A stretch of 64,000 nucleotides of DNA from the NCBI RefSeq assembly GCF_964275005.1, contig NC_092688.1:21209903-21273902 (forward strand), written 5' to 3'. The stretch comes from Diadema setosum. Taxonomy: Eukaryota > Echinodermata > Echinoidea > Diadematoida > Diadematidae. Shown here one piece after another: positions 1 to 64,000 of the stretch. Under the pieces are notes generated by a model that searched no databases, was not told the origin of the DNA, and saw only the letters and a program-made list of their open reading frames with translations. The position numbers and the translations under genes were made by a program. Within the stretch, counting starts at the first letter, position 1. Every line of letters starts with the position of its first letter.

Positions 1-96
1 GTACAGATTCTTCAGCAGGGGGCACAGATTCTTCATCAGTGGGTACAGATTCTTCTGCAGGGGACTGGGATACTGTGGCAGGGGGCCGTGTCTTTC
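1..96 (-). CDS. possible internal exon with acidic PxEESVP repeats (partial)
   Basis: On the minus strand a T-rich tract ending in tcatgcag forms a plausible splice acceptor, with the exon starting at 96 and running off the window edge. Read in phase 1 it is open and encodes an imperfect repeat of the form PAEESVP/TDEESVP/PAEESV, rich in Glu, Pro and Ser. The other open frame (Leu-rich, QKNLYPLMKNL style) is less convincing. Phase 1 matches the exons of the minus-strand candidate gene at 35527-49972, but nothing else ties them together. I do not recognise a family. Low-complexity repeat DNA could mimic this. Confidence 0.3.
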
Positions 97-289
97 CTGC
101 ATGACAAAACAAACAATGCAGAATATTTTCACTGACACATATTTCAATATCTCATGTGTATCATGCACAGCTGACAAGTATAAAAAAAAATTACAATCTA
201 TTTTGTTCACTATTCTAAGACTTATTCATACAAAGCCATGTCTGGGAAATCATTGCTTATCAACATTACAATTCAGCATCATTGCAATT

Positions 290-540
290 GATTGACATAT
301 TGCTCTACACTGATTTCAATAAGCACTGAACTAATCAGTGTCTTTTAGTAGTAGCCATGACAAAAAGACATTATGGGCATATGTACCCAAGCAGGATTTG
401 AATCTATGACCTTCTGATCTTCGGACAGGCGTCATCTCCACTAGACCACCAAGCTTTCGCCTGACAGCAAGTGGTGGTTCTGATCCTTATGGCATGCAGC
501 GGATACTGCTCAATTATTCAAATTAATGAAATTCTTCCGT
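290..540 (-). repeat. tRNA-derived SINE, copy 1
   Basis: Read on the minus strand it has a box A (TGGTCTAGTGG at 438-448) and a box B (GATTCAAATCC near 395-405) at tRNA spacing. A non-tRNA body follows that is shared with copy 2 at 590-810 (GGCTRCT..AAAACACTGATYAGTTCAG). This is the layout of a tRNA-headed SINE rather than a functional tRNA, because the acceptor stem and CCA-proximal pairing are not evident. The box A sequence is tRNA-Glu/Asp-like. Confidence 0.7.
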
Positions 541-589
541 CAAGATGCTTCCATTGCAACTGACAGACAAATGGCCCTACACCAACGTA

Positions 590-810
590 AATAAGCACTA
601 GGTCTGAACTGATCAGTGTTTTGCCAGCAGCCATAATAATATAAATCATGGGCATAATGTACTCAAGCAGGATTTGAACCAACGGCCTCCTGATCTTCTG
701 ACAGGCATCATCTCCACTAGACTACAGAGCTTACGCCAGACAGCAAGTGGTGGTCCTAATCCTTATAGCATGCAGCGGGTACTGCATAATTATTCAAATA
801 AAACATTTCG
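590..810 (-). repeat. tRNA-derived SINE, copy 2
   Basis: Second copy of the same family in the same orientation, with box A (AGTCTAGTGG near 713-723) and box B (GGTTCAAATCC near 669-680). The flank 'acagcaagtggtggt' and the following 'gcatgcagcgg.tactgc.aattattcaaat' are shared with copy 1. The pair may therefore have arisen by local tandem duplication and not by two separate insertions. Confidence 0.7.
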
Positions 811-1360
811 ACAGAGGAAGTTCATGAATTTGAATACAGCATCACTCAAAGAATCTGGTCAACACTAATTCACATAGTTCTTAGAAGTATAATTCAGTTT
901 ATCACTTGTATGATGAGCATGTGACCTTAGTTCAAAATGAATGATGCATCAATTGTCTTCCATAAGTTTTACGGTAAATTTGTGTAGCTGTCAGAAAATA
1001 CACATATGTCAATATTGTCCCACAATTCTACAAGCATTTCAAGCATGTTCATTTACGATGGAGGAAAGAAATTTGGAATTTGGATACGTTTCACTTAACA
1101 TTTTTACAAAATTCATCAGCCAATAAGCAATCATCAATTATGATACTAACCATACATTGCTGAATGTCTTGGAAGAGCTGGCAAAGATTGTGTCGTTGCG
1201 TGCTGTTCAATATCTTGAGTAAGCGTCTCTTCTACTTGGACACGACACATTCTGCCACATATCTGGCATGACACCTGTGCATGGTACAGTCATACTCATG
1301 ATGCTCTGCAAAGTCTTTGACTAAGATATTTCAGTGACACAGGCCACATTCTCTTGCTGC
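811..1360. other. AT-rich stretch without recognisable gene
   Basis: No convincing ORF, RNA or repeat is seen here. It lies between the SINE pair and a possible minus-strand last exon and would be 3' flank or intron. Confidence 0.4.
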
Positions 1361-1540
1361 CTAGTTTGAATACTGTTGCTCGGAAGATGCAGGTTGTTGA
1401 AGCCGAGCAGATTGTTGAGGTTGAGCAGGTAATGGAGGCTGAGCACATGCTGGCACTGACTCAGTTGCTGGATGCCTTGTTGCTGCAGATGATGAGATGC
1501 TTGTCACAGGTGAAATGCCTTCTCTGCTTTTCTTAATCGG
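1361..1540 (-). CDS. possible last exon, Pro/Gln/Ser-rich C-terminus
   Basis: On the minus strand 'tttttctcacaaacag' is a good acceptor, and the following 180 nt stay open in phase 0 to a TAG at 1363-1361. The product starts PIKKSREGISPVTSISSS and becomes a Pro/Gln/Ser-rich tail made of imperfect repeats (QPPLPAQPQQ, ARLQQPASS). It looks like a disordered C-terminus. The plus strand over the same bases is also open (1354-1536, VVEAEQIVEVEQVMEAEH-like), so the coding strand is not settled. No family is recognised. No upstream exon could be paired with confidence, because the adjacent 20 kb is inserted elements. Confidence 0.35.
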   Translation of the reverse strand, partial: PIKKSREGISPVTSISSSAATRHPATESVPACAQPPLPAQPQQSARLQQPASSEQQYSN

Positions 1541-2861
1541 CTGTTTGTGAGAAAAATAAATGTAAATTCCAATGTAATACACCTCCACATACTTGTCATG
1601 ACCATAAAATTCAAATTTAAAGAAGGATTGTAGGTATTATTGGTACGGGCCTATGATGAAATACCTAACTAAATTATTACTCACCGAGTGGCTAACGGGA
1701 CTTGGAGCTGAAGGCACCACCAGCAGGAATGGTAGGCGACCGTATCAGTAGAGGAATGCACTAGGGCACCAGAAAAGGTGTAAAGTGTCCTTGTAGGTTG
1801 TATTGCACTTCCCGAAATAATATGGACTAACTCCGAATGCACTAAGGGTGTCCGAAGACGACAGTGTCCCACAGAAGTATGTACAAAATATCCAGCAGCA
1901 GCGTGGAGTATCCTCCGAGTGCCGCGGCTAGCACAAGCGAGGGTAGAGTCGATCCACAGCTGGAGCGCTGGATAGAAGAACTGCACGGTCCCTAGCTGGT
2001 TGTGGTTGAATCTGCACACCACAGACCACGCGCTAGCAGGACAGAAGCAGCTAGCGATGTGATGGGACGCAGATCGCGTTGAATGCAACGATGTAACGAG
2101 GCGCCGATCGCGTTCAGATCGCGTTGAATGCAGCGATGTAACGAGGCGCCGGTCGCGTTGAATGTAGCGATGTTAAGATCCCCAGGTTGGAGTGTAGCCT
2201 GAAGAAAGGGCGAGTCGCGACGAAAAGTAGCGAATGCCGCGAAGTACGAAATCCGGGAAAGTGTAATAATCCGTATTGTATAATCCGTATGAAGTGCCAG
2301 TCCACGGCGCGAGGTATCGTCAGCGCGAGAAGACGTGTGAAGTATACGGACGTAGTATGCGGACGTGAGTGACTCCAACGATTAGGACGTGCTCTCGGAA
2401 TGAAAGCTAATCGTGAAGTGAGGAAGCGTGGAAAATGAAACAGCGTGGTCGGAGAAAACATGTCACGGACAGGAGCTTTGAGAGTGGTAATTGGCTGATG
2501 AGAATGCACAGCTCGCCACTAATTGGTAGCTTGTTTCCGTGACAGCAAAACAAGGGGTGTGTTTATGAAAATCCGACTACTGTTGGAATGTGAAATACGC
2601 GTACCTCGGCACGATGACAAAAGCGAAGAATGTAGTGCGCACCTGTCGTGTGCCGGCGCACAAAGAAAGCTCGCGTGGATGTTGACAGAATGCTGGGTTG
2701 TCAGACAGCATAATTGACAGCAGGCAGACAGTAAAAATACCGAGATATTGGAAACCGCTACATTTAGCCCCCTTCCAGATCGCTAGTGGAGAAGTCAATG
2801 GAATGAAGACTAAAAACAAGCGATCGATACGAAAAGGTAAACCAAGTAGAGGCTGAAAATA

Positions 2862-3830
2862 TCAGGTATCAAAATACATGTATTGAACGTAATGGGCTGG
2901 CCAGTGTACGTGCTTACCGCCAGTGCGTGTCGTTCGTGTTGGCTGCTGGAGTGGTGTTGACTGCCGCAGTGTCGTCTGCTGCGGTTGTGTAGGCTGCTGC
3001 CGTGGTATGGTGAGAGGGACGCTCGGGTTGCTCGCCGCGCTCCTGGCAGGGACAGGCGTAGGCTGTTGCCGCGGTGTGGTGAGCGGAATGCTCGTCGTGG
3101 TTGTCTCCCTTTTGGCGTTGATCTCCAGAGTGAGATGCTTGGGATCACGCGTGGAGTTGTGTGGACGAGCGGGAGCGTGGGATGTGGTGTTCCGTTTGCG
3201 ATTGCGTCGAAGATTGCGACGCGGGCCAAAGTCAGGTGTGAACGAGCGCTCTCCGAGAATGGTGACGGGGGGCTTCACCTCCGCCTGTAAATGAAGTGTA
3301 GGCGGGGGCTTCGTCTTGTTGGGGGGTGAAGGAGGGAGGGCGCTGACTTCGGCAGTGGTGACGGTCGAGGAGTGTGTGCCGTAGTCGACAGCCCGGTGTT
3401 GTCGATCCGAAGTGGGAGATCGGCGACCAGTTGTGTCGCTGCCAGAGGGGCTCGTTGCCGCTGAAGTCTGGCTGGGCTGTTTCCCTGGTGCGTTGGAAGT
3501 GACTGGTCTCTTTCGCCGCGAGCAGGGTGAGCAGCACTGCCGGGCGGCGTCACCAAACTTCCAATGGAAGTAGCACTCACTGCCAGCGTGTCGGATTTGG
3601 GAAGGGGTTCGCTTCCGCGGCGCGCTGCGCGGCCCGCCTCCATGGCCGCGGTTGCCGCCTCTGGACCGCTGACGAGGACGAGGACGGTATTTCCGTTGCG
3701 AACGGCGTGATGTTCGCTGAGACCGTCGTTCGTCCATGCGTGCTACCAGTATGAACAGCTGCTCTGTTAGCAGCAGGACCTGCGCCGTGAGGTTCGCTAT
3801 GACGTCCGCTGGAGGGCTGGTGGTAGCCAT
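2862..3830 (-). CDS. gag-like ORF of the LTR element
   Basis: A 322-codon ORF lies in the internal region on the same strand as the predicted primer site. It begins with a short hydrophobic/coiled segment, then an Arg/Gly-rich stretch. It then has a C-Y-F-H-W-K-F-G-D-A-A-R-Q-C-C-S-P-C motif of the kind that ends the gag of many invertebrate Ty3/gypsy elements, followed by a long Pro/Ser/Thr/Arg-rich tail. It is shorter than a full gag and no pol follows. It is best read as the gag remnant of a non-autonomous element. Confidence 0.55.
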   Translation of the reverse strand: MATTSPPADVIANLTAQVLLLTEQLFILVARMDERRSQRTSRRSQRKYRPRPRQRSRGGNRGHGGGPRSAPRKRTPSQIRHAGSECYFHWKFGDAARQCCSPCSRRKRPVTSNAPGKQPSQTSAATSPSGSDTTGRRSPTSDRQHRAVDYGTHSSTVTTAEVSALPPSPPNKTKPPPTLHLQAEVKPPVTILGERSFTPDFGPRRNLRRNRKRNTTSHAPARPHNSTRDPKHLTLEINAKRETTTTSIPLTTPRQQPTPVPARSAASNPSVPLTIPRQQPTQPQQTTLRQSTPLQQPTRTTRTGGKHVHWPAHYVQYMYFDT

Positions 3831-3908
3831 TGTATTCGTCGAAGTGAAGGGTGAGGATGTAGAATGGGACGTGAAGTTGGCCCTATACGATCACGTCGGG
3901 GTCACCAA

Positions 3909-4106
3909 TGTAAGTATTATTGGTACGGGCCTATGATGAAATACCTAACTAAATTATTACTCACCGAGTGGCTAACGGGACTTGGAGCTGAAGGCACCAC
4001 CAGCAGGAATGGTAGGCGACCGTATCAGTAGAGGAATGCACTAGGGCACCAGAAAAGGTGTAAAGTGTACGTGCTTGGCCCTATACGATCACGTCGGGGT
4101 CACCAA
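3909..4106 (-). repeat. duplicated LTR-start and primer-site fragment
   Basis: Bases 3909-4068 repeat the first 160 bases of the LTR (compare 4107 onward). Bases 4069-4106 repeat the primer-site region seen at 3872-3908. The result is a short tandem duplication at the boundary between the internal region and the right-hand LTR, probably from recombination or template switching during reverse transcription. Confidence 0.75.
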
Positions 4107-4773
4107 TGTAGGTATTATTGGTACGGGCCTATGATGAAATACCTAACTAAATTATTACTCACCGAGTGGCTAACGGGACTTGGAGCTGAAGGCACCACCA
4201 GCAGGAATGGTAGGCGACCGTATCAGTAGAGGAATGCACTAGGGCACCAGAAAAGGTGTAAAGTGTCCTTGTAGGTTGTATTGCACTTCCCGAAATAATA
4301 TGGACTAACTCCGAATGCACTAAGGGTGTCCGAAGACGACAGTGTCCCACAGAAGTATGTACAAAATATCCAGCAGCAGCGTGGAGTATCCTCCGAGTGC
4401 CGCGGCTAGCACAAGCGAGGGTAGAGTCGATCCACAGCTGGAGCGCTGGATAGAAGAACTGCACGGTCCCTAGCTGGTTGTGGTTGAATCTGCACACCAC
4501 AGACCACGCGCTAGCAGGACAGAAGCAGCTAGCGATGTGATGGGACGCAGATCGCGTTGAATGCAACGATGTAACGAGGCGCCGATCGCGTTCAGATCGC
4601 GTTGAATGCAGCGATGTAACGAGGCGCCGGTCGCGTTGAATGTAGCGATGTTAAGATCCCCAGGTTGGAGTGTAGCCTGAAGAAAGGGCGAGTCGCGACG
4701 AAAAGTAGCGAATGCCGCGAAGTACGAAATCCGGGAAAGTGTAATAATCCGTATTGTATACCCTTGTAAAAAA

Positions 4774-5970
4774 ATACCATGGTTTGACTATGAGGCATAA
4801 CCATGGTTTTACATTGGATCCATCCATGGTTTAACCATAGTGCAATATGGTTTGATTATGGTCAAACCATGGTGCACTAATGTTTAACCATAGTTTAACA
4901 ATAGTTAAACAATAGTGCACTATGGTTAAACCATGGTATCTACGGTTAAACCATAGGTTTAGCATGGGTTAACCATGGTAACCATGGTTTAAAGGTGGTA
5001 AATTGGAACGCACTTACCATGACATTACTGTGGTATTACCATGGTCACTACTGTGGTTCTACAGTACCAAAACCATGGTTAAGAAAAAGTAAAACCATGG
5101 TTACGGAAGTGTGAAACCATGGTTAGGAAATGGTGAAACTATGGTTAGGAAAAGATGAAACCATGGCAAACTTATGGTTTAACCATAGTGCAATATGGTT
5201 TAATTATGGTCAAACCATGGTGCACTAGTGTTTAACCATAGTTTAACCATAGTTAAACAATGGTACACTATGGTTAAACCATGGTAGCCATGGTTAAACC
5301 ATAGGTTTAGCATAAGTTAACCATGGTAACCATGGTTTAAAGGTGGTAAATTGGAACGCACTTACCATGACATTACTGTGGTATTACCATGGTCACTACT
5401 GTGTTTCTACCAAGCCAAAACCATGGTTGAGAAAAAGTGAAACCATGGTAAAGGAAGTGTAAAACCATGGTTAGGAAATGGTGAAACCACAGTTAGGAAA
5501 TGGTGAAACTACGGTTAGGAAAAGATGAAACCATGATAAACTCATGGTTTAACCATAGGGCAATATGGTTTAATTATGGTCAAACCATGGTGCACTAGTG
5601 TTTAACCATAGTTTAACCATAGTTAAACAATGGTGCACTATGGTTAAACCATGGTAGCCATGGTTAAACCATAGGTTTAGCACAAGTTAACCATGGTAAC
5701 CATGGTTTAAAGGTGGTAAATTGGAACGCACTTACCATGACATTACTGTGGTTTTACCATGGTCACTAACTTGTGTTTCTACCGTGCCCAAACCATGGTT
5801 ACGAAGAAGTGAAACCATGGTTAAGGAAGTGTAAAACCATGGTTAGGTAAAGGTGAAAGTTTGGTTAGGAAAAGATGAAAACATGGTTTTACAGCTGCCA
5901 AACCACAGAATTACAACCCAAATAACGATACAACCATGATCCATTGTACAAAGTAAACCCACTATTTAAC
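4774..5970. repeat. left subterminal CCATGG repeat array
   Basis: The array is dense in AACCATGGTT and one-base variants. It is organised as about three longer units, with the landmark 'gtcaaaccatggtgcact' at 4861, 5209 and 5579, giving a period of about 350-370 bp. The units are not copies of the right-hand array units but use the same core palindrome, as expected for transposase-binding or structural subterminal repeats. Confidence 0.85.
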
Positions 5971-6661
5971 CACAGTGCAATATCGTAGAAAAATGTATTT
6001 TTAACTACAGTTGTATTTCACAAGTACTTTGAGAAACCATGGGGAAATTTGGTTGGAGAAATATATTTTTCCACAATTGCTTTGCTATTTGATGAATAAT
6101 GATCAATAAATAGCACAGTAGAGTCTTCACATAAAGTGATGAAATAAAAATATTTTCAGTAAATTACCTGGAGCAGAATAATAATTCTTACAATTCCTAT
6201 ACATATGTATTGTGATACAGTACATTTGTAAACATGTATATGAACCTGGACTCTGAAACAGGAGAAAACCAATTCTCTATTACATGTATTTTCCTTCTAG
6301 CTATAGTCTAAAAAATATGTACAGCTGTATTTAAAAACTGACTTCCATGTGTGTGTTGGTGGATGGGTGCAGATTTTAAGTGTTAATTGATTCACTGTTT
6401 AATAAAAGAAGCTATATGTAGCAACGAGTACATGTAGGTCGATGCTCTTACCAGCATTGACTTTCACACAGCCAAAGCTCTCCCCAAAACATACATGTAT
6501 ATCGAATACACTATGGCCAAATTGAGGAAACCAATAAGTCCCAATTTTTATGGCCTAGTCATGTGTATTCCTCTGAACATGCAGAAGTCAAACATTGCCC
6601 AATTTGATGTGCTTTTTCAGTCAAAAATGACTGACTGGAGTTGACTGTACTGTCATTAGCA
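5971..6661. other. unassigned interior of the giant element
   Basis: AT-rich with short ORFs only. A segment near 6240-6265 ('ggactctgaaacag') has a look-alike near 33892, hinting at an older dispersed repeat. No gene is supported. Confidence 0.35.
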
Positions 6662-7117
6662 TTTAAAGGCACATAGACCCGGTGGTTTGCTTGCGTACAC
6701 GGCGCATGGCACAAGCTTCCTTGAGAGACCTATGCTATCGACTCCTCTTTATCGTTAGCGTACACGGCGCACGGCACAAGCTTCCTTGAGAGACCTATGC
6801 TATCGACTCCTCTTTATCGTTAGCGCTTACGCTTTGACCCATTTCCATGAGTCCGAAGAAGTCCAATCCACTGCTGATGATGACAGCTTTAATATTTTTT
6901 TCTCTGAAGTCAAACAAAGAAGCATGCACCCTGGCATTCAAATTCTACGGACTGTCTGACACGCAGAGAAGACAATGAAGGCAACATTACCTAGCAACAC
7001 CTACGCGCTTTACCGTTGAAGACAGCTCAATTTCGGCAGTCTTTGTATCAATGCTAATGGTGATCGGCACTCTCATCCAAAAGCGCTGCAGTAACTACCG
7101 GGTCTAGGCACCTTTAG
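6662..7117. mobile_element. small TIR element inside the giant element
   Basis: The left end TTTAAAGGCACATAGACCCG and the right end (CGGGTCTAGGCACCTTTAGA) are imperfect inverted repeats, about 456 bp apart. Inside, a 65-bp unit is tandemly duplicated (6693-6757 and 6758-6822, 'gcgtacacggcgca..'). No coding capacity is seen, so it is MITE-like. Confidence 0.55.
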
Positions 7118-7705
7118 AATAAGAAAGTACACAAGGGTAGAAACAGTCAATTATGATTATACATTCAAAAGTTATTTTTCAGCAGCTGGGTGTGAGAAGT
7201 CAAAGTATCATACAAATATCACATTATTTCCAGTTGCAAAACTGTAGGTTTATGTAAACAAATCAATGAAGAAAATGTACTCTTACTGAACCTCAGACAA
7301 CAAATAAGACATAAGAATGCACATTTGCTCACTTTGCTGTTACGATTGAAAAGTAGCTTTTTATTGCTTCATGAGCAGCATCTTGACTGTACGTGGGTAT
7401 GGCTTATTGCCAGTCACATGATTTAAAACTATAAGAATATCACCTGCAAAGAATTAGTTGGATAATTAAATACAGTGTACATATATTAGTGCATGTTTGA
7501 TGTACATGATCATTAGTAGCTTTGAATTGTATAGATAATGCAAATTTGGACTTAAGTGACACCAGGAGCACTGGACAACAGAACAAAACAGCATCAAAAA
7601 AAAAAAAAAAAAAAAAATATCTAGCAACCAACAGTCCTGACATGAGAGCATACATGAACACTTCACATGCTTTGAAAACTGTCCTTGTACTTCTACTGTC
7701 CAAGA

Positions 7706-7863
7706 CTATCCAGCAGTAAGCTTTGGTGCAACTTCTGGATGAGGCTTCGCAGGAACTAGGTCTTGATATAGCTTGGTTAGTGTGCCCTTTGTCGTTGTGG
7801 AGCCTTGAGATGTCCTTCTTTTGCAACCGTGAGCCGTGAGAATTTTCTTGGGGAAGATCACTC
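7706..7863 (-). CDS. possible last exon carried by the giant element
   Basis: On the minus strand an acceptor ending ttcgttgcag at 7864-7865 precedes 158 nt that read open in phase 1 to a TAG (7708-7706). The product is about 51 residues, begins VIFPKKILTAHGCKRRTS and ends PEVAPKLTAG. The composition (Lys/Thr-rich, then Pro) is protein-like and the overlapping frame is less so. I do not recognise a domain. It could be the 3' exon of a transposase-related or captured gene whose other exons are the duplicated pieces at 8390-9201. Confidence 0.35.
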
Positions 7864-8389
7864 CTGCAACGAACTGAGAATTTATTCATTACGCTATTAT
7901 TTTTTTAAAATAATAATAACGTGTAGTACGTGTTAAACTCTACTTCAAATACTCAACACACAAAATTCTTGCACAGAATAGTTACCTTGCAAAAAAAACA
8001 TAAGAATGGGATTAGATTGATGTGGTACACCTAGCCATCATTTCATCACTCTAATGTGCTGGAGAGATACTGTTTAAAATACAGTGTACTTTTACAATCA
8101 TTTTAACCCCTAAGTGCCACATACAGGTGAAGCCATTACGTTCCACATTCCATATCATGTATTGTGCACAAATTGCCTAGAGTAATTTCATGTTTTTCAA
8201 AAATTGATCACATTCTATTTTAAGCAGGTTGCCAATATTTTAGGATGCTGCATAGCATGCTGCTGGTATTTGAGGATGTTGCACAAGAATTTGGGTATGC
8301 TGCAGTGTAATGCTCAAATTCCTCATGAACTACACTAATAATGGGTTGAAAAAAAGAAACAAAGAAAGAAAGAAAGAGGAGTATCTTAC

Positions 8390-8613
8390 CCTTGATGACA
8401 TGGAAAAGCGGGAGAAAGTATGACATCAGTAGATGGACTTCTCTGCACCAGAATTCAGCCAGGAGGATGCCATACACGTATCAGCACTGCATATACTTGT
8501 ACCCATGAAAGGAGCTAGCTAGGGGACAGCCTGATCGATGGTCATGGGTGGACTTCAAGTCTTCTATGGAGAAACCTTCTCGTGTCAGCCACTGGCACAA
8601 TCAATCATTGATT
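8390..8613 (-). pseudogene. degenerate exon, copy 1 of a tandem pair
   Basis: On the minus strand a strong acceptor (ttttttttcctcatcag) and donor (CAAGG|gtaaga) bound 224 nt. The same block recurs at 8934-9201. Frames are broken here: the start matches N-Q-x-L-I-V-P-V-A-D-T-R-R of copy 2 with an early stop, and the end reads GILLAEFWCREVHLLMSYF in another frame. It looks like a decaying duplicated exon inside the giant element. No domain is recognised. Confidence 0.35.
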
Positions 8614-8933
8614 CTGATGAGGAAAAAAAAAGATAACACAACATAACGATAATAGTGATGATTGAGAGAAGTGAAATAACGTTAGGCAGAAAAATCACAC
8701 AGGAAAATGATGTAACATACAAAATACAGCATTGGATGATTTAAAGTTTGGTGCTTGTGCTAGCTCCCAAATGACTGCTGGAATAAAAGACTCCCAAATA
8801 TTCTACAATGTCGCATAGCATGCTGCTGGTTTTTGAGGATGTTGCACAAGAATTTGGGTATGTTACAGCGATATGCTCAAATTCCTAATGAACCATACTG
8901 GGTTGAAATAAAGAAACAAAGAAAAAGGAATAC

Positions 8934-9201
8934 CTTCTCCTTGATGACATGGTCAAACGGGAAAAAACATGACATCAGATGATCCACTTCTTTGCACCAG
9001 AATTCAGCCAGGAGGATGCCATGTACACATATTGATGTAAATCAGCGCTGCATGTGTATCATGTACTTGTACCCATGAAAGGAGCAAGCTAGTGGACAGC
9101 ACGATCAATGGTCATGGATGGACCTCAAGTCTTCTATGGACTGCAAGTCTTCTATGGAAACACCTTCTCACATCAGCCACTTGCACAGTCAATCTTTGAT
9201 T
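8934..9201 (-). pseudogene. degenerate exon, copy 2 of a tandem pair
   Basis: Same block as 8390-8613 with the same cctcatcag acceptor. It starts NQRLTVQVADVRRCFHRRLA, contains a short internal duplication ('agtcttctatgga' twice) and then meets a stop. The 3' part encodes HGILLAEFWCKEVDHLM in another frame. The donor is weaker (GAGAAG|gtattc). The duplicated unit extends into flanking intron-like sequence (8820-8900 matches 8250-8330), so the duplication copied exon and intron together. Confidence 0.35.
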
Positions 9202-10855
9202 CTGATGAGGAAAAAAAAAAACACACGACATAACAATAATACACCTATTAATGATTGAGAGAAGAAAAATAAGGTTTGCCAGAAAAATCACACAACAATC
9301 CGTTAGGTGAATGATATACTGGTATAACATACAAATTACAAAATACAGCATCCTTTGCCATTGGGGGATTTCAAGATCAGTGCTAGTGCTAGCTCCCAAA
9401 TGACTGACTTAAATTGAGCTCCAACACCGACGGTCGGATTAACTAAGCGATACTTATCAAAGTTATTGATCCCCAGCAATAGGTGTTGGAATCGCAGCAT
9501 CGCAAGGTCCGTGAGAATCGCACGACGAAAAGTGATGGCGCATGATTACACTCGAATATTAAAAGATGCAGGACTGCTTAGTTTTTAGACACAAAGTGAG
9601 GAAGACAGACTAAAATGCCTCAAATTTCAACCATTCTTCAAAACACAACTTAATATTTAATTTTATGCTTCCAGGCTCAGATTTATGAAGCCACATGCTC
9701 CTGTAGGGCCTACGTTTCGTGGCGTGGGTGACCATTGCATTAGCATAAAATGTACATGCTACAGGCCTAACTCTTACACTACAAAATGGCGGAGCTAGGT
9801 TCAGCAGACGACATTCTTTGATTTCAACACCAAGCCCAGCACTTGACCGAAAGATTGGTCTGTATCTCGTCGACGGGGATATGTTCCACAGAGCAGAGAC
9901 TGCATCTGGCTTTACGGATCCCCTCCTATAGACATAGTCCGGAGGTAGAGAGCCATAAGTAACGTCAAAAAAAAAAAAAAAATAAAAGACTCCTCCTTCG
10001 GACAGACGAATCTTTCACAAGTTTGCCCAGCACTAGCAACCAGAAATTTATGACATATTTTTGAGGTCATCCTACCAGCACCTACGGACTTCAAGTTCAC
10101 TTCAGTTTTATCGCCAGTGCCAGTGGCTGCCAGTGCTTAAGTTAGTGCTGAGACACAATCAAAGAGTATAGAAGCTAAGAGGGCGTACTCTCGCGACTTG
10201 GCACGCAAACGGGTGTAGTGCGGCATGGAGCGGGAGCCCAACATGGAGCCCAATGGCAGCCAATTTAGTAATAATACCGCAAGCTTCTTAAACACGTGAG
10301 CCTATGGAGCAAACCCTACCTTCCTTTCATTTTCTTCATTTTAAAAGGAAGCACACAGCGGTAGAATTGCATTTCAGACCTCAAAATATCACAAAAAGTA
10401 TATTTTCTGTCGATATGTAAAAAAAAAAAAATTGAAGTAATGTAATTACTTTTTTATCAGTAGTCCCTCAGCAAGTTTGTATTTGAACTGACAAACGCCA
10501 CCTATCTCATTTCTCTCTCCCTCCCGAAACATAGTTTGGTCTACCTACTTCAGCTCAAACTTTGTGGGCCTGCAGATTGCGATTGGAAAGTAAATGACAT
10601 TTTTTTCAAATACATTTCACGGTTAGACAGGAATGATATTTCTTTACGACAAAACAAGATTCTAAGTACATACATCGGTACATATCTTCCCCTGTTAAGT
10701 ATGCCCCCTAAAAAGGGGAAAAATGAAAGGGAGACAGAAATACAAGGACCCAGTGATACGGCACTGATATCATGATCGCGTAATATACAGTACGCCCTCT
10801 AATCAATCTATCGGTCTGTTGCTTTCAATGGCGGAATGGAGTCAGTATTTCGCCC
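9202..10855. other. unassigned interior of the giant element
   Basis: Mostly short ORFs. A minus-strand stretch at about 9985-10130 reads TEVNLKSVGAGRMTSKICHK and then FLVASAGQTCERFVCPKEES before a poly-T-derived run. It could be another exon, but no good splice pair bounds it. Nothing further is supported. Confidence 0.3.
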
Positions 10856-11020
10856 ATGAGCGTACTAGTTCGCAGGAGTAAGCCCTTGTGTCTTAGCGTA
10901 GCTTCTACTGATTATCTTGATTCACTGGAGCAGTTACCACTAGAAGTCCTAACAGAGTTAGCAGAAAATAGTGTTGTTGATGTAGCTTGCACCGAACCTG
11001 ATATCACCACCCAATATGAG
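10856..11020 (+). CDS. possible 5' exon inside the giant element
   Basis: A plus-strand ORF starts at ATG 10856 and runs into a donor-like GAG|gtaggc at 11020/11021 in phase 0. The product includes STDYLDSLEQLPLEVLTELA and ends PDITTQYE, which is acidic and protein-like. The LPLEVL segment recalls the start of an F-box, but it is too short to call. An alternative ATG at 10828 (MAEWSQYF) lies in another frame. It is on the opposite strand to the exon pieces at 7706-9201. Confidence 0.3.
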
Positions 11021-12277
11021 GTAGGCCTATGCCTACTAACATTGTTAGGGATTACGCCTAACTGTTAGAACTACCGACTACCGTCTTGTTAGCCCGACCA
11101 GACGCTGTTAGAGTACGCTGTGCGAATAAATTATAGCCTGTCGCTACTAGTAGGGTTGGGGGTACCATGTATCGTCACCCTAAAGATCTGTAGCTTGTTT
11201 ATTCTAAAAATATAACACAAATCCGCCTAATTCTTACCTCAAATATGCCATAAATACTGCAGTTTTGAATGTCGTGACCGTCTCGTTGATTATGAATCTC
11301 CGTTTTAAAATAGCGCAATTTTAGCGCGTGCGTTTCGTTTTCTTCGCGCAGCTAAAAAGGGAACCTTGCGATCGGCACCCCCTAACCTCCATAGGTATAC
11401 ACGTGAATTTCACAGCATAGGTAATACACGTGAATTTCACAGGCCATAGGTAACACGTTAATACACGTGAATTTCACAGCCATGCGTCGTTACTGAGCGG
11501 ATGTGTAATTTTTAGCTTGGTTTGTTTGAGTTTGATTTTCGTTTCTTCGTTTTTATTGTTTTTATAGCTCATGACACTCAATCCCGTGCGTACCTTTTCG
11601 TTCTATACGCAAACAGCCATGATACGCAGGGTGCCGATGGGAAGGTGCCCTGCCGATAGGTGGTGCCCCAACCATACTAGATCTACACTGTCTACAGCGA
11701 CTGGGTTGTGTATAGAATCTAGTTACCGTAGATAACTTGTAGAATTTACGTGACACAGTAACACTAACAGTTCAGTACATATACAGTAGCTGAGTTAGAA
11801 CAACTCATTCCAAATTCTTGAGCTCTCATGTCATACTCTCACACTCACTGACTCAGTCACACTTTCAGATACAGAACAGTCTACTGGACTGGTTATCCCC
11901 ACTTGATACGATCATGCGAAATTTGCACAGCAGGGGCAGGGCCGCTGCCGGCCCCGGGTCGGTCGGGACAATTCAATGCAAATCTCGCTGGTATCAGTGG
12001 TAATTATTTTAGCTAAGATTAGGTCTACTAATAATGTATTAAAAGTTACGTTGACCAACCTTCCTCGAAGAATCCCAAAGGAGCAGTTCCTCTTTTTCTT
12101 AGGGGCCGTTTGCTAGCCATTTCTGAAAATATCATATTCGTACGTCGAGATGTTTGACTCCGGTCAGAGATCATCACGAAAGAGCGTTTGAAATGATGAA
12201 CAGCAAATCATCGTAGCCGTGTGTGTGGTTTTTGAGCGCGGTCGCGGACTAACGGTTCAGCAGTACATACACGTAAG
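11021..12277. repeat. unassigned DNA with a short tandem repeat
   Basis: At 11388-11482 the unit 'catagg.aatacacgtgaatttcacag' occurs about three times. The rest holds no gene I can support. It ends at the 3' tail of the I-type LINE. Confidence 0.45.
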
Positions 12278-12887
12278 GTTGTTTGTTGTTGTTGTTGGTG
12301 CTTAAAGGCGCGTCATTCAATATTGAATATTTACGCCTTTTATCTCATATATAAAAGGAATCACACTCATTTTTCGACAACGGAAAGAATAATAATTCCA
12401 TTGTAATATAAATAAAATAATAATCATTATTATAATTAAGCGCGGGGAGCAATCTGTACGCATAAAGGTTGAGATAGAGAAAAACACCTCGTAAAAGGCT
12501 CGCAAAATCTGGTCAGCCCGGCTCGGTAATGTTGAGCAGGCTTCTCGGCCGATCGCGCATGACCTAGACCACTCATTTGCAACGAGGGCGCTCCACCCAA
12601 CACATTATTTTGCAATACAGTTTCCCGATTTGTATACACCATGCTAAACAAAACATATTACCTAGCTATATAATTCTAACCACAAAATACAAACAGACAA
12701 GCCCAATAGCGGGTAAGTGCAGTGCTGTGCTGTGCATCAATGATGTTACGTTATATACTATTCCTCCTGATTATCTTCTCATTAGGTAGAAATAAGAAAA
12801 TAAGAGAAAAGAACACAGAGGAGATGAAATGAGACTTGACACATCAGTCCCCGATAAATATGTTTCTTGAAAGAAAGAAAAAAAAAA

Positions 12888-15800
12888 TCATATTCTGGCA
12901 TATATGCCCGTGGATTTCAAAAAGAATAAAACACATTCTTGGCGGAGTTCGTCATTTTGGAGCAAATGTTGTAATGTGAGAGCATCAGATGATATCTTTA
13001 GACGTTTGCATAAAAACTTTCGTTCTCTGGAGTATTCTTTACAATACATCAGAACATGAGAGATAGTCTCTTGTTCTTTACAAGTATCACATTGTCCATT
13101 ATCATGTTTTCCTATTTTACACAAATAATAATTAAGCCTACATTTTCCAAGTCTTAGTCGATGTAATACACATTCATCTTTTCTATTTTTACAGAATGAT
13201 TTAAATTTCGCATATGGTGTAGGCTGAATGGTATAAAGATGCCTTCCATGTTGTGAATTTTCCCATCTCGTACACCAGATCCCGGTGTAAAAATTCAACA
13301 TATAACCACGTAATTCTGTCACCGTATAAGAGACTTGCAAATCAACTTCTTGGTGTGCGAGTCCTGATTTGGCAAGAGTATCAGCTCTCTCATTACCTGA
13401 TATTCCACAATGAGAGGGGACCCACTCAAAAAACAAATTTGTGCCTTTTCTATATAAATGTGTAATTTTGCACAGAATTTCAAAAACAACAGAAGAAGAA
13501 TCTCGATGTTCTATTGCCTGTAATGCAGATAAAGAATCAGTTAAGATCAACACAGGTGTTTGGATTATATGGTTCACTTCTAACCATTCCAGGGCCATTA
13601 GGATGGCTATGAGTTCCGATCTGTATACTGAAACGGGAGGGATCCGGAACGCTTTACCATATTTATATTGTGGTACATAAAAAGCAGAAGAAGATACTTT
13701 ATTCTCTTGTTTGGAAGAACCATCTGTATAAATCGTTAAAAAATTTTTCCTTTCATTATTAATATACTCTAACATCATCTCTCGCAAATCATACTCATTA
13801 ACATCTTTCTTATTGGCTATTCTTTTCTTAATATAATAAGAAATATGTGGTGCAACCAAGTGCCAAAAAGGAATACCTCTAATACAACTGTTAAAATGTT
13901 CGATGCTTTCATCTAAAGTAGTGAATCTCATTGCAACTGGTTCTCTGCCAGCTTTCCAGTGACATGTTTCGTATTGCCAGCAAGGTAACAGGAGTGATTT
14001 TAAAGGATGATTTGCATTTTGCGCTTGAATGTGGAATTTAAATAAATCAGTAAAATATTGCCTTCGTAAATCCAGGGGCATCTCCCCACACTCTATTTGG
14101 AGTGCATCAGTTGAGGTAGTTACAACGGCTCCTGTGATAATCTTCAAACATTGATATTGAATTGATTGTAATCTATCCTTTTGATATTTAGGGGCTGAGT
14201 CATATACAATACACCCATAATCCAAAATAGATCGAATAAGTGCTCTGTAAACTACAAGTAGAGTTGCTGTATCAGCTCCCCAGTCAGTGCCAGCTAAACT
14301 CCTCAGCAAATTCATTCTTTTCTTACATCTTATTATAATTGATTCTATATTACTCTTCCAAGTTAACTTATAATCAAACCACACACCGAGATATCTAAAC
14401 TCCTTTTTAACTTCCATGGGCTCAGCACCTAATCTAATACATGCCTTTGGTATTCTTCTGTTGCTAAATACAACAGCGCATGACTTCTTCGTTGATAATA
14501 TCATGCCCCAATTATGGCACCATTCAGATATAAAATCAAGAGCTGTTTGAACTTTCTTCACACAAAAATCAAAATTTTTATTTACACACCATATCGCTAC
14601 ATCATCAGCGTACAAGGAGGCATTAACCTTGTTTAGTCCATCATTCAAATCACTCAGCATTATGTTGAATAATGTCGGGCTGATAACACTGCCTTGAGGT
14701 AAACCATAGTCAGACACAAATGTATCGGACAAAACATTGTTAAGCTTAACTTGAATTGTTCTGTTATTCAAAAAACTATGTATCCATGTAATAATTCTTC
14801 CACGGAAACCCATCTTGTGCATCTTATAAATAATTACTTCTCTGTACAACACATCATAAGCTTTTTCAAAATCCAAAAAACAAGATATAACATATTCCTT
14901 ATTTACCAAACCTTTATGTACATCATTTTCTAAACTAACGATCGCGTCCATTGTGCTTCTATGACTTCTAAAACCAAACTGATTAGGGGATAATAACTGA
15001 TATTTCTCTATTATCCACAACAATCTGTTATTAATCATACGTTCCATCAACTTACACATCACCGAAGTCAGAGATATTGGTCTGTATGACGAGGGTTTTG
15101 ATGGGTCTGAGTCTTGTTTCAGAATCGGGTTGATGATTGAATGGGTCCATCCTTGTGGCAGCACGGATGTTTTCCAAATAAGATTGAAAATTCGTAACAA
15201 ATTATATAAGGCACACTCAGGAAGGTGTGTAATCAAAGGTTGGCAGATATAATCATGCCCTGGCGCAGTATTTTTAGTGGCCTTAATCGCCGTAAACAAT
15301 TCAGAAATAGTAAAATCTTCATTTACAATTTCATATTTATCGTATTCATTAAAGTCAATATAAGACTCCAACGTATCTATTTGCTTTTGCAAATTTTGAG
15401 CATTTGGCGGATGGAATGATGTGTACATCCTTGCTAACTCCTCTGCCTTTTCCTTATCATCAGCAACAACTCGGTCTTCAAAAATAAAAGCAGGGGTCCT
15501 TTTATTTACCCCGGAGATATTACCGTTCATTGACTTTATTTTATTCCATACTTTCCCAATCGGGGTGAAACGGTTTAGTGTTTCACAAAAACTTCTCCAA
15601 TGGGAATGTTTTGCTTGTCTTATTATTCGTTGTGCTATTGCCTTTTTGCGAAGGTATATTTGCAAATCCGAATGAAGTAATGTTTTCTCAAATCTATTTT
15701 TGGCTTTATTTCGTGTTTTCACAGCTCTCTTACACTCGTTATTCCACCATGGTGTCGGCCTTCTTTTTACTGTTTTCATATCGTGTAACTTAAACATATC

Positions 15801-16679
15801 ATTTGCAGTACAAAAAACCTTCTCGATAAACGAATCATACTGCTCTTGAACAGTACTTTCACGAGACATAGGATTGTTCTCAGCACAGAATACAGTACAG
15901 ATTTTCTCAGAGTACAAATTCCAGTTAGCATTCAGGAATGACCAAATATGTCTTCCATTATTTCCAGATTCATTGACTTCGGGGGAAGTACCTGACATCT
16001 TGATGGTGGTACGGATAACATAATGATCACTTCCGTGATTCTGTGTTGTAGCAAACCAATTACAACGTGCGCCGAGGTCCTTTGACACTAAGGTCAGATC
16101 AAGGCTAGAAAAGTTTCCACTGCGGGGATCTAACCGCGTGGGGGCGCCGTCATTCAGTAGCACTAAATCATTTTTCGCTATGAAATTCTCAACTACATCT
16201 CCGTTTTTATCAGTGTGATCACTGCCCCACAGAACATTATGGCTATTGAAATCTCCGCAAAGGAATAATCTTCTCCTGGATTTATCTATGAGGCTCTGTA
16301 ACTTGGTCTCTGTCAAAGTCGAACAAGGATTATAAAAATTTATTATCGAGAGTATGGATTTATCAATAAAAATATCTACTTGTTGACATTCTGCTTTCAC
16401 ATTACAGTCGATAACTTGGAAAGGGATTGACTCATGGATATAGATAGCGCAACCTCCCCGTGGGGTATCCCTGTTTCGGGGTATGCAGTGGTAGCGAGGA
16501 ATATGAACAATATTTAGATCATGGAACCAGGTTTCCTGTAAACATATAACATGTACCGGCGTACATTGGGAATTTGACTTTGTTAAATATTGAATAAATT
16601 CAAAACCGTGAGCGTTAAAACTCTGTGAGTTCCACTGTAATAATATTATGGCGATTATGGGAAGTAGTCGGGCCGTCAT
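12888..16679 (-). CDS. LINE ORF2: endonuclease, reverse transcriptase, RNase H
   Basis: This 1263-residue ORF is uninterrupted. An APE-type endonuclease occupies roughly residues 1-235 (LQWNSQSF, CLQETWF, LCGDFNSHN, SLDLTLVS, GSDHYVI). The reverse transcriptase covers about 470-760, with FLDFEKAYD, GLPQGSVISPTLFN and the catalytic ASLYADDVAIW. A C-terminal RNase H near 980-1110 has its acidic residues in LTIYTDGSS, YRSELIAIL and LILTDSLSAL, plus VPSHCGISGNERAD. A Cys/His cluster (CDTCKEQETISHVLMYC) follows, as in I-clade elements. It would nick target DNA and reverse-transcribe the element RNA from the nick. All visible catalytic motifs are present, so it may be active. Confidence 0.9.
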   Translation of the reverse strand: MTARLLPIIAIILLQWNSQSFNAHGFEFIQYLTKSNSQCTPVHVICLQETWFHDLNIVHIPRYHCIPRNRDTPRGGCAIYIHESIPFQVIDCNVKAECQQVDIFIDKSILSIINFYNPCSTLTETKLQSLIDKSRRRLFLCGDFNSHNVLWGSDHTDKNGDVVENFIAKNDLVLLNDGAPTRLDPRSGNFSSLDLTLVSKDLGARCNWFATTQNHGSDHYVIRTTIKMSGTSPEVNESGNNGRHIWSFLNANWNLYSEKICTVFCAENNPMSRESTVQEQYDSFIEKVFCTANDMFKLHDMKTVKRRPTPWWNNECKRAVKTRNKAKNRFEKTLLHSDLQIYLRKKAIAQRIIRQAKHSHWRSFCETLNRFTPIGKVWNKIKSMNGNISGVNKRTPAFIFEDRVVADDKEKAEELARMYTSFHPPNAQNLQKQIDTLESYIDFNEYDKYEIVNEDFTISELFTAIKATKNTAPGHDYICQPLITHLPECALYNLLRIFNLIWKTSVLPQGWTHSIINPILKQDSDPSKPSSYRPISLTSVMCKLMERMINNRLLWIIEKYQLLSPNQFGFRSHRSTMDAIVSLENDVHKGLVNKEYVISCFLDFEKAYDVLYREVIIYKMHKMGFRGRIITWIHSFLNNRTIQVKLNNVLSDTFVSDYGLPQGSVISPTLFNIMLSDLNDGLNKVNASLYADDVAIWCVNKNFDFCVKKVQTALDFISEWCHNWGMILSTKKSCAVVFSNRRIPKACIRLGAEPMEVKKEFRYLGVWFDYKLTWKSNIESIIIRCKKRMNLLRSLAGTDWGADTATLLVVYRALIRSILDYGCIVYDSAPKYQKDRLQSIQYQCLKIITGAVVTTSTDALQIECGEMPLDLRRQYFTDLFKFHIQAQNANHPLKSLLLPCWQYETCHWKAGREPVAMRFTTLDESIEHFNSCIRGIPFWHLVAPHISYYIKKRIANKKDVNEYDLREMMLEYINNERKNFLTIYTDGSSKQENKVSSSAFYVPQYKYGKAFRIPPVSVYRSELIAILMALEWLEVNHIIQTPVLILTDSLSALQAIEHRDSSSVVFEILCKITHLYRKGTNLFFEWVPSHCGISGNERADTLAKSGLAHQEVDLQVSYTVTELRGYMLNFYTGIWCTRWENSQHGRHLYTIQPTPYAKFKSFCKNRKDECVLHRLRLGKCRLNYYLCKIGKHDNGQCDTCKEQETISHVLMYCKEYSRERKFLCKRLKISSDALTLQHLLQNDELRQECVLFFLKSTGIYARI

Positions 16680-16682
16680 CGT

Positions 16683-18191
16683 TTATACTTTCAGGTCTGA
16701 CAGTAATAGATGGATATCCTCTGGTTTGACAGAATCTATATCCAGGAACGCAATCGCTGCATCAACCACAAGTTTGATTCTGTTTGAATGTGATTTGTGT
16801 GAATCTAAATTGTTGATGATAAAGACAAAAAACGACAGAAATTTAGTGAAGTCAACATGGACGATAAAGTTGTTGTTCGGCTTTGTATTTCCCACCTTCT
16901 CTGTTCTCACTGATGTATGGTTTTCATTTGCCTTTTCACAGAGAGAATCCACTGGGGTAGGTTCTTGGGTAGCGGGCATTGCCGTTTTGTTAAACTTCTC
17001 TCCATTGTTCCTATTTCGAGTATGGGGGTTTGGGTCAATGGTGTTCTGAACATTGGCAGTGTGGCTTTCAGCCTGTTTTACTACTTCCTCGGTAAGTGTA
17101 GTCTGCTTGGTGCGATTATATAGCTTCGCTGCGTCTGCGTAAGAGACGCGTTCTTGGTACCTAATGTTTTGTATTTCCCGCGCTTCTTTGTATTTTGGGC
17201 ACCCTTTGTACGCGGCTGAATGATCCTGACCACATCGTACACATTTTGGGTTTTCTTTTGATTTACATTCATCGAAGGAATGAGGGCCGCCACAGCGGAC
17301 ACAAACTTGCGTTTTTGAATTACAAGAGTCTTGGGTGTGGTTCAATCGTTGACATTTAAAACATCTAATTGGTGGTGGGGTGTATGAAGAGACCTTGTGG
17401 TGTTCGTAACCAAGTTGAATGGATTCTGGAAGTTCTTTGCTACTGAATGATAACAGAACCGACCCGGTGGCTTGCAAAGCCCCGTTTCTTTTCTTCATGA
17501 AGCGTTTCACTCTTTCTACCTTTTGTGTCTTTAGGTTGTCTAGGATTTCTTCGTCTGTTAGTTCCGTATCTACCTGATGTATAACACCACGTGAAATGTT
17601 TTCGAAAGGCTCGTAGACTTTTACACAAACCGACATTCCCCCGAACTCCGTCAGCTCGAGAAATTTAGATACCTGTTGTGTGGTTTTACACTTGATGAGT
17701 AGTGTGCGATTTTTGCATCTTTTCATAGACTGCACATCCCCAACATATGAGTGTATTTCCCGTGCAATTTTGAGGGAATTCAGGGAGCAAATGTTTTTGT
17801 TTTCCAGGGCAGAAATTACTACCGATTGGTTGTGAGTTTGAGTAGACCTTTGCGGATGTTTTTGGTTGTTAGTGTGGGTTTCATTTTCTGCAGTATTTGA
17901 TCTTGTCGTGGAGACAGACGACGAACGTCTTGGTCTTTTTTTCCTGGTATTATGGGAGTCATCTGACCCACCAGTATTTTGTCTTTCTTTCTTTTTTCTA
18001 CCAACAGTCTTCCACACGCCTTCTTCATAATGGTCAACATCTTCGTCCTGGTTACTATCACTAGATCTATCTTTACGTCTATGGATCATGGAGAGGGAGG
18101 GCCGTAGATTTTCTACAGGAGTATCAGGATTGGGGGAGGCCATAAAAGAAGCATATTCTTCGTAGGCCTCCTCTCCGGAGGAGTCCGACAT
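16683..18191 (-). CDS. LINE ORF1: RNA-binding protein with three zinc knuckles
   Basis: This 502-residue protein has an acidic/basic, Ser-rich N-terminus (MSDSSGEEAYEEYASF). A middle domain of RRM-like or gag-like character follows (about 130-270, with SLKIAREIHSYVG and VCVKVYEPFENISRGVIHQ). Three CCHC knuckles lie near residues 278-345: C-x2-C-x4-H-x4-C, C-x2-C-x3-H-x4-C and C-x2-C-x3-H-x6-C. The C-terminus is polar. ORF1 proteins of I-type LINEs coat the element RNA and act as chaperones. The ORF is intact and directly precedes ORF2, so re-initiation is the likely way ORF2 is translated. Confidence 0.85.
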   Translation of the reverse strand: MSDSSGEEAYEEYASFMASPNPDTPVENLRPSLSMIHRRKDRSSDSNQDEDVDHYEEGVWKTVGRKKKERQNTGGSDDSHNTRKKRPRRSSSVSTTRSNTAENETHTNNQKHPQRSTQTHNQSVVISALENKNICSLNSLKIAREIHSYVGDVQSMKRCKNRTLLIKCKTTQQVSKFLELTEFGGMSVCVKVYEPFENISRGVIHQVDTELTDEEILDNLKTQKVERVKRFMKKRNGALQATGSVLLSFSSKELPESIQLGYEHHKVSSYTPPPIRCFKCQRLNHTQDSCNSKTQVCVRCGGPHSFDECKSKENPKCVRCGQDHSAAYKGCPKYKEAREIQNIRYQERVSYADAAKLYNRTKQTTLTEEVVKQAESHTANVQNTIDPNPHTRNRNNGEKFNKTAMPATQEPTPVDSLCEKANENHTSVRTEKVGNTKPNNNFIVHVDFTKFLSFFVFIINNLDSHKSHSNRIKLVVDAAIAFLDIDSVKPEDIHLLLSDLKV

Positions 18192-18300
18192 TGTTCCTTT
18201 TTCAAGTTTCAGAGATGGGGGTTACATGCCTTAAATAGGCGTTTTCCAGGCCTGTTGGTCCACTTTCAAAGGAAGAAAAACAAATATCAATACTGTCCAA

Positions 18301-19289
18301 AGAAGAGAGAAGAGAGACAATTGAGTGTTCGTAATCGTATGTGCTCGGGGTGCTGTTAGGGTGCTGCCCTAGTGCTTCTAAGAGGAAACCCGCTATATCT
18401 ACGTGGGCTTACCTGTCTGTTTTCGGTTTTGTGAACTTTCAGTCCGGTTGGTGGAAAATCAGAGCAGAAACATATAGAGCAGAGCAGAGCAGAGCAGAGC
18501 AGAGCAAAGCAGAGCAGAGCAGAGCAGAACAGAACAGAGCAGAGCAGAACAGAGCAGAGAGCAGAGCAGAGAGCAGAGAGCACCCCTCGCACGTCCTCCC
18601 TCTCCGACAAGCAGCGTGAGTACAAAAACAATTCAATCAGCGACAGTTCAATCAGCGACAACAACAACACGCACATGACCTCTTACGTTACATTATTATC
18701 AAGAAAACTTGTAATCATTAATTTTTTGGTTTTGAATTAAAAAATATATGTTTAAAACTTTTTCTTATTGCGAATTAAAATTTTTTTTAATGTGTCAATA
18801 TTTTTTATGCTCCATATATTTTGAAATATATTTTTGTTGTGATCTTTGGTACGAACGAGCCTCATATCAACAACCCGGATCTCCCATTCATCGTACACAA
18901 TTACTACACGCCGATTGCATTCATATAGTTTTCTATTGTTGTGTGTACATGTCAAAGCTAGGGATCGAACGGGCGGCAATGGGTTACTACCTTTTTTTAT
19001 TTTTTCACGAGTATGTAATCTCATTTAAGGTTTTTTATGTGCTTTATTCCGTAGTGAATAGATGTTGCATTTTAGGAATGCTGTAAATCAAGCAAGTGAA
19101 GCAGCTTTTTGTTTGCAATGGTAAGACTACTGTTTGTTTACATAATCCTGTTGAAGCCAAACGGGTGCTGGTGGTTGCGTTAGATGAATGTCCGTCATGA
19201 CTTGCATTGGCATTGCGGCCATCAAATTATGAGTTTTCATATTGATTTTTGTGATCGACATCATTCAATAATCATGGCTAGTGCACGTG
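18301..19289. repeat. AGAGC pentamer microsatellite and unassigned DNA
   Basis: Bases 18474-18586 are an (AGAGC)n run with few interruptions. Long ORFs across it (Leu/Ser/Cys on minus, Arg/Ala/Glu on plus) are products of the repeat, not genes. 18590-19289 is AT-rich with no supported feature and leads into the right-hand CCATGG array. Confidence 0.7.
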
Positions 19290-21277
19290 GTTTAAACTTT
19301 GGTAAAACAAAAAGTTAACCATGGTTTAATAACCACTGTTCTTATGCTATCATACAAGGTTCCATGGTTAGAAATTCTAGAATATGGTTTTTCCGCACTC
19401 TATATCTGATCAGCATGAAACCACGGTTGAAACCATTGATTGTTAAAAAATAACCACTTTTTCAACCGTGGGTAAACAGAAGTTAAACCACGGTTTTATA
19501 ACCACTGTTCCTATGAGCTATCATACAACCATGGTGAAAATCATATGGCTTTTTAACCGCCTCTTCACTATCATGAAACCACGGTTCGTAGAACCAATCA
19601 TTGTTTCATAACCATCCTTTGCACATCACACTATGATAAAACCATGGTTCAAATCCTGGTGTAGCTATGACCATCGTTTTCCTTGCTAAAATGGAATTTG
19701 AACGATTGTTTAAAACGTTGTTTTCACACTTTTGTTAAACCACTGTTAAAGTCATGGTTATATAGCCTAACCATCATTTTTTAACTATGATAAAACCATG
19801 GTTAATATAATCATGGTTAATAGCCATCGTTTTCAACCTTTGTAAAACGAAGTTTAACCATGGTATTATAACTAGTGTTTTTGTGCTATCATAAAACCAC
19901 GGTTAAAATCATGGTTTTATAACTATTGTTTTTACACTATCATAAAACCATAATGAAATCATGGTTTTATAACGATGGTTTTCAACCTTAGTAGAACGAG
20001 AGTTACACCATGGTTTCCTAACCATTGTTTTTATACTATTGTGAAACCATGGTTACAACCATTGTTATATTATTATGTTATTTTTACCAAAGTAGAACGA
20101 TAGTCTTGTTGTGGTTTTCTCACCATTTTTTTTTTATTTCTTAAAACTGTGGTATAACGATAATTTTTTAACCATGGTTTTAAAACACTTTCATTAAACC
20201 ACTGTTAGAGCCATGGTTATATAACCATCATTTTTAACTATGATAAAACCATGGTTAATATCATGGTTATAATACCCATCATTTTTAACCTTTGTAAAAC
20301 GAAAGTTTAACCATGGTATTATAACTAGTGTTTTTGTGCTATCATTATACCATGGTTGAAATCATGGTTTTATTACTATCTTTTTTACACTATCATAAAA
20401 CCATGATGAAATCATGGTTTAATAACGATGGTTTTCAACCTTAGTAGAATGAGAGTTACACCATGGTTTCCTAACCATTGTTTTTATACTATTGTGAAAC
20501 CATGGTTACAACCATTGTTATATTATTATGTTATTTTGACCAAAGTAGAACGATAGTCTTGTTGTGGTTTTATCGCCATTGTTTTTTTAATTTCTTAAAA
20601 CTGTGGTATAACGATAATTTTTTAACCATGGTTTTAAAACACTTTCATTAAACCACTGTTAGAGCCATGGTTATATAACCATCATTTTTTAACTATGATA
20701 AAACCATGGTTAATATCATGGTTAATACCCATCATTTTTAACCTTTGTAAAACGAAAGTTTAACCATGGTATTATAACTAGTGTTTTTGTGCTACCATAA
20801 TACCATGGTTACAATCATGGTTTTATTACTATCTTTTTTACACTATCATAAAACCATGATGAAATCATGGTTTAATAACGATGGTTTTCAACCTTGGTAG
20901 AACGAGAGTTACACCATGGTTTCCTAACCATTGTTTTTATACTATTGTGAAACCATGGTTACAACCATTGTTATATTATTATGTTATTTTTACCAAAGTA
21001 GAACGATGGTTTTGTCGTGGTTTTCTCACCATTGTTTTATTAATTTCTTAAAACTGTGGTATAACAATGATTTTTTCACCATGGTTTTAAAACCGTCGTA
21101 AAATGAAAGTTTTATCATGTTATCATAACTATGGTATTTTAACAATGGTATTACCACACTTTCGCCACACATTTACCATGGATATGAATTAAAAATCATG
21201 GACTACCATCGATCCATTGTAAAACCGTCCATAACCATGGTTATACCATAGTTACCGTTGTAAAACCATGGTTTTTT
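19290..21277. repeat. right subterminal CCATGG repeat array
   Basis: About 2 kb dense in AACCATGGTT-like palindromes. The inner part (19290-19700) is diverged. The outer part is built of about 452-bp tandem units: 'tttaaccatggtattataac' starts at 19853, 20306 and 20758. These units differ from the left-array units apart from the palindromic core. Confidence 0.85.
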
Positions 21278-22022
21278 TTTATAAGGGTAATCCGTATGAA
21301 GTGCCAGTCCACGGCGCGAGGTATCGTCAGCGCGAGAAGACGTGTGAAGTATACGGACGTAGTATGCGGACGTGAGTGACTCCAACGATTAGGACGTGCT
21401 CTCGGAATGAAAGCTAATCGTGAAGTGAGGAAGCGTGGAAAATGAAACAGCGTGGTCGGAGAAAACATGTCACGGACAGGAGCTTTGAGAGTGGTAATTG
21501 GCTGATGAGAATGCACAGCTCGCCACTAATTGGTAGCTTGTTTCCGTGACAGCAAAACAAGGGGTGTGTTTATGAAAATCCGACTACTGTTGGAATGTGA
21601 AATACGCGTACCTCGGCACGATGACAAAAGCGAAGAATGTAGTGCGCACCTGTCGTGTGCCGGCGCACAAAGAAAGCTCGCGTGGATGTTGACAGAATGC
21701 TGGGTTGTCAGACAGCATAATTGACAGCAGGCAGACAGTAAAAATACCGAGATATTGGAAACCGCTACAGGATAATAACAAACTGCTGTAACCATTAGAC
21801 CTAGATAACTGGAAAGAAGAAGAAAAAAATCTTTCAAATGGGTAAAATATTTTTGATAGCTATGTGCTGATTTAATGTAATCAGACGGTTCATTCTTTGT
21901 CGCAAATTACAAGGACTTCTTGATATCTATTCAACAGGAAAAGAGCTCCAATTGAATCCATGGGACAAACCTGAACACTGTAGCACACAATTCACTTCCC
22001 CAAACAAACAAACAACAACAAC

Positions 22023-23190
22023 AACTAGAAATGTCGCTATGGCGACTGGTATGCCTCTGCCATAATGCATCGTTCTCCTAATAGGTCTATAGTACAACAT
22101 CTTGACAATGTGTGATTACAGTTTCACATAACTGGCAAAATATTAGAATGACAGGTTTGTCACAAATGTGTTGAATGTTCACTTTCCTTGAAATAGCTTT
22201 AATTGGATGGATGGCTATACTGCCTAAGAGTGCAGGTACAATTGTATTTGGGGATTTGAGAATCTTCACTTGACTTTTGACACTTTTATAAGTCTATGCA
22301 TTTAGTAACTGTCAAAGTATGGAGAAAAAGTGTAATTCATGTATCAAATACTACAATTTTTGCATTCTTACTTGGCCTTTGACCCTGGACCTTAGACCCT
22401 ATGACCCTAAGATTCCCGAGAGAATTACCGTCAGGTAGAACATGCATTAATCTGTACTAAGTTTCATGATGATATCTTGAGTCACTTTCGAGATATGGAA
22501 AAAAAGAAGAAGTGAAATTTAGCACTTTCACTTGACCTTTGGGCAAGAAACTTCCTAGAAAATCTCTATTGGGCAATATATCAAGTTTCAAGAAAAATCT
22601 TGGAAATATTGCAGAAATATGAGGGAACAAATGATATTTTGATTTGACCTTGATTGTTGACCCCTGACCTTTGACCCATGATCCCTACATTCCCTAGATG
22701 ATCACTGCTAGCAAGTACATGCATAGATGTAATTACATTCTATGAAGATGCCGTGAACCATTTCCAAGATATGGAGAAAAAAGGGTGAAATTTCAACATT
22801 TTAACTTGACCTCTCACCTTTGAACTTTGACCTCATAATTCCAACTCTCTGGAGAATCTTTATTTGGTATTACATGTTTGCATCAAGTTTAAAGAAAAAC
22901 CTTCAGGCATTGCATAGATAAGGGGAAGATAGTGAAATTTTGGAGCCATTTGACCTTGACCTTTTGACCTTTGACCTTGAGCATGAGCACCTAAAAGTTA
23001 AAAGGCACAACCTCGTTCACTCATGTATATACATACCAAGTCTTATTAGGATGCCTCAAAGTTTTTTTTTTTTTGTTACGCTGTCCACAAAATTCATGAC
23101 GGACAGAAGGACGGACGGACGGACGGACGGAAGGACAGACAACCTGAAAACATAATGCCTCCGGCGACACTTCGTGGCGGAGGCTTAAAA
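22023..23190 (+). repeat. interspersed repeat rich in TGACCTTTGACC, copy 1
   Basis: Begins 'aactagaaatgtcgctatgg' and ends 'aacataatgcctccggc..cttcgtggcggaggc'. It shares both ends and the interior with 60658-61990 in the same orientation. The interior holds many TGACCTTTGACCT stretches and a GGAC microsatellite (23100-23140). No ORF is seen, so it is a non-autonomous repeat of unknown class. Confidence 0.7.
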
Positions 23191-23888
23191 TTGTAGGCTG
23201 AGGGTCAGAATTTCATTTCAAAGGCATATTTGGAGCTTAGTTCATAACTGAACAAAAAAATAGCATTCAAAGACAGACTAACACTAAATTCATGTCCATT
23301 CCGAGGTACAATCACTCTCATCCCTCTGATATATTATTACAGTCCTGGGCTGAAAGTCATACCAAAACTCAAATTGTAATTTCAACATACAAATAGTTTA
23401 TCATGTAGAATCGCAATTTTGGACACATTTTGGACAAGAACTTGCTGACTACAAAAAGATTAGGTCTAAGGCATGACTTCTAAGATGAATGACTTCAAAA
23501 TTGGTACAGTTTAGTGTGCACAAAGTATTTCACCATGTTTTATTTGGACTTTTTAAACTGACATTTCAGACAGACTTCTATTCTTTTTCATCATACATAA
23601 TATGATCTAGAGGCTGCAGCTGAAATCAGACTTTCTTCACTTCTTTCCAATATTGCATCACTTTAAATTCCCCAGCAAACAATCTCGGAACCTAATATAT
23701 AATGTATTGGACAATTACAACAGTCTGTATGAACTCTGCATCACATGTACAGCTATGTTTTGCAAAACATGAGGATGGAAATATTTAATCTGACAACTCA
23801 GGGGACTTTCTGGGTGTTATTCCCCCTCTAAAAAAACAAAAACAAAAACAACAAGGAAAAGTAGAAATTACGCGGTGCGTAATATATG
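23191..23888. other. unassigned AT-rich DNA
   Basis: No gene, RNA or clear repeat seen. Confidence 0.35.
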
Positions 23889-24652
23889 TCCCCGCCGGAA
23901 GTAGCATTTTGTAACAAAATGTGCAATATACACGTAGGTAAAAAATCAAGGTCAAAGGTCAAAGAAGTCAAAGGTCAAAATTCTGTGTAGAAGTTTTGAA
24001 GCCCTCACCTAGTGCCATCACATAAAGCAAATGGAATCGAAATTGGGTTAGAAATGGCGAAGGAGTAGCATTTTGTAGCCAATGTACAATATAGGTCAAA
24101 AATCAAGGTTAAAGGTCAAAGAAGACAAAGGTCAAAATTCTGTGTAGAAGTTTTGAAGCCCTCACCTAGTGCTATCACATAAAGCAAACGGAATCGAAAT
24201 CGGGTTAGAAATGGCGAAGGAGTAGCATTTTGTAGCAAAATGCACAATATATTTCAAAAATCAAGGTCAAAGGTCAAAGAAGTCAAAGGTCAAAATTCTG
24301 TGTAGAAGTTTTGAAGCCCTCAACTAGTGCCATCATATAAAGCAAACAGAATTGAAATCGGGTTAGAAATGGCGAAGGAGTAGCATTTTGTAGCAAAATG
24401 TACAATATAGGTCAAAGGTCAAAGGTCACAACTGAAATTCTGTGTAGAAGTTTTAAAGCTCCCATGTAGTGCTATCATATAAAGCAAACAGAATCAAAAT
24501 TGGCTCATAAATGACAGAGAAGTAGCAAATTGAATATTTTGATCACACACGGACGCACACACGGACGGACGCACGGACGGACGGACGCACAGACACACAC
24601 ACGTACGGAGCCCGTTTCATAGTCCCCTGCTCGAACTCGTTCGGCGGGGACA
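23889..24652. repeat. repeat with about four ~177-bp AGGTCA-containing units
   Basis: Bounded by inverted TGTCCCCGCCG and CGGCGGGGACA. Inside, a unit of about 177 bp is repeated about four times; each has 'gtagcattttgta', 'aggtcaaaggtca' and 'attctgtgtagaagtttt'. It is followed by an (ACGG)n microsatellite at 24545-24605. No coding capacity is seen. Confidence 0.7.
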
Positions 24653-24701
24653 AAAACAAAACAAAAACAAAGCAAAACAAAATTAGAAAAGCACTGAGAG
24701 C

Positions 24702-25670
24702 GCAGACCTCCGCCAAGCATGCAGCTCATTTCCACCACTGATCTTGTTCTTCCATCCACCCATATGTACTTATAGCATTGTATGCTGAATGTCGCCGGAT
24801 TTCCCAATATAAAAGCCTTTGTTACGTCATAAACCCTCAGTTGCATGGCGAGCCTAGCCCTACAGTCAGACCGCAACACCCTGAAAAGCCTTCTCATTTA
24901 TCGTACGCGTATGCATGGACCTTGCGGACATGAATACGTAATGAGCTGGAAGACCATATTTTTAGAGTCCCTGTAAATCTAAACGACATTACCAATCTTC
25001 CTGATTAATACATCGATAAAAAGCTGAAAAGTTGTACTTTAATGACATCCGACTACTTGAAAGGTTGTGACATATAAAATATACTGAGCAAGGAAATTAT
25101 AAAACATAAAATTTGCATATTTTTCATTTTTCTTAGGGGGTACATTAGAACAATGAAATAAACGTGGACCAAAATCGAAGAGGTATGAAATGAAAGAGGA
25201 AATATCATACTATGGAAATATGATGACTTCATGTGGACTGATTATTGGAACGGGTCAGGTGATCGAATAAATCATTGCGTTGTACAGTTAATTTTTGACG
25301 AGATTTCAGTTTGCCGCGAATACGCGTTTCTGATTGGTTAATTCCCTCTGAGTGGAGAGTTGAAACAGTTGGTCAGCGCGGAAGGACAGTAACACTTTAG
25401 TGCGCGCATGTAAACCTCAAATACGTGCAGCCTGAACTCCCAAGTTCATTGACCCTACCTGCCAAAACATAAAAAAATCCTTCATAAATTCCCCCAAAAT
25501 TCTCGGATCACTACCAAAAGTTAATCGTTTGTTACTTGTGTCATTCTAAACCTTTCCTGCAAGTTTAATCCAAACCGTTAACTACTTTTTGAGTTATGTT
25601 GCACACGGGCAAACTAACAAACAAACAAACCATAACGAAAACATAACCTCCTCCCTTGGCGGAGGTAACA
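24702..25670. repeat. repeat bounded by GACCTCCGCCAAG / CTTGGCGGAGGT
   Basis: The left boundary 'gacctccgccaagcatg' and the right boundary 'cccttggcggaggtaac' are inverted. The interior is AT-rich without ORFs. It is probably a sister of the other repeats here that end in GGCGGAGG. The division from surrounding repeats is approximate. Confidence 0.45.
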
Positions 25671-26329
25671 AAACAAAACAAAACCAAAAAAAAAAAAAAA
25701 AACTCACCTCGTGGTAGGGCCTATTGATGTCTGCAGGCCAGCACAGCTCCAAACACACCAACAGCTTGCTTCTTCAGATGGAACCATGAAGGTGGCAGGC
25801 GTCAATCCTCTTTTTCACCTCCTTTCACTTTTTTTTTCCACCTGGTGATTGGCCTACACCAAACCGATATTGTCCTCTTGCACACAATATCATAACATGG
25901 TCCCAACAGCTGTACGGCTTCCTAGTCTGGGTCATTTTGCATGCTGAACTGTATTAGTCTATAGACAACAGAAGAGAAAACGGTAGAAGGTTTGACCTTT
26001 TTAATAGCATACTTATACTGTCCTGAGTTACTCAGGAGCGGATCCAGGAATTCCATAAAGGGGGGGGGGGGGTGTAAAAGTACCGCTTTGAAATACAGCA
26101 CAACTCTTTCTACATTTCAGTGCTTACTGAAGTGCTCCTTTTTTTAACAGGGGGAGACTGAGCACGTCGATTCAATAATCTATTAATTTCTTTAGGTTGA
26201 CTTAGAGGAGGGACTATCTGAGGTTGTGGCTGGCCTGGGTGATGCTTTCTCTCTGATGATAACGTAATCGTCATTCGCAATGTTGCAAAGGTCACGTCGT
26301 CATCATTCTCAACCTGTCAACCCTTGCCA
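25671..26329. other. A-rich and G-rich simple sequence, unassigned DNA
   Basis: Contains an (AAAAC)n/poly-A run (25668-25701) and a poly-G run (26060-26072) beside 'ggatccaggaatt'. No gene is supported. Confidence 0.4.
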
Positions 26330-27845
26330 TCATCAATGGTTGTGGATAGTAGGCTTAATCACTCTGCAGAAGTTAAGGAAACAATTAATAACAATAACTT
26401 TAATATTCCCAAACGGGTCCAATCGCACTTTAAATGGGGGTCGCTTTTGATCCCCATTGTGAAATATATCGTATCTTATCTCAACAGCCCGCACTGGTTC
26501 GCGGTATTCGTATTGGAACGTATCAGAATGTAGCTGCACCCAACAAACCGGGGATCCTGATCGTAATGATCGTGGTAGATCGGAACCAATCATGGACTCG
26601 ATCGGGACAATCCTATCGTATCGTATTTGAACGGGACACCAGATCGTGACAGATCGTATTGCTTGTAATAGACCATTCGTGACCATATCGCGTCCAAGCG
26701 AACCAACACGTATTGACTCGCATAACCTCGTATCCGAACGTGAAATTTCATACGAGTTCAACAAAACTTCCACGATTAGTTACGAATGTCCAATCGTGGT
26801 GTTCGCAATGGATCGCACGATATTGGGAACTATTGTATGATCCATTACGGACGCCACGATTGGACATTCGTAACTGATCGTGGAAGTTTTGTTGAACTCG
26901 TATGAAATTTCACATTTGCAGTTTAATGAGAGTTGACACAGATGCTTTCCTCTAAAACTGTTCTCAACCAACCACAACAAAACAAAACATGAAAGTGTCA
27001 CAATAGATGTGAAGGCGTCAAACGATGGAGGATGAAACAACAACAGCGATTTATCATTGTATACAATACACAAGAATCAGATTACTTCACATCCCCACCC
27101 AATTAAAAAAAACACACAACGACAACAACAAAATAATACTGTATATAGTATACTTTTAAAAAGTAACCAAATTTGCCTTTGATGTGTGCTCACTCATGCA
27201 CTATTTTCATTTTTGTACTGACGTTAGTCAATACGTACAGACATATCATTTCATCATTTTATTTTTGCGCATTTCTTGATTTTCGTTAAATAAATTTCCC
27301 CAAATTGATTACTCCTTTTGTATGTTTCTGTGTAATGTTAACATGGATTAATGATATGTCTGAAAATATCTAATAATTTATGATACAATTTTCATTTCAT
27401 GAAATTATAAACAATATGCTAGTAATTAAATTATACCTAACAAACAATGCAAATAAAATGCCTACACAATCATAAAATTTACCATTTGGAAATGGCAATC
27501 TAAAGATGCAAGCTATCCTCTCGAGAATACAAAATATGTACGATCGGCGAATTAATTAGGGCAAATGCGCCAAAAGAAGTGAGCAGAATGAAAGTGAAAA
27601 AGTCGATCCCTATCAACACAATTAAGAAGCACGACTAAATGAGATTTGCTGCTTTTTGATACGAGCCAATACAACTTGATGCGATGATCACGATCCAAAA
27701 TTAATCGTTTTAATCGTAGAAAATTTTTGATCTGTCCAAAAATTTGCTACGATTAACGCGATTGCCGTGATTAACCTTAAGATTTAATACAATCAGATAC
27801 GATCACGATTTACACCACAATTTCGTGATAGTGGGAACCCCGCTT
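26330..27845. repeat. palindrome-rich repeat with a ~72-bp-arm hairpin
   Basis: Arms 26741-26812 and 26839-26911 are near-perfect inverted copies ('gtgaaatttcatacgag' to 'ctcgtatgaaatttcac'), with a 26-bp loop. The flanks are rich in ATCGTA/TACGAT-type motifs on both sides (26530-26740, 27660-27830), suggesting a larger old inverted-repeat element. No ORF of substance is seen. Confidence 0.55.
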
Positions 27846-28051
27846 ATAGTAAATAAATATCATTTCATTTCAAAAAACCTATCATATTAATAATTGAATA
27901 TCTATTGCCTTGTATTTCAATGGTCACATAAATGGATTGCCAATCTAAATTCTGTATCTGGTGTTCAACGATGATCATGTATGGAAGCAGGAACCCGTCA
28001 AAAGCATCATTACCACACGACGTTTAGAACTTTGCCTCTGCCAAGAATTAA

Positions 28052-28390
28052 AGGGATGGCACAGTATTGGTGGAGATGAGAATTGTGCTTTTAACTTTAA
28101 AACACCTATGAAATACTACAAAGCATACCATTGATCTGGTTTGGAATGACTGAAACAGCCAAAAACAAAGTAAAACAGAAAGCTATCATGATAAAGTATG
28201 GGTCCCACACTGATATTAGAATTGCTCTGTTTTGGATATGTAAGCCATTTGAAAACCAATTTTTATCAAATAAATTTTCGATTCCTCATGGAATTACATG
28301 CTCTTTCATATTCCATAAAGGGTTTCTCATTATCTCGCCAAAAATGTTAGAAACCTGAAATTAGGTCTTAACCAAAACTATACAATCCCT
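28052..28390. mobile_element. 339-bp MITE with TTAA target duplication
   Basis: TTAA flanks both ends (28048-28051, 28391-28394). The ends are AGGGATGGCACAGTATTGG and CTATACAATCCCT, sharing the inverted AGGGAT core. TTAA duplication is typical of piggyBac- and Kolobok-type elements. It is non-coding. Confidence 0.7.
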
Positions 28391-28394
28391 TTAA

Positions 28395-28620
28395 CGTCAT
28401 GTTGTTATTCGAATTACAACGTGACCACGGAATCAGCGTCATGTTGTAATTTGATTTACCACATGTAGCAAATATTTATGTCATGTGGTATTTCGAACTG
28501 CCACATGTCGCAAATAATTACAACGAGTTGTAATTATAATTGCAACGGCAGCAGCAAGTGGAATTACAACATGTCGGAAAGTGATATTTTTGACGGTTTC
28601 CTGCTTCCATAATCATGCAT
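28395..28620. repeat. repeated ACATGT/TTGTAATT-type motif cluster
   Basis: Variants of 'catgttgtaatt' and 'ccacatgt.gcaaataatt' recur in both orientations, giving imperfect inverted and direct repeats. It may be part of an old MITE. No gene is seen. Confidence 0.4.
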
Positions 28621-28621
28621 C

Positions 28622-29168
28622 TATAATAGCCAGAGAGCTAGCGACCACTCAAGTTACCCCATCAAGCCTAAAAGGTTTGACCCCTCAGAGTTGCTGGGAC
28701 CACCCTCCTCATTAGCAAAATGCGCGACAACCTGATCCCTGAGGGCGGGTTTGGCCCCCAGGGTCCCCCCTAAAAGGGCCCTTGGCGGGTGTAATTCAAC
28801 CCATGGAGCCCATGGACCAAACTTGGTCTAAAAGAATATCCTATGGGTGTACATCATAAAAACATAAAAACTGACAAAATATCTGGTTGGGATTTAAAAC
28901 AAGGGGTTGCCAGACGGCTAGTTTGCAGGCACAAACCCTTGTTGGTCGTGAATGAGTCTGCGCCAAGTCTACACTTTCCCATAGGCCCTGAACTGTAGCG
29001 TCTCCCAACAGTCTGAAGGACAGTGCCAGTTTAGTGCTTGTAGTAGTCTTGGCGCAGACTCCTTTACTCCCAACAAGGGTTTGTAACTGCAAACTACCCG
29101 GTATATTCTGGGATCCAGGGTAGTTTGCAGGTACAAATTGACCAGGCACAATAGTACACACACATACA

Positions 29169-29205
<37 letters not shown>

Positions 29206-29225
29206 GCACACACACACGCAAAGGC
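28622..29225. repeat. interspersed repeat family 'GTTTGCAGGCACAAACC', copy 1
   Basis: The block from 'tagccagagagctagcgac' to the (CA)n tail matches, in reverse, pieces at 50875-52614 and 63350-63466. Within it, 28919-29096 is a hairpin module: TAGTTTGCAGGCACAAACCC at the left and its inverse (GGGTTTGTAACTGCAAACTA) at the right. The adjoining microsatellite (29153-29220) is also next to the other copy, so it belongs to the repeat. It is non-coding. Confidence 0.7.
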
Positions 29226-30500
29226 ATATGTTCACATATCCCTTCATGTTTCATGTACCTACATACCTTTACACAAAACACGTCTCATAGGTTTCTGCAG
29301 CCATGATACCTTGCACATATACAATGTCAGACCTATAAGAAGTTCATACTTTTTGAATGTTTTACGTGGATGCTATCAATGGACATTTTAGCAAGAACTT
29401 AACATTTGTGTGAAGTTGTTTTATGTTATACTGGCCCTACCATCTACTTATCCTTTATTATGTATTCAACTCATGAGACACCACAGCTTTTCAGAAAATG
29501 CTGAAATGAAACCTTTCTTGTGAGTAGAGACTTCAGTTTCAGACCAACCTCAGAAGTACTAAAGACCAGTTGTATAACACATTGCAGTAAACCATATCAT
29601 CAACCATATCATCAACAGTGTTCAATATAACTTTTATAAAGTTCGTGTCAACAAAAGAAAGTCGGGTATAGCCTGGAGTACTTCTTTTTTTTTCGCATGC
29701 TTTTGCGTTTAGAATGCAAAAACCAAGTCTCAACCGTTACCTAATTGTTTTTTTTTTTTGAAAACCTCAAAAAAAAATTACTTTTGAGGTTTTGGCTACT
29801 GGATATCACCTTTTATGTATGAAAAATGGCATGGATTACAACATTTATGCCACTATTTCCTTTATTTGATTCTAATAAATTCCAATCAGAATAAACTGCA
29901 TATAAAAAAAAAAAAACCTGAAAAAAGAAGATGGTTTCAGAAATGATATCCATTCATTTTCATAATCAGTAGTCCGTGTCACCTCTTAGTCTTGGACAAA
30001 TCTGCAAATTGATGAGAGTAATGAACATAATAATGGTGTTCGTTTAGATGTATTGCTGAACTTCCTTGAAACATCAAATAACAAGGTTCACTATAGAACG
30101 CTTATTTCAGCACTTTTGTCAACTTTTTGTTCCTGGAGATACCTCATGATGGAGATAACTTATAACTTTATAATAGTTCTGGAGATAATAGTTCCCAGCC
30201 CCACACATATGAATCTCAAATATGGTATCACATACTGCAGACACTGCCATTGACCCTGGCCAGTAATACACACCAAGTTGAAATATTGAATCATCACTTG
30301 AATGAAGTGCTAAGCTCTATCAAAATAGAGCAAGTAGGCCGAGAGTGTTAGCTTGATGTGTTTTCTTTATATCAGCACTTTTGTCAACTCCTTATTTCTA
30401 TAGAATTTGTTCATCATCTTTAGTTTTCTATGTCATGCATCATACTGTAGGGTAGACAAGAAAGGGCTTGTTTGAGCATTTTCCACAAGCTATTTGTCAC
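29226..30500. other. unassigned AT-rich DNA
   Basis: Poly-T and poly-A runs (29750, 29905) and a short direct repeat ('accatatcatca', 29590-29612). No gene is supported. Confidence 0.4.
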
Positions 30501-30503
30501 ATA

Positions 30504-32418
30504 CAGTTAAACTCGCCTAAGTCGACATCGCATATGTCGAATAATCGCGTAAGTCGATGATTTTAAAAAGTCCCGATTTTTCCCCATTGACTTACGTGTA
30601 TTAATTCACTCACAAGTCGAATTTTGTAAGTCGAATACTCGCCTATGTCGATGAAATTCCAAGAACGCTTTCACGGAAAAAACATTGAATTCACTGTGCC
30701 TAAGTCGAATAAGATTTTATTGTGTAATAAATCACTGTCATTATTCATTATTCATTACTCATTACAGGGGAAACTCGATATAACGAACACTGCTATAACG
30801 AGATATCGGTTATAACGAGGAAATTTTCTCGGTCCCAAATTTCCTTCCACACAAGTCTATGTAAAATGCTACTCTTATAGCGAGATCGGCTATAACGAAA
30901 TAACTGCTATAACGAGATAAATTTTGTGACTTCCAAACAAAGAAAAACATAGTGAATCAAACCTGCTATAGCGAGGTAAAGCAAAATGCCTTCGGTAAAG
31001 CTTTACTTCGCCTGTGCTATCATCTTCCGAGATTGCAAAGCTTGATGCGCCAAAAACTGTCTTGTACACACATAATCATTTTCTTCAGTGCACTCCAGCT
31101 AGCACTGCATGTTGTACGTGTGAAGTGTGTGTGTGCACGCACACATGATACATGCAGAAAATGTGGTGGGACGGCCATATGTATACATGACATCATCATG
31201 ACGTTTAGCAGGTGTGAGGCAATCTGATGCTGTGATTGGCCTTCTACTTAGGGAATTCCCCGTCTTCACACACAATTACACGCAGTCATAATGTACATAC
31301 AGAATGTCTCACATACACACCACAGCATTGTGCAGACCATATTCAAGCTTTCCACACAACACACACCCATACGATAACCATATACCAATCCATAGACGAT
31401 CTTGATACAATCGCAAGCTATGTAAATTTACAAATTCAAACATCTACAATTAATAAGAAACACATTCTTGATATTGGATTTCCTTGGCGAAAAACATCTT
31501 CTTACCCATAAAGGTGAGTAATTCCCTCACACACAATATCAAGTTATCAGTGTTGATTGAAATATGATGGGTAGTCCCACATGTGCAAATTAATGTCTTT
31601 ATTTTATGCCTTCTTTTATGCCTACTGATATAACGAGATATCGGCTATAACGAGGAAAATGACTCGGTCCCGACCATCTCGTTATATCGAGTTTCCACTG
31701 TATTATTTTGTTTGTCAGATGAGTTTGAGGTGACAAAAAAAAAAATGATCTAAAGTATCAAAATTCAAAGCGATCGCATGAACTCGTTGAACTCTCTTCT
31801 TGTTCGGAGGTCCGCTGGTACAGCCCTGTCAGCTGCCGCGCTATGTACGTACAGCGACTGGGCTGTGTATTGCTCCACTCGCAGTAAGGCGTTCGTACAG
31901 TACATATGCGTTCATTTACATGTACAGTATTGAGCTTGCAGTGTAGTTTGGGCATTTGCATTTGCAGTGCCGTGCAGTGGAGTGGTATGGACGAAGCTGC
32001 TGAGTTTTCAAAGCGGAAAGTAGGGGGAAAGTTACGGGCACGGGTAAATCAGAATTGCACCTCTACACGCATTTCAAGCCACGGTATGGTAAACTGGAAT
32101 CAATCACTGCTCAAATATCGTTCATATTCACTTCCCCAAGGTTTAACAAGGGTATAAAGTAATCGGACCTGTGCCAATACGCATGCACTGTCCATGCAAA
32201 GTTAGCCGCGGCCCTGCCGGGCGACCCGTGCTGCGGCACACCGCTCCAGCTCTCGGCTCCAGAGTAGACAACATACAAATGTACATGTACATTATACATA
32301 TGTACGTGTGGTGTAACTGTAAGTCGATTTTTTTTTCGACTTACGCACAAGTCGAAAATCGCCTAAGTCGATGTGTTTTGCTCAGTCCCGAGAAGATCGA
32401 CTTATGCGAGTTTAACTG
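30504..32418. mobile_element. pogo-like TIR element (host of a nested element)
   Basis: The left end CAGTTAAACTCGCCTAAGTC and the right end, reverse-complemented (CAGTTAAACTCGCATAAGTC), are inverted repeats. TA is duplicated on both sides (30502-30503, 32419-32420). GTCGA-type motifs recur inside both ends. CAG ends plus TA are typical of pogo/Tigger members of Tc1/mariner. No transposase remains. Net of the nested element (30765-31700) it is about 0.98 kb. Confidence 0.8.
30765..31700. mobile_element. pogo-like MITE nested in 30504-32418
   Basis: Left end CAGGGGAAACTCGATATAAC, right end GTTATATCGAGTTTCCACTG, with TA on both sides (30763-30764, 31701-31702). Several 'tataacgagatat' motifs lie in both subterminal zones. 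The 936-bp interior has a CA/TG-rich section but no transposase. Confidence 0.8.
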
Positions 32419-32420
32419 TA

Positions 32421-34361
32421 CTATGTATAGTATGGAAACATAATAAAGGATAAGCAGGCTGTGTGGCCAGTAAAACATAACAACTACACAAAATTCGAGT
32501 TCTTGCTGGAAGGTTCATAGATAGTATCCATGTAAAGCATGAAAAAAGTATATCTGTAATTAGGTCTGACCTGTATTATGTGCAGGTTCTGTGGCTGAAG
32601 AATTAGATTACCAATCCAAGTGACATGTTTTGTGTACTAGTATGTACAGCTATACTTGGAGTCATATCGTCGGCGACCATCCGAACCGTCGTATATGTCA
32701 GCGGTGCGCGAGAACACGTTTTCGAGAAAAACGCGTTTGAAGTTTGGGGGTCTTTTGAAGTCTAGTGTGGAGAAATTTCTTGCTTTTATTCCCGATCTTT
32801 TTGTATGAAAAGAAAGGCAAATTCCAGACGATTCGTATAATATATGTATCTAAAATCATTTATGAATAAAACTAATGCTACGTTCACAAAAAGAAAGGCC
32901 TCCGCACACGAAGAGTCGAAAAACAGGTATACGACGGTTCGGAGATCGCACTTTCAGTACGCGCGGTCATCCGAACTGACGTATCGGGGTGATACGTCAG
33001 TTTGCTGAACGCGCGTACCGAGAGTGCGACCTCCGAACCGTCGTATCCTATTCTTATAACACGCGCGTCTATGCGGTATGCATAGTTACATGGTATTTAT
33101 CTATAAAACGAGTGATTTCGTGCATATTTTTGTGTGAATGCAGTGTCATAATTTCATAAGATGTAGTACAAATACGTCCAAGGTCTAGTTTTGACATGCA
33201 AGATGAAACACTGGTGGGGGAGAATCCTCTGCAGATTGTTTGTTTGTTTTTTGTTTTTTCACATGAATTACGCTTCAGGCATCAGGCGAGTGTTCCTTTG
33301 ATGTAAAAAACAGACCAACAAACAAACAATCAAAAAAAAAAACCACTCCATGTTTAGGACACATTATCTTTGATCAGTTTGTATCTAATTTGTATCAGGC
33401 AAAAAGTGGTTATACATATTGTATTGTGAAAGAGGTGGAGCTTATGAAATTATTGCTTTTTCATTGCAGCCTGCCTCTTTTTTTTTTCCCTCTCGTTTCA
33501 TCTTCTCATGCTCTCCTCCACCTCTTCTCTTTCCCTTGCCACGCTTTAACCCTCTCTCCTACTCTCCAATACTACAAACAAAAACCAAAATCACACATCC
33601 AAGCCTTGCTATTCTTTGTGATAATTCATGTTGCAATCATGACTGTAATGACCTAACTTTCATTCTTTCTAAGCTGCCATGATGGATACTGTACATTTGA
33701 AGCCATGAATAAAGATTTTCTTTTACAGCTTTAAACCAGACCACATGCTTGGCAGACATAATTCATGATCATTCTGTTGGGTAAAACTCAATTATCAGCT
33801 TGCTCATGAGAAATAACAAGCAAAAAAATTTACTTAGCCACACGTCTGTCTCACATTATTGTTTGTTTGTTTTTTATATAATATACGTTCAGGACTCTGA
33901 AACAGATGCAAATTAATTTTCTACACAGAAACATCTACACACACAAACATGGATTGTACTTGTTCACACAAATGATAAAGGTGAATTGTCCTACAGACCC
34001 CTACAGACTTAAATGATATTCAAGTACATGTAGTACTATGAATATCATTTCACTTCCAATTATATATGCTGACATTTTAGTGTGCATAATATTATGATTT
34101 CCTCATGATATGAGATCCCAGTACATAGAAGAGAAAAAAAAAGTGAGTCTTGAGACAATGCTGCATTAAAATGCAGCAATATTTATTTCAAAATCAATCC
34201 ATATCTCACATCCAAAAAGAAAAGAAAAGGAATGAACATGTCCTTAAATACAATGGTCAAATTTCATGAAAAACTTTTAAATTTACAGAATGATCAAGAT
34301 GTCTGTGGTACTGTAAAATGAATATTGATTTAAATTCACTGATAATGAACATGTCCTTTAA
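32421..34361. other. GGTTCGGA/TACGACG repeat and unassigned DNA
   Basis: 32664-33055 holds several copies of the motif TACGACGGTTCGGA in both orientations and a hairpin around 32945-33030 ('tcgcactttcagtacgcgcg' against its inverse). The same motif reappears at 50330 and 50830-50853. 33060-34361 has CT-rich and AT-rich sequence without a supported gene. Confidence 0.45.
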
Positions 34362-34363
34362 TA

Positions 34364-34914
34364 CAGTGCACTCCCGTTACAACGAACACGGTTATAACGA
34401 AATTTCGTTATAACGAAGTAAATCTTCTGGTCCCAAAATTATCACCATTAAAGTCTATAGTACAAAATTCGCTTATAACGAACACGGTTATAGCGAAATT
34501 TCCGTTATAACGAAGTCTCTTCCGAGCGCCACAGACAAAGAAAAACAAAAGAAATGTGCTCCGTTATAACGAAATGCGAATTGCTTTCGAAAATACGTAG
34601 CGGAACAAGCATATTATATAGCGTTTCTGCATGGGTGAACGCTTCTCACCACTGTGTGTTCGCTCCTTGTGTCACGCACGTTTTCTGAGGGGAACTTGCG
34701 TTTATTATTGTAATACAGCCATCCCATCACATTTCACATAGCTTTCCATTGTATGATGAGTATTCAGCAAACAGAATATGATAATAGTATATACAAGTTG
34801 TACGTGTATTCCTTGTTTTCGTTATGTATTGTATTTGTTCGGTTATAACGAAATTTCGTTATAACGAAAGAAAACTGCCGGTCCCGAGCATTTCGTTATA
34901 ACGGGAGTGCACTG
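34364..34914. mobile_element. 551-bp pogo-like MITE
   Basis: The ends CAGTGCACTCCCGTTACAAC and GTTATAACGGGAGTGCACTG are inverted, with TA at 34362-34363 and 34915-34916. 'ggttataacgaaatttcgtt' motifs are repeated at both ends. Non-autonomous. Confidence 0.85.
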
Positions 34915-34916
34915 TA

Positions 34917-35526
34917 CAATGGTTACATTTCCTCGAAAATTTTTAAATGTACAAATCAAGATGTCTTTGGTAAAATAAACATTGATCTAAATTAATTGTC
35001 AAACCGATTTTAACATGAGAAAATTGTACACAATACAGTTTATATTGAAATACATTCTGAAACATTCATTAGATGGAAATAGCTTAAAGCAGAGGGCCAA
35101 CTTCCTCCTAATACATGTATTAGTGAATCTCTGATAACGCAGGTCTTAGGGCTCAAAAAAAAAAAAATCAGTATGATATGAGTTGTTATTATGTGCATGT
35201 TTGTGATTGTACTTTCATTTCGATATAACAGTAATATCTACGCAATGGTCCTACAGAAATCAAATCACATTTGGAAGGAGGAATAAAGCTTTTACATGTA
35301 CATCTTTCACATGAAAAATATGACAGTTATTGTTAAAGAAATATCAAAGCTTATTACGATATCATAGAATATTTAATAGCTATAGAATAGACAAATCATA
35401 ACATGGCGAATTGTGGTGGGGAGATAGTGCTGAGTGATAAATCATCAAAAATTTGAATACATAGACTATTGGAAATTGCTTTTGCATGCACAAACAACTG
35501 TAGGCACCATAGGCAAGCAATAATAA
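34917..35526. other. unassigned AT-rich DNA
   Basis: No gene or clear repeat. It lies just 3' of the last copy of the tandem exon array on the minus strand. Confidence 0.35.
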
Positions 35527-35645
35527 GTCAGAAGTTAGAGCTGACATTTTTCTGGGATGGATCTGATGGTGCTTCATTGTTCAATTCTGGTACAAAGTGT
35601 TTATTGGTATCTCTTGAATGCAGTCCATGTCCTTGGTGATGCCAA
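35527..35645 (-). pseudogene. tandem exon array, copy A1 (degenerate)
   Basis: The acceptor ctggaaatgaag side is kept (tttccag|TTGGCATCACC). The coding start matches GITKDMDCIQEIP, but an 11-base insertion shifts the frame and the GTGAGT donor is lost. It is about 625 bp from copy B1. It belongs to the minus-strand candidate gene. Confidence 0.5.
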
Positions 35646-36159
35646 CTGGAAATGAAGAAAAGAAAAAGAAAAACAAGATACACATGGTGCATAAATATAA
35701 CATTTGTATCATCATGTTTATTTAAAGACTGAATTTATCATTTCTTTGAAAGGACAAGATGTCATCCACATTACAACTCGTGGTGGATCCATGTGTGGAC
35801 ATATGGGGTGTAAGATGTCCTTATCGTTTTTGTTCTTTTAAACAAAAAATCAACAGAAAAAACTGGAGGACGTGCGTGTGGTTCCCCCCCCCCCCACCCC
35901 CCACACACACACACTTTACAGAATTCCTGGACCCACCCCTGACAACTGCAAAAAAAAAAAAAAATAGTAATAATGGTACATATCAGCCAGGATGCTACAT
36001 TCTATGCTTGTGTATAGTTGATGTCATTCTTTTTATTTGTTATTATATGACAGCAATAGCATCATTTAATCCGGATTACTAATGCTTAATCCAACAAGAT
36101 TGAGTCAGCAATATCTGGCTGGGTTTCCCAATTAGATTAAGTGCTTTACAAACACTCAC

Positions 36160-36272
36160 CAGTGAGAAGTTGGTCAGAGCTGACATTCTGTGGGATGGAT
36201 CTGACAGTGCTTCATTGTTCAATACTAGCATTGGTATCTCTTGAATGCAGTCCATGTCCTTGGTGATGCCAA
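36160..36272 (-). pseudogene. tandem exon array, copy B1 (one-base deletion)
   Basis: Acceptor tttccag|TTGGC and donor CTG|gtgagt are both intact. The frame reads GITKDMDCIQEIPMLVLNNE. The exon is 113 nt because one base is missing in the PSQQ region, which shifts the last residues. The sequence is a mosaic: A-type start, B-type middle. Unequal exchange or gene conversion in the array would explain that. Confidence 0.5.
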
Positions 36273-36798
36273 CTGGAAATGAAGAAAACAAAAAGAAAAA
36301 CAAATACACATGGTGCACAAATATTCCATTTGTTTCCATCATATTTATTGAAAAATTGACTTTATAATTTCTTTGACTAAGATTAACCTTTTAATAGCAC
36401 AATTTTCAGATAGCCCTTTGCAAATGTCCACAAACAAGAGTTTTTTTTTGCCCATCAGCAGAGATCGGACAGACTGGTGATCTGCATTAATGCGAAAGCA
36501 GTCAAACGGTACACGCATCCTCATTTGAGAATTGCTCATAGATTATCACTCTGCTTGGAAGGTCCAGGTACAATTGCCAGACAAGCTACATTCTCCATCC
36601 AGCTGTGTGTTAGCCATATCATTAATCTTGTTTGCTACAATATGACAAGAAGGATAACATGTCATCCAGACTGCAACAAGTGGTTAATTCATGTGGGGCA
36701 CATCGGGTGTAAGATACCCTTTATTTTTGTCTTTTTTTTAAACAAAAGAAATAAACAGAAAAACTGGAAGACATGCACGTCCCCCTCCCCCCCCCCTA
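36273..36798 (-). repeat. intronic part of the tandem exon repeat
   Basis: Contains 'agagatcgga.agactggtgatctgcatt' and neighbours, which recur at 42540-42760 and 43945-44100. It is part of the repeating A+B unit of about 1.43 kb, which duplicated exons and introns together. The TIR element inserted into its poly-C tract. Confidence 0.6.
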
Positions 36799-36934
36799 GC
36801 CTTTAAACAAGGCGACTCGCTCTGCGTGCCCCCGTATAGCGCGTTTACCCCACAAACCTGTTGGCCGGCGAGTGGAGCGAGCCGCCTTTATCCACTCGTT
36901 CAGGGATGTGTACTTTTGTCGTTGTTGTTGCTTT

Positions 36935-37128
36935 ATATTCTTTGACAAATTTGCGTACAAATTTGACGCAGAAAATACACACGGCACCAAGGCAAGCCGC
37001 GCGCGCTTGGTAACAAATTTGTACGCAAATTTGTCAAAGAATATAAATTTGTTAGCAAGCGCGCGCGGCTTGCCTTGGTGCCGTGTGTATTTTCTGCGTC
37101 AAATTTGTACGCAAATTTGTCAAAGAAT
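36935..37128. repeat. ~90-bp-arm perfect-looking hairpin
   Basis: The segment 'ttgacaaatttgcgtacaaa..gccgcgcgcgcttg' (36941-37014) is followed by its inverse (37050-37126), with 'gtacgcaaatttgtcaaaga' present on both sides. It is nested next to the TIR of 36799-41480. It is probably a recent inverted duplication or a second small foldback element. Confidence 0.65.
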
Positions 37129-37130
37129 AT

Positions 37131-40100
37131 GTGTGTTCGTCCCTCGTTCTCGAGGATGACCATTGACATCAATTGGCTCGATGGGTTCGGAGGTGGCTGA
37201 TGAGGCCAATCTGGGCAAGAAAGCCTCTCCCACAGGTAGGGCAGAAGTGGGTAGGGGCTACACTGCTGGGGTTGGCTGCTCTTGCTTTTCGCATCTGGCG
37301 TTTGTGCTCTGCCTGCTTGACGCGCTGCTCCTCTGCTCTACGGGCCCCTACAGCAATAGCGTGGCGCCAGGAAGGGCGATCTGCGGCAAGTGTCTCCCAG
37401 GACTCGGTGTTGATGGAGAAGTCTTTTAGGTAGAACTTCAGGTTGTCTTTGAAGCGCTTCTTTTGTCCTCCCACCTTACGCTTATTCCCATCAGCGAGTT
37501 CCCCATAGAAAAGCTTTTTTGGGATGCGGTCGTCAGACATGCGGGTGACGTGGCCTGCCCATCTCACCTGGGCCTTGCGGATTTTGGTAATGATGCTGGG
37601 GATGCCTGCCCGCTTCAGTACCTCTGTGTCCGGAATTTTATCCTCCCAGCGGATGCGAAGGAGGTTGCGGAGGCATCGCATATGGAAGTGGTTGATTTGC
37701 CTCTCATGTCTCCGGTACAAAGTCCAAGTTTCGCAGCCATAGAGAAGCGTGGTTAGAACAACTGCACAGTAGACTTTCAGCTTTGTTGAGAGGCTGATCC
37801 CTCTCCTCTCCCAAACATTTTTTCTGAGTCTCCCAAAGGCACTGCTGGCTTTAGAAATCCTGTTGTTGATCTCAGCATCAATTGTGACACAGTTGGAGAG
37901 GGTACTGCCCAGATAGGTGAAGGTCTTTGCTGCCTGGAGGGTCTGTCCGTTCACCTGGATTTGTGGTTTGTGGTACTGGCTCCCTGGAGCTGGTTGGAAC
38001 ATCACTTCAGTCTTCTTGGTGCTGATGGTGAGGCCGAAGTTGTCACAGGCTGAGGAGAATCTGTCCATCTGCAACTGCATCTCGTCCTCACCATTGGCAT
38101 TGAGTGCGCAGTCGTCAGCAAACAAGAAGTCTCTGATGACGGTCTCCTTCACCTTCGTGATGGCCTTCAAGCGCCTAAGATTAAAGAGCTTTCCATCCGA
38201 CCTGTACCTAATGTTGATGCCAGGTTCGCAGTCTTTGAAGGCGTCTGAGAGCATTGCCGAGAACGTCATGCTGAATAGTGTCGGGGCCAGGACACAGCCC
38301 TGCTTGACTCCATTTGTCACTGGAAAGTCATTGGAGGGTTCACCATTGTCAAGAACTTTGGCAGTCATCCCATCGTGAAACTGGCGGACAATTGTGATGA
38401 ACTTCGGGGGGCAGCCAAACTTTCCCATAATTTTCCAGAGTCCCTCACGACTAACCGTGTCGAAGGCCTTGGTCAGATCGACAAAGGTTGTGTATAAGTC
38501 ACGATGCTGCTCAATGCACTTCTCCTGAAGCTGGCGGGCAGCAAAAATCATGTCAGTGGTACCTCGACCTGCACGGAAGCCGCATTGACTTTCAGGGAGA
38601 TGACCCTGCTCCAGATGTTCCAGTAAGCGATTGAGGAGGACTCGGGCCAGGATCTTGCCTGCTATAGACAGGAGGGAGATGCCTCGATGGTTGTCACAAG
38701 CCTGGCGATTTCCTTTCCGTTTGTAGATGTGAACAACTGTAGCATCTCTGAATTCTTGTGGTAACTGTTCTTTGCTCCACATGGATTGGTACAGCTTGGT
38801 GAGCTTAATGAGGGTGATTGGGCCACCCTTTTTGTACACTTCAGCAGGGATGGAATCAGAGCCTGGGGCTTTCCCACTAGACAGTTGTGTGATGGCTGTG
38901 TCGATTTCCTTCTTTGAAGGGGGCACATCAAGCTTGTGATTTATGGGCACCTGGGGGAGGCGATTGATGGCTTCATTGTTGATCTGGGCTGGTCGATTTA
39001 GTACGCTGTTGAAGTGTTCAGCCCATCTATCTAGAATCAGCTTCTTCTCTGTGAGCAGCGTAGAACCATCAGCACTGAGAATTGGGGATGATCCGGACGG
39101 TTTTGGCCCATAGACTGCTTTCAGGGCATCATAGAAGTTCTTCATGTCGTTTCTGTCGGCAAAGCTTTGGATCTCATCGGCCTTAGCACTAAGCCAAGAG
39201 TCTTTCATGTGGCGTAGTTTTGCTTGGACCTTGCTGCGGGCCTTGGTGAATGCAGCTTTCTTTGCCATGCTGGAGGGATCATTCTGATGTAGACGTAGAA
39301 GGTTGTGTTTAGTATCTAAGAGCTCCTGAATTTCTGCGTCGTTTTCATCAAACCAGTCTTGATGGTGCCTAGTGGCTGGACCAAGGCATTCAAGGGCGAC
39401 AGAGTGAACAGCATCCCTAAAGGTTGCCCACTGATCCTCGATGCTAGACTGGTTTAGCTGAAGGTCTGCTATGTTGTTATGCATGTGTTCTTGGAAGTCT
39501 TGCAGCTTCTTGGGGTCTTTGAGATTGTTGACATTCAGTCTCTTTTTTACTTTCTGGCCCTGTGGCCTTCTCTTGGGCTGGATTAGGAGTTTCAACTTTG
39601 AAATGATCAGGCGATGATCCGTCCAGCAGTCAGCACCACACATGGCCTTAGTCACTCTCACGTCCTGCCTGTCCCTCGCTCTGACGATCACATAGTCAAT
39701 AAGATGCCAATGCTTCGAACGAGGGTGCATCCATGACGTCTTGTTCCGAGTCGGTAGTCGAAACATGGTGTTGGTGATTACTAGGTTATGAGAGGAGCAA
39801 AATCTGAGGAGGAGATGCCCGTTGCTGTTACAGTTTCCAATGCCATGTTTTCCTACTACATTGTGCCAGGCATGATAGTCGGCCCCTACTCGAGCATTGA
39901 AATCACCAAGGATAATGAGCTTTTCAGACTTTGAAGAAGCGATGAGAGAATCAAGTTCCTCATAAAATTTGTCCTTGACCTCATCAGGGTTTGTCATGGT
40001 CGGAGCATAGGCACTAATGATGGTTGCACTTGTCTTCTTTCCAAGTGGGAGATGCATTGACATCAGACGGTCATTGAGTCCCACAGGGATGCTTGCTAGT

Positions 40101-41330
40101 TTCTGCACGTGGATGGATTTGACAGCAAATCCAACACCAGCCTCTCTTCTCTCTTTACTGCTACGTCCACTCCAGAAGAATGTGTAGCCACCACCAATTT
40201 CAGTTAGCTGACCTCTCTCTGCTAACCGTGTTTCGCTAAGAGCAGCTATGTCAACATTGTAGCGAGCCAGTTCTCTGGCGACCAGTGCAGTGCGTCTCTC
40301 TGGCCTGTTTGCTTTTGTGTCATCAAGTAGAGTTCTCACATTCCATGATGCTAGGGTGAGCGCTTTTGTTTTCATTTTTCTTGTGTTTCGACCGCTAGAG
40401 GGGGATCCCCGCCAGCCGCGGTATGCTGACCAGGGTAAGATGAGGCAGACTATGTTTAGGGCACCTTTTCTAGCCCCGTCCTCTTGCTGAGGAGGCGAGC
40501 AGAGCGATCCTCAAGAGGGCTGCTCGGTCGCTCAGAAGGCTGCCGAACTCCACTGCCGCCTAGGTCTAGTGAAGAGCGACCACATGTCCTGAGCCGCCTG
40601 TGTGTAGGTTTACGACTACAGCTCCCAGTGTATCCGCACCTGCTGCTTCACCGCTCCCCTATCGCCACAGGACTTGAAGGTTGCCAAATTGGCGATGTCA
40701 TGACTTGCGCTAAACTTTGATTAAAGTGAAGGAGACTTGCGCAGGATCAGCCTCACTCTCTCGTCCTGAGACGCCGGGTCCAGTGGCAAGACGAAGTCGA
40801 GACGGCTGGAGGCGAGACAGGATGCAGGAGCTGCCGGAAGGTGACAAGTATGCCAGCCAACCGCCTAAGGGGCCCCACTCCATTGATTCCCATTGAGCAC
40901 TAGACAGTCGCCAAGAATCAGCCCGCCTAGCCCTTCAGTTGTCCTGTTCTCCAGCAGTTTGAGGGATCTTCACCCCAGCCGGAACATGATTCACAAGAAC
41001 TCTAACCTTAGGGCAGCCGAACATGACCCAGATGACCCCCAGCACTCATGGGAGGGGCACAGGTATGACGCTGGATGCCATCCCAGTATTCAAGAACAAG
41101 TTCTTGTCTGTCGCCAACCCCTGATATATGAATTATAGCTGTAGCCTTCGACCGCTGTCCACGGAATATGGAGTGGCGCGCCCTGAAGAGTCTAACAACT
41201 ATAGGTCGTTGAGTCCGACTTGGTCTCTTCCACTATGGCCGTTGACTGCCTGGCAGCTCATCCGCCCATAATTAACCAAGCAGATAATTGACCAAGGAGA
41301 CAGATAACAAATAAAGCAACAACGACAAGT
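37131..41330 (-). mobile_element. RTE-type LINE, apparently intact
   Basis: The element lies on the minus strand, with its 3' end at the left (..GTCATCCTCGAGAACGAGGG ACGAACAC). The single ORF is 37169-40375. The 5' UTR is GC-richer and extends to about 41330. GTCAAAGAATAT occurs next to both ends (37119-37130 and about 41331-41342) and may be the target duplication, although the host element itself repeats this motif. The 3' UTR is very short, as is typical of RTE elements. Confidence 0.75.
37169..40375 (-). CDS. RTE LINE endonuclease-reverse transcriptase with C-terminal zinc finger
   Basis: A 1068-residue uninterrupted ORF. The APE endonuclease covers about 1-265 (LASWNVRTLLDD, AALSETRLAERG, ILGDFNARVGADYH, DYVIVRARDR, DHRLIISKL). 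The reverse transcriptase covers about 480-790, with SSGKAPGSDSIPAEVYKKGG, TFVDLTKAFDTVSREGLW, GVKQGCVLAPTLFS and the catalytic FLFADDCALNA. A conserved thumb/tail follows (YGCETWTLYRRHERQINHFH; WAGHVTRMSDDRIPKKLFYG). The extreme C-terminus has one C2H2 finger (C-x2-C-x12-H-x3-H, near 1045-1066). It should nick DNA and prime reverse transcription. There is no ORF1 and no RNase H, which fits the RTE clade. All visible catalytic residues are present. Confidence 0.88.
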   Translation of the reverse strand: MKTKALTLASWNVRTLLDDTKANRPERRTALVARELARYNVDIAALSETRLAERGQLTEIGGGYTFFWSGRSSKERREAGVGFAVKSIHVQKLASIPVGLNDRLMSMHLPLGKKTSATIISAYAPTMTNPDEVKDKFYEELDSLIASSKSEKLIILGDFNARVGADYHAWHNVVGKHGIGNCNSNGHLLLRFCSSHNLVITNTMFRLPTRNKTSWMHPRSKHWHLIDYVIVRARDRQDVRVTKAMCGADCWTDHRLIISKLKLLIQPKRRPQGQKVKKRLNVNNLKDPKKLQDFQEHMHNNIADLQLNQSSIEDQWATFRDAVHSVALECLGPATRHHQDWFDENDAEIQELLDTKHNLLRLHQNDPSSMAKKAAFTKARSKVQAKLRHMKDSWLSAKADEIQSFADRNDMKNFYDALKAVYGPKPSGSSPILSADGSTLLTEKKLILDRWAEHFNSVLNRPAQINNEAINRLPQVPINHKLDVPPSKKEIDTAITQLSSGKAPGSDSIPAEVYKKGGPITLIKLTKLYQSMWSKEQLPQEFRDATVVHIYKRKGNRQACDNHRGISLLSIAGKILARVLLNRLLEHLEQGHLPESQCGFRAGRGTTDMIFAARQLQEKCIEQHRDLYTTFVDLTKAFDTVSREGLWKIMGKFGCPPKFITIVRQFHDGMTAKVLDNGEPSNDFPVTNGVKQGCVLAPTLFSMTFSAMLSDAFKDCEPGINIRYRSDGKLFNLRRLKAITKVKETVIRDFLFADDCALNANGEDEMQLQMDRFSSACDNFGLTISTKKTEVMFQPAPGSQYHKPQIQVNGQTLQAAKTFTYLGSTLSNCVTIDAEINNRISKASSAFGRLRKNVWERRGISLSTKLKVYCAVVLTTLLYGCETWTLYRRHERQINHFHMRCLRNLLRIRWEDKIPDTEVLKRAGIPSIITKIRKAQVRWAGHVTRMSDDRIPKKLFYGELADGNKRKVGGQKKRFKDNLKFYLKDFSINTESWETLAADRPSWRHAIAVGARRAEEQRVKQAEHKRQMRKARAANPSSVAPTHFCPTCGRGFLAQIGLISHLRTHRAN

Positions 41331-41732
41331 GTCAAAGAATATAAAGCAACAACGACAAAAGTACACATCCCTGAACTGAACGAGTGGCTAAAGGCGGCTC
41401 GCTCCACTCGCCGGCCAACAGGTTTGTGGGGTAAACGCGCCATACGGGGGCACGCAGAGCGAGTCGCCTTGTTTAAAGGCTACCCCCCCCCCAGCTTTCA
41501 CAGAATTCCTGGACCCACCCCTGACAACTGCAAAAAACAATGGTACATGGTAGCCAGGATGCTACATTCTTTGCTTGTGTGTAGTTTATGTCATCCTTTT
41601 TAATTGCTATTAAAGTGTATAAGACAGCAATAGAATCATTTAATCTTAATTACTAATGGATATTCCAACAAGATTAATGCAGCAATATCTGGTTGGGTTT
41701 TCCAACAAGATTAAGGCTTTACAAATACTCAC

Positions 41733-41846
41733 CAGTGAGAAGTTGGTCAGAGCTGACATTTTGCTGGGATGGGTCTGCTGGTGCTTCGTTGTTCAATTCT
41801 GGTATTTGTATCTCGTGAATGCAGTCCATGTCCTTGGTGATGCCAA
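41733..41846 (-). CDS. tandem exon array, copy A2 (open)
   Basis: Acceptor tttccag|TT and donor ACTG|gtgagt bound 114 nt that read open in phase 1-1: GITKDMDCIHEIQIPELNNE, then APADPSQQNVSSDQLLT, with a Val or Gly codon split at the junctions. It is acidic with one Cys and one QQNV motif per unit. Phase 1-1 means the exon can be duplicated or skipped without a frameshift. No homologous family is recognised. Its neighbours are B2 (42324-42440) and, across the TIR element, B1. Confidence 0.5.
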
Positions 41847-42323
41847 CTGGAAATGAAGAAAACAAAAAGAAAAACAAAATACAAATGGTGCATAGATATT
41901 ACTTTTTTTTTTTGAATCATATTTAATGAAAGATTGACTTTATCATTTCTTTCAAAGGACAAAATGTCATCCACATTACAACCCATGGTGGATCCATGCG
42001 GGGACACATGGGGTTTAAGATGCCCTTTTTAAAACAAAACAAAAATTAACAGAGAAAAACTGGGGGATGTGCGTGTGGTCCCCCCCCCCCCCAATTTGCA
42101 GAATTCCTGGACCCACCCCTGACAACTGCAAAGAATACTGGTACATGGTAGCCAGGATGCTACATTCTATGCTTGTGTATAGTTGATGTTTTTCTTTTTA
42201 TTTGCTATTATATGGCAACAAAAGCATCATTTAATCGGGATTACTAATTGATATTCCAACAAGATTGATTCAGCAATATCTGGTCGGGTTTCCCAACAAG
42301 GTTAATGCTGTACTAACACTCAC

Positions 42324-42440
42324 CAGTGAGAAGTTAGTCAGAGCTGACATTCTGCTGGGGTGAATCTGACGGTGCTCCTTCATTGTTCAATACTAGCACT
42401 GGTATCTCAGGAAGGCAGCTGATGTGTCTTTTGATGCCAA
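42324..42440 (-). pseudogene. tandem exon array, copy B2 (one in-frame stop)
   Basis: Splice sites are intact (tttacag|TT, ACTG|gtgagt) and the length of 117 nt is preserved. The frame is GIKRHISCLPEIPVLVLNNE, then GAPSDSPQQNVSSD, then TAA where the other copies have CAA (Gln). Skipping this exon would restore the frame because it is phase 1-1. Confidence 0.5.
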
Positions 42441-43178
42441 CTGTAAATGAGGAAAACAAAATATACATAGCCCATGTTTATTTTATTGTTTCTATCAGAT
42501 TTTTTTAAAAGAATGAATTTATCTTTTTTTTTTAATATTAAGATTAACCTTTTAATACCACAATTTTCAGAAAGCCCTATTTAAATGTCCACAAACAAGA
42601 GGGTTTTTTTGCCCATCAGCAGAGATCGGACAGACTGGTGATCTGCATTAATGCGAAAGCAGTCAAACCGTACATGCATCCTCATTTGAGAATTGCTCAT
42701 AGATTATCACTCTGCTTGGAAGGTCCAGGTACAATTGCCAGACAAGCTACATTCTCCAGTTGTGTGTCAGCCATTTGTTACAATATGACAAGAAGGATAA
42801 CATGTCATCCAGATTGCAACCAGTGGTTGATTCATGTGGGGCACATCGGGTGTAAGATACCCTTTATTTTTGTCTTTTTTTTTTAAACAAAAGAAATGAA
42901 TAAAAAAACTGGAGGACATGCGTGTGGTCCCCCCCCCCAACTTCACAGAATTCCCGGAGCCATCCCTGACAACTGCAAAAAAACACTGGTACATCGTTGC
43001 CAGGATACTACATTCTTTGCTTGTGTGTAGTTTATGTCATCCTTTTCAATTGCTATTAAAGTGTATAAGACAGCAATAGCATCATTTAATCTCAACTACT
43101 AATGGATATTCCAACAAGATTAATGCAGCAATATCTGGTTGGGTTTCCCAACAAGATTAAGGCTTTACAAACACTCAC

Positions 43179-43290
43179 TAGTGAGAAGTTGGTCACAGCT
43201 GACATTTTGCTGAGATGGATCTGATGGTGCTTCGTTGTTCAATTCTGGTATTGGTCTCGTGAATGCAGTACATGTCCTTGGTGATGCCAA
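43179..43290 (-). pseudogene. tandem exon array, copy A3 (two-base deletion)
   Basis: Acceptor tttccag|TT is kept. The donor is shifted to ACTA|gtgagt. Reading starts GITKDMYCIHE, then a two-base loss relative to A2 breaks the frame. It is 1.45 kb from A2, the array period. Confidence 0.5.
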
Positions 43291-43746
43291 CTGGAAATGA
43301 AGAAAACAAAAAGAAAAAGAAAATACATATGGTGCATAGATATTACATTTTTTAAAAAATCATATGTATTGAAAGATTGACTTTATCATTTCTTTGTAAT
43401 CCAGATTACAACCCATTGTGGATCTGCGCAAGGACACATGGGGTTTAAGATGCCCTTTTTTTAAAACAAAAAATAAACAGAGAAAAACTGGAGATGTGCG
43501 TGTGGTTCCCACCACCCAATTTACAGAATTCCTTGACCCACCCCTGACAACTGCAAAAAATACTGGTACATGGTAGCCAGGATGCTACATTCTTTGCTTG
43601 TGTATAGCTGCTGTCATTCTTTTTGTTTGCTATTATGTCAGCAATAGCATAATTTAATCTGAATTACTAATTGATATCCCAACAAGATTGATTCAACCAT
43701 ATCTGCTTAGGTTTCTGAACAAGATTAAGGCTTTACAAACACTCAC

Positions 43747-43863
43747 CATTGAGAAGTTGGTCAGAGCTGACATTCTGCTGGGATGGATCTAACGGTGCTC
43801 CTTCACTGTTCAATACTAGCTTTGGTATCTCTGGAATGCAGCTGATGTCCTTTTTGATGCCAA
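43747..43863 (-). CDS. tandem exon array, copy B3 (open)
   Basis: Acceptor catttatag|TT and donor AATG|gtgagt bound 117 nt, open in phase 1-1: GIKKDISCIPEIPKLVLNSE followed by GAPLDPSQQNVSSDQLLN. It is the most 5' copy of the array on the minus strand. The upstream exon at 48664-48963 also ends in phase 1, so they could be joined directly. Function is unknown. Confidence 0.5.
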
Positions 43864-44099
43864 CTATAAATGAGGAAAACAAAATGTACATAGTGCATAT
43901 ATTTTCACTGTTAATATATTTTTTTAAAAGTTTAATTTATATCTTTTTTTATTAAGATTAACCTTTTAATAACACATTTTTCAGATAGCCCTATGTAAAT
44001 GTCCACAAACAAGAGTTTTATTTTTGCCCATCAGCAGAGATCGGATAGACTGGTGATCTGCATTAAATGCAAAATCAGTCAAGCGGTACATGCATCCTC

Positions 44100-45269
44100 T
44101 TTCCACAGTCAATTGCATGTGCTTATGAAGAATACAAAAACATCATTGGCACAAAAATAGCATTTGCTAATAGGCTTACAAACTCTTTTGTTACTATAGG
44201 GCACCCGAATGGGATCAGCAAGTCAACATTTTTTAAACTCAGCCTTGCTGGCTACACACCATGGGCGTAAATCCCGGGGGGGATGGGGGGGATATATCCC
44301 CCCCACTTTTGAAGGAGGGGGGGATGGCCTGTACAAATATCCCCCCCTGAAATTCTCCCAAGAAAAAGATGTAGGAACAAAAAAACAAACAAACAAAGAG
44401 AAATGTGGTGATGTTGATTTCAGCATGATGGATTATTGCATAGCCTATAATCTAGGCGGAGAATGCAGTTATTGTCTTTGTAATTTGCTGAAACGTATGA
44501 TGCAGCGAGATAATTGTCTTTGCCAAGCGATACACCTGATGGGGCGAGACTACAAACAGTGGACGCATCTACCGCGTCCGCTAGGCGCCACGATCGCAGT
44601 TTTTTTTTTTTCCGTGTAAGAAGACTGCCACCGATTAAAAAAAAAAAAAAGAAAACAACGACAAACAACTGGATCATAGGCGGCGTATTCGCGCGCATCC
44701 ACTGTTCGTAGTCTCGTCGCATCAGACCAGCTGCATCCCCACCTAGCTAGCTTATAGGCTATATACTGTAATGCAAAGATCTAAAATTTTAGATAATCGT
44801 AGGAATTGCAACACATTTACCCTCTCCATATTGGCAGTGATTTTGCTCAGTTAGTATAATTCGTTTGCCTCCAGAAAAAACAAAAGGAACGCGTGTCGAT
44901 TCCCATATTTTGCCATATGCAAGTACCTCCTTTAGTCTAATGAACATTGCTTTAGATTAATGGTTCAGACCTATTAACCAGATTTCTTGTTGTTTTCATG
45001 GGAGATGTGCAAAAAGCACTAGAAAGTTCACCTGTTAACAAACATAAATCAATAGATTAATAAGACAAGTTTATTCGCAGCCAATTTTACTGATATACAA
45101 CATTCATCTCACGAACAGAAAAATGGATTCTTTAATCCCTAATTAAACAATTCCACAGAAAAGGCAAGACAGTATCATCAACAGTTTGCCAGAATAGTAC
45201 GAAAAGTGTTATACACTTCTGGGATTGAAATTTCCCCAGATTACATCATAAATGTGTTTACGAGATATT
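44100..45269. other. poly-C/poly-G repeat ends and unassigned DNA
   Basis: 44268-44345 has the 'gggcgtaaatcccgggggg' type repeat end with inverted C and G runs. 44600-44660 has T and A runs. The rest has no supported gene. It would be intron of the minus-strand candidate gene. Confidence 0.4.
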
Positions 45270-47090
45270 TGTTGCTGCCAGTAATTACCAGCAGTTGCGC
45301 CCGGTGCGCCCCCATCCCTTAATTCCCAAAGCGAAAAAAGTACAGCTACAAACGGCAGTCTCTGGACTGTAAAATGTCAAAATTTCACGCTCGCTCGCTT
45401 CGCTCGCTCGCATTGAATCGTCATGCCATTCTCCTGATGTTGCTGCCGGGTAATTGCCAGCAGTTGCGCCCGGTGTGCCCCCCTTATTTTTCAAAGCGAA
45501 AAATATATAGCTACAAACGGCAGTTTGGGGACTGTAAGATGTCAAAATTTTCAAGCTCGCTCGAATCAGGGAGGTGGGAAGAGAAACACCTCCCTGCTCG
45601 CATTTAATCGATATGTCATTCCCCTGATGTTGCTGCCAGTAATTGCCAGCAGTTGCGTCCGGTGCGCCCCACCCCCTTCATTTCCTAAGCGAAAAAATAT
45701 AGCTACAAACTGCCGTTTTGGGACTGTACAATGTCAAAATTTTCAAGCTCGCTCGCTTCGCTCGCTCGCATTTAATCGTCATGCCATTCTCCCGATGTTG
45801 CTGCCGAGTAATTACCAGCAGTTGCGCCCAGTGCGTCCCCCCCCCCTTATTTTTCAAAGCGAAAAAGATATAGCTACAAACGGCAGTTTTGGGACTGTGA
45901 AATGTCAAAATTTTCAAGCTCGCTCGCATTTAATCCTTATGTCATTCTTCTGATGTTGCTGCCTGTAATTGTCAGCAGTTGCGCCCGGTGCACCCCACCC
46001 CCCTTAATTTCCTAAGCGAAAAAATATAGCTACAAACTGCCGTTTTGGGACTGTACAGTGTCAAAATTTTCAAGCTCGCTTGCTTCGCTTGCTCGCATTT
46101 AATCGCTATGCTATTCTCCTGATGTTGCTGCCGAGTAATTGCCAGCAGTTGCTCCCGGTGCGCCCCCCACCCTTAATTTTCAAAGCGAAAGAATGTAGCT
46201 ACAAAAAGCAGTGTTGGGACTGTAAAATGTCAAAATTTTCAAGCTCGCTCGTTTCGCTCGCTCGCATTTAATCGTCATGCCATGCTATGCTATTCTCCTG
46301 ATGTTGCTGCCAGTAATTGCCAGCAGTTGCGCCCGGTGCGCCCCCAACCCCTTCATTTCCTAAGCGAAAAAAGTACAGCTACAAACGGCAGTTTTTGGAC
46401 TGTAAAATGTCAAAATTTTCAAGCTCGCTCGCTTCGCTCGCTCGCATTTAATCGGCATGCCTTTCTCCCGATGTTGCTGCCAGTAATTACCAGCAGTTGC
46501 GCCCGGTGCGCCCCCCTTATTTTACAAAGCGAAAAAGATATAGCTACAAACGGCAGTTTTGGGACTGTGAAATGTCAAAATTTTCAAGCTCGCTCGCATT
46601 TAATCCTTATGTCACTCTTCTGATGTTGCTGCCAGTAATTGTCAGCAGTTGCGCCCGGTGCACCCCCACCCCCCTTAATTTCCTAAGCGAAAAAATATAG
46701 CTACAAACTGCCGTTTTGGGACTGTACAATGTCAAAATTTCAAGCTCGCTCGCTTCGCTCGCTCGCATTTAATCGGCATGCTATTCTCCTGATGTTGCTG
46801 CTGAGTAATTGTCAACAGTTGCTCCCGGTGCCCCCCCCCCCCTTAATTTTCAAAGCGAAAAAATGTAGCTACAAAAAGCAGTTTTGGGACTGTAAATGTC
46901 AAAATTTTCAAGCTCGCTCGCTTCGCTCGCTCGCATTATTTAATTGTCATGCCATTCTCCTGATGTTGCTGCCGAGTAATTACCAGCAGTTGCGCCCGGT
47001 GCGCCCCCCCCTTAATTTCCAAAGCGAAAAAAATATATAGCTACAAACGGCCGCTTTTGGACTGTACAATGTCAAAATTCATGATCGCGT
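45270..47090. repeat. ~169-bp tandem satellite, about 11 units
   Basis: The landmark 'cagcagttgcgcccggtgcg' or a close variant recurs about every 169 bp from 45289 to about 46983, 11 times. Each unit also holds 'aagcgaaaaa.atatagctac', 'gggactgta.aatgtcaaaa' and the 'gctcgctcgcttcgctcgct' palindrome, and has a C run of variable length. Translated ORFs through it (SLRSLAFNRHA.., TAVCSYIFFAL..) are products of the repeat. It probably inserted as, or expanded within, a mobile repeat whose end is the 'atcctggctacgccggtga' near 47350. Confidence 0.85.
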
Positions 47091-48663
47091 TCATGATCTT
47101 CAGTGTAAGAATTAAGACAAGAAGTTTCTCTAAATGATACCATTTTATAGGCAAAATTGTTCAATAATAATCTACATAAAATGTACTGCTGCCTTAAACA
47201 TGTTGGACTGTTTCAAGTCGATAGAACACGCAAAAAAAAAAATGAATCAAATTGCACCATTTACAACATCAATATGCAAAAAGTTCTCACACACCCTCCC
47301 CCCTCGCTCGCATCTCTCCCTCGCATCTAACCGCTCTCCCTAAGATCAAATCCTGGCTACGCCGGTGATAGGCCCCACTACTTCACATCAGTGATGTCGC
47401 ACAGGCGGAGCAAGAGCTGAAATACCACGATGTAGTCATTCAATTATCTATGAATATTTCTTTTTCTTACTTGTTTTTTTTTCATAGGAAAAAGATCCCA
47501 AATTTTACCAAAAGTGTGCACCAGATCGCTGAATTTGAGGTCTGAAAATGCCATATTTTCCTCGTCTGCATGGGAGGGGGAAACCCCCTCCCCACACCCT
47601 CCCCCAGGCCGCTCCGCTCCCTCGCACAGATATTCAAACTCAAAGTCCCTCCCCTATCCCCCATCATTAAAACGGAACGATGCCCCTGTGATGACTTAAA
47701 TCAAGAAAATTGAAGAATACAATTAATAGCTACAGGAAAATATCTACTGCGTTATTCAAGAAATGGATATCCTTATTATCATTTTATTGAATTTAGTTGG
47801 GCATTATTCAGGGCTGCGCTACGTTTTTGAAAGGGGGGGGGGGGGCGCAAAATCGCCTGTCAGCCAAGAAGAAAGAACATCAAAAGACAAGAGAAACAAC
47901 AACCAAAAATTCTTCATACTTTTAAGGTCTGATTCTCCGCCGAAAGTCGGCTGACAAGAAAAAACAAACAAACAAACAAAAACAAGACCAAAAAGTCGTC
48001 ATATTTTTGCTGCCACTTCCCTCCCACTTTGCATGGAAAGGAGTGGGACATTTGATCCCTGTAAAGTGTGTGTGTGTGTGTGTGGGGGGGGGGGGCAAGC
48101 TTCCCCCCCCCCCTCCCAGGGCTGCGCCGGTCCGGTTATGGGCTTGTAATCGTGGTGATGGTGACTATCGCCAATCATCACCCCCACTCCTCAGCACGGA
48201 TTTACGCCGTTGCTACACACATAGATCTTCAGTTTTGCAGCAAAACAAGGGCATTATGAAATTGGAAAAAAGTAACTAACACAAAATACAAGCAGATGTG
48301 ACACAGAAAAAGAAAAGATACTGATAGAAGGTCTAATCTGTTCATTAAAGTTGTTTTTTTTTTTTTTTTTTTTTTTTTTTGCAGGCATAACACTAATAAA
48401 CATGAATTAAGGCTACACAAGTACACGCTCATGTCTTTATTTTGAAAACATGGTATACCAGGTTGTGCTGTATACGAGTTGACACCATGAAAACCTAATA
48501 TACCAGGCACTACTTAAATGCATTCATGCAGTATGGAGTAAGCTACTTCTAACATTGCAGCACAGTTATGAGGTTATTAGAGGCATTGAATAAACACACA
48601 CGCTGTATACTGTCCATACTTTTTACTACAAGTATGTATTGATTTGTGTGCGCTCAATCTTAC
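47091..48663. other. simple-sequence and repeat fragments
   Basis: Contains 'aggctgcg'-type repeat ends (47810, 48115), poly-G/poly-C runs, a GT run (48068-48082) and a T run (48353-48380). No gene is seen. Intron of the candidate gene if that gene is real. Confidence 0.4.
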
Positions 48664-48963
48664 CTAATTTCGCCAGGTAAATGTTGTCATCATTGTCATA
48701 ATCAGAAGTATCATCTTCGTCACTGCTGTCTGCGGTGCTTGTGTTTCCATCATCGCTACTGCTTTCAGAATTCTCTCGACCCCCATACACAGCAGTAACT
48801 GTGCATTTCCACAGTTTCCTGTGCCATCGCATTGACACATGAACTCCAAGTCGTGGGAAGCTGCCCTTCCTGAATTTCAGCTGATCAACAGCTACGGTAT
48901 TCCTCGTACCCATCTTTGTCCCAAAGGACTTCAACAACTGTTGGTTTCCCTGAGGACAAAGAC
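48664..48963 (-). CDS. exon 2 of minus-strand candidate gene, acidic Ser/Asp-rich
   Basis: A good acceptor (tttttgtttatacag) and donor (TTAG|gtaaga) bound 300 nt. In phase 1 the whole exon is open: GLCPQGNQQLLKSFGTKM, later DQLKFRKGSFPRLGVHVSMR, WHRKLWKCTVTAVYGGREN, then a Ser/Asp/Glu run (SSDDGNTSTADSSDEDD). It ends in phase 1, matching the array exons. In the first 75 nt an overlapping frame reads KPTVVEVLWDKDGYEEYRS, which flows into DQLKF if one base is discounted. That alternative looks more like the start of a small beta-barrel, so a single-base insertion or assembly error is possible. No family assignment is made. Confidence 0.55.
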
Positions 48964-49878
48964 CTGTATAAACAAAAACAAAAACATTCACTACAAGTGT
49001 ATTAAAAAATGTTTAATTTTAGCAGAAATGTTTTACCTCAAGCCTATCTAGTGGTCTATTTATACATTGATCATTAAAATGCAAAAGCACAATTCAACTC
49101 ATATTATAAACAGATAGAGGGCGAAGATTCCCTGTGCTTATGGTACTGTAAAACTACTCTCTAGAATGTGTGAGCACCTATAGCCTAGCTAGGCTAGATC
49201 TGACAAGTGGAACATTGCATTTAGACCTCAATTTATATATAATTAATTGTAGTGGAACATCAGCGTATCACTATTAGATATCACAGGAGGGGCTTACTCA
49301 AGTACTGCCCTCTGGCCTGTTAACACACTAAAGCCTTCATTGCAGTGATTTCAATATTATGGGGACTTGGCACTCACAGCGACATAAAAATGCATGCGAT
49401 AAAAACATACGTACTCAGTACCGGTACCGTACAAAGCATTTGCAGTTGGCTAGATCTCTGAACAACACACATGTATTTATGGGCCAGCATAATTTAATCC
49501 TACTCCTTGAGTCCTAGGAATACTAGTATCAGATAAATTTACAGACGTTGGTAAAATTATTCATTTTTACTATAGCCAGTATAGGCCCTTCTACTAGATC
49601 CTTGACCTTGGCTTACATCAATTGGCAAAGTCACACGAGATACATTACACTCAGATTTGGGTGTTTTTCTTTGTGTGTGTTTGCAAGCTTGGGGCTCAAT
49701 TGGCCAAAGATATATAAGTAAGTATAGAACCTATCATCAGAACTCTAGGACCCTACACTCAATGATGAACCAGCGATTAGCGGCTCTAAATTGTTGGCTG
49801 TGACTACGTAACTTGTTAGACTCGTCTACGGTCTAGTAATCTCGTACTTTTTGTGGTATAAATTCCCAAACAACTCAC
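48964..49878 (-). other. intron between candidate exons 1 and 2
   Basis: AT-rich, without ORFs or clear repeats. It is bounded by the GTGAGT donor at 49878 and the tttatacag acceptor at 48964. Confidence 0.45.
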
Positions 49879-49972
49879 CCTGAAGTGTTAACAGTTTGGC
49901 ACTGTCCACACCCACTACGTATGAGGTCCATATATGGACCATAAGCACATACAGCCAACTCAACGAGATCAT
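49879..49972 (-). CDS. candidate exon 1, possible signal peptide
   Basis: From ATG at 49972 the frame encodes MISLSWLYVLMVHIWTSYVV followed by GVDSAKLLTLQ. This is a hydrophobic stretch like a signal peptide, and it ends in phase 1 at CAGG|gtgagt (49879). It joins exon 2 (phase 1) with a split Gly codon. A second open frame, starting after the acceptor-like tctag just upstream, reads NDLVELAVCAYGPYMDLIRS and would leave phase 2, which suits the alternative frame of exon 2. The two readings imply a secreted protein or an intracellular one. The sequence does not decide between them. Confidence 0.45.
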
Positions 49973-50538
49973 TGTGAACGTTGTTTTTCTAGACTAAAGG
50001 GTCTATGATAAACCCTAAAAGTAATAGAGTATCCCTTTGTACCCACATATTTATCTATACACAGGACTACACCTAACAACAAAACGAAATATTTTGGAAA
50101 ACCCACGACAATCTGCGTATTTAACTCGACAAGTGACAATCTTACGGATAGAACTTGCTTGGGTCTGTTCATTTAATTTGGAATTGCATGATTTCATAGC
50201 TACACATTATAAAACTCACCGGTCCTGGGGAGGGTCCGGTTGACGTTCCATCGTCTGCTTCTGCCAGTTCTGGCGATACGACACCTTCTCTGAACGCGAC
50301 TCGCAGATTCGCGCCCCACCCGAACCGACGAATGTCGGTTCGGATGAACGCCTTCAGCCAATTCGCGTTCAGGCAAAATGACGTATATCAAATTTCTCTG
50401 TTAAAAACACAAAATCCGGTTTCAAAATTTTGTGAGTAGAAAGAGTGTGTGCTGGGCTTTCTTAAAACGGCAAAATCTGAAATTCGAAAAATTTACCGAA
50501 TTTTTTTCTGTGACGCGCTATGTGTATTTTTTGGCATG
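49973..50538. other. upstream region of the candidate gene
   Basis: No TATA box or other promoter signal can be called with confidence. 50220-50350 is GC-richer, with a 'ccgaaccgacgaatgtcggttcgg' type palindrome near 50321-50344 that echoes the 32.7-kb repeat. Confidence 0.35.
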
Positions 50539-50539
50539 G

Positions 50540-50780
50540 GCAGCGCCAGCGGTGTCTCAGCCGACCCCCCCTCCTCTCTCCCCACCCCTCTCACGCGCGC
50601 AGAATGAAAAACTGATGCATGGCTGTTTTAGCCAATGGGCATCTCGTACTGAGTGCGCGAATGCTTGCTTAGTGCGCGAACCTTTGTTACAAGTGCGCGA
50701 TAAACATGTTGCCCGTGGGGTGGGGGAGAGCAGGGGGGGTCGGCTGAGACACCGCAATTTGAGCTCATGGCTGCGCCCAG
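50540..50780. repeat. small hairpin element with GGTGTCTCAGCCGACC ends
   Basis: 'gcagcgccagcggtgtctca..gccgacccccc' at 50540-50572 is inverted at 50733-50781 ('ggggggtcggctgagacacc..gctgcgcc'). The interior repeats 'agtgcgcga'. It is non-coding and MITE-like. Confidence 0.55.
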
Positions 50781-50869
50781 TGCCATAAAATGTCTGCTGC
50801 CCTCAACGAACCCGAATCGGTCAATACGACGGTTCGGATGGTCGCCGACGATATGTGAACATAAATGTG

Positions 50870-50874
<5 letters not shown>

Positions 50875-50909
<35 letters not shown>

Positions 50910-52614
50910 CTATTGTGCCTGGTCAATTTGAGCCTGCAAACTACCCTGGATCCCAGGATATACCGGGTAGTTTGCAGGTACAAACCCTTGTTTGGAGTAA
51001 AGGAATCTGCGCCAAGACAAGTCTGCAGCCAAGTCTGCGCCAAGAGTCTGCGCCAAGACATGCACTAAACTGGCATAGTCCATGGGCCAAGACCCGAAAA
51101 ATGGGTTGTTGGTACCATCTGAGGTGGCACAACCTTTTTGGTGTCAGTTTGTTTATCGGGCATAGATATGCTTATCAAGCTATGATAGCATTTCCAAATG
51201 AGTAGCTTAGTCATAATAAATGAATTTTTAACCAATTTGGTCTCGTTTTTAAATCCCTATACTTCTGAATCGAAACTAAACCGCTATACAAAGAAGAGCA
51301 CTGCCTTCTGTATGTCCACAGGTGTTCTGTTGTAATCGCGGTGCGCTTAGTCTTTATTCAAGGCAGCGAAGGGAATATCCAAAGGGTTATGATGTCCACA
51401 GCTGTCACGCGGTGCGCTTAGTCTTTATCTAGACCAAAATGTGCCGTTATCATATCTAAAGTTCCTCATAAAAGGGATTATCTATACTGTTTTTATACTA
51501 CCCTATCAACAAATACATCAGTTTTAAACAAAAATCACTCTGTTCATTTACAATATCATTCATGGAATGTATCGTAGTGTTGCGGTACATTGTTTTTGCA
51601 TTATCTTATATTGTTGGAGGGACATGAAGCGACAATGGCGTGGTATCAGCGTTTTTACCGTGGCGTTTTCGCCGGAAAATGATAAATAATTGAAAGACAC
51701 GGTAAAATTCACGAAAAATTGCTTTTATTGTTGTTGTTGTTTTTAGATAAAAGGATATACACTGTATCATAAGCTTTGGATATTCCCTTCGCCGTCTAGA
51801 ATAAAGACTAAGCGCTGTGGACATCATAACCTTTGGATATTCCCTTCGCTGCCTTGAATAAAGACTAAGCGCACCGCGTTTACAATAGAACACCTGTGAA
51901 CATACCATAGAGCTGCATTTTACAGCTCTATGGAACATACAGAAGACAGTGCTCTTCTTTGCGTAGCGGTTAGTTTCGATTCAGAAGTATAGGGATATAA
52001 CAACGAGACTAAATTGGTTAAAAATTCATTTACTATGACTAAGCTACTCATTTGGAAATGCTATCATAGCTTGATAAGCATATCTATGCCCCACAAACAA
52101 AATGACACCAAAAAGGTTTTGCCACCTCAGATGGTACCAATATCTGGCCTGGCCCATGGACTAGGCACTGTCCCTCAGACTGTTGGGGGTCGCTACAGTG
52201 CAGGGCTATGGGAAAGTGTAGTCTTGACGCAGACTCATTCACGACCAACAAGGATTTGTGCCTGCAAAATAGTCGTCTGGCAACCCCTTTCCCGACCAGA
52301 TCATTTGGTCAGTTTTTATATTTTTATGATGTACACCCATAGGACATTCTTTTAGACCAAGTTTGGTCCATGGGCTCCATGGGGTAAATTACACCCGCCA
52401 AGGGGTCTTTTAGGGGGGTCCCTGGGGGCCGAACCCGCCCTCAGGGATCAGGCTGACGCGCATTTTGTTACTGAGGAGGGTGGCCCCAACCTAGTTTGCA
52501 GGCACAAACCCTTGTTGGTCGTAAAGGAGTCTGCGCCAAGACTACTATATGCACCACTTCGGCACTGTCTCATAGGCCCTGTGTTGTAGCTTCTCGTTGG
52601 GAGAAGCTGCAGTG
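50875..52614. repeat. interspersed repeat family 'GTTTGCAGGCACAAACC', long inverted copy
   Basis: A (GT)n run (50875-50908) leads into 'attgtgcctggtcaattt' and the TAGTTTGCAGGTACAAACCC end at 50968. The inverse end is near 52271. Between them lie ~300-bp inverted arms (51111 to about 51402, and about 51830 to 52138, both bounded by GGTACC). After 52272 the sequence matches 28650-28915 in reverse. The family is then interrupted at 52614 by the second I-type LINE and resumes at 63329. It is non-coding. Confidence 0.7.
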
Positions 52615-53078
52615 CTGTTGTTGTTGTTGTTATTTGAGTTTACTTGGCGTTTATCATTCCTCGAGGAATATTTACGCCAAATCTATATTCATGAAATTTC
52701 TATAAATTTCCAAATTTTACCCTATATTATTTTCATTTTATTGCAAATAATTCAAAATTAATATATCATATCAAATCAAATAAATCTCCCTCACTGGCCT
52801 CGGTTCGAGTTGCCCAATCGACGATCGTATTTTCTGGCCAGTCCGGCTCGGTACCTTGAGCAGACTTCTCGGCAAGGAGGGGGCCGTGATTGGCTGTCCA
52901 CCTGCCTAGGCCACTCGAATACACGAGAGGGGCTCGATCGGTGCTCGTGATTAATCGGGAGTATTTAACGCGAATTTTATCACAAATGTACATGAAATTA
53001 GAAAAACAAAACAACGCTAAGATATAAAGCAAACATCTGGGCTGTGTGCAATGTGCAAAATTAAATCAAAACATATAC

Positions 53079-56000
53079 TTATCTAGTAAAATTATGTGTT
53101 TGAGTAAATCTTTTTGTCCTCTGGACATACTGAACAAAAGCACGCATATGCTTTGAGTTAGTAGTTCCTACCAACAGCAAAATATGACGCACGTCAGTGG
53201 TATCTATTTCTGCTAATAATATACTTCTTTCTATTATATACTTTGGACATTCACATAAAAAATGAGTGACTGTTTCAAAAATATGTGGACAGTTCGGACA
53301 CATTCCATTTTCATGGATATTCAATCTAAACAAATCATAATTCAAAGAAATATTTCCCATTCTCAATTTATGCATAATAGACTGTTCCTTCCAGTTGCTT
53401 AGGGAACATTGAAAAGTTTTCTTAACTGTTTTTTGTATCAACTTCAGTGGAGATTCTGCTTTTTCCCATCGTTTTTGCCATTTTTCCATAAAGTGCTCTC
53501 TAAGTATATATTTACATTCTGCCATATTCAAACCATTTTCAATATCGATAACATTTCGACACAAAGCAGCTTTTGCCTCTTTGTCCGCGACTTTGTTTCC
53601 ATTAATGCCACAGTGGCTGGGTATCCATTCAAAACTTATATCTATTCCTTTATATTTCAATTCCGTACATCTTATAATAATTTCACTTACAAAACTCTCC
53701 GACTTATTTGAATTTATAGCCTGTAAAACACTTAATGAATCACAAAAAATAACCACTCCAGCATACAAATTCGAGACTTGTTCTAACCAGATCAAAGACA
53801 TAATAATAGCAATCAGTTCAGCTCTGTACACAGACGTAAGGCCTTGTATGCGTTTTGCTTGTGCATACTTCCAATAAGGAACATAAAAAGCAGCGGACAC
53901 TTCGCAAGTTTTTGGGCACTTTGAGCCATCGGTGAATACATGAACATAATGTTGCCATTTCCTGTTTATCAATTCAAGGGCCATTTGCTGCTGATGTATA
54001 ACATGATCACACTTTGATAACATCATGTCTGAACTTAACTCCATGGACACTGCTGGCATCTGCCAGTGCCAAAACGGTTGATGAAAAGGTTGTACTTTTT
54101 CCACACATTGGGAAAATAATATGTCTTCACTTTTCATGATTCTTTCACCGAAAGGGTTGTGGGGATTTTCACTTTCGTAGAAATCAAATTGCCAGCACTT
54201 TTTGATATCCCGTGTTAAGGGATGGTTTGGAACAGTGTCAATGTGCCTACGGAATTGAGCAGTCAACATCTGCCTACGCAGATCTAGTGGTAATTCACCT
54301 GATTCTACTTGCAGGGTTGTCAGAGAGGTGCCTATACTGGCTCCTAGACAGATTTTGAGAGCTTGGTATTGTACTGAATTGAGAATGTTTTTTACATACG
54401 ATGAAGCTGAATCATATGCTTCACAGCCGTAATCTATCAAAGAACGAATTATTGCTCTATATACAGACAGTAAATCATTGGAGCCTCTAATTCAATTCAC
54501 ATGAGTTAAACTCTTTAGTATATTGATTTTACGTTTGCATCTGGTTGCCACTTCTTGTATATGGGCTCTCCAATTTAACCTCTTATCAAAAATCACTCCT
54601 AAATATTTATAATCTTCCTTTGTCGTTAAAATTTCTCTCCCTATCTTGAGGGACAAAATAGCCTCCTTAGGAGTGTGAGAGAACAGCATAGGTGTGGTTT
54701 TTGTGTGGGAGATTTTAGGTCCCCACGATGAAAACCACCCATCCAAGGTGTTCAAATGTTGTTCTAACGCAGTGGTCATTATCCTAATGTCCTTTCCCGA
54801 CTGCCAGATTACACAATCATCAGCATACAACAAGGTGTTGATGTCGGTCCTGAGCGGAATGTCAGACATCATAACATTGAATAACAATGGGCTCAATGTG
54901 CTCCCTTGCGGAAGCCCATTCAGTAGTTTCATTTCTTTGGATAATTCATGCCCAACTCGAACTTGAAAAGTACGTTTCAATAAAAATGCTCTTAGAAATA
55001 AGTACATATTCCCACATACGCCCAGTTTCGATAACTTTATGAGAAGAGTTTTATTCAACACAGAATCGAAAGCTTTCTCTAAATCAATAAAAATTGCCAA
55101 GGTTTTGGCGTTCACTTTCAGATGTTTCTGAATTTCATTTTCCAAATTAACAATGTTATCCACACATGTTCGATTTTTCCGAAAACCTTGTTGTACTGGG
55201 ATCAAAATATTATGTTTTTCTATGTACATACTCAAACGTTCTTTCACCATTCCTTCCATGATTTTCATAAAACATGAGATGAGAGCTATCGGTCGATATG
55301 ATGTCAGTTTGTCTGACATCTTATTTGGTTTTAAAATGGGTATCAATATGGAATGCAGCAGGGACTCAGGTATGTCCCCTGTTACCCATATCTTGTTATA
55401 TATTCGTAACAGTACTGATTTTGATGATTCAGGTAAATGCTGATATACTTCGTATCCTACCCTATCTTCTCCTGGGGTAGATCTTTTCCTGGATATTAGA
55501 TACATGTCTAACTCCGTCATATGAAACAATTCATTTAGGACGGACAACATTGATGTATTTTCGGAATATTTCACTTCTTCAAACGCTGTATTTATGTCAT
55601 CAGATGTTTCTTCCTGTCCACATGATTTATAGTATTCTCCCAAGTAATCTGCTTTCTTCCCATCTTCCACAATGGGAAGCCCATTCACTTTTAAAGTTGG
55701 GATGGTTGGTATACCAGTGGAAGGGGTTCCATTGAGGGTTTTTACCGTTTTCCAGATTTGAGATACTGACGTGAAACGATTAAGACTGAGTTGAAAAGAT
55801 AACCAATAATTTCTTTTTGCTTGTCTTATTGTTCTTTGAGCTTGAGACTTTTTCAAATGGTAATTTTTTTGCAGTTTCTTAGTCCAATGTTTATTTAATT
55901 TATTTCTAATTCGGTTACGCTCTCTTATGATCGTGGAGCACTCTTTTGTCCACCATGGAACTGGCTTGCTTTTGCCCTTTGATTTGATCGGACTTACTTC

Positions 56001-56879
56001 TTCTAAGATTTGTGTCAAACATCTCATGAATTTACTATGCAGGTCTGATGTGGATATTTCAAACCTTCCGAAACACCTTTCGTTTATTTTTTCCTCACAC
56101 TTTTCCTGAAATATGGCCCAATTTATATTTTTTGTTGACCATTTCCTTCCCACTTTTTTCTGTTCAGTGCGGGATTTCAATGTACTTCCTAAAAATAACT
56201 TTGTACCAACTATAACATGGTCACTCCTGTGTTCCACTGGTATGACTTCCCAGGTGCATTTGGTAGCTATTTCAGCTGACACTATAGTCAAATCCAAACA
56301 TGACATTTTTCCCGAGGACGGGTCCTTTCTAGTACCAGATCCGTCATTTAAAACAACCAAATTTGTATCTAACAAAAACTCTTCAATTATTCTTCCATTA
56401 TTATCTGTTTTTACACTGCCCCATAAAGTGTTGTGGGAGTTAAAGTCCCCAACAATGATTACTTTCTTGGGGTTTGTTACATGCGTCATTAATGCATTCA
56501 TGATTTCCATGCTGATCTTTTTGCATGGGTTATAGTAGTTAACTATCGAGATTTCTGAATTTTCTATATACAGCTTAATCGTCTGCATTTCTACATCATT
56601 ATCATCTGTCAAATAATCAAAATACAATGAGTTATGTATATAAAAAGCCACGCCTCCTCCACACTGGTTTGTGCGATTTTTCGAAAGACATGTATAATTC
56701 GGAATTTGGAAAGACTGGTTATGTCTAAACCATGTTTCTTGTACACATATGATGTGGACTGTTTCATGACATTCAGACTCTATATATGCTATTAAATCTC
56801 CTCCATGTGAGTGCATTCCCTGTGCATTCCACTGGAGGATGAATAAACTTGTTATCACACAATGTGACATTAGAGACAT
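53079..56879 (-). pseudogene. LINE copy 2 ORF2, single nonsense codon
   Basis: Endonuclease (LQWNAQGMHSHG, CVQETWFRHNQ, IVGDFNSHN, RSDHVIVG), reverse transcriptase (IFIDLEKAFDSVL, GLPQGSTLSPLLFN, TLLYADDCVIW) and RNase H (HVFTDGSKCPK, YRAELIAIIMSL, VIFCDSLSVLQAI, IPSHCGINGN) are all present. So is the Cys/His tail (CPNCPHIFETVTHFLCEC). The frame is open on both sides of one TGA at 54494-54492, located between SLTHVN and RGSNDLL. The other I LINE has Trp-Gly there, so a Trp TGG to TGA change is likely. About 45% residue identity to copy 1 by eye suggests sister families rather than recent siblings. Confidence 0.85.
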
Positions 56880-57548
56880 GGTAAGAATTGCTCAGCTATG
56901 GTTGTTATTATAGTGCGCAATTCTGATTCCGACTTATCTTTAATAAAAGTCTGAATCACGTGAATCATAAAACCAATAATATCTTGGTTTGATGCTGACA
57001 TGAAAAAATTTGAGTGCCATTTGGTGGGTTCCTCGTTCTTTCGTACTGAGTGGTGGGCTTCTGTCTCAGGCTGTCTAGGCATGGCTGTGTCTTTTGCCTG
57101 TTGAATGCCACTGCCATGGTTTTGTTCAGTTACATCATCCTGTTTATTCTGGTTGGGAGTAACAGGTGCTCTTGCCGATTTGCTTAGCCCGTTCTTCTTT
57201 GTGACTGCCTGTGTCGTATTACAATGACTATCTTTACCGAATTGATTTGGTTGGTTGTGTGGGATTTGCGTCTTTTCTTCTTTTTCCTGCCACTGACGGG
57301 CAGCTTGGGCGTAGGAAAAGTTATTCACTACTTTGATTTTCTGAATTTCCTGAGCCTGTTTAGCCATTTTACAACCATTGTATGCCGCGGAATGTTTTCC
57401 GCCACAATTCACACATTTCGGGTCGTCTTTCTGTTGGCACTGGTCAAATGTATGCATCTCCCCACATCTGACGCATCTTTGTTTAGCTCGGCAGTTTTTG
57501 ATGGTGTGGCCGAATCTCTGACAATGAAAGCATCTGACCACGGGGGGA
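56870..57548 (-). pseudogene. LINE copy 2 ORF1, C-terminal part
   Basis: From the insertion point it reads VVRCFHCQRFGH and carries three CCHC knuckles (C-x2-C-x4-H-x4-C; CVRCGEMHTFDQC; CVNCGGKHSAAYNGC), then a polar tail ending EQFLPCL at 56870. The ORF1 stop overlaps the ORF2 ATG by ten bases, unlike copy 1, where they are three bases apart. The open frame continues leftward into the foldback TIR array, giving an artificial chimeric ORF. Confidence 0.75.
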
Positions 57549-57811
57549 TGTGGAGCCGGGAAATGTGCAAACGCCGGGAAATGTGCAAACGCCGGGAATT
57601 GTGCAAACGTCTCGCCGGGAAATGTGCAAACGCCGGGAAATGTGCAAACATCTTGCCTGGAAATGTGCAAACGCCGGGAAATGTGCAAACGTCTCGCCGG
57701 GAAATGTGCAAATTTCATCAACGGGAAATGTGCAAACATGACGCCGGGAAATGTGCAAAAGTTCAATTTTGCCGGGAAATGTGCAAAACGTCGCCGGGAA
57801 ATGTGCAAATC
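57549..57811. repeat. left tandem array of the foldback element
   Basis: About 12 units of GCCGGGAAATGTGCAAAC, some followed by short spacers (gtct, catctt, tttcatcaa, agttcaatttt). The array has no stops in several frames on both strands, so it makes spurious ORFs (HISRRxxHISRR, FPGVCTFPG). Confidence 0.85.
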
Positions 57812-58100
57812 ATTTACTTTAGCGATATTGTGTATAAAGATAATAGATAAAACTCCATATCAAAACTGCCCATGAACTTCCACCATTTAGATTTTCTTAA
57901 TGAAAACCTTGACAGATTTTCAACAAAATTGGCAGGTAGCAAGATTATGGAAATGGGATCTCAATTTGTTTATATAGTAGCCAACCCCCCCCCCCCCGAA
58001 AAAGGGGAGGGGGGCTCAATTAAGTCCCAAAACTACGGTATTATCGAAATTCTTCTTGTATTATATAACCAAATAAGAATGAGCTAGGATGGTTCTTTAA
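57812..58100 (+). repeat. first unit of the G/C-rich inverted array
   Basis: 'cagattttca.caaa.ttggcag' followed by C and G runs, as in the units at 59100-59900. It is separated from the rest by the TTAA MITE. Confidence 0.5.
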
Positions 58101-58874
58101 CCCTAAAGGGACCGGGCTTTTTTGGCTATGCTCAGACCGGGGGGGGGGGGGGGAATGGATTCCGCGCCCCCCCCCCCCCCATGAGATCTCGGCCATTGGT
58201 GGTGCGATCGCGATGAAATTTCGCATGCGTAAGACCCACGTCATAATCTACAAGATTGTGTCATAAGATTTTTTTAAACAATCAATTTCTAATTCTAATT
58301 AATTAATTATGCAAATTAAGCTCAAGATGATATTTTAGCCTAATTAAAAGCATTGAGAGTCTAATTTTTGATCTGTAAATCTGTTTTTGCATATTCAACA
58401 ATTGTACATCACAAAAACTTCCAAAACTCATTTCAATTCTTATGTATTTCATTGTTTTCAGAATTTCTTATGTATTTCTTTGTTTTTTAACTTTTGTTTT
58501 TTCTTTATTTTTTTCATTAGAAATTGTCACTGACCATTCTTCTACCATAATGAGCAAAAAATTAATAAATGAAAGTGATTAATTGTAAAAATAATCAGGT
58601 TCTTATGACTTTCATGACAGAACATTCTTTTCCATAGGAAATGTACACAAAATCACAAAATTGTGCCCGTTTTGGGGCGACATTCCGGTACAAAAATGGG
58701 CGTAGCTTTGCAAAAGTATGCGCGGACGTTGCAAATTTGGTCTCAAAAGTTGCGCGAGACTTGAACGAAACAATTCAAGAAGCCTCGCGACGAGGCCTTT
58801 TCGCGTTACAGATTTATAGCGCGAAACGTCGAGGGGGGGGGGGGGCGGATTCCGCCCCCCCCGCCCTTTTAGGG
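58101..58874. mobile_element. 774-bp TTAA MITE with CCCTAAAGGG ends
   Basis: TTAA on both sides (58097-58100, 58875-58878). Left end CCCTAAAGGGACCGGGC, right end GCCCTTTTAGGG. Internal G and C runs with 'gcggattccgc' lie near both ends. Non-coding. TTAA is the piggyBac/Kolobok target. Confidence 0.75.
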
Positions 58875-58879
58875 TTAAA

Positions 58880-60655
58880 GATATTGATGACAGGAGTTCA
58901 CGTTTAATGGCAGATCCAGGGATGCAGGGCACGGGGCCATAAGTGGGGAGGAGTCTTCAAATTGAAGCCTCAGAGTCCCTAAACTAGTGCTATGAAGACA
59001 TTAAGGACTGAAATTGCATGTTTGATTATGACGGATCCAGGGGTGTCCGGATCGCGGGGGAGGGGGTGAGGGGAGGAGAGGGATTTTCTACATTGTCAGT
59101 ATCTTCTTGAAAAGTCTAGGACAGATTTTCACGAAACTTGTCAGATAGCCTCATTACGGTGATATGATCTTTATGAATTGAAATTAGCCCCCAATCCTCC
59201 CCCCCCGGCCGAAAAGGGGGGGGGGGGAGGGGGAGTTTAAGCCTCAGAGTCCCTAAACTCTGGATTTTAAACAGTATTTTTCTGTCGAACAAAAAAAAAA
59301 GAAGATAGAGCTAAGTTAGTGCCTTGTATGACTGAAATTTCATGTTTGATTATGGCAGATCCAGGGGTGCCCTGATTAGGGGGGGGGGAGGGGAAGTGAC
59401 GGAGAGGAGGGGGATTGTCCACATTTACTGCATCTTCTTGATAAATCCCAAGAAGGATTTTCACCAAACTTGGCAGATACCATCTTTACGGTGATGGTCT
59501 TACATGTAAAATGAGCTCCACCCCCTCCCACCGCCAAGGGGGGGGGGGGGGGGGGGGGGGGGAAAGGAGGAGTTGAAGTTTTAGGTCCCTAAACTCTGGA
59601 ATCTGTAATCTTCTTCTGTTGAACCGAATGAAGACACTACAGTTACTAAAATTTCAGGTTCGATTATGACGGGTCCAGGAGTGCGCTGGTAAGGGGTGTG
59701 AGGGGGATTTTTGATGACGGATTTTATACCAAACTTGGCAGATAGTATATTTATGGTGATTCGATCTTGATTTCTTAAATTGAATCCCCCTCCCCCCCCC
59801 CCTCCTCGCCGACGAGGAAGGGGGGGGGGGGTGGGTTAAACTCTCAGAGTCCCTATATTCTCTTGATTTTTTTTTTTTTTTTTTTTACTTCTGTCGAACC
59901 GAAAAAGTTAATATAATTATTGCCATAATCTTGCTATCTGTCAAGTTTGGGGAAAATCCCTCATAGATATTTCAAGAAGATGCTCAAAATGTGGAATATC
60001 CCCCGCCACCTATCATCCTCCCCCCCCCCCCGAACTGGGCACCCCTTGATCCACCATAATCAAACATGAAATTTCATTCATTAATCACGTTAATATCTTC
60101 AAAGCACTAACGCTATCTTTTTCGGTTTGACAGAAGATTAAAAAAAAATCCAGATTTTTGGGATGTTAAAAGTGAAGCTTTAATCCCCCCCCCTTCGGCG
60201 ATGGGGGGGGGGGGTGCACTTTAACAAATCAAGATTATATTACCATAAATATGACTGTCTCTATATTTCACAAGTTGGGTGAAAATCCGTCCTAGATTTT
60301 TAGAGAATGTGCTGAAAATGTGGAAAATCCCCCTCCTCCCCCTCACCCCCGATAAGGGCACCCCTGGGTCCGCCATAATCAAACATGAAATTTTAGTCAT
60401 TAATGTCTTCATAGCACTAACTTAGCTCTTTCTTTTTCGGTTCGACAGATGAAAAAAAATCAAGCATTTATACATGGTATAGGGACTCTGAGGCTTCAAC
60501 TCCTCCCCCCCCCTCCTTAGGACTGGTGTGGGGGTGGGGGGGGGGGGGGGGGCTCATTTTGAGAAATTACGATCATATCACCATTAAGATGTTATCTGCC
60601 AAATCTGGTGAAAAATCGTTGTAGGGTTTGCAAGGAAATGCTGAAAATGTAATAA
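58880..60655. repeat. ~300-bp units with G/C runs, in head-to-head orientation
   Basis: Units contain 'ggcagatccaggggtg', a poly-G block, 'agattttcac.aaacttgg.agat', C and G runs, and 'cctcagagtccctaaactc'. About three to four units run forward (58900 to about 59900) and two to three run in reverse (59930 to 60655), so the whole is a large imperfect palindrome inside the foldback element. Confidence 0.65.
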
Positions 60656-60657
60656 AA

Positions 60658-61990
60658 AACTAGAAATGTCGCTGTGGCGACTGATGCCTCCGCCATAATG
60701 CATGATTCTCCCAATAGGTGTATAGTACAATGTCTTCACAATGTGTGATGACAGTTTCACATAACTGGCAAAATATTGAAATGACAGGTTTGTCAGAAAT
60801 ATCTTGAATATTCACTTTCCTTGAACTGGGTTTGCTATAATTATTGTCTAAGAGTGCAGGTACACAATATTTAGGGAATTGAGAAATTTTACTTGACTTC
60901 TGACGGACCCTTTTATAAGTTTATGCATTGAGTAATTTCCAAGGTATGAAAAAAGAATGTAATTACAGTACAAAATAGTTTTTTTTTTTTTTTTTTCGGC
61001 GGGGGGGGGGGGGGGGCATTGAAACCTGGCCCTTGAAACTTAACCTTTGACCTTTGATCTTCTGGCTGGAAATTTCCCGGAGAACCTCCATTAGGTAATG
61101 CACGTATATATTAAGTTTTAAAACTAATAATGCAAGCATTGCATATACTAGTATATGAGGGAAATAGTAAAATTTTGAGGAGTTGACCTTGACCTTTGAC
61201 CCCCTGACTATTGACCCACGACCCCTAAATTCCCTAGATAATCCCTGCCAGTCAGTACATGCGTGCACCAAGTTCCATGAAGATACATTGAACCATTTGC
61301 GAGAAAAGTGATATTGCAACATTTTCACCTAACCTTTGACCTTTTCACCTTTGACCTTATGACATGAAACTCTCTTTGGAGAATCTTTACGCAGTAGGAC
61401 ATGTCTACACTAAGTTTCAAGAAAATACCTTTGGGCATTGCATAGATATGGGGGAAATAGCAACATTTTTAGCATTTGACCTAGACCTTTTGACCTTTGA
61501 CCTCTTGCCAATGTCATTAAAATCTACTCAACTAATTGTTCCGTCATACATCATCCTTGGACCAAGTTTGGTGAAAGCTGCTTCATCCACTTTTGAGTTA
61601 TCACGTAAACAGATAAATTTTAGGATTTGACCTTGATCTTTGACCTTTGACCTCTGTCCGATTTCACTAGAAAACTTATCAAGTAATTGCCCATCATACA
61701 TCATCCTCCGACAAAGTTTGGTGAAAATTGCTCCATCCAGTCTTGAGTTATCGAGTAAACGGATACAATTTCATGATTTGACCTTGACCTTTGACCTCTG
61801 ACCTTAGACCGATTTCACCCAAAATCTTATCAAATAATAACCCTATCATACTCTATACTTGGACCAAATTTGGTAAAATTCCAGTCAATATTACTCAAGT
61901 TATCGCGTAAACGAAAGCGGATGGACGTACGGACGGACGGACAACCCGAAAACATAATGCCTCCGGCACCACTTCGTGGCGGAGGCATAA
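60658..61990 (+). repeat. interspersed repeat rich in TGACCTTTGACC, copy 2
   Basis: Same family and orientation as 22023-23190: starts 'aactagaaatgtcgctgtgg', ends 'cataatgcctccggc..cttcgtggcggaggc'. Several perfect TGACCTTTGACCT sites occur (near 61487, 61634, 61787). A GGAC microsatellite lies at 61927-61945. Non-coding. Confidence 0.7.
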
Positions 61991-62099
61991 AAAGACAGAT
62001 GGTCGCTAAGACAGGTGGTAAAGATGGTAATGGTTCGTGCGCAGCTTTGATTGAGAGTTTCTCTTCCATCTCTACATAATATAGGTGAAATGAATGGTT

Positions 62100-62325
62100 T
62101 GCACATTTCCCGGCGACGTTTTGCACATTTCCCGGCAAAATTGAACATTTGCACATTTCCCGGCGTCACGTTTGCACATTTCCCGTTGATGAAATTTAGA
62201 GATTTGCACATTTCCCGGCAAGACGTTTGCACATTTCCCGGCGTTTGCACATTTCCCGGCGAGACGTTTGCACATTTCCAGGCGTTTGCACATTTCCCGG
62301 CGTTTGCACATTTCCCGGCTCCACA
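62100..62325. repeat. right tandem array of the foldback element
   Basis: About 10 units of TTTGCACATTTCCCGGCG. The spacers appear in mirrored order relative to the left array, including one unit with the tgatgaaatt spacer, so the two arrays are true inverted copies. Confidence 0.85.
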
Positions 62326-62330
62326 GGGGA

Positions 62331-63079
62331 ATGTACCGCTTCACGGAGAATTTTTGAAAACAAAGGGTCACTTCTTCTGGTAATTCTGTCTTTTCGAATG
62401 TTAGAATGACACTGCGCGTCGGGGTGGGTGCTGCTTTGTCACTCTTTTCTTCTTTGCTTTGATTCTGTTTCTTATGATTTCGCATGATTCGCTTTGCATG
62501 CGATACTCTCTGTTTTTTTTTAATTCCGTTTGTATCTCAATATCCGACATTTCTATCGGCACACCAGAAATGACACCCTTTACGTTGAGACCCTCCTCCC
62601 GAGCTTTCACATGTACATTGCCAATTGACTGAATTTCCAGAAGCTTTTGACGTTGCTTTTGGTTTGTACACTTTACCATATTAATGCCATCTTTGGTTGG
62701 CTTGATAAACTCTGGGGGTGAACCACAACATTTCTGAATGTCACGAGCGACCGTTATTAGGTTGATGTTTTTTAAGGATTTGCGTGAATCAATCGGTGAA
62801 ATGTACACCTTCAAGTCGGGAGGTTTGGATCTAGGGGTGCCAAATGTAGAGTTTTCATGTTCTCCGTCTGAGGACGATTCTACCCTAGTTGATAGTTCTT
62901 CAATATCTACACTTTCTTCGCGCACCTTGCGCTTTTTTCTTTGAACTTGTTTCTTATATAGACTTAACTACACGAAAGTCCAAATCCACAGAGGTTTCTT
63001 CCTCCATACCCTCTGTGGTGCCCGCATCAGAATCCTGATGGGAGTCTAGGGGGGCAGAGGAGGCCGTACAGGCGGCCAT
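62331..63079 (-). pseudogene. LINE copy 2 ORF1, N-terminal part
   Basis: Starts at ATG 63079 (MAACTASSAPLDSHQDSDAG). The reading shifts near 62955 into a frame with KKRKVREESVDIEELSTRVE and an RRM-like region (KNINLITVARDIQKCCG, GLNVKGVISGVPIEMSDIEI). It shifts again near 62450 into SVILTFEKTELPEEVTLCF and KRYIP, and ends at the foldback insertion. It therefore has at least two frameshifts besides the insertion. It corresponds to residues 1 to about 275 of copy 1 ORF1. Confidence 0.7.
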
Positions 63080-63336
63080 ATCGGTTCCCCCTTTCAAAAG
63101 GCGGGAAATTGAAATTCAGCCCTCAACCTCGGGTTACTGGTGCAAGTTGTGCAAAGAACAACAAAATAGCCCAGAGTTTGCTTACCTTAACGTAAACTGC
63201 CTTTTCGATGCTCCGTGTTTCTGCTCTACTATGTAACCGAATTCCGAAATATATATCCGAATAATTTAAGTAAATTTCAGAAAATATTCTCCAATTCGAT
63301 CTCCACTCCACTCCACTCCGCGCGCCACCTGCAGTG

Positions 63337-63466
63337 GGTGCAGTGGTGCGTGTATTAGTCTTGGCACATGCAGACTCCCAATACGACCAACAAGGGTTTG
63401 TGCCTGCAAACTAGCCCCAACCACTAGACGGGGTAAATTGAGTGGTCGCTAGCTCTCTGGCTATAA
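63337..63466. repeat. continuation of the GTTTGCAGGCACAAACC repeat
   Basis: The inverse TIR ('caacaagggtttgtgcctgcaaactag', near 63388-63414) and 'gagtggtcgctagctctctggctata' match 28622-28640 in reverse. It completes the repeat that the LINE split at 52614. Confidence 0.75.
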
Positions 63467-63536
63467 ATCTGCAATCGCAGACTCAAGAGGGGGAGAGGAG
63501 AGAGAAGAAAGAGACAGAAAGAGAGAGGGATGGAGG

Positions 63537-63568
<32 letters not shown>

Positions 63569-64000
63569 AGAAAAAAGGAAGGAAAAAAAAAAAGAGAGAA
63601 AAGAATCAGCATTACCAAGTGAGAAAATAACAAACGTCATATTATGTCCTAACCCCCAAATGGCTTATTTATGATTTACATGTAAGGCTCTGGCAGTCAG
63701 GCTTTTCTACCTGCATCCATAATGATAGAGATTCTGGGCACACTGCCAATGCGGTCTTCCATCACGATACGTCTGCGTGATTGCATTCATCATCCCGATC
63801 CGACCGAAGTCCATTGTAACCGTGTATAATATACCAGTAGTGTTTTATTACATCGATCGTGCATGCAAACAACTTTTGTAGGCTTTCACGTCGTGTAACG
63901 ATCATGTGTGCATGCTGCTGTAATACTGTGCACATATGGCACTCTCTCGGATTGCAATGTTGCTTTCAGTTTCATAACGGGTTGTATTTTCCCAACAGAC
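63467..64000. other. GA microsatellite and unassigned DNA
   Basis: 63486-63605 is a (GA)n/GGAA-rich run; ORFs across it are products of the repeat. 63610-64000 has no supported feature. Confidence 0.6.

What the first reader, a model, noticed from the sequence alone, without database searches (positions are those of the whole stretch)
4761..21287. A 16.5-kb DNA transposon defined by CCATGG-palindrome arrays
Seen: exact TA duplication, CCCTT inverted ends and restoration of a 1134-bp LTR when the insertion is removed. Each end is followed by 1.2-2.0 kb packed with AACCATGGTT palindromes in long tandem units (about 350-370 bp left, 452 bp right). The two arrays share only the core palindrome. 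Established: some DNA transposons carry subterminal repeats bound by transposase. Inference: this is a very large non-autonomous, or unusually coded, element of an unassigned superfamily, with the palindrome as its recognition site.
Basis: partly seen in the sequence, partly recalled or inferred. Interest (0 to 1): 0.85.

Follow-up and report, generated by a model that had tools for sequence, protein, structure and literature searches.

The report
Giant palindrome-flanked non-coding DNA transposon
A 16.5-kb piece of mobile DNA jumped recently into this unidentified genome; it carries no recognisable jumping enzyme of its own, but both its ends are packed with dozens of copies of one short palindrome that is probably the docking site for the enzyme that moves it.

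Summary
The element is 4761..21287 (16,527 bp). It splits one LTR of a retrotransposon whose two LTRs are otherwise 100% identical over 1134 bp. It is flanked by an exact TA duplication, with 28-bp imperfect inverted ends (CCCTT..., 25 of 28). At each end lies an array, 1.1 kb left and 2.0 kb right, with 33 and 45 AACCATGGTT sites (at most 1 mismatch; shuffles about 0.3). The 13.35-kb body has none. The arrays share almost only the palindrome (21 of 22 shared 12-mers contain CCATG or CATGG), and their site spacings differ (10.9 against 12.6 bp).

In six frames of the whole element only a nested LINE (endonuclease, RT, RNase H) reaches a Pfam cut-off; no transposase does.

Best reading: a young, non-autonomous cut-and-paste transposon, moved in trans, with the palindromes as multivalent docking sites, as in Galileo and CACTA ends. 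Docking is inferred; motif and spacer diverge about equally between unit copies, so selection on the motif is not shown. Superfamily unassigned: TA fits Tc1/mariner, CCCTT looks like piggyBac but TTAA is absent. No host genome was held, so other copies could not be sought.

The parts
4759..4760 (.). TA target-site duplication, left copy
   Evidence: LTR comparison
21288..21289 (.). TA target-site duplication, right copy
   Evidence: LTR comparison
4761..4788 (+). left terminal inverted repeat, CCCTTGTAAAAAAATACCATGGTTTGAC
   Evidence: 25 of 28 identical to the right one
21260..21287 (-). right terminal inverted repeat, CCCTTATAAAAAAAAACCATGGTTTTAC on the minus strand
4761..5900 (.). left palindrome array: 33 AACCATGGTT sites (at most 1 mismatch), about 3 units of 348-370 bp, site period about 10.9 bp
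19251..21287 (.). right palindrome array: 45 AACCATGGTT sites (at most 1 mismatch), about 3 units of 453 bp plus an inner part outside them, site period about 12.6 bp
5901..12280 (.). non-coding body: no Pfam match in six frames; contains a 65-bp tandem pair (6693-6825) and a 78%-identical direct duplication (8234-8701 / 8797-9294)
12280..18670 (-). nested non-LTR retrotransposon (LINE), limits tentative (no target-site duplication established)
12888..16682 (-). LINE ORF2 (1264 codons open, stop to stop): AP endonuclease, reverse transcriptase, RNase H
   Evidence: Pfam PF14529/PF03372, PF00078, PF00075
16683..18221 (-). LINE ORF1 (512 codons open, stop to stop); zinc-knuckle-like CCHC motifs by eye, no Pfam match
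4107..4760 (-). interrupted LTR, first part (minus orientation judged by eye from a primer-binding-site-like stretch)
   Evidence: 654 of 654 identical to 1629-2282
21288..21769 (-). interrupted LTR, second part
   Evidence: 482 of 482 identical to 2281-2762
1629..2762 (-). uninterrupted partner LTR (1134 bp, TG...CA) that shows the empty site

Best explanation
A young, non-autonomous cut-and-paste (class II, DDE/D-type) DNA transposon of 16.5 kb, or about 10 kb without the nested LINE, that duplicates TA. It is moved in trans by a transposase encoded elsewhere. The two-fold symmetric AACCATGGTT sites, about 33 on the left and 45 on the right, are most likely bound by dimers of the transposase or of an accessory DNA-binding protein. 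Many weak, short sites per end would give the specificity and the stable end pairing that a 10-bp motif and a 28-bp imperfect TIR cannot, and may offset the cost of pairing ends 16 kb apart. Shown: the insertion, the TSD, the TIRs, the arrays, and the absence of a Pfam-detectable transposase. Inferred: mobilisation in trans, the DDE/D chemistry, binding to the palindrome, dimers, and the role of multivalency.
For: Exact empty site in an otherwise 100%-identical LTR pair, with TA duplication and 25-of-28 TIRs. Arrays start at the TIR on both sides, and the TIR itself contains CCATGG. 33 + 45 sites against about 0.3 each in shuffles, 0 in the body. Two arrays with different units and spacing periods, 10.9 and 12.6 bp, share essentially only the palindrome, as expected if the palindrome is the functional part. 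No transposase domain in six frames of the whole element at E up to 5: no match at all in 5900-12882, only the LINE domains above cut-off in 12880-18233, and only sub-cut-off, non-transposase matches elsewhere; a read-through control recovers the LINE domains. Precedents: Galileo, where THAP-domain binding sites recur in tandem repeats of the ends and are proposed to give binding specificity (PMC3688188, abstract); CACTA/En-Spm, where TNPA recognises subterminal repeats that are cis-determinants of transposition (PMC2613891, passages).
Against: Only one copy could be examined. Motif columns are not clearly more conserved than spacer columns across unit copies (mismatches left 33/520 against 48/510, right 30/629 against 32/709). 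Left period is near one helical turn, right is not, so a simple same-face binding model does not fit both ends. Pfam may miss a divergent or multi-exon transposase. The longest open frame in 5901-12420 is 154 codons, reached by 4.5% of 200 shuffles.
Confidence: 0.68

Rival explanations
1. Real transposon, but the arrays are satellite-like by-products: short palindrome-bearing units near the ends expanded by slippage and unequal exchange, and have no role in transposition beyond the outermost site or two in the TIR.
For: Hierarchical tandem structure (11/22-bp within 348-370-bp units; about 50-bp within 453-bp units). Motif and spacer diverge about equally between unit copies. Weak left-right similarity above the motif-preserving null. 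Precedent: Tetris terminal tandem repeats seeded satellite DNA (PMC4079207, abstract and passages).
Against: Two different unit families amplified around the same 10-bp palindrome at both ends, with no site at up to 1 mismatch in the 13.35-kb body.
Confidence: 0.22
2. On family (overlaps with the best explanation): a member of the Tc1/mariner/pogo superfamily, enlarged by captured and nested sequence; the palindromes are a peculiar form of the internal binding sites that some of these elements have.
For: TA duplication is the hallmark of this superfamily (recall; Passer of the pogo group: TA TSD, most TIRs under 30 bp; PMC9976928, passages).
Against: The Passer elements described are 1.6-4.0 kb; the CCCTT start is not one I recall for the superfamily (recall, not a test); no DDE domain is present to classify. 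TA duplications also occur in PHISTA and ESTA lineages (PMC12730594, sections 14 and 16).
Confidence: 0.35
3. On family (overlaps with the best explanation): a CACTA/CMC-like element: large size, short TIR and long asymmetric subterminal motif arrays bound by a TnpA-like protein, with a 2-bp TA duplication as in ESTA.
For: Architecture closely parallels the 20.5-kb soybean CACTA element with asymmetric subterminal repeats. The CMCT lineages make 2-5 bp TSDs, and ESTA makes TA.
Against: Ends are CCCTT, whereas CMCT lineages share 5'-CA..TG-3' termini 'in most cases'; no CACTA transposase domain found.
Confidence: 0.15
4. Palindromes bind a host factor, for example a transcription factor, chromatin or silencing protein; the arrays drive transcription or hide the element rather than serve transposition.
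For: A 10-bp symmetric site is a typical dimer target (general knowledge); no transposase is at hand to test.
Against: Arrays sit exactly at both transposon ends and include the TIR, where recombinase binding is expected.
Confidence: 0.1
5. Assembly or recombination artefact rather than a transposition.
For: A single record with no read data.
Against: Exact TA duplication, matched TIRs at both junctions and a base-perfect empty site.
Confidence: 0.02

Closest known systems
Galileo (P-element superfamily, Foldback-like; Drosophila)
   Same: Tandem arrays at both ends holding many short transposase-binding sites; proposed higher-order synaptic complex and specificity through multiplicity (PMC3688188, abstract)
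   Different: Galileo has long terminal inverted repeats; here the arms share only 28 bp of TIR and the palindrome. Galileo's TSD is not TA (recall).
CACTA / En-Spm (CMC), e.g. the 20.5-kb soybean element
   Same: Large; short imperfect TIR; asymmetric subterminal motif repeats; non-autonomous forms moved in trans (PMC2613891, passages)
   Different: CACTA ends and a 3-bp TSD there; here CCCTT and TA; here the motif is a perfect palindrome and no CACTA transposase domain is found
Tc1/mariner/pogo (e.g. Passer)
   Same: TA TSD, most TIRs under 30 bp (PMC9976928, passages)
   Different: 1.6-4.0 kb there; no long palindrome array described in the three passages seen
piggyBac
   Same: CC[C/T]T-type termini (PMC2872659, parts 1-2 of 4)
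   Different: TTAA duplication there; here TA only, in an empty site reading TTGTATAATCC
Foldback-like Tetris
   Same: Non-coding, terminal tandem repeats of about 220 bp, no known transposase (PMC4079207, abstract and passages)
   Different: 8-10 bp TSD; long terminal inverted repeats

Membership tests
DNA (class II) TIR transposon | short target-site duplication flanking the element, shown against an empty site | tested here: met
   TA; identical LTR partner gives the empty site
DNA (class II) TIR transposon | terminal inverted repeats | tested here: met
   25 of 28
DNA (class II) TIR transposon | multiple dispersed copies with the same ends | not testable with these tools
   no genome held; only one copy in the window (of 9 matches at up to 3 mismatches the two exact ones are this element's own ends)
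Tc1/mariner | TA target-site duplication | tested here: met
Tc1/mariner | DDE/D transposase of the superfamily in the element or its autonomous partner | tested here: inconclusive
   none in the element; partner not searchable
CACTA/CMC | CACTA-type or 5'-CA..TG-3' termini | tested here: not met
   ends are CCCTT...AAGGG; the cited rule holds 'in most cases'
CACTA/CMC | 3-bp TSD (2-5 bp across CMCT) | tested here: inconclusive
   TA, 2 bp: outside classic CACTA, inside CMCT
CACTA/CMC | subterminal motif repeats | tested here: met
piggyBac | TTAA target-site duplication | tested here: not met
piggyBac | CC[C/T]T termini | tested here: met
   rule from PMC2872659
ISL2EU (PHIS) | AT duplication in A|AT|T | tested here: not met
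   TA duplication; rule from PMC4482050 passages
Foldback / Galileo | long arms that are inverted copies of each other | tested here: not met
   no left-right match of 60 bp or more at E up to 1e-5; left against reverse right: 2 of 60 null shuffles reach the observed score

The most novel reading that the evidence does not exclude
The element represents an undescribed lineage or superfamily of TA-duplicating, CCCTT-ended transposons whose end recognition is by kilobase-scale arrays of a perfect 10-bp palindrome read by a dimeric DNA-binding domain. The left and right arrays would have evolved independently around the same site, allowing cargo of more than 16 kb.
Probability: 0.2. Interest if true: 0.75.

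Novelty: new variant of a known kind. Interest (0 to 1): 0.5.

Why it matters
If the palindrome is the transposase site, this is a natural extreme of multivalent end recognition: some 80 short symmetric sites in place of one long specific end. It would give a clean test of how short binding sites achieve specificity and how very large elements pair their ends. The insertion is young (0 differences over 1134 LTR bases), so an active transposase was probably present recently in this genome and could be found by its ends.

Tried and rejected
Pattern scans of viral contigs with the TIR, a left-array 41-mer and a triple palindrome gave 0, 0 and 1 locus; a triple-palindrome scan of genome contigs gave 30 stretches. 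All 31 loci were examined for site density. By collection, record title and regular short spacing they look like unrelated prokaryotic or phage tandem repeats. One of 31 (L003) also holds an 11-base piece of the TIR (tested on one strand only); it was not followed up. None was aligned to the window.

Other elements of the same kind in the window: of 9 matches to the 16-base end at up to 3 mismatches (3.27 expected), the two exact ones are this element's own ends. TACCCTT occurs 7 times, 7.0 expected. Shorter nested elements were therefore not supported.

Gene capture: an exon-like ATG...GAG|GTAGGC frame near 10,855-11,020 has no Pfam or PDB match. LINE target-site duplication: three 9-mer candidates, none convincing. 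Purifying selection on the motif: not shown. Sub-cut-off Pfam matches in the arrays and the right-hand stretch (best: Mvb12, E 0.00055, 20.8 bits against a cut-off of 25; PaaD zinc ribbon, E 0.003; ryanodine-receptor segment, E 0.019) were taken as noise from repetitive sequence. Literature: 10 searches used. Searches (CCATGG as one of three terms; CCCTT; the palindrome and two array words) used the element's own sequence; the listings (20 of 137, 4 of 4 and 20 of 42 papers) showed no description of it. The library is open-access only, so this does not show that it is unpublished.

Full report
What was claimed and what is there. Self-comparison of the window shows two LTRs: 1629-2762 is intact and its partner is split. 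1629-2282 equals 4107-4760 (654 of 654) and 2281-2762 equals 21288-21769 (482 of 482); the two-base overlap at 2281-2282 is the TA that is present once in the intact LTR and twice around the insert. The empty site reads GTATTGTATAATCCG, and the occupied one GTATTGTATA|CCCTTG...AAGGG|TAATCCG. The insert is therefore 4761-21287, 16,527 bp. The LTR element itself has TG...CA ends and a GGAT duplication; it is a separate, older insertion.

Ends. The first 28 bases of the left end and the reverse complement of the last 28 of the right end agree at 25 positions; 0 of 200,000 random pairs of window positions reach 24. Similarity stops after about 30 bases (26 of 30, then 29 of 40, 31 of 60). CCATGG lies inside this TIR, 16 bases from the tip on both sides.

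Arrays. Exact AACCATGGTT occurs 24 times in the 64-kb window, 12 in each array and nowhere else; 100 shuffles expect 0.16. With one mismatch allowed there are 33 sites in 4761-5900 and 45 in 19251-21287; 300 dinucleotide shuffles of each array give means of 0.27 and 0.31, maximum 2. The 13,350-bp body has 0 such sites, the 4,760 bp to the left 0 and the 42,713 bp to the right 1. Tandem Repeats Finder gives 348/370-bp units on the left and 453-bp units on the right, about three copies each, with shorter sub-periods. Sites recur at about 10.9 bp on the left and 12.6 bp on the right. The null there is random placement, which ignores tandem descent; single-unit analyses, with 10-17 sites each, give the same picture, except that the left unit at 1 mismatch gives 10.35 bp.

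What the arrays share. At word length 12 (strands merged), 22 words are common to both arrays (of 707 and 1377 distinct), and 21 of the 22 contain CCATG or CATGG. A local alignment in direct orientation scores 49 against a null (left-array spacers shuffled, motifs kept) of mean 34.8 and maximum 48 in 60 shuffles; in reverse orientation it scores 44, which 2 of 60 shuffles reach. So the palindrome is what the arrays share, with a faint hint of older common descent. Against a claim of selection: between aligned unit copies, motif columns differ at 33 of 520 and spacer columns at 48 of 510 on the left, and at 30 of 629 and 32 of 709 on the right. That is no clear protection of the motif at this short time scale. 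The motif columns were chosen by near-match, which if anything favours conservation. As single strands, one unit of each array folds far better than shuffles (z -9.0 and -5.9), as expected from dense palindromes.

Body. Six-frame translations with stops written X were scanned against Pfam at E up to 5. 5900-12882 gave no family in any frame. 12880-18233 gave the LINE's endonuclease, reverse transcriptase and RNase H in one frame, one sub-cut-off match in another and nothing in the other four. 18230-19302 and the two arrays gave only matches below Pfam's cut-offs, none of them to a transposase; the strongest was Mvb12 at E 0.00055, 20.8 bits against a cut-off of 25. As a control, the same kind of reading of 11000-16682 recovers the LINE's four Pfam families, and the neighbouring frame gives none. 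The longest open frame in 5901-12420 is 154 codons; 200 shuffles average 116, maximum 184, and 4.5% reach 154. The minus strand of about 12.3-18.7 kb is a non-LTR retrotransposon with an open 512-codon ORF1 and a 1264-codon ORF2 (stop to stop). Its exact limits were not established. Without it the element is about 10 kb.

Age. With 0 differences in 1134 LTR bases the LTR retrotransposon is young and the transposon insertion younger still, barring gene conversion (inference). The LINE's frames are open too. Whether the LINE came inside the transposon or landed later cannot be told from one copy.

How it most likely works. Shown: a precise insertion with a 2-bp duplication, TIRs and palindrome arrays at both ends; no recognisable transposase inside. 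Inferred: a DDE/D-type transposase made elsewhere cuts and pastes it at TA; the palindrome, two-fold symmetric, is bound by a dimer of that transposase or of a helper protein; multiplicity gives specificity and pairs the ends. [quoted passage not shown] In CACTA elements TNPA recognises subterminal repeats that are cis-determinants of transposition (PMC2613891, passages). The left period is close to one helical turn and the right is not, so I do not claim same-face binding at both ends.

Which family. TA fits Tc1/mariner/pogo, and is also reported for the fungal PHISTA and ESTA lineages (PMC12730594, sections 14 and 16 and passages). ISL2EU is AT (PMC4482050, passages). The CCCTT tip resembles piggyBac, whose hallmark is TTAA (PMC2872659, parts 1-2 of 4), which is not met here. 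CACTA architecture fits, CACTA termini do not. Foldback arms do not fit because the arms are not inverted copies. The element is therefore left unassigned, with Tc1/mariner the single most likely home.

Limits. No genome of the host is held; no eukaryote collection, Repbase or Dfam is available; the organism is unknown. The LINEs, LTR element and satellites point to a eukaryote; that it is a marine invertebrate is an impression from its repeats and not a test. Scans of prokaryote and viral collections gave nothing that looks related. Passages of PMC2871265 and PMC5718144 were also seen and gave nothing used here.

Noticed in passing
57549-62325: A second DNA transposon (4,777 bp) with TIR TGTGGAGCCGGGAAATG..., arms that are inverted tandem arrays of an 18-base unit GCCGGGAAATGTGCAAAC, and a 5-bp duplication GGGGA (the longest of several candidates). 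It interrupts ORF1 of another LINE; flanks joined with one GGGGA read through 251 codons. Foldback-like; no Pfam match at E up to 0.1 in the 5 of 6 frames of 57900-62052 scanned.
   Followed up: partly
1629-21769 (minus strand): The host LTR element: 1134-bp LTRs, 100% identical, GGAT duplication, about 1.3 kb internal with one 342-codon frame (only a sub-cut-off Pfam match). On the minus strand the bases next to the split LTR, TTGGTGACCCCGACG, look like a tRNA primer-binding site (by eye). Apparently non-autonomous. A 160-bp piece of the LTR start is repeated at 3909-4068.
   Followed up: partly
10855-11020: Exon-like frame: ATG start and a GAG|GTAGGC donor-like end inside the transposon body; possibly a captured first exon. 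No Pfam or PDB match.
   Followed up: partly
45270-47088: Satellite-like tandem array of about 169-bp units.
   Followed up: no
37169-40510 (minus strand): 1113-codon open LINE frame with endonuclease and reverse transcriptase, C-terminal zinc-finger-like CPTC...H motif by eye.
   Followed up: partly
659-731 (minus strand): Weak tRNA match in Rfam just above the gathering score (29.9 against 29), possibly a tRNA-derived repeat.
   Followed up: no
35534-44102: Cluster of direct repeats, 77-88% identical and about 0.1-1.3 kb long, with one inverted 156-bp pair at 94% (36797-36947 / 41330-41482).
   Followed up: no
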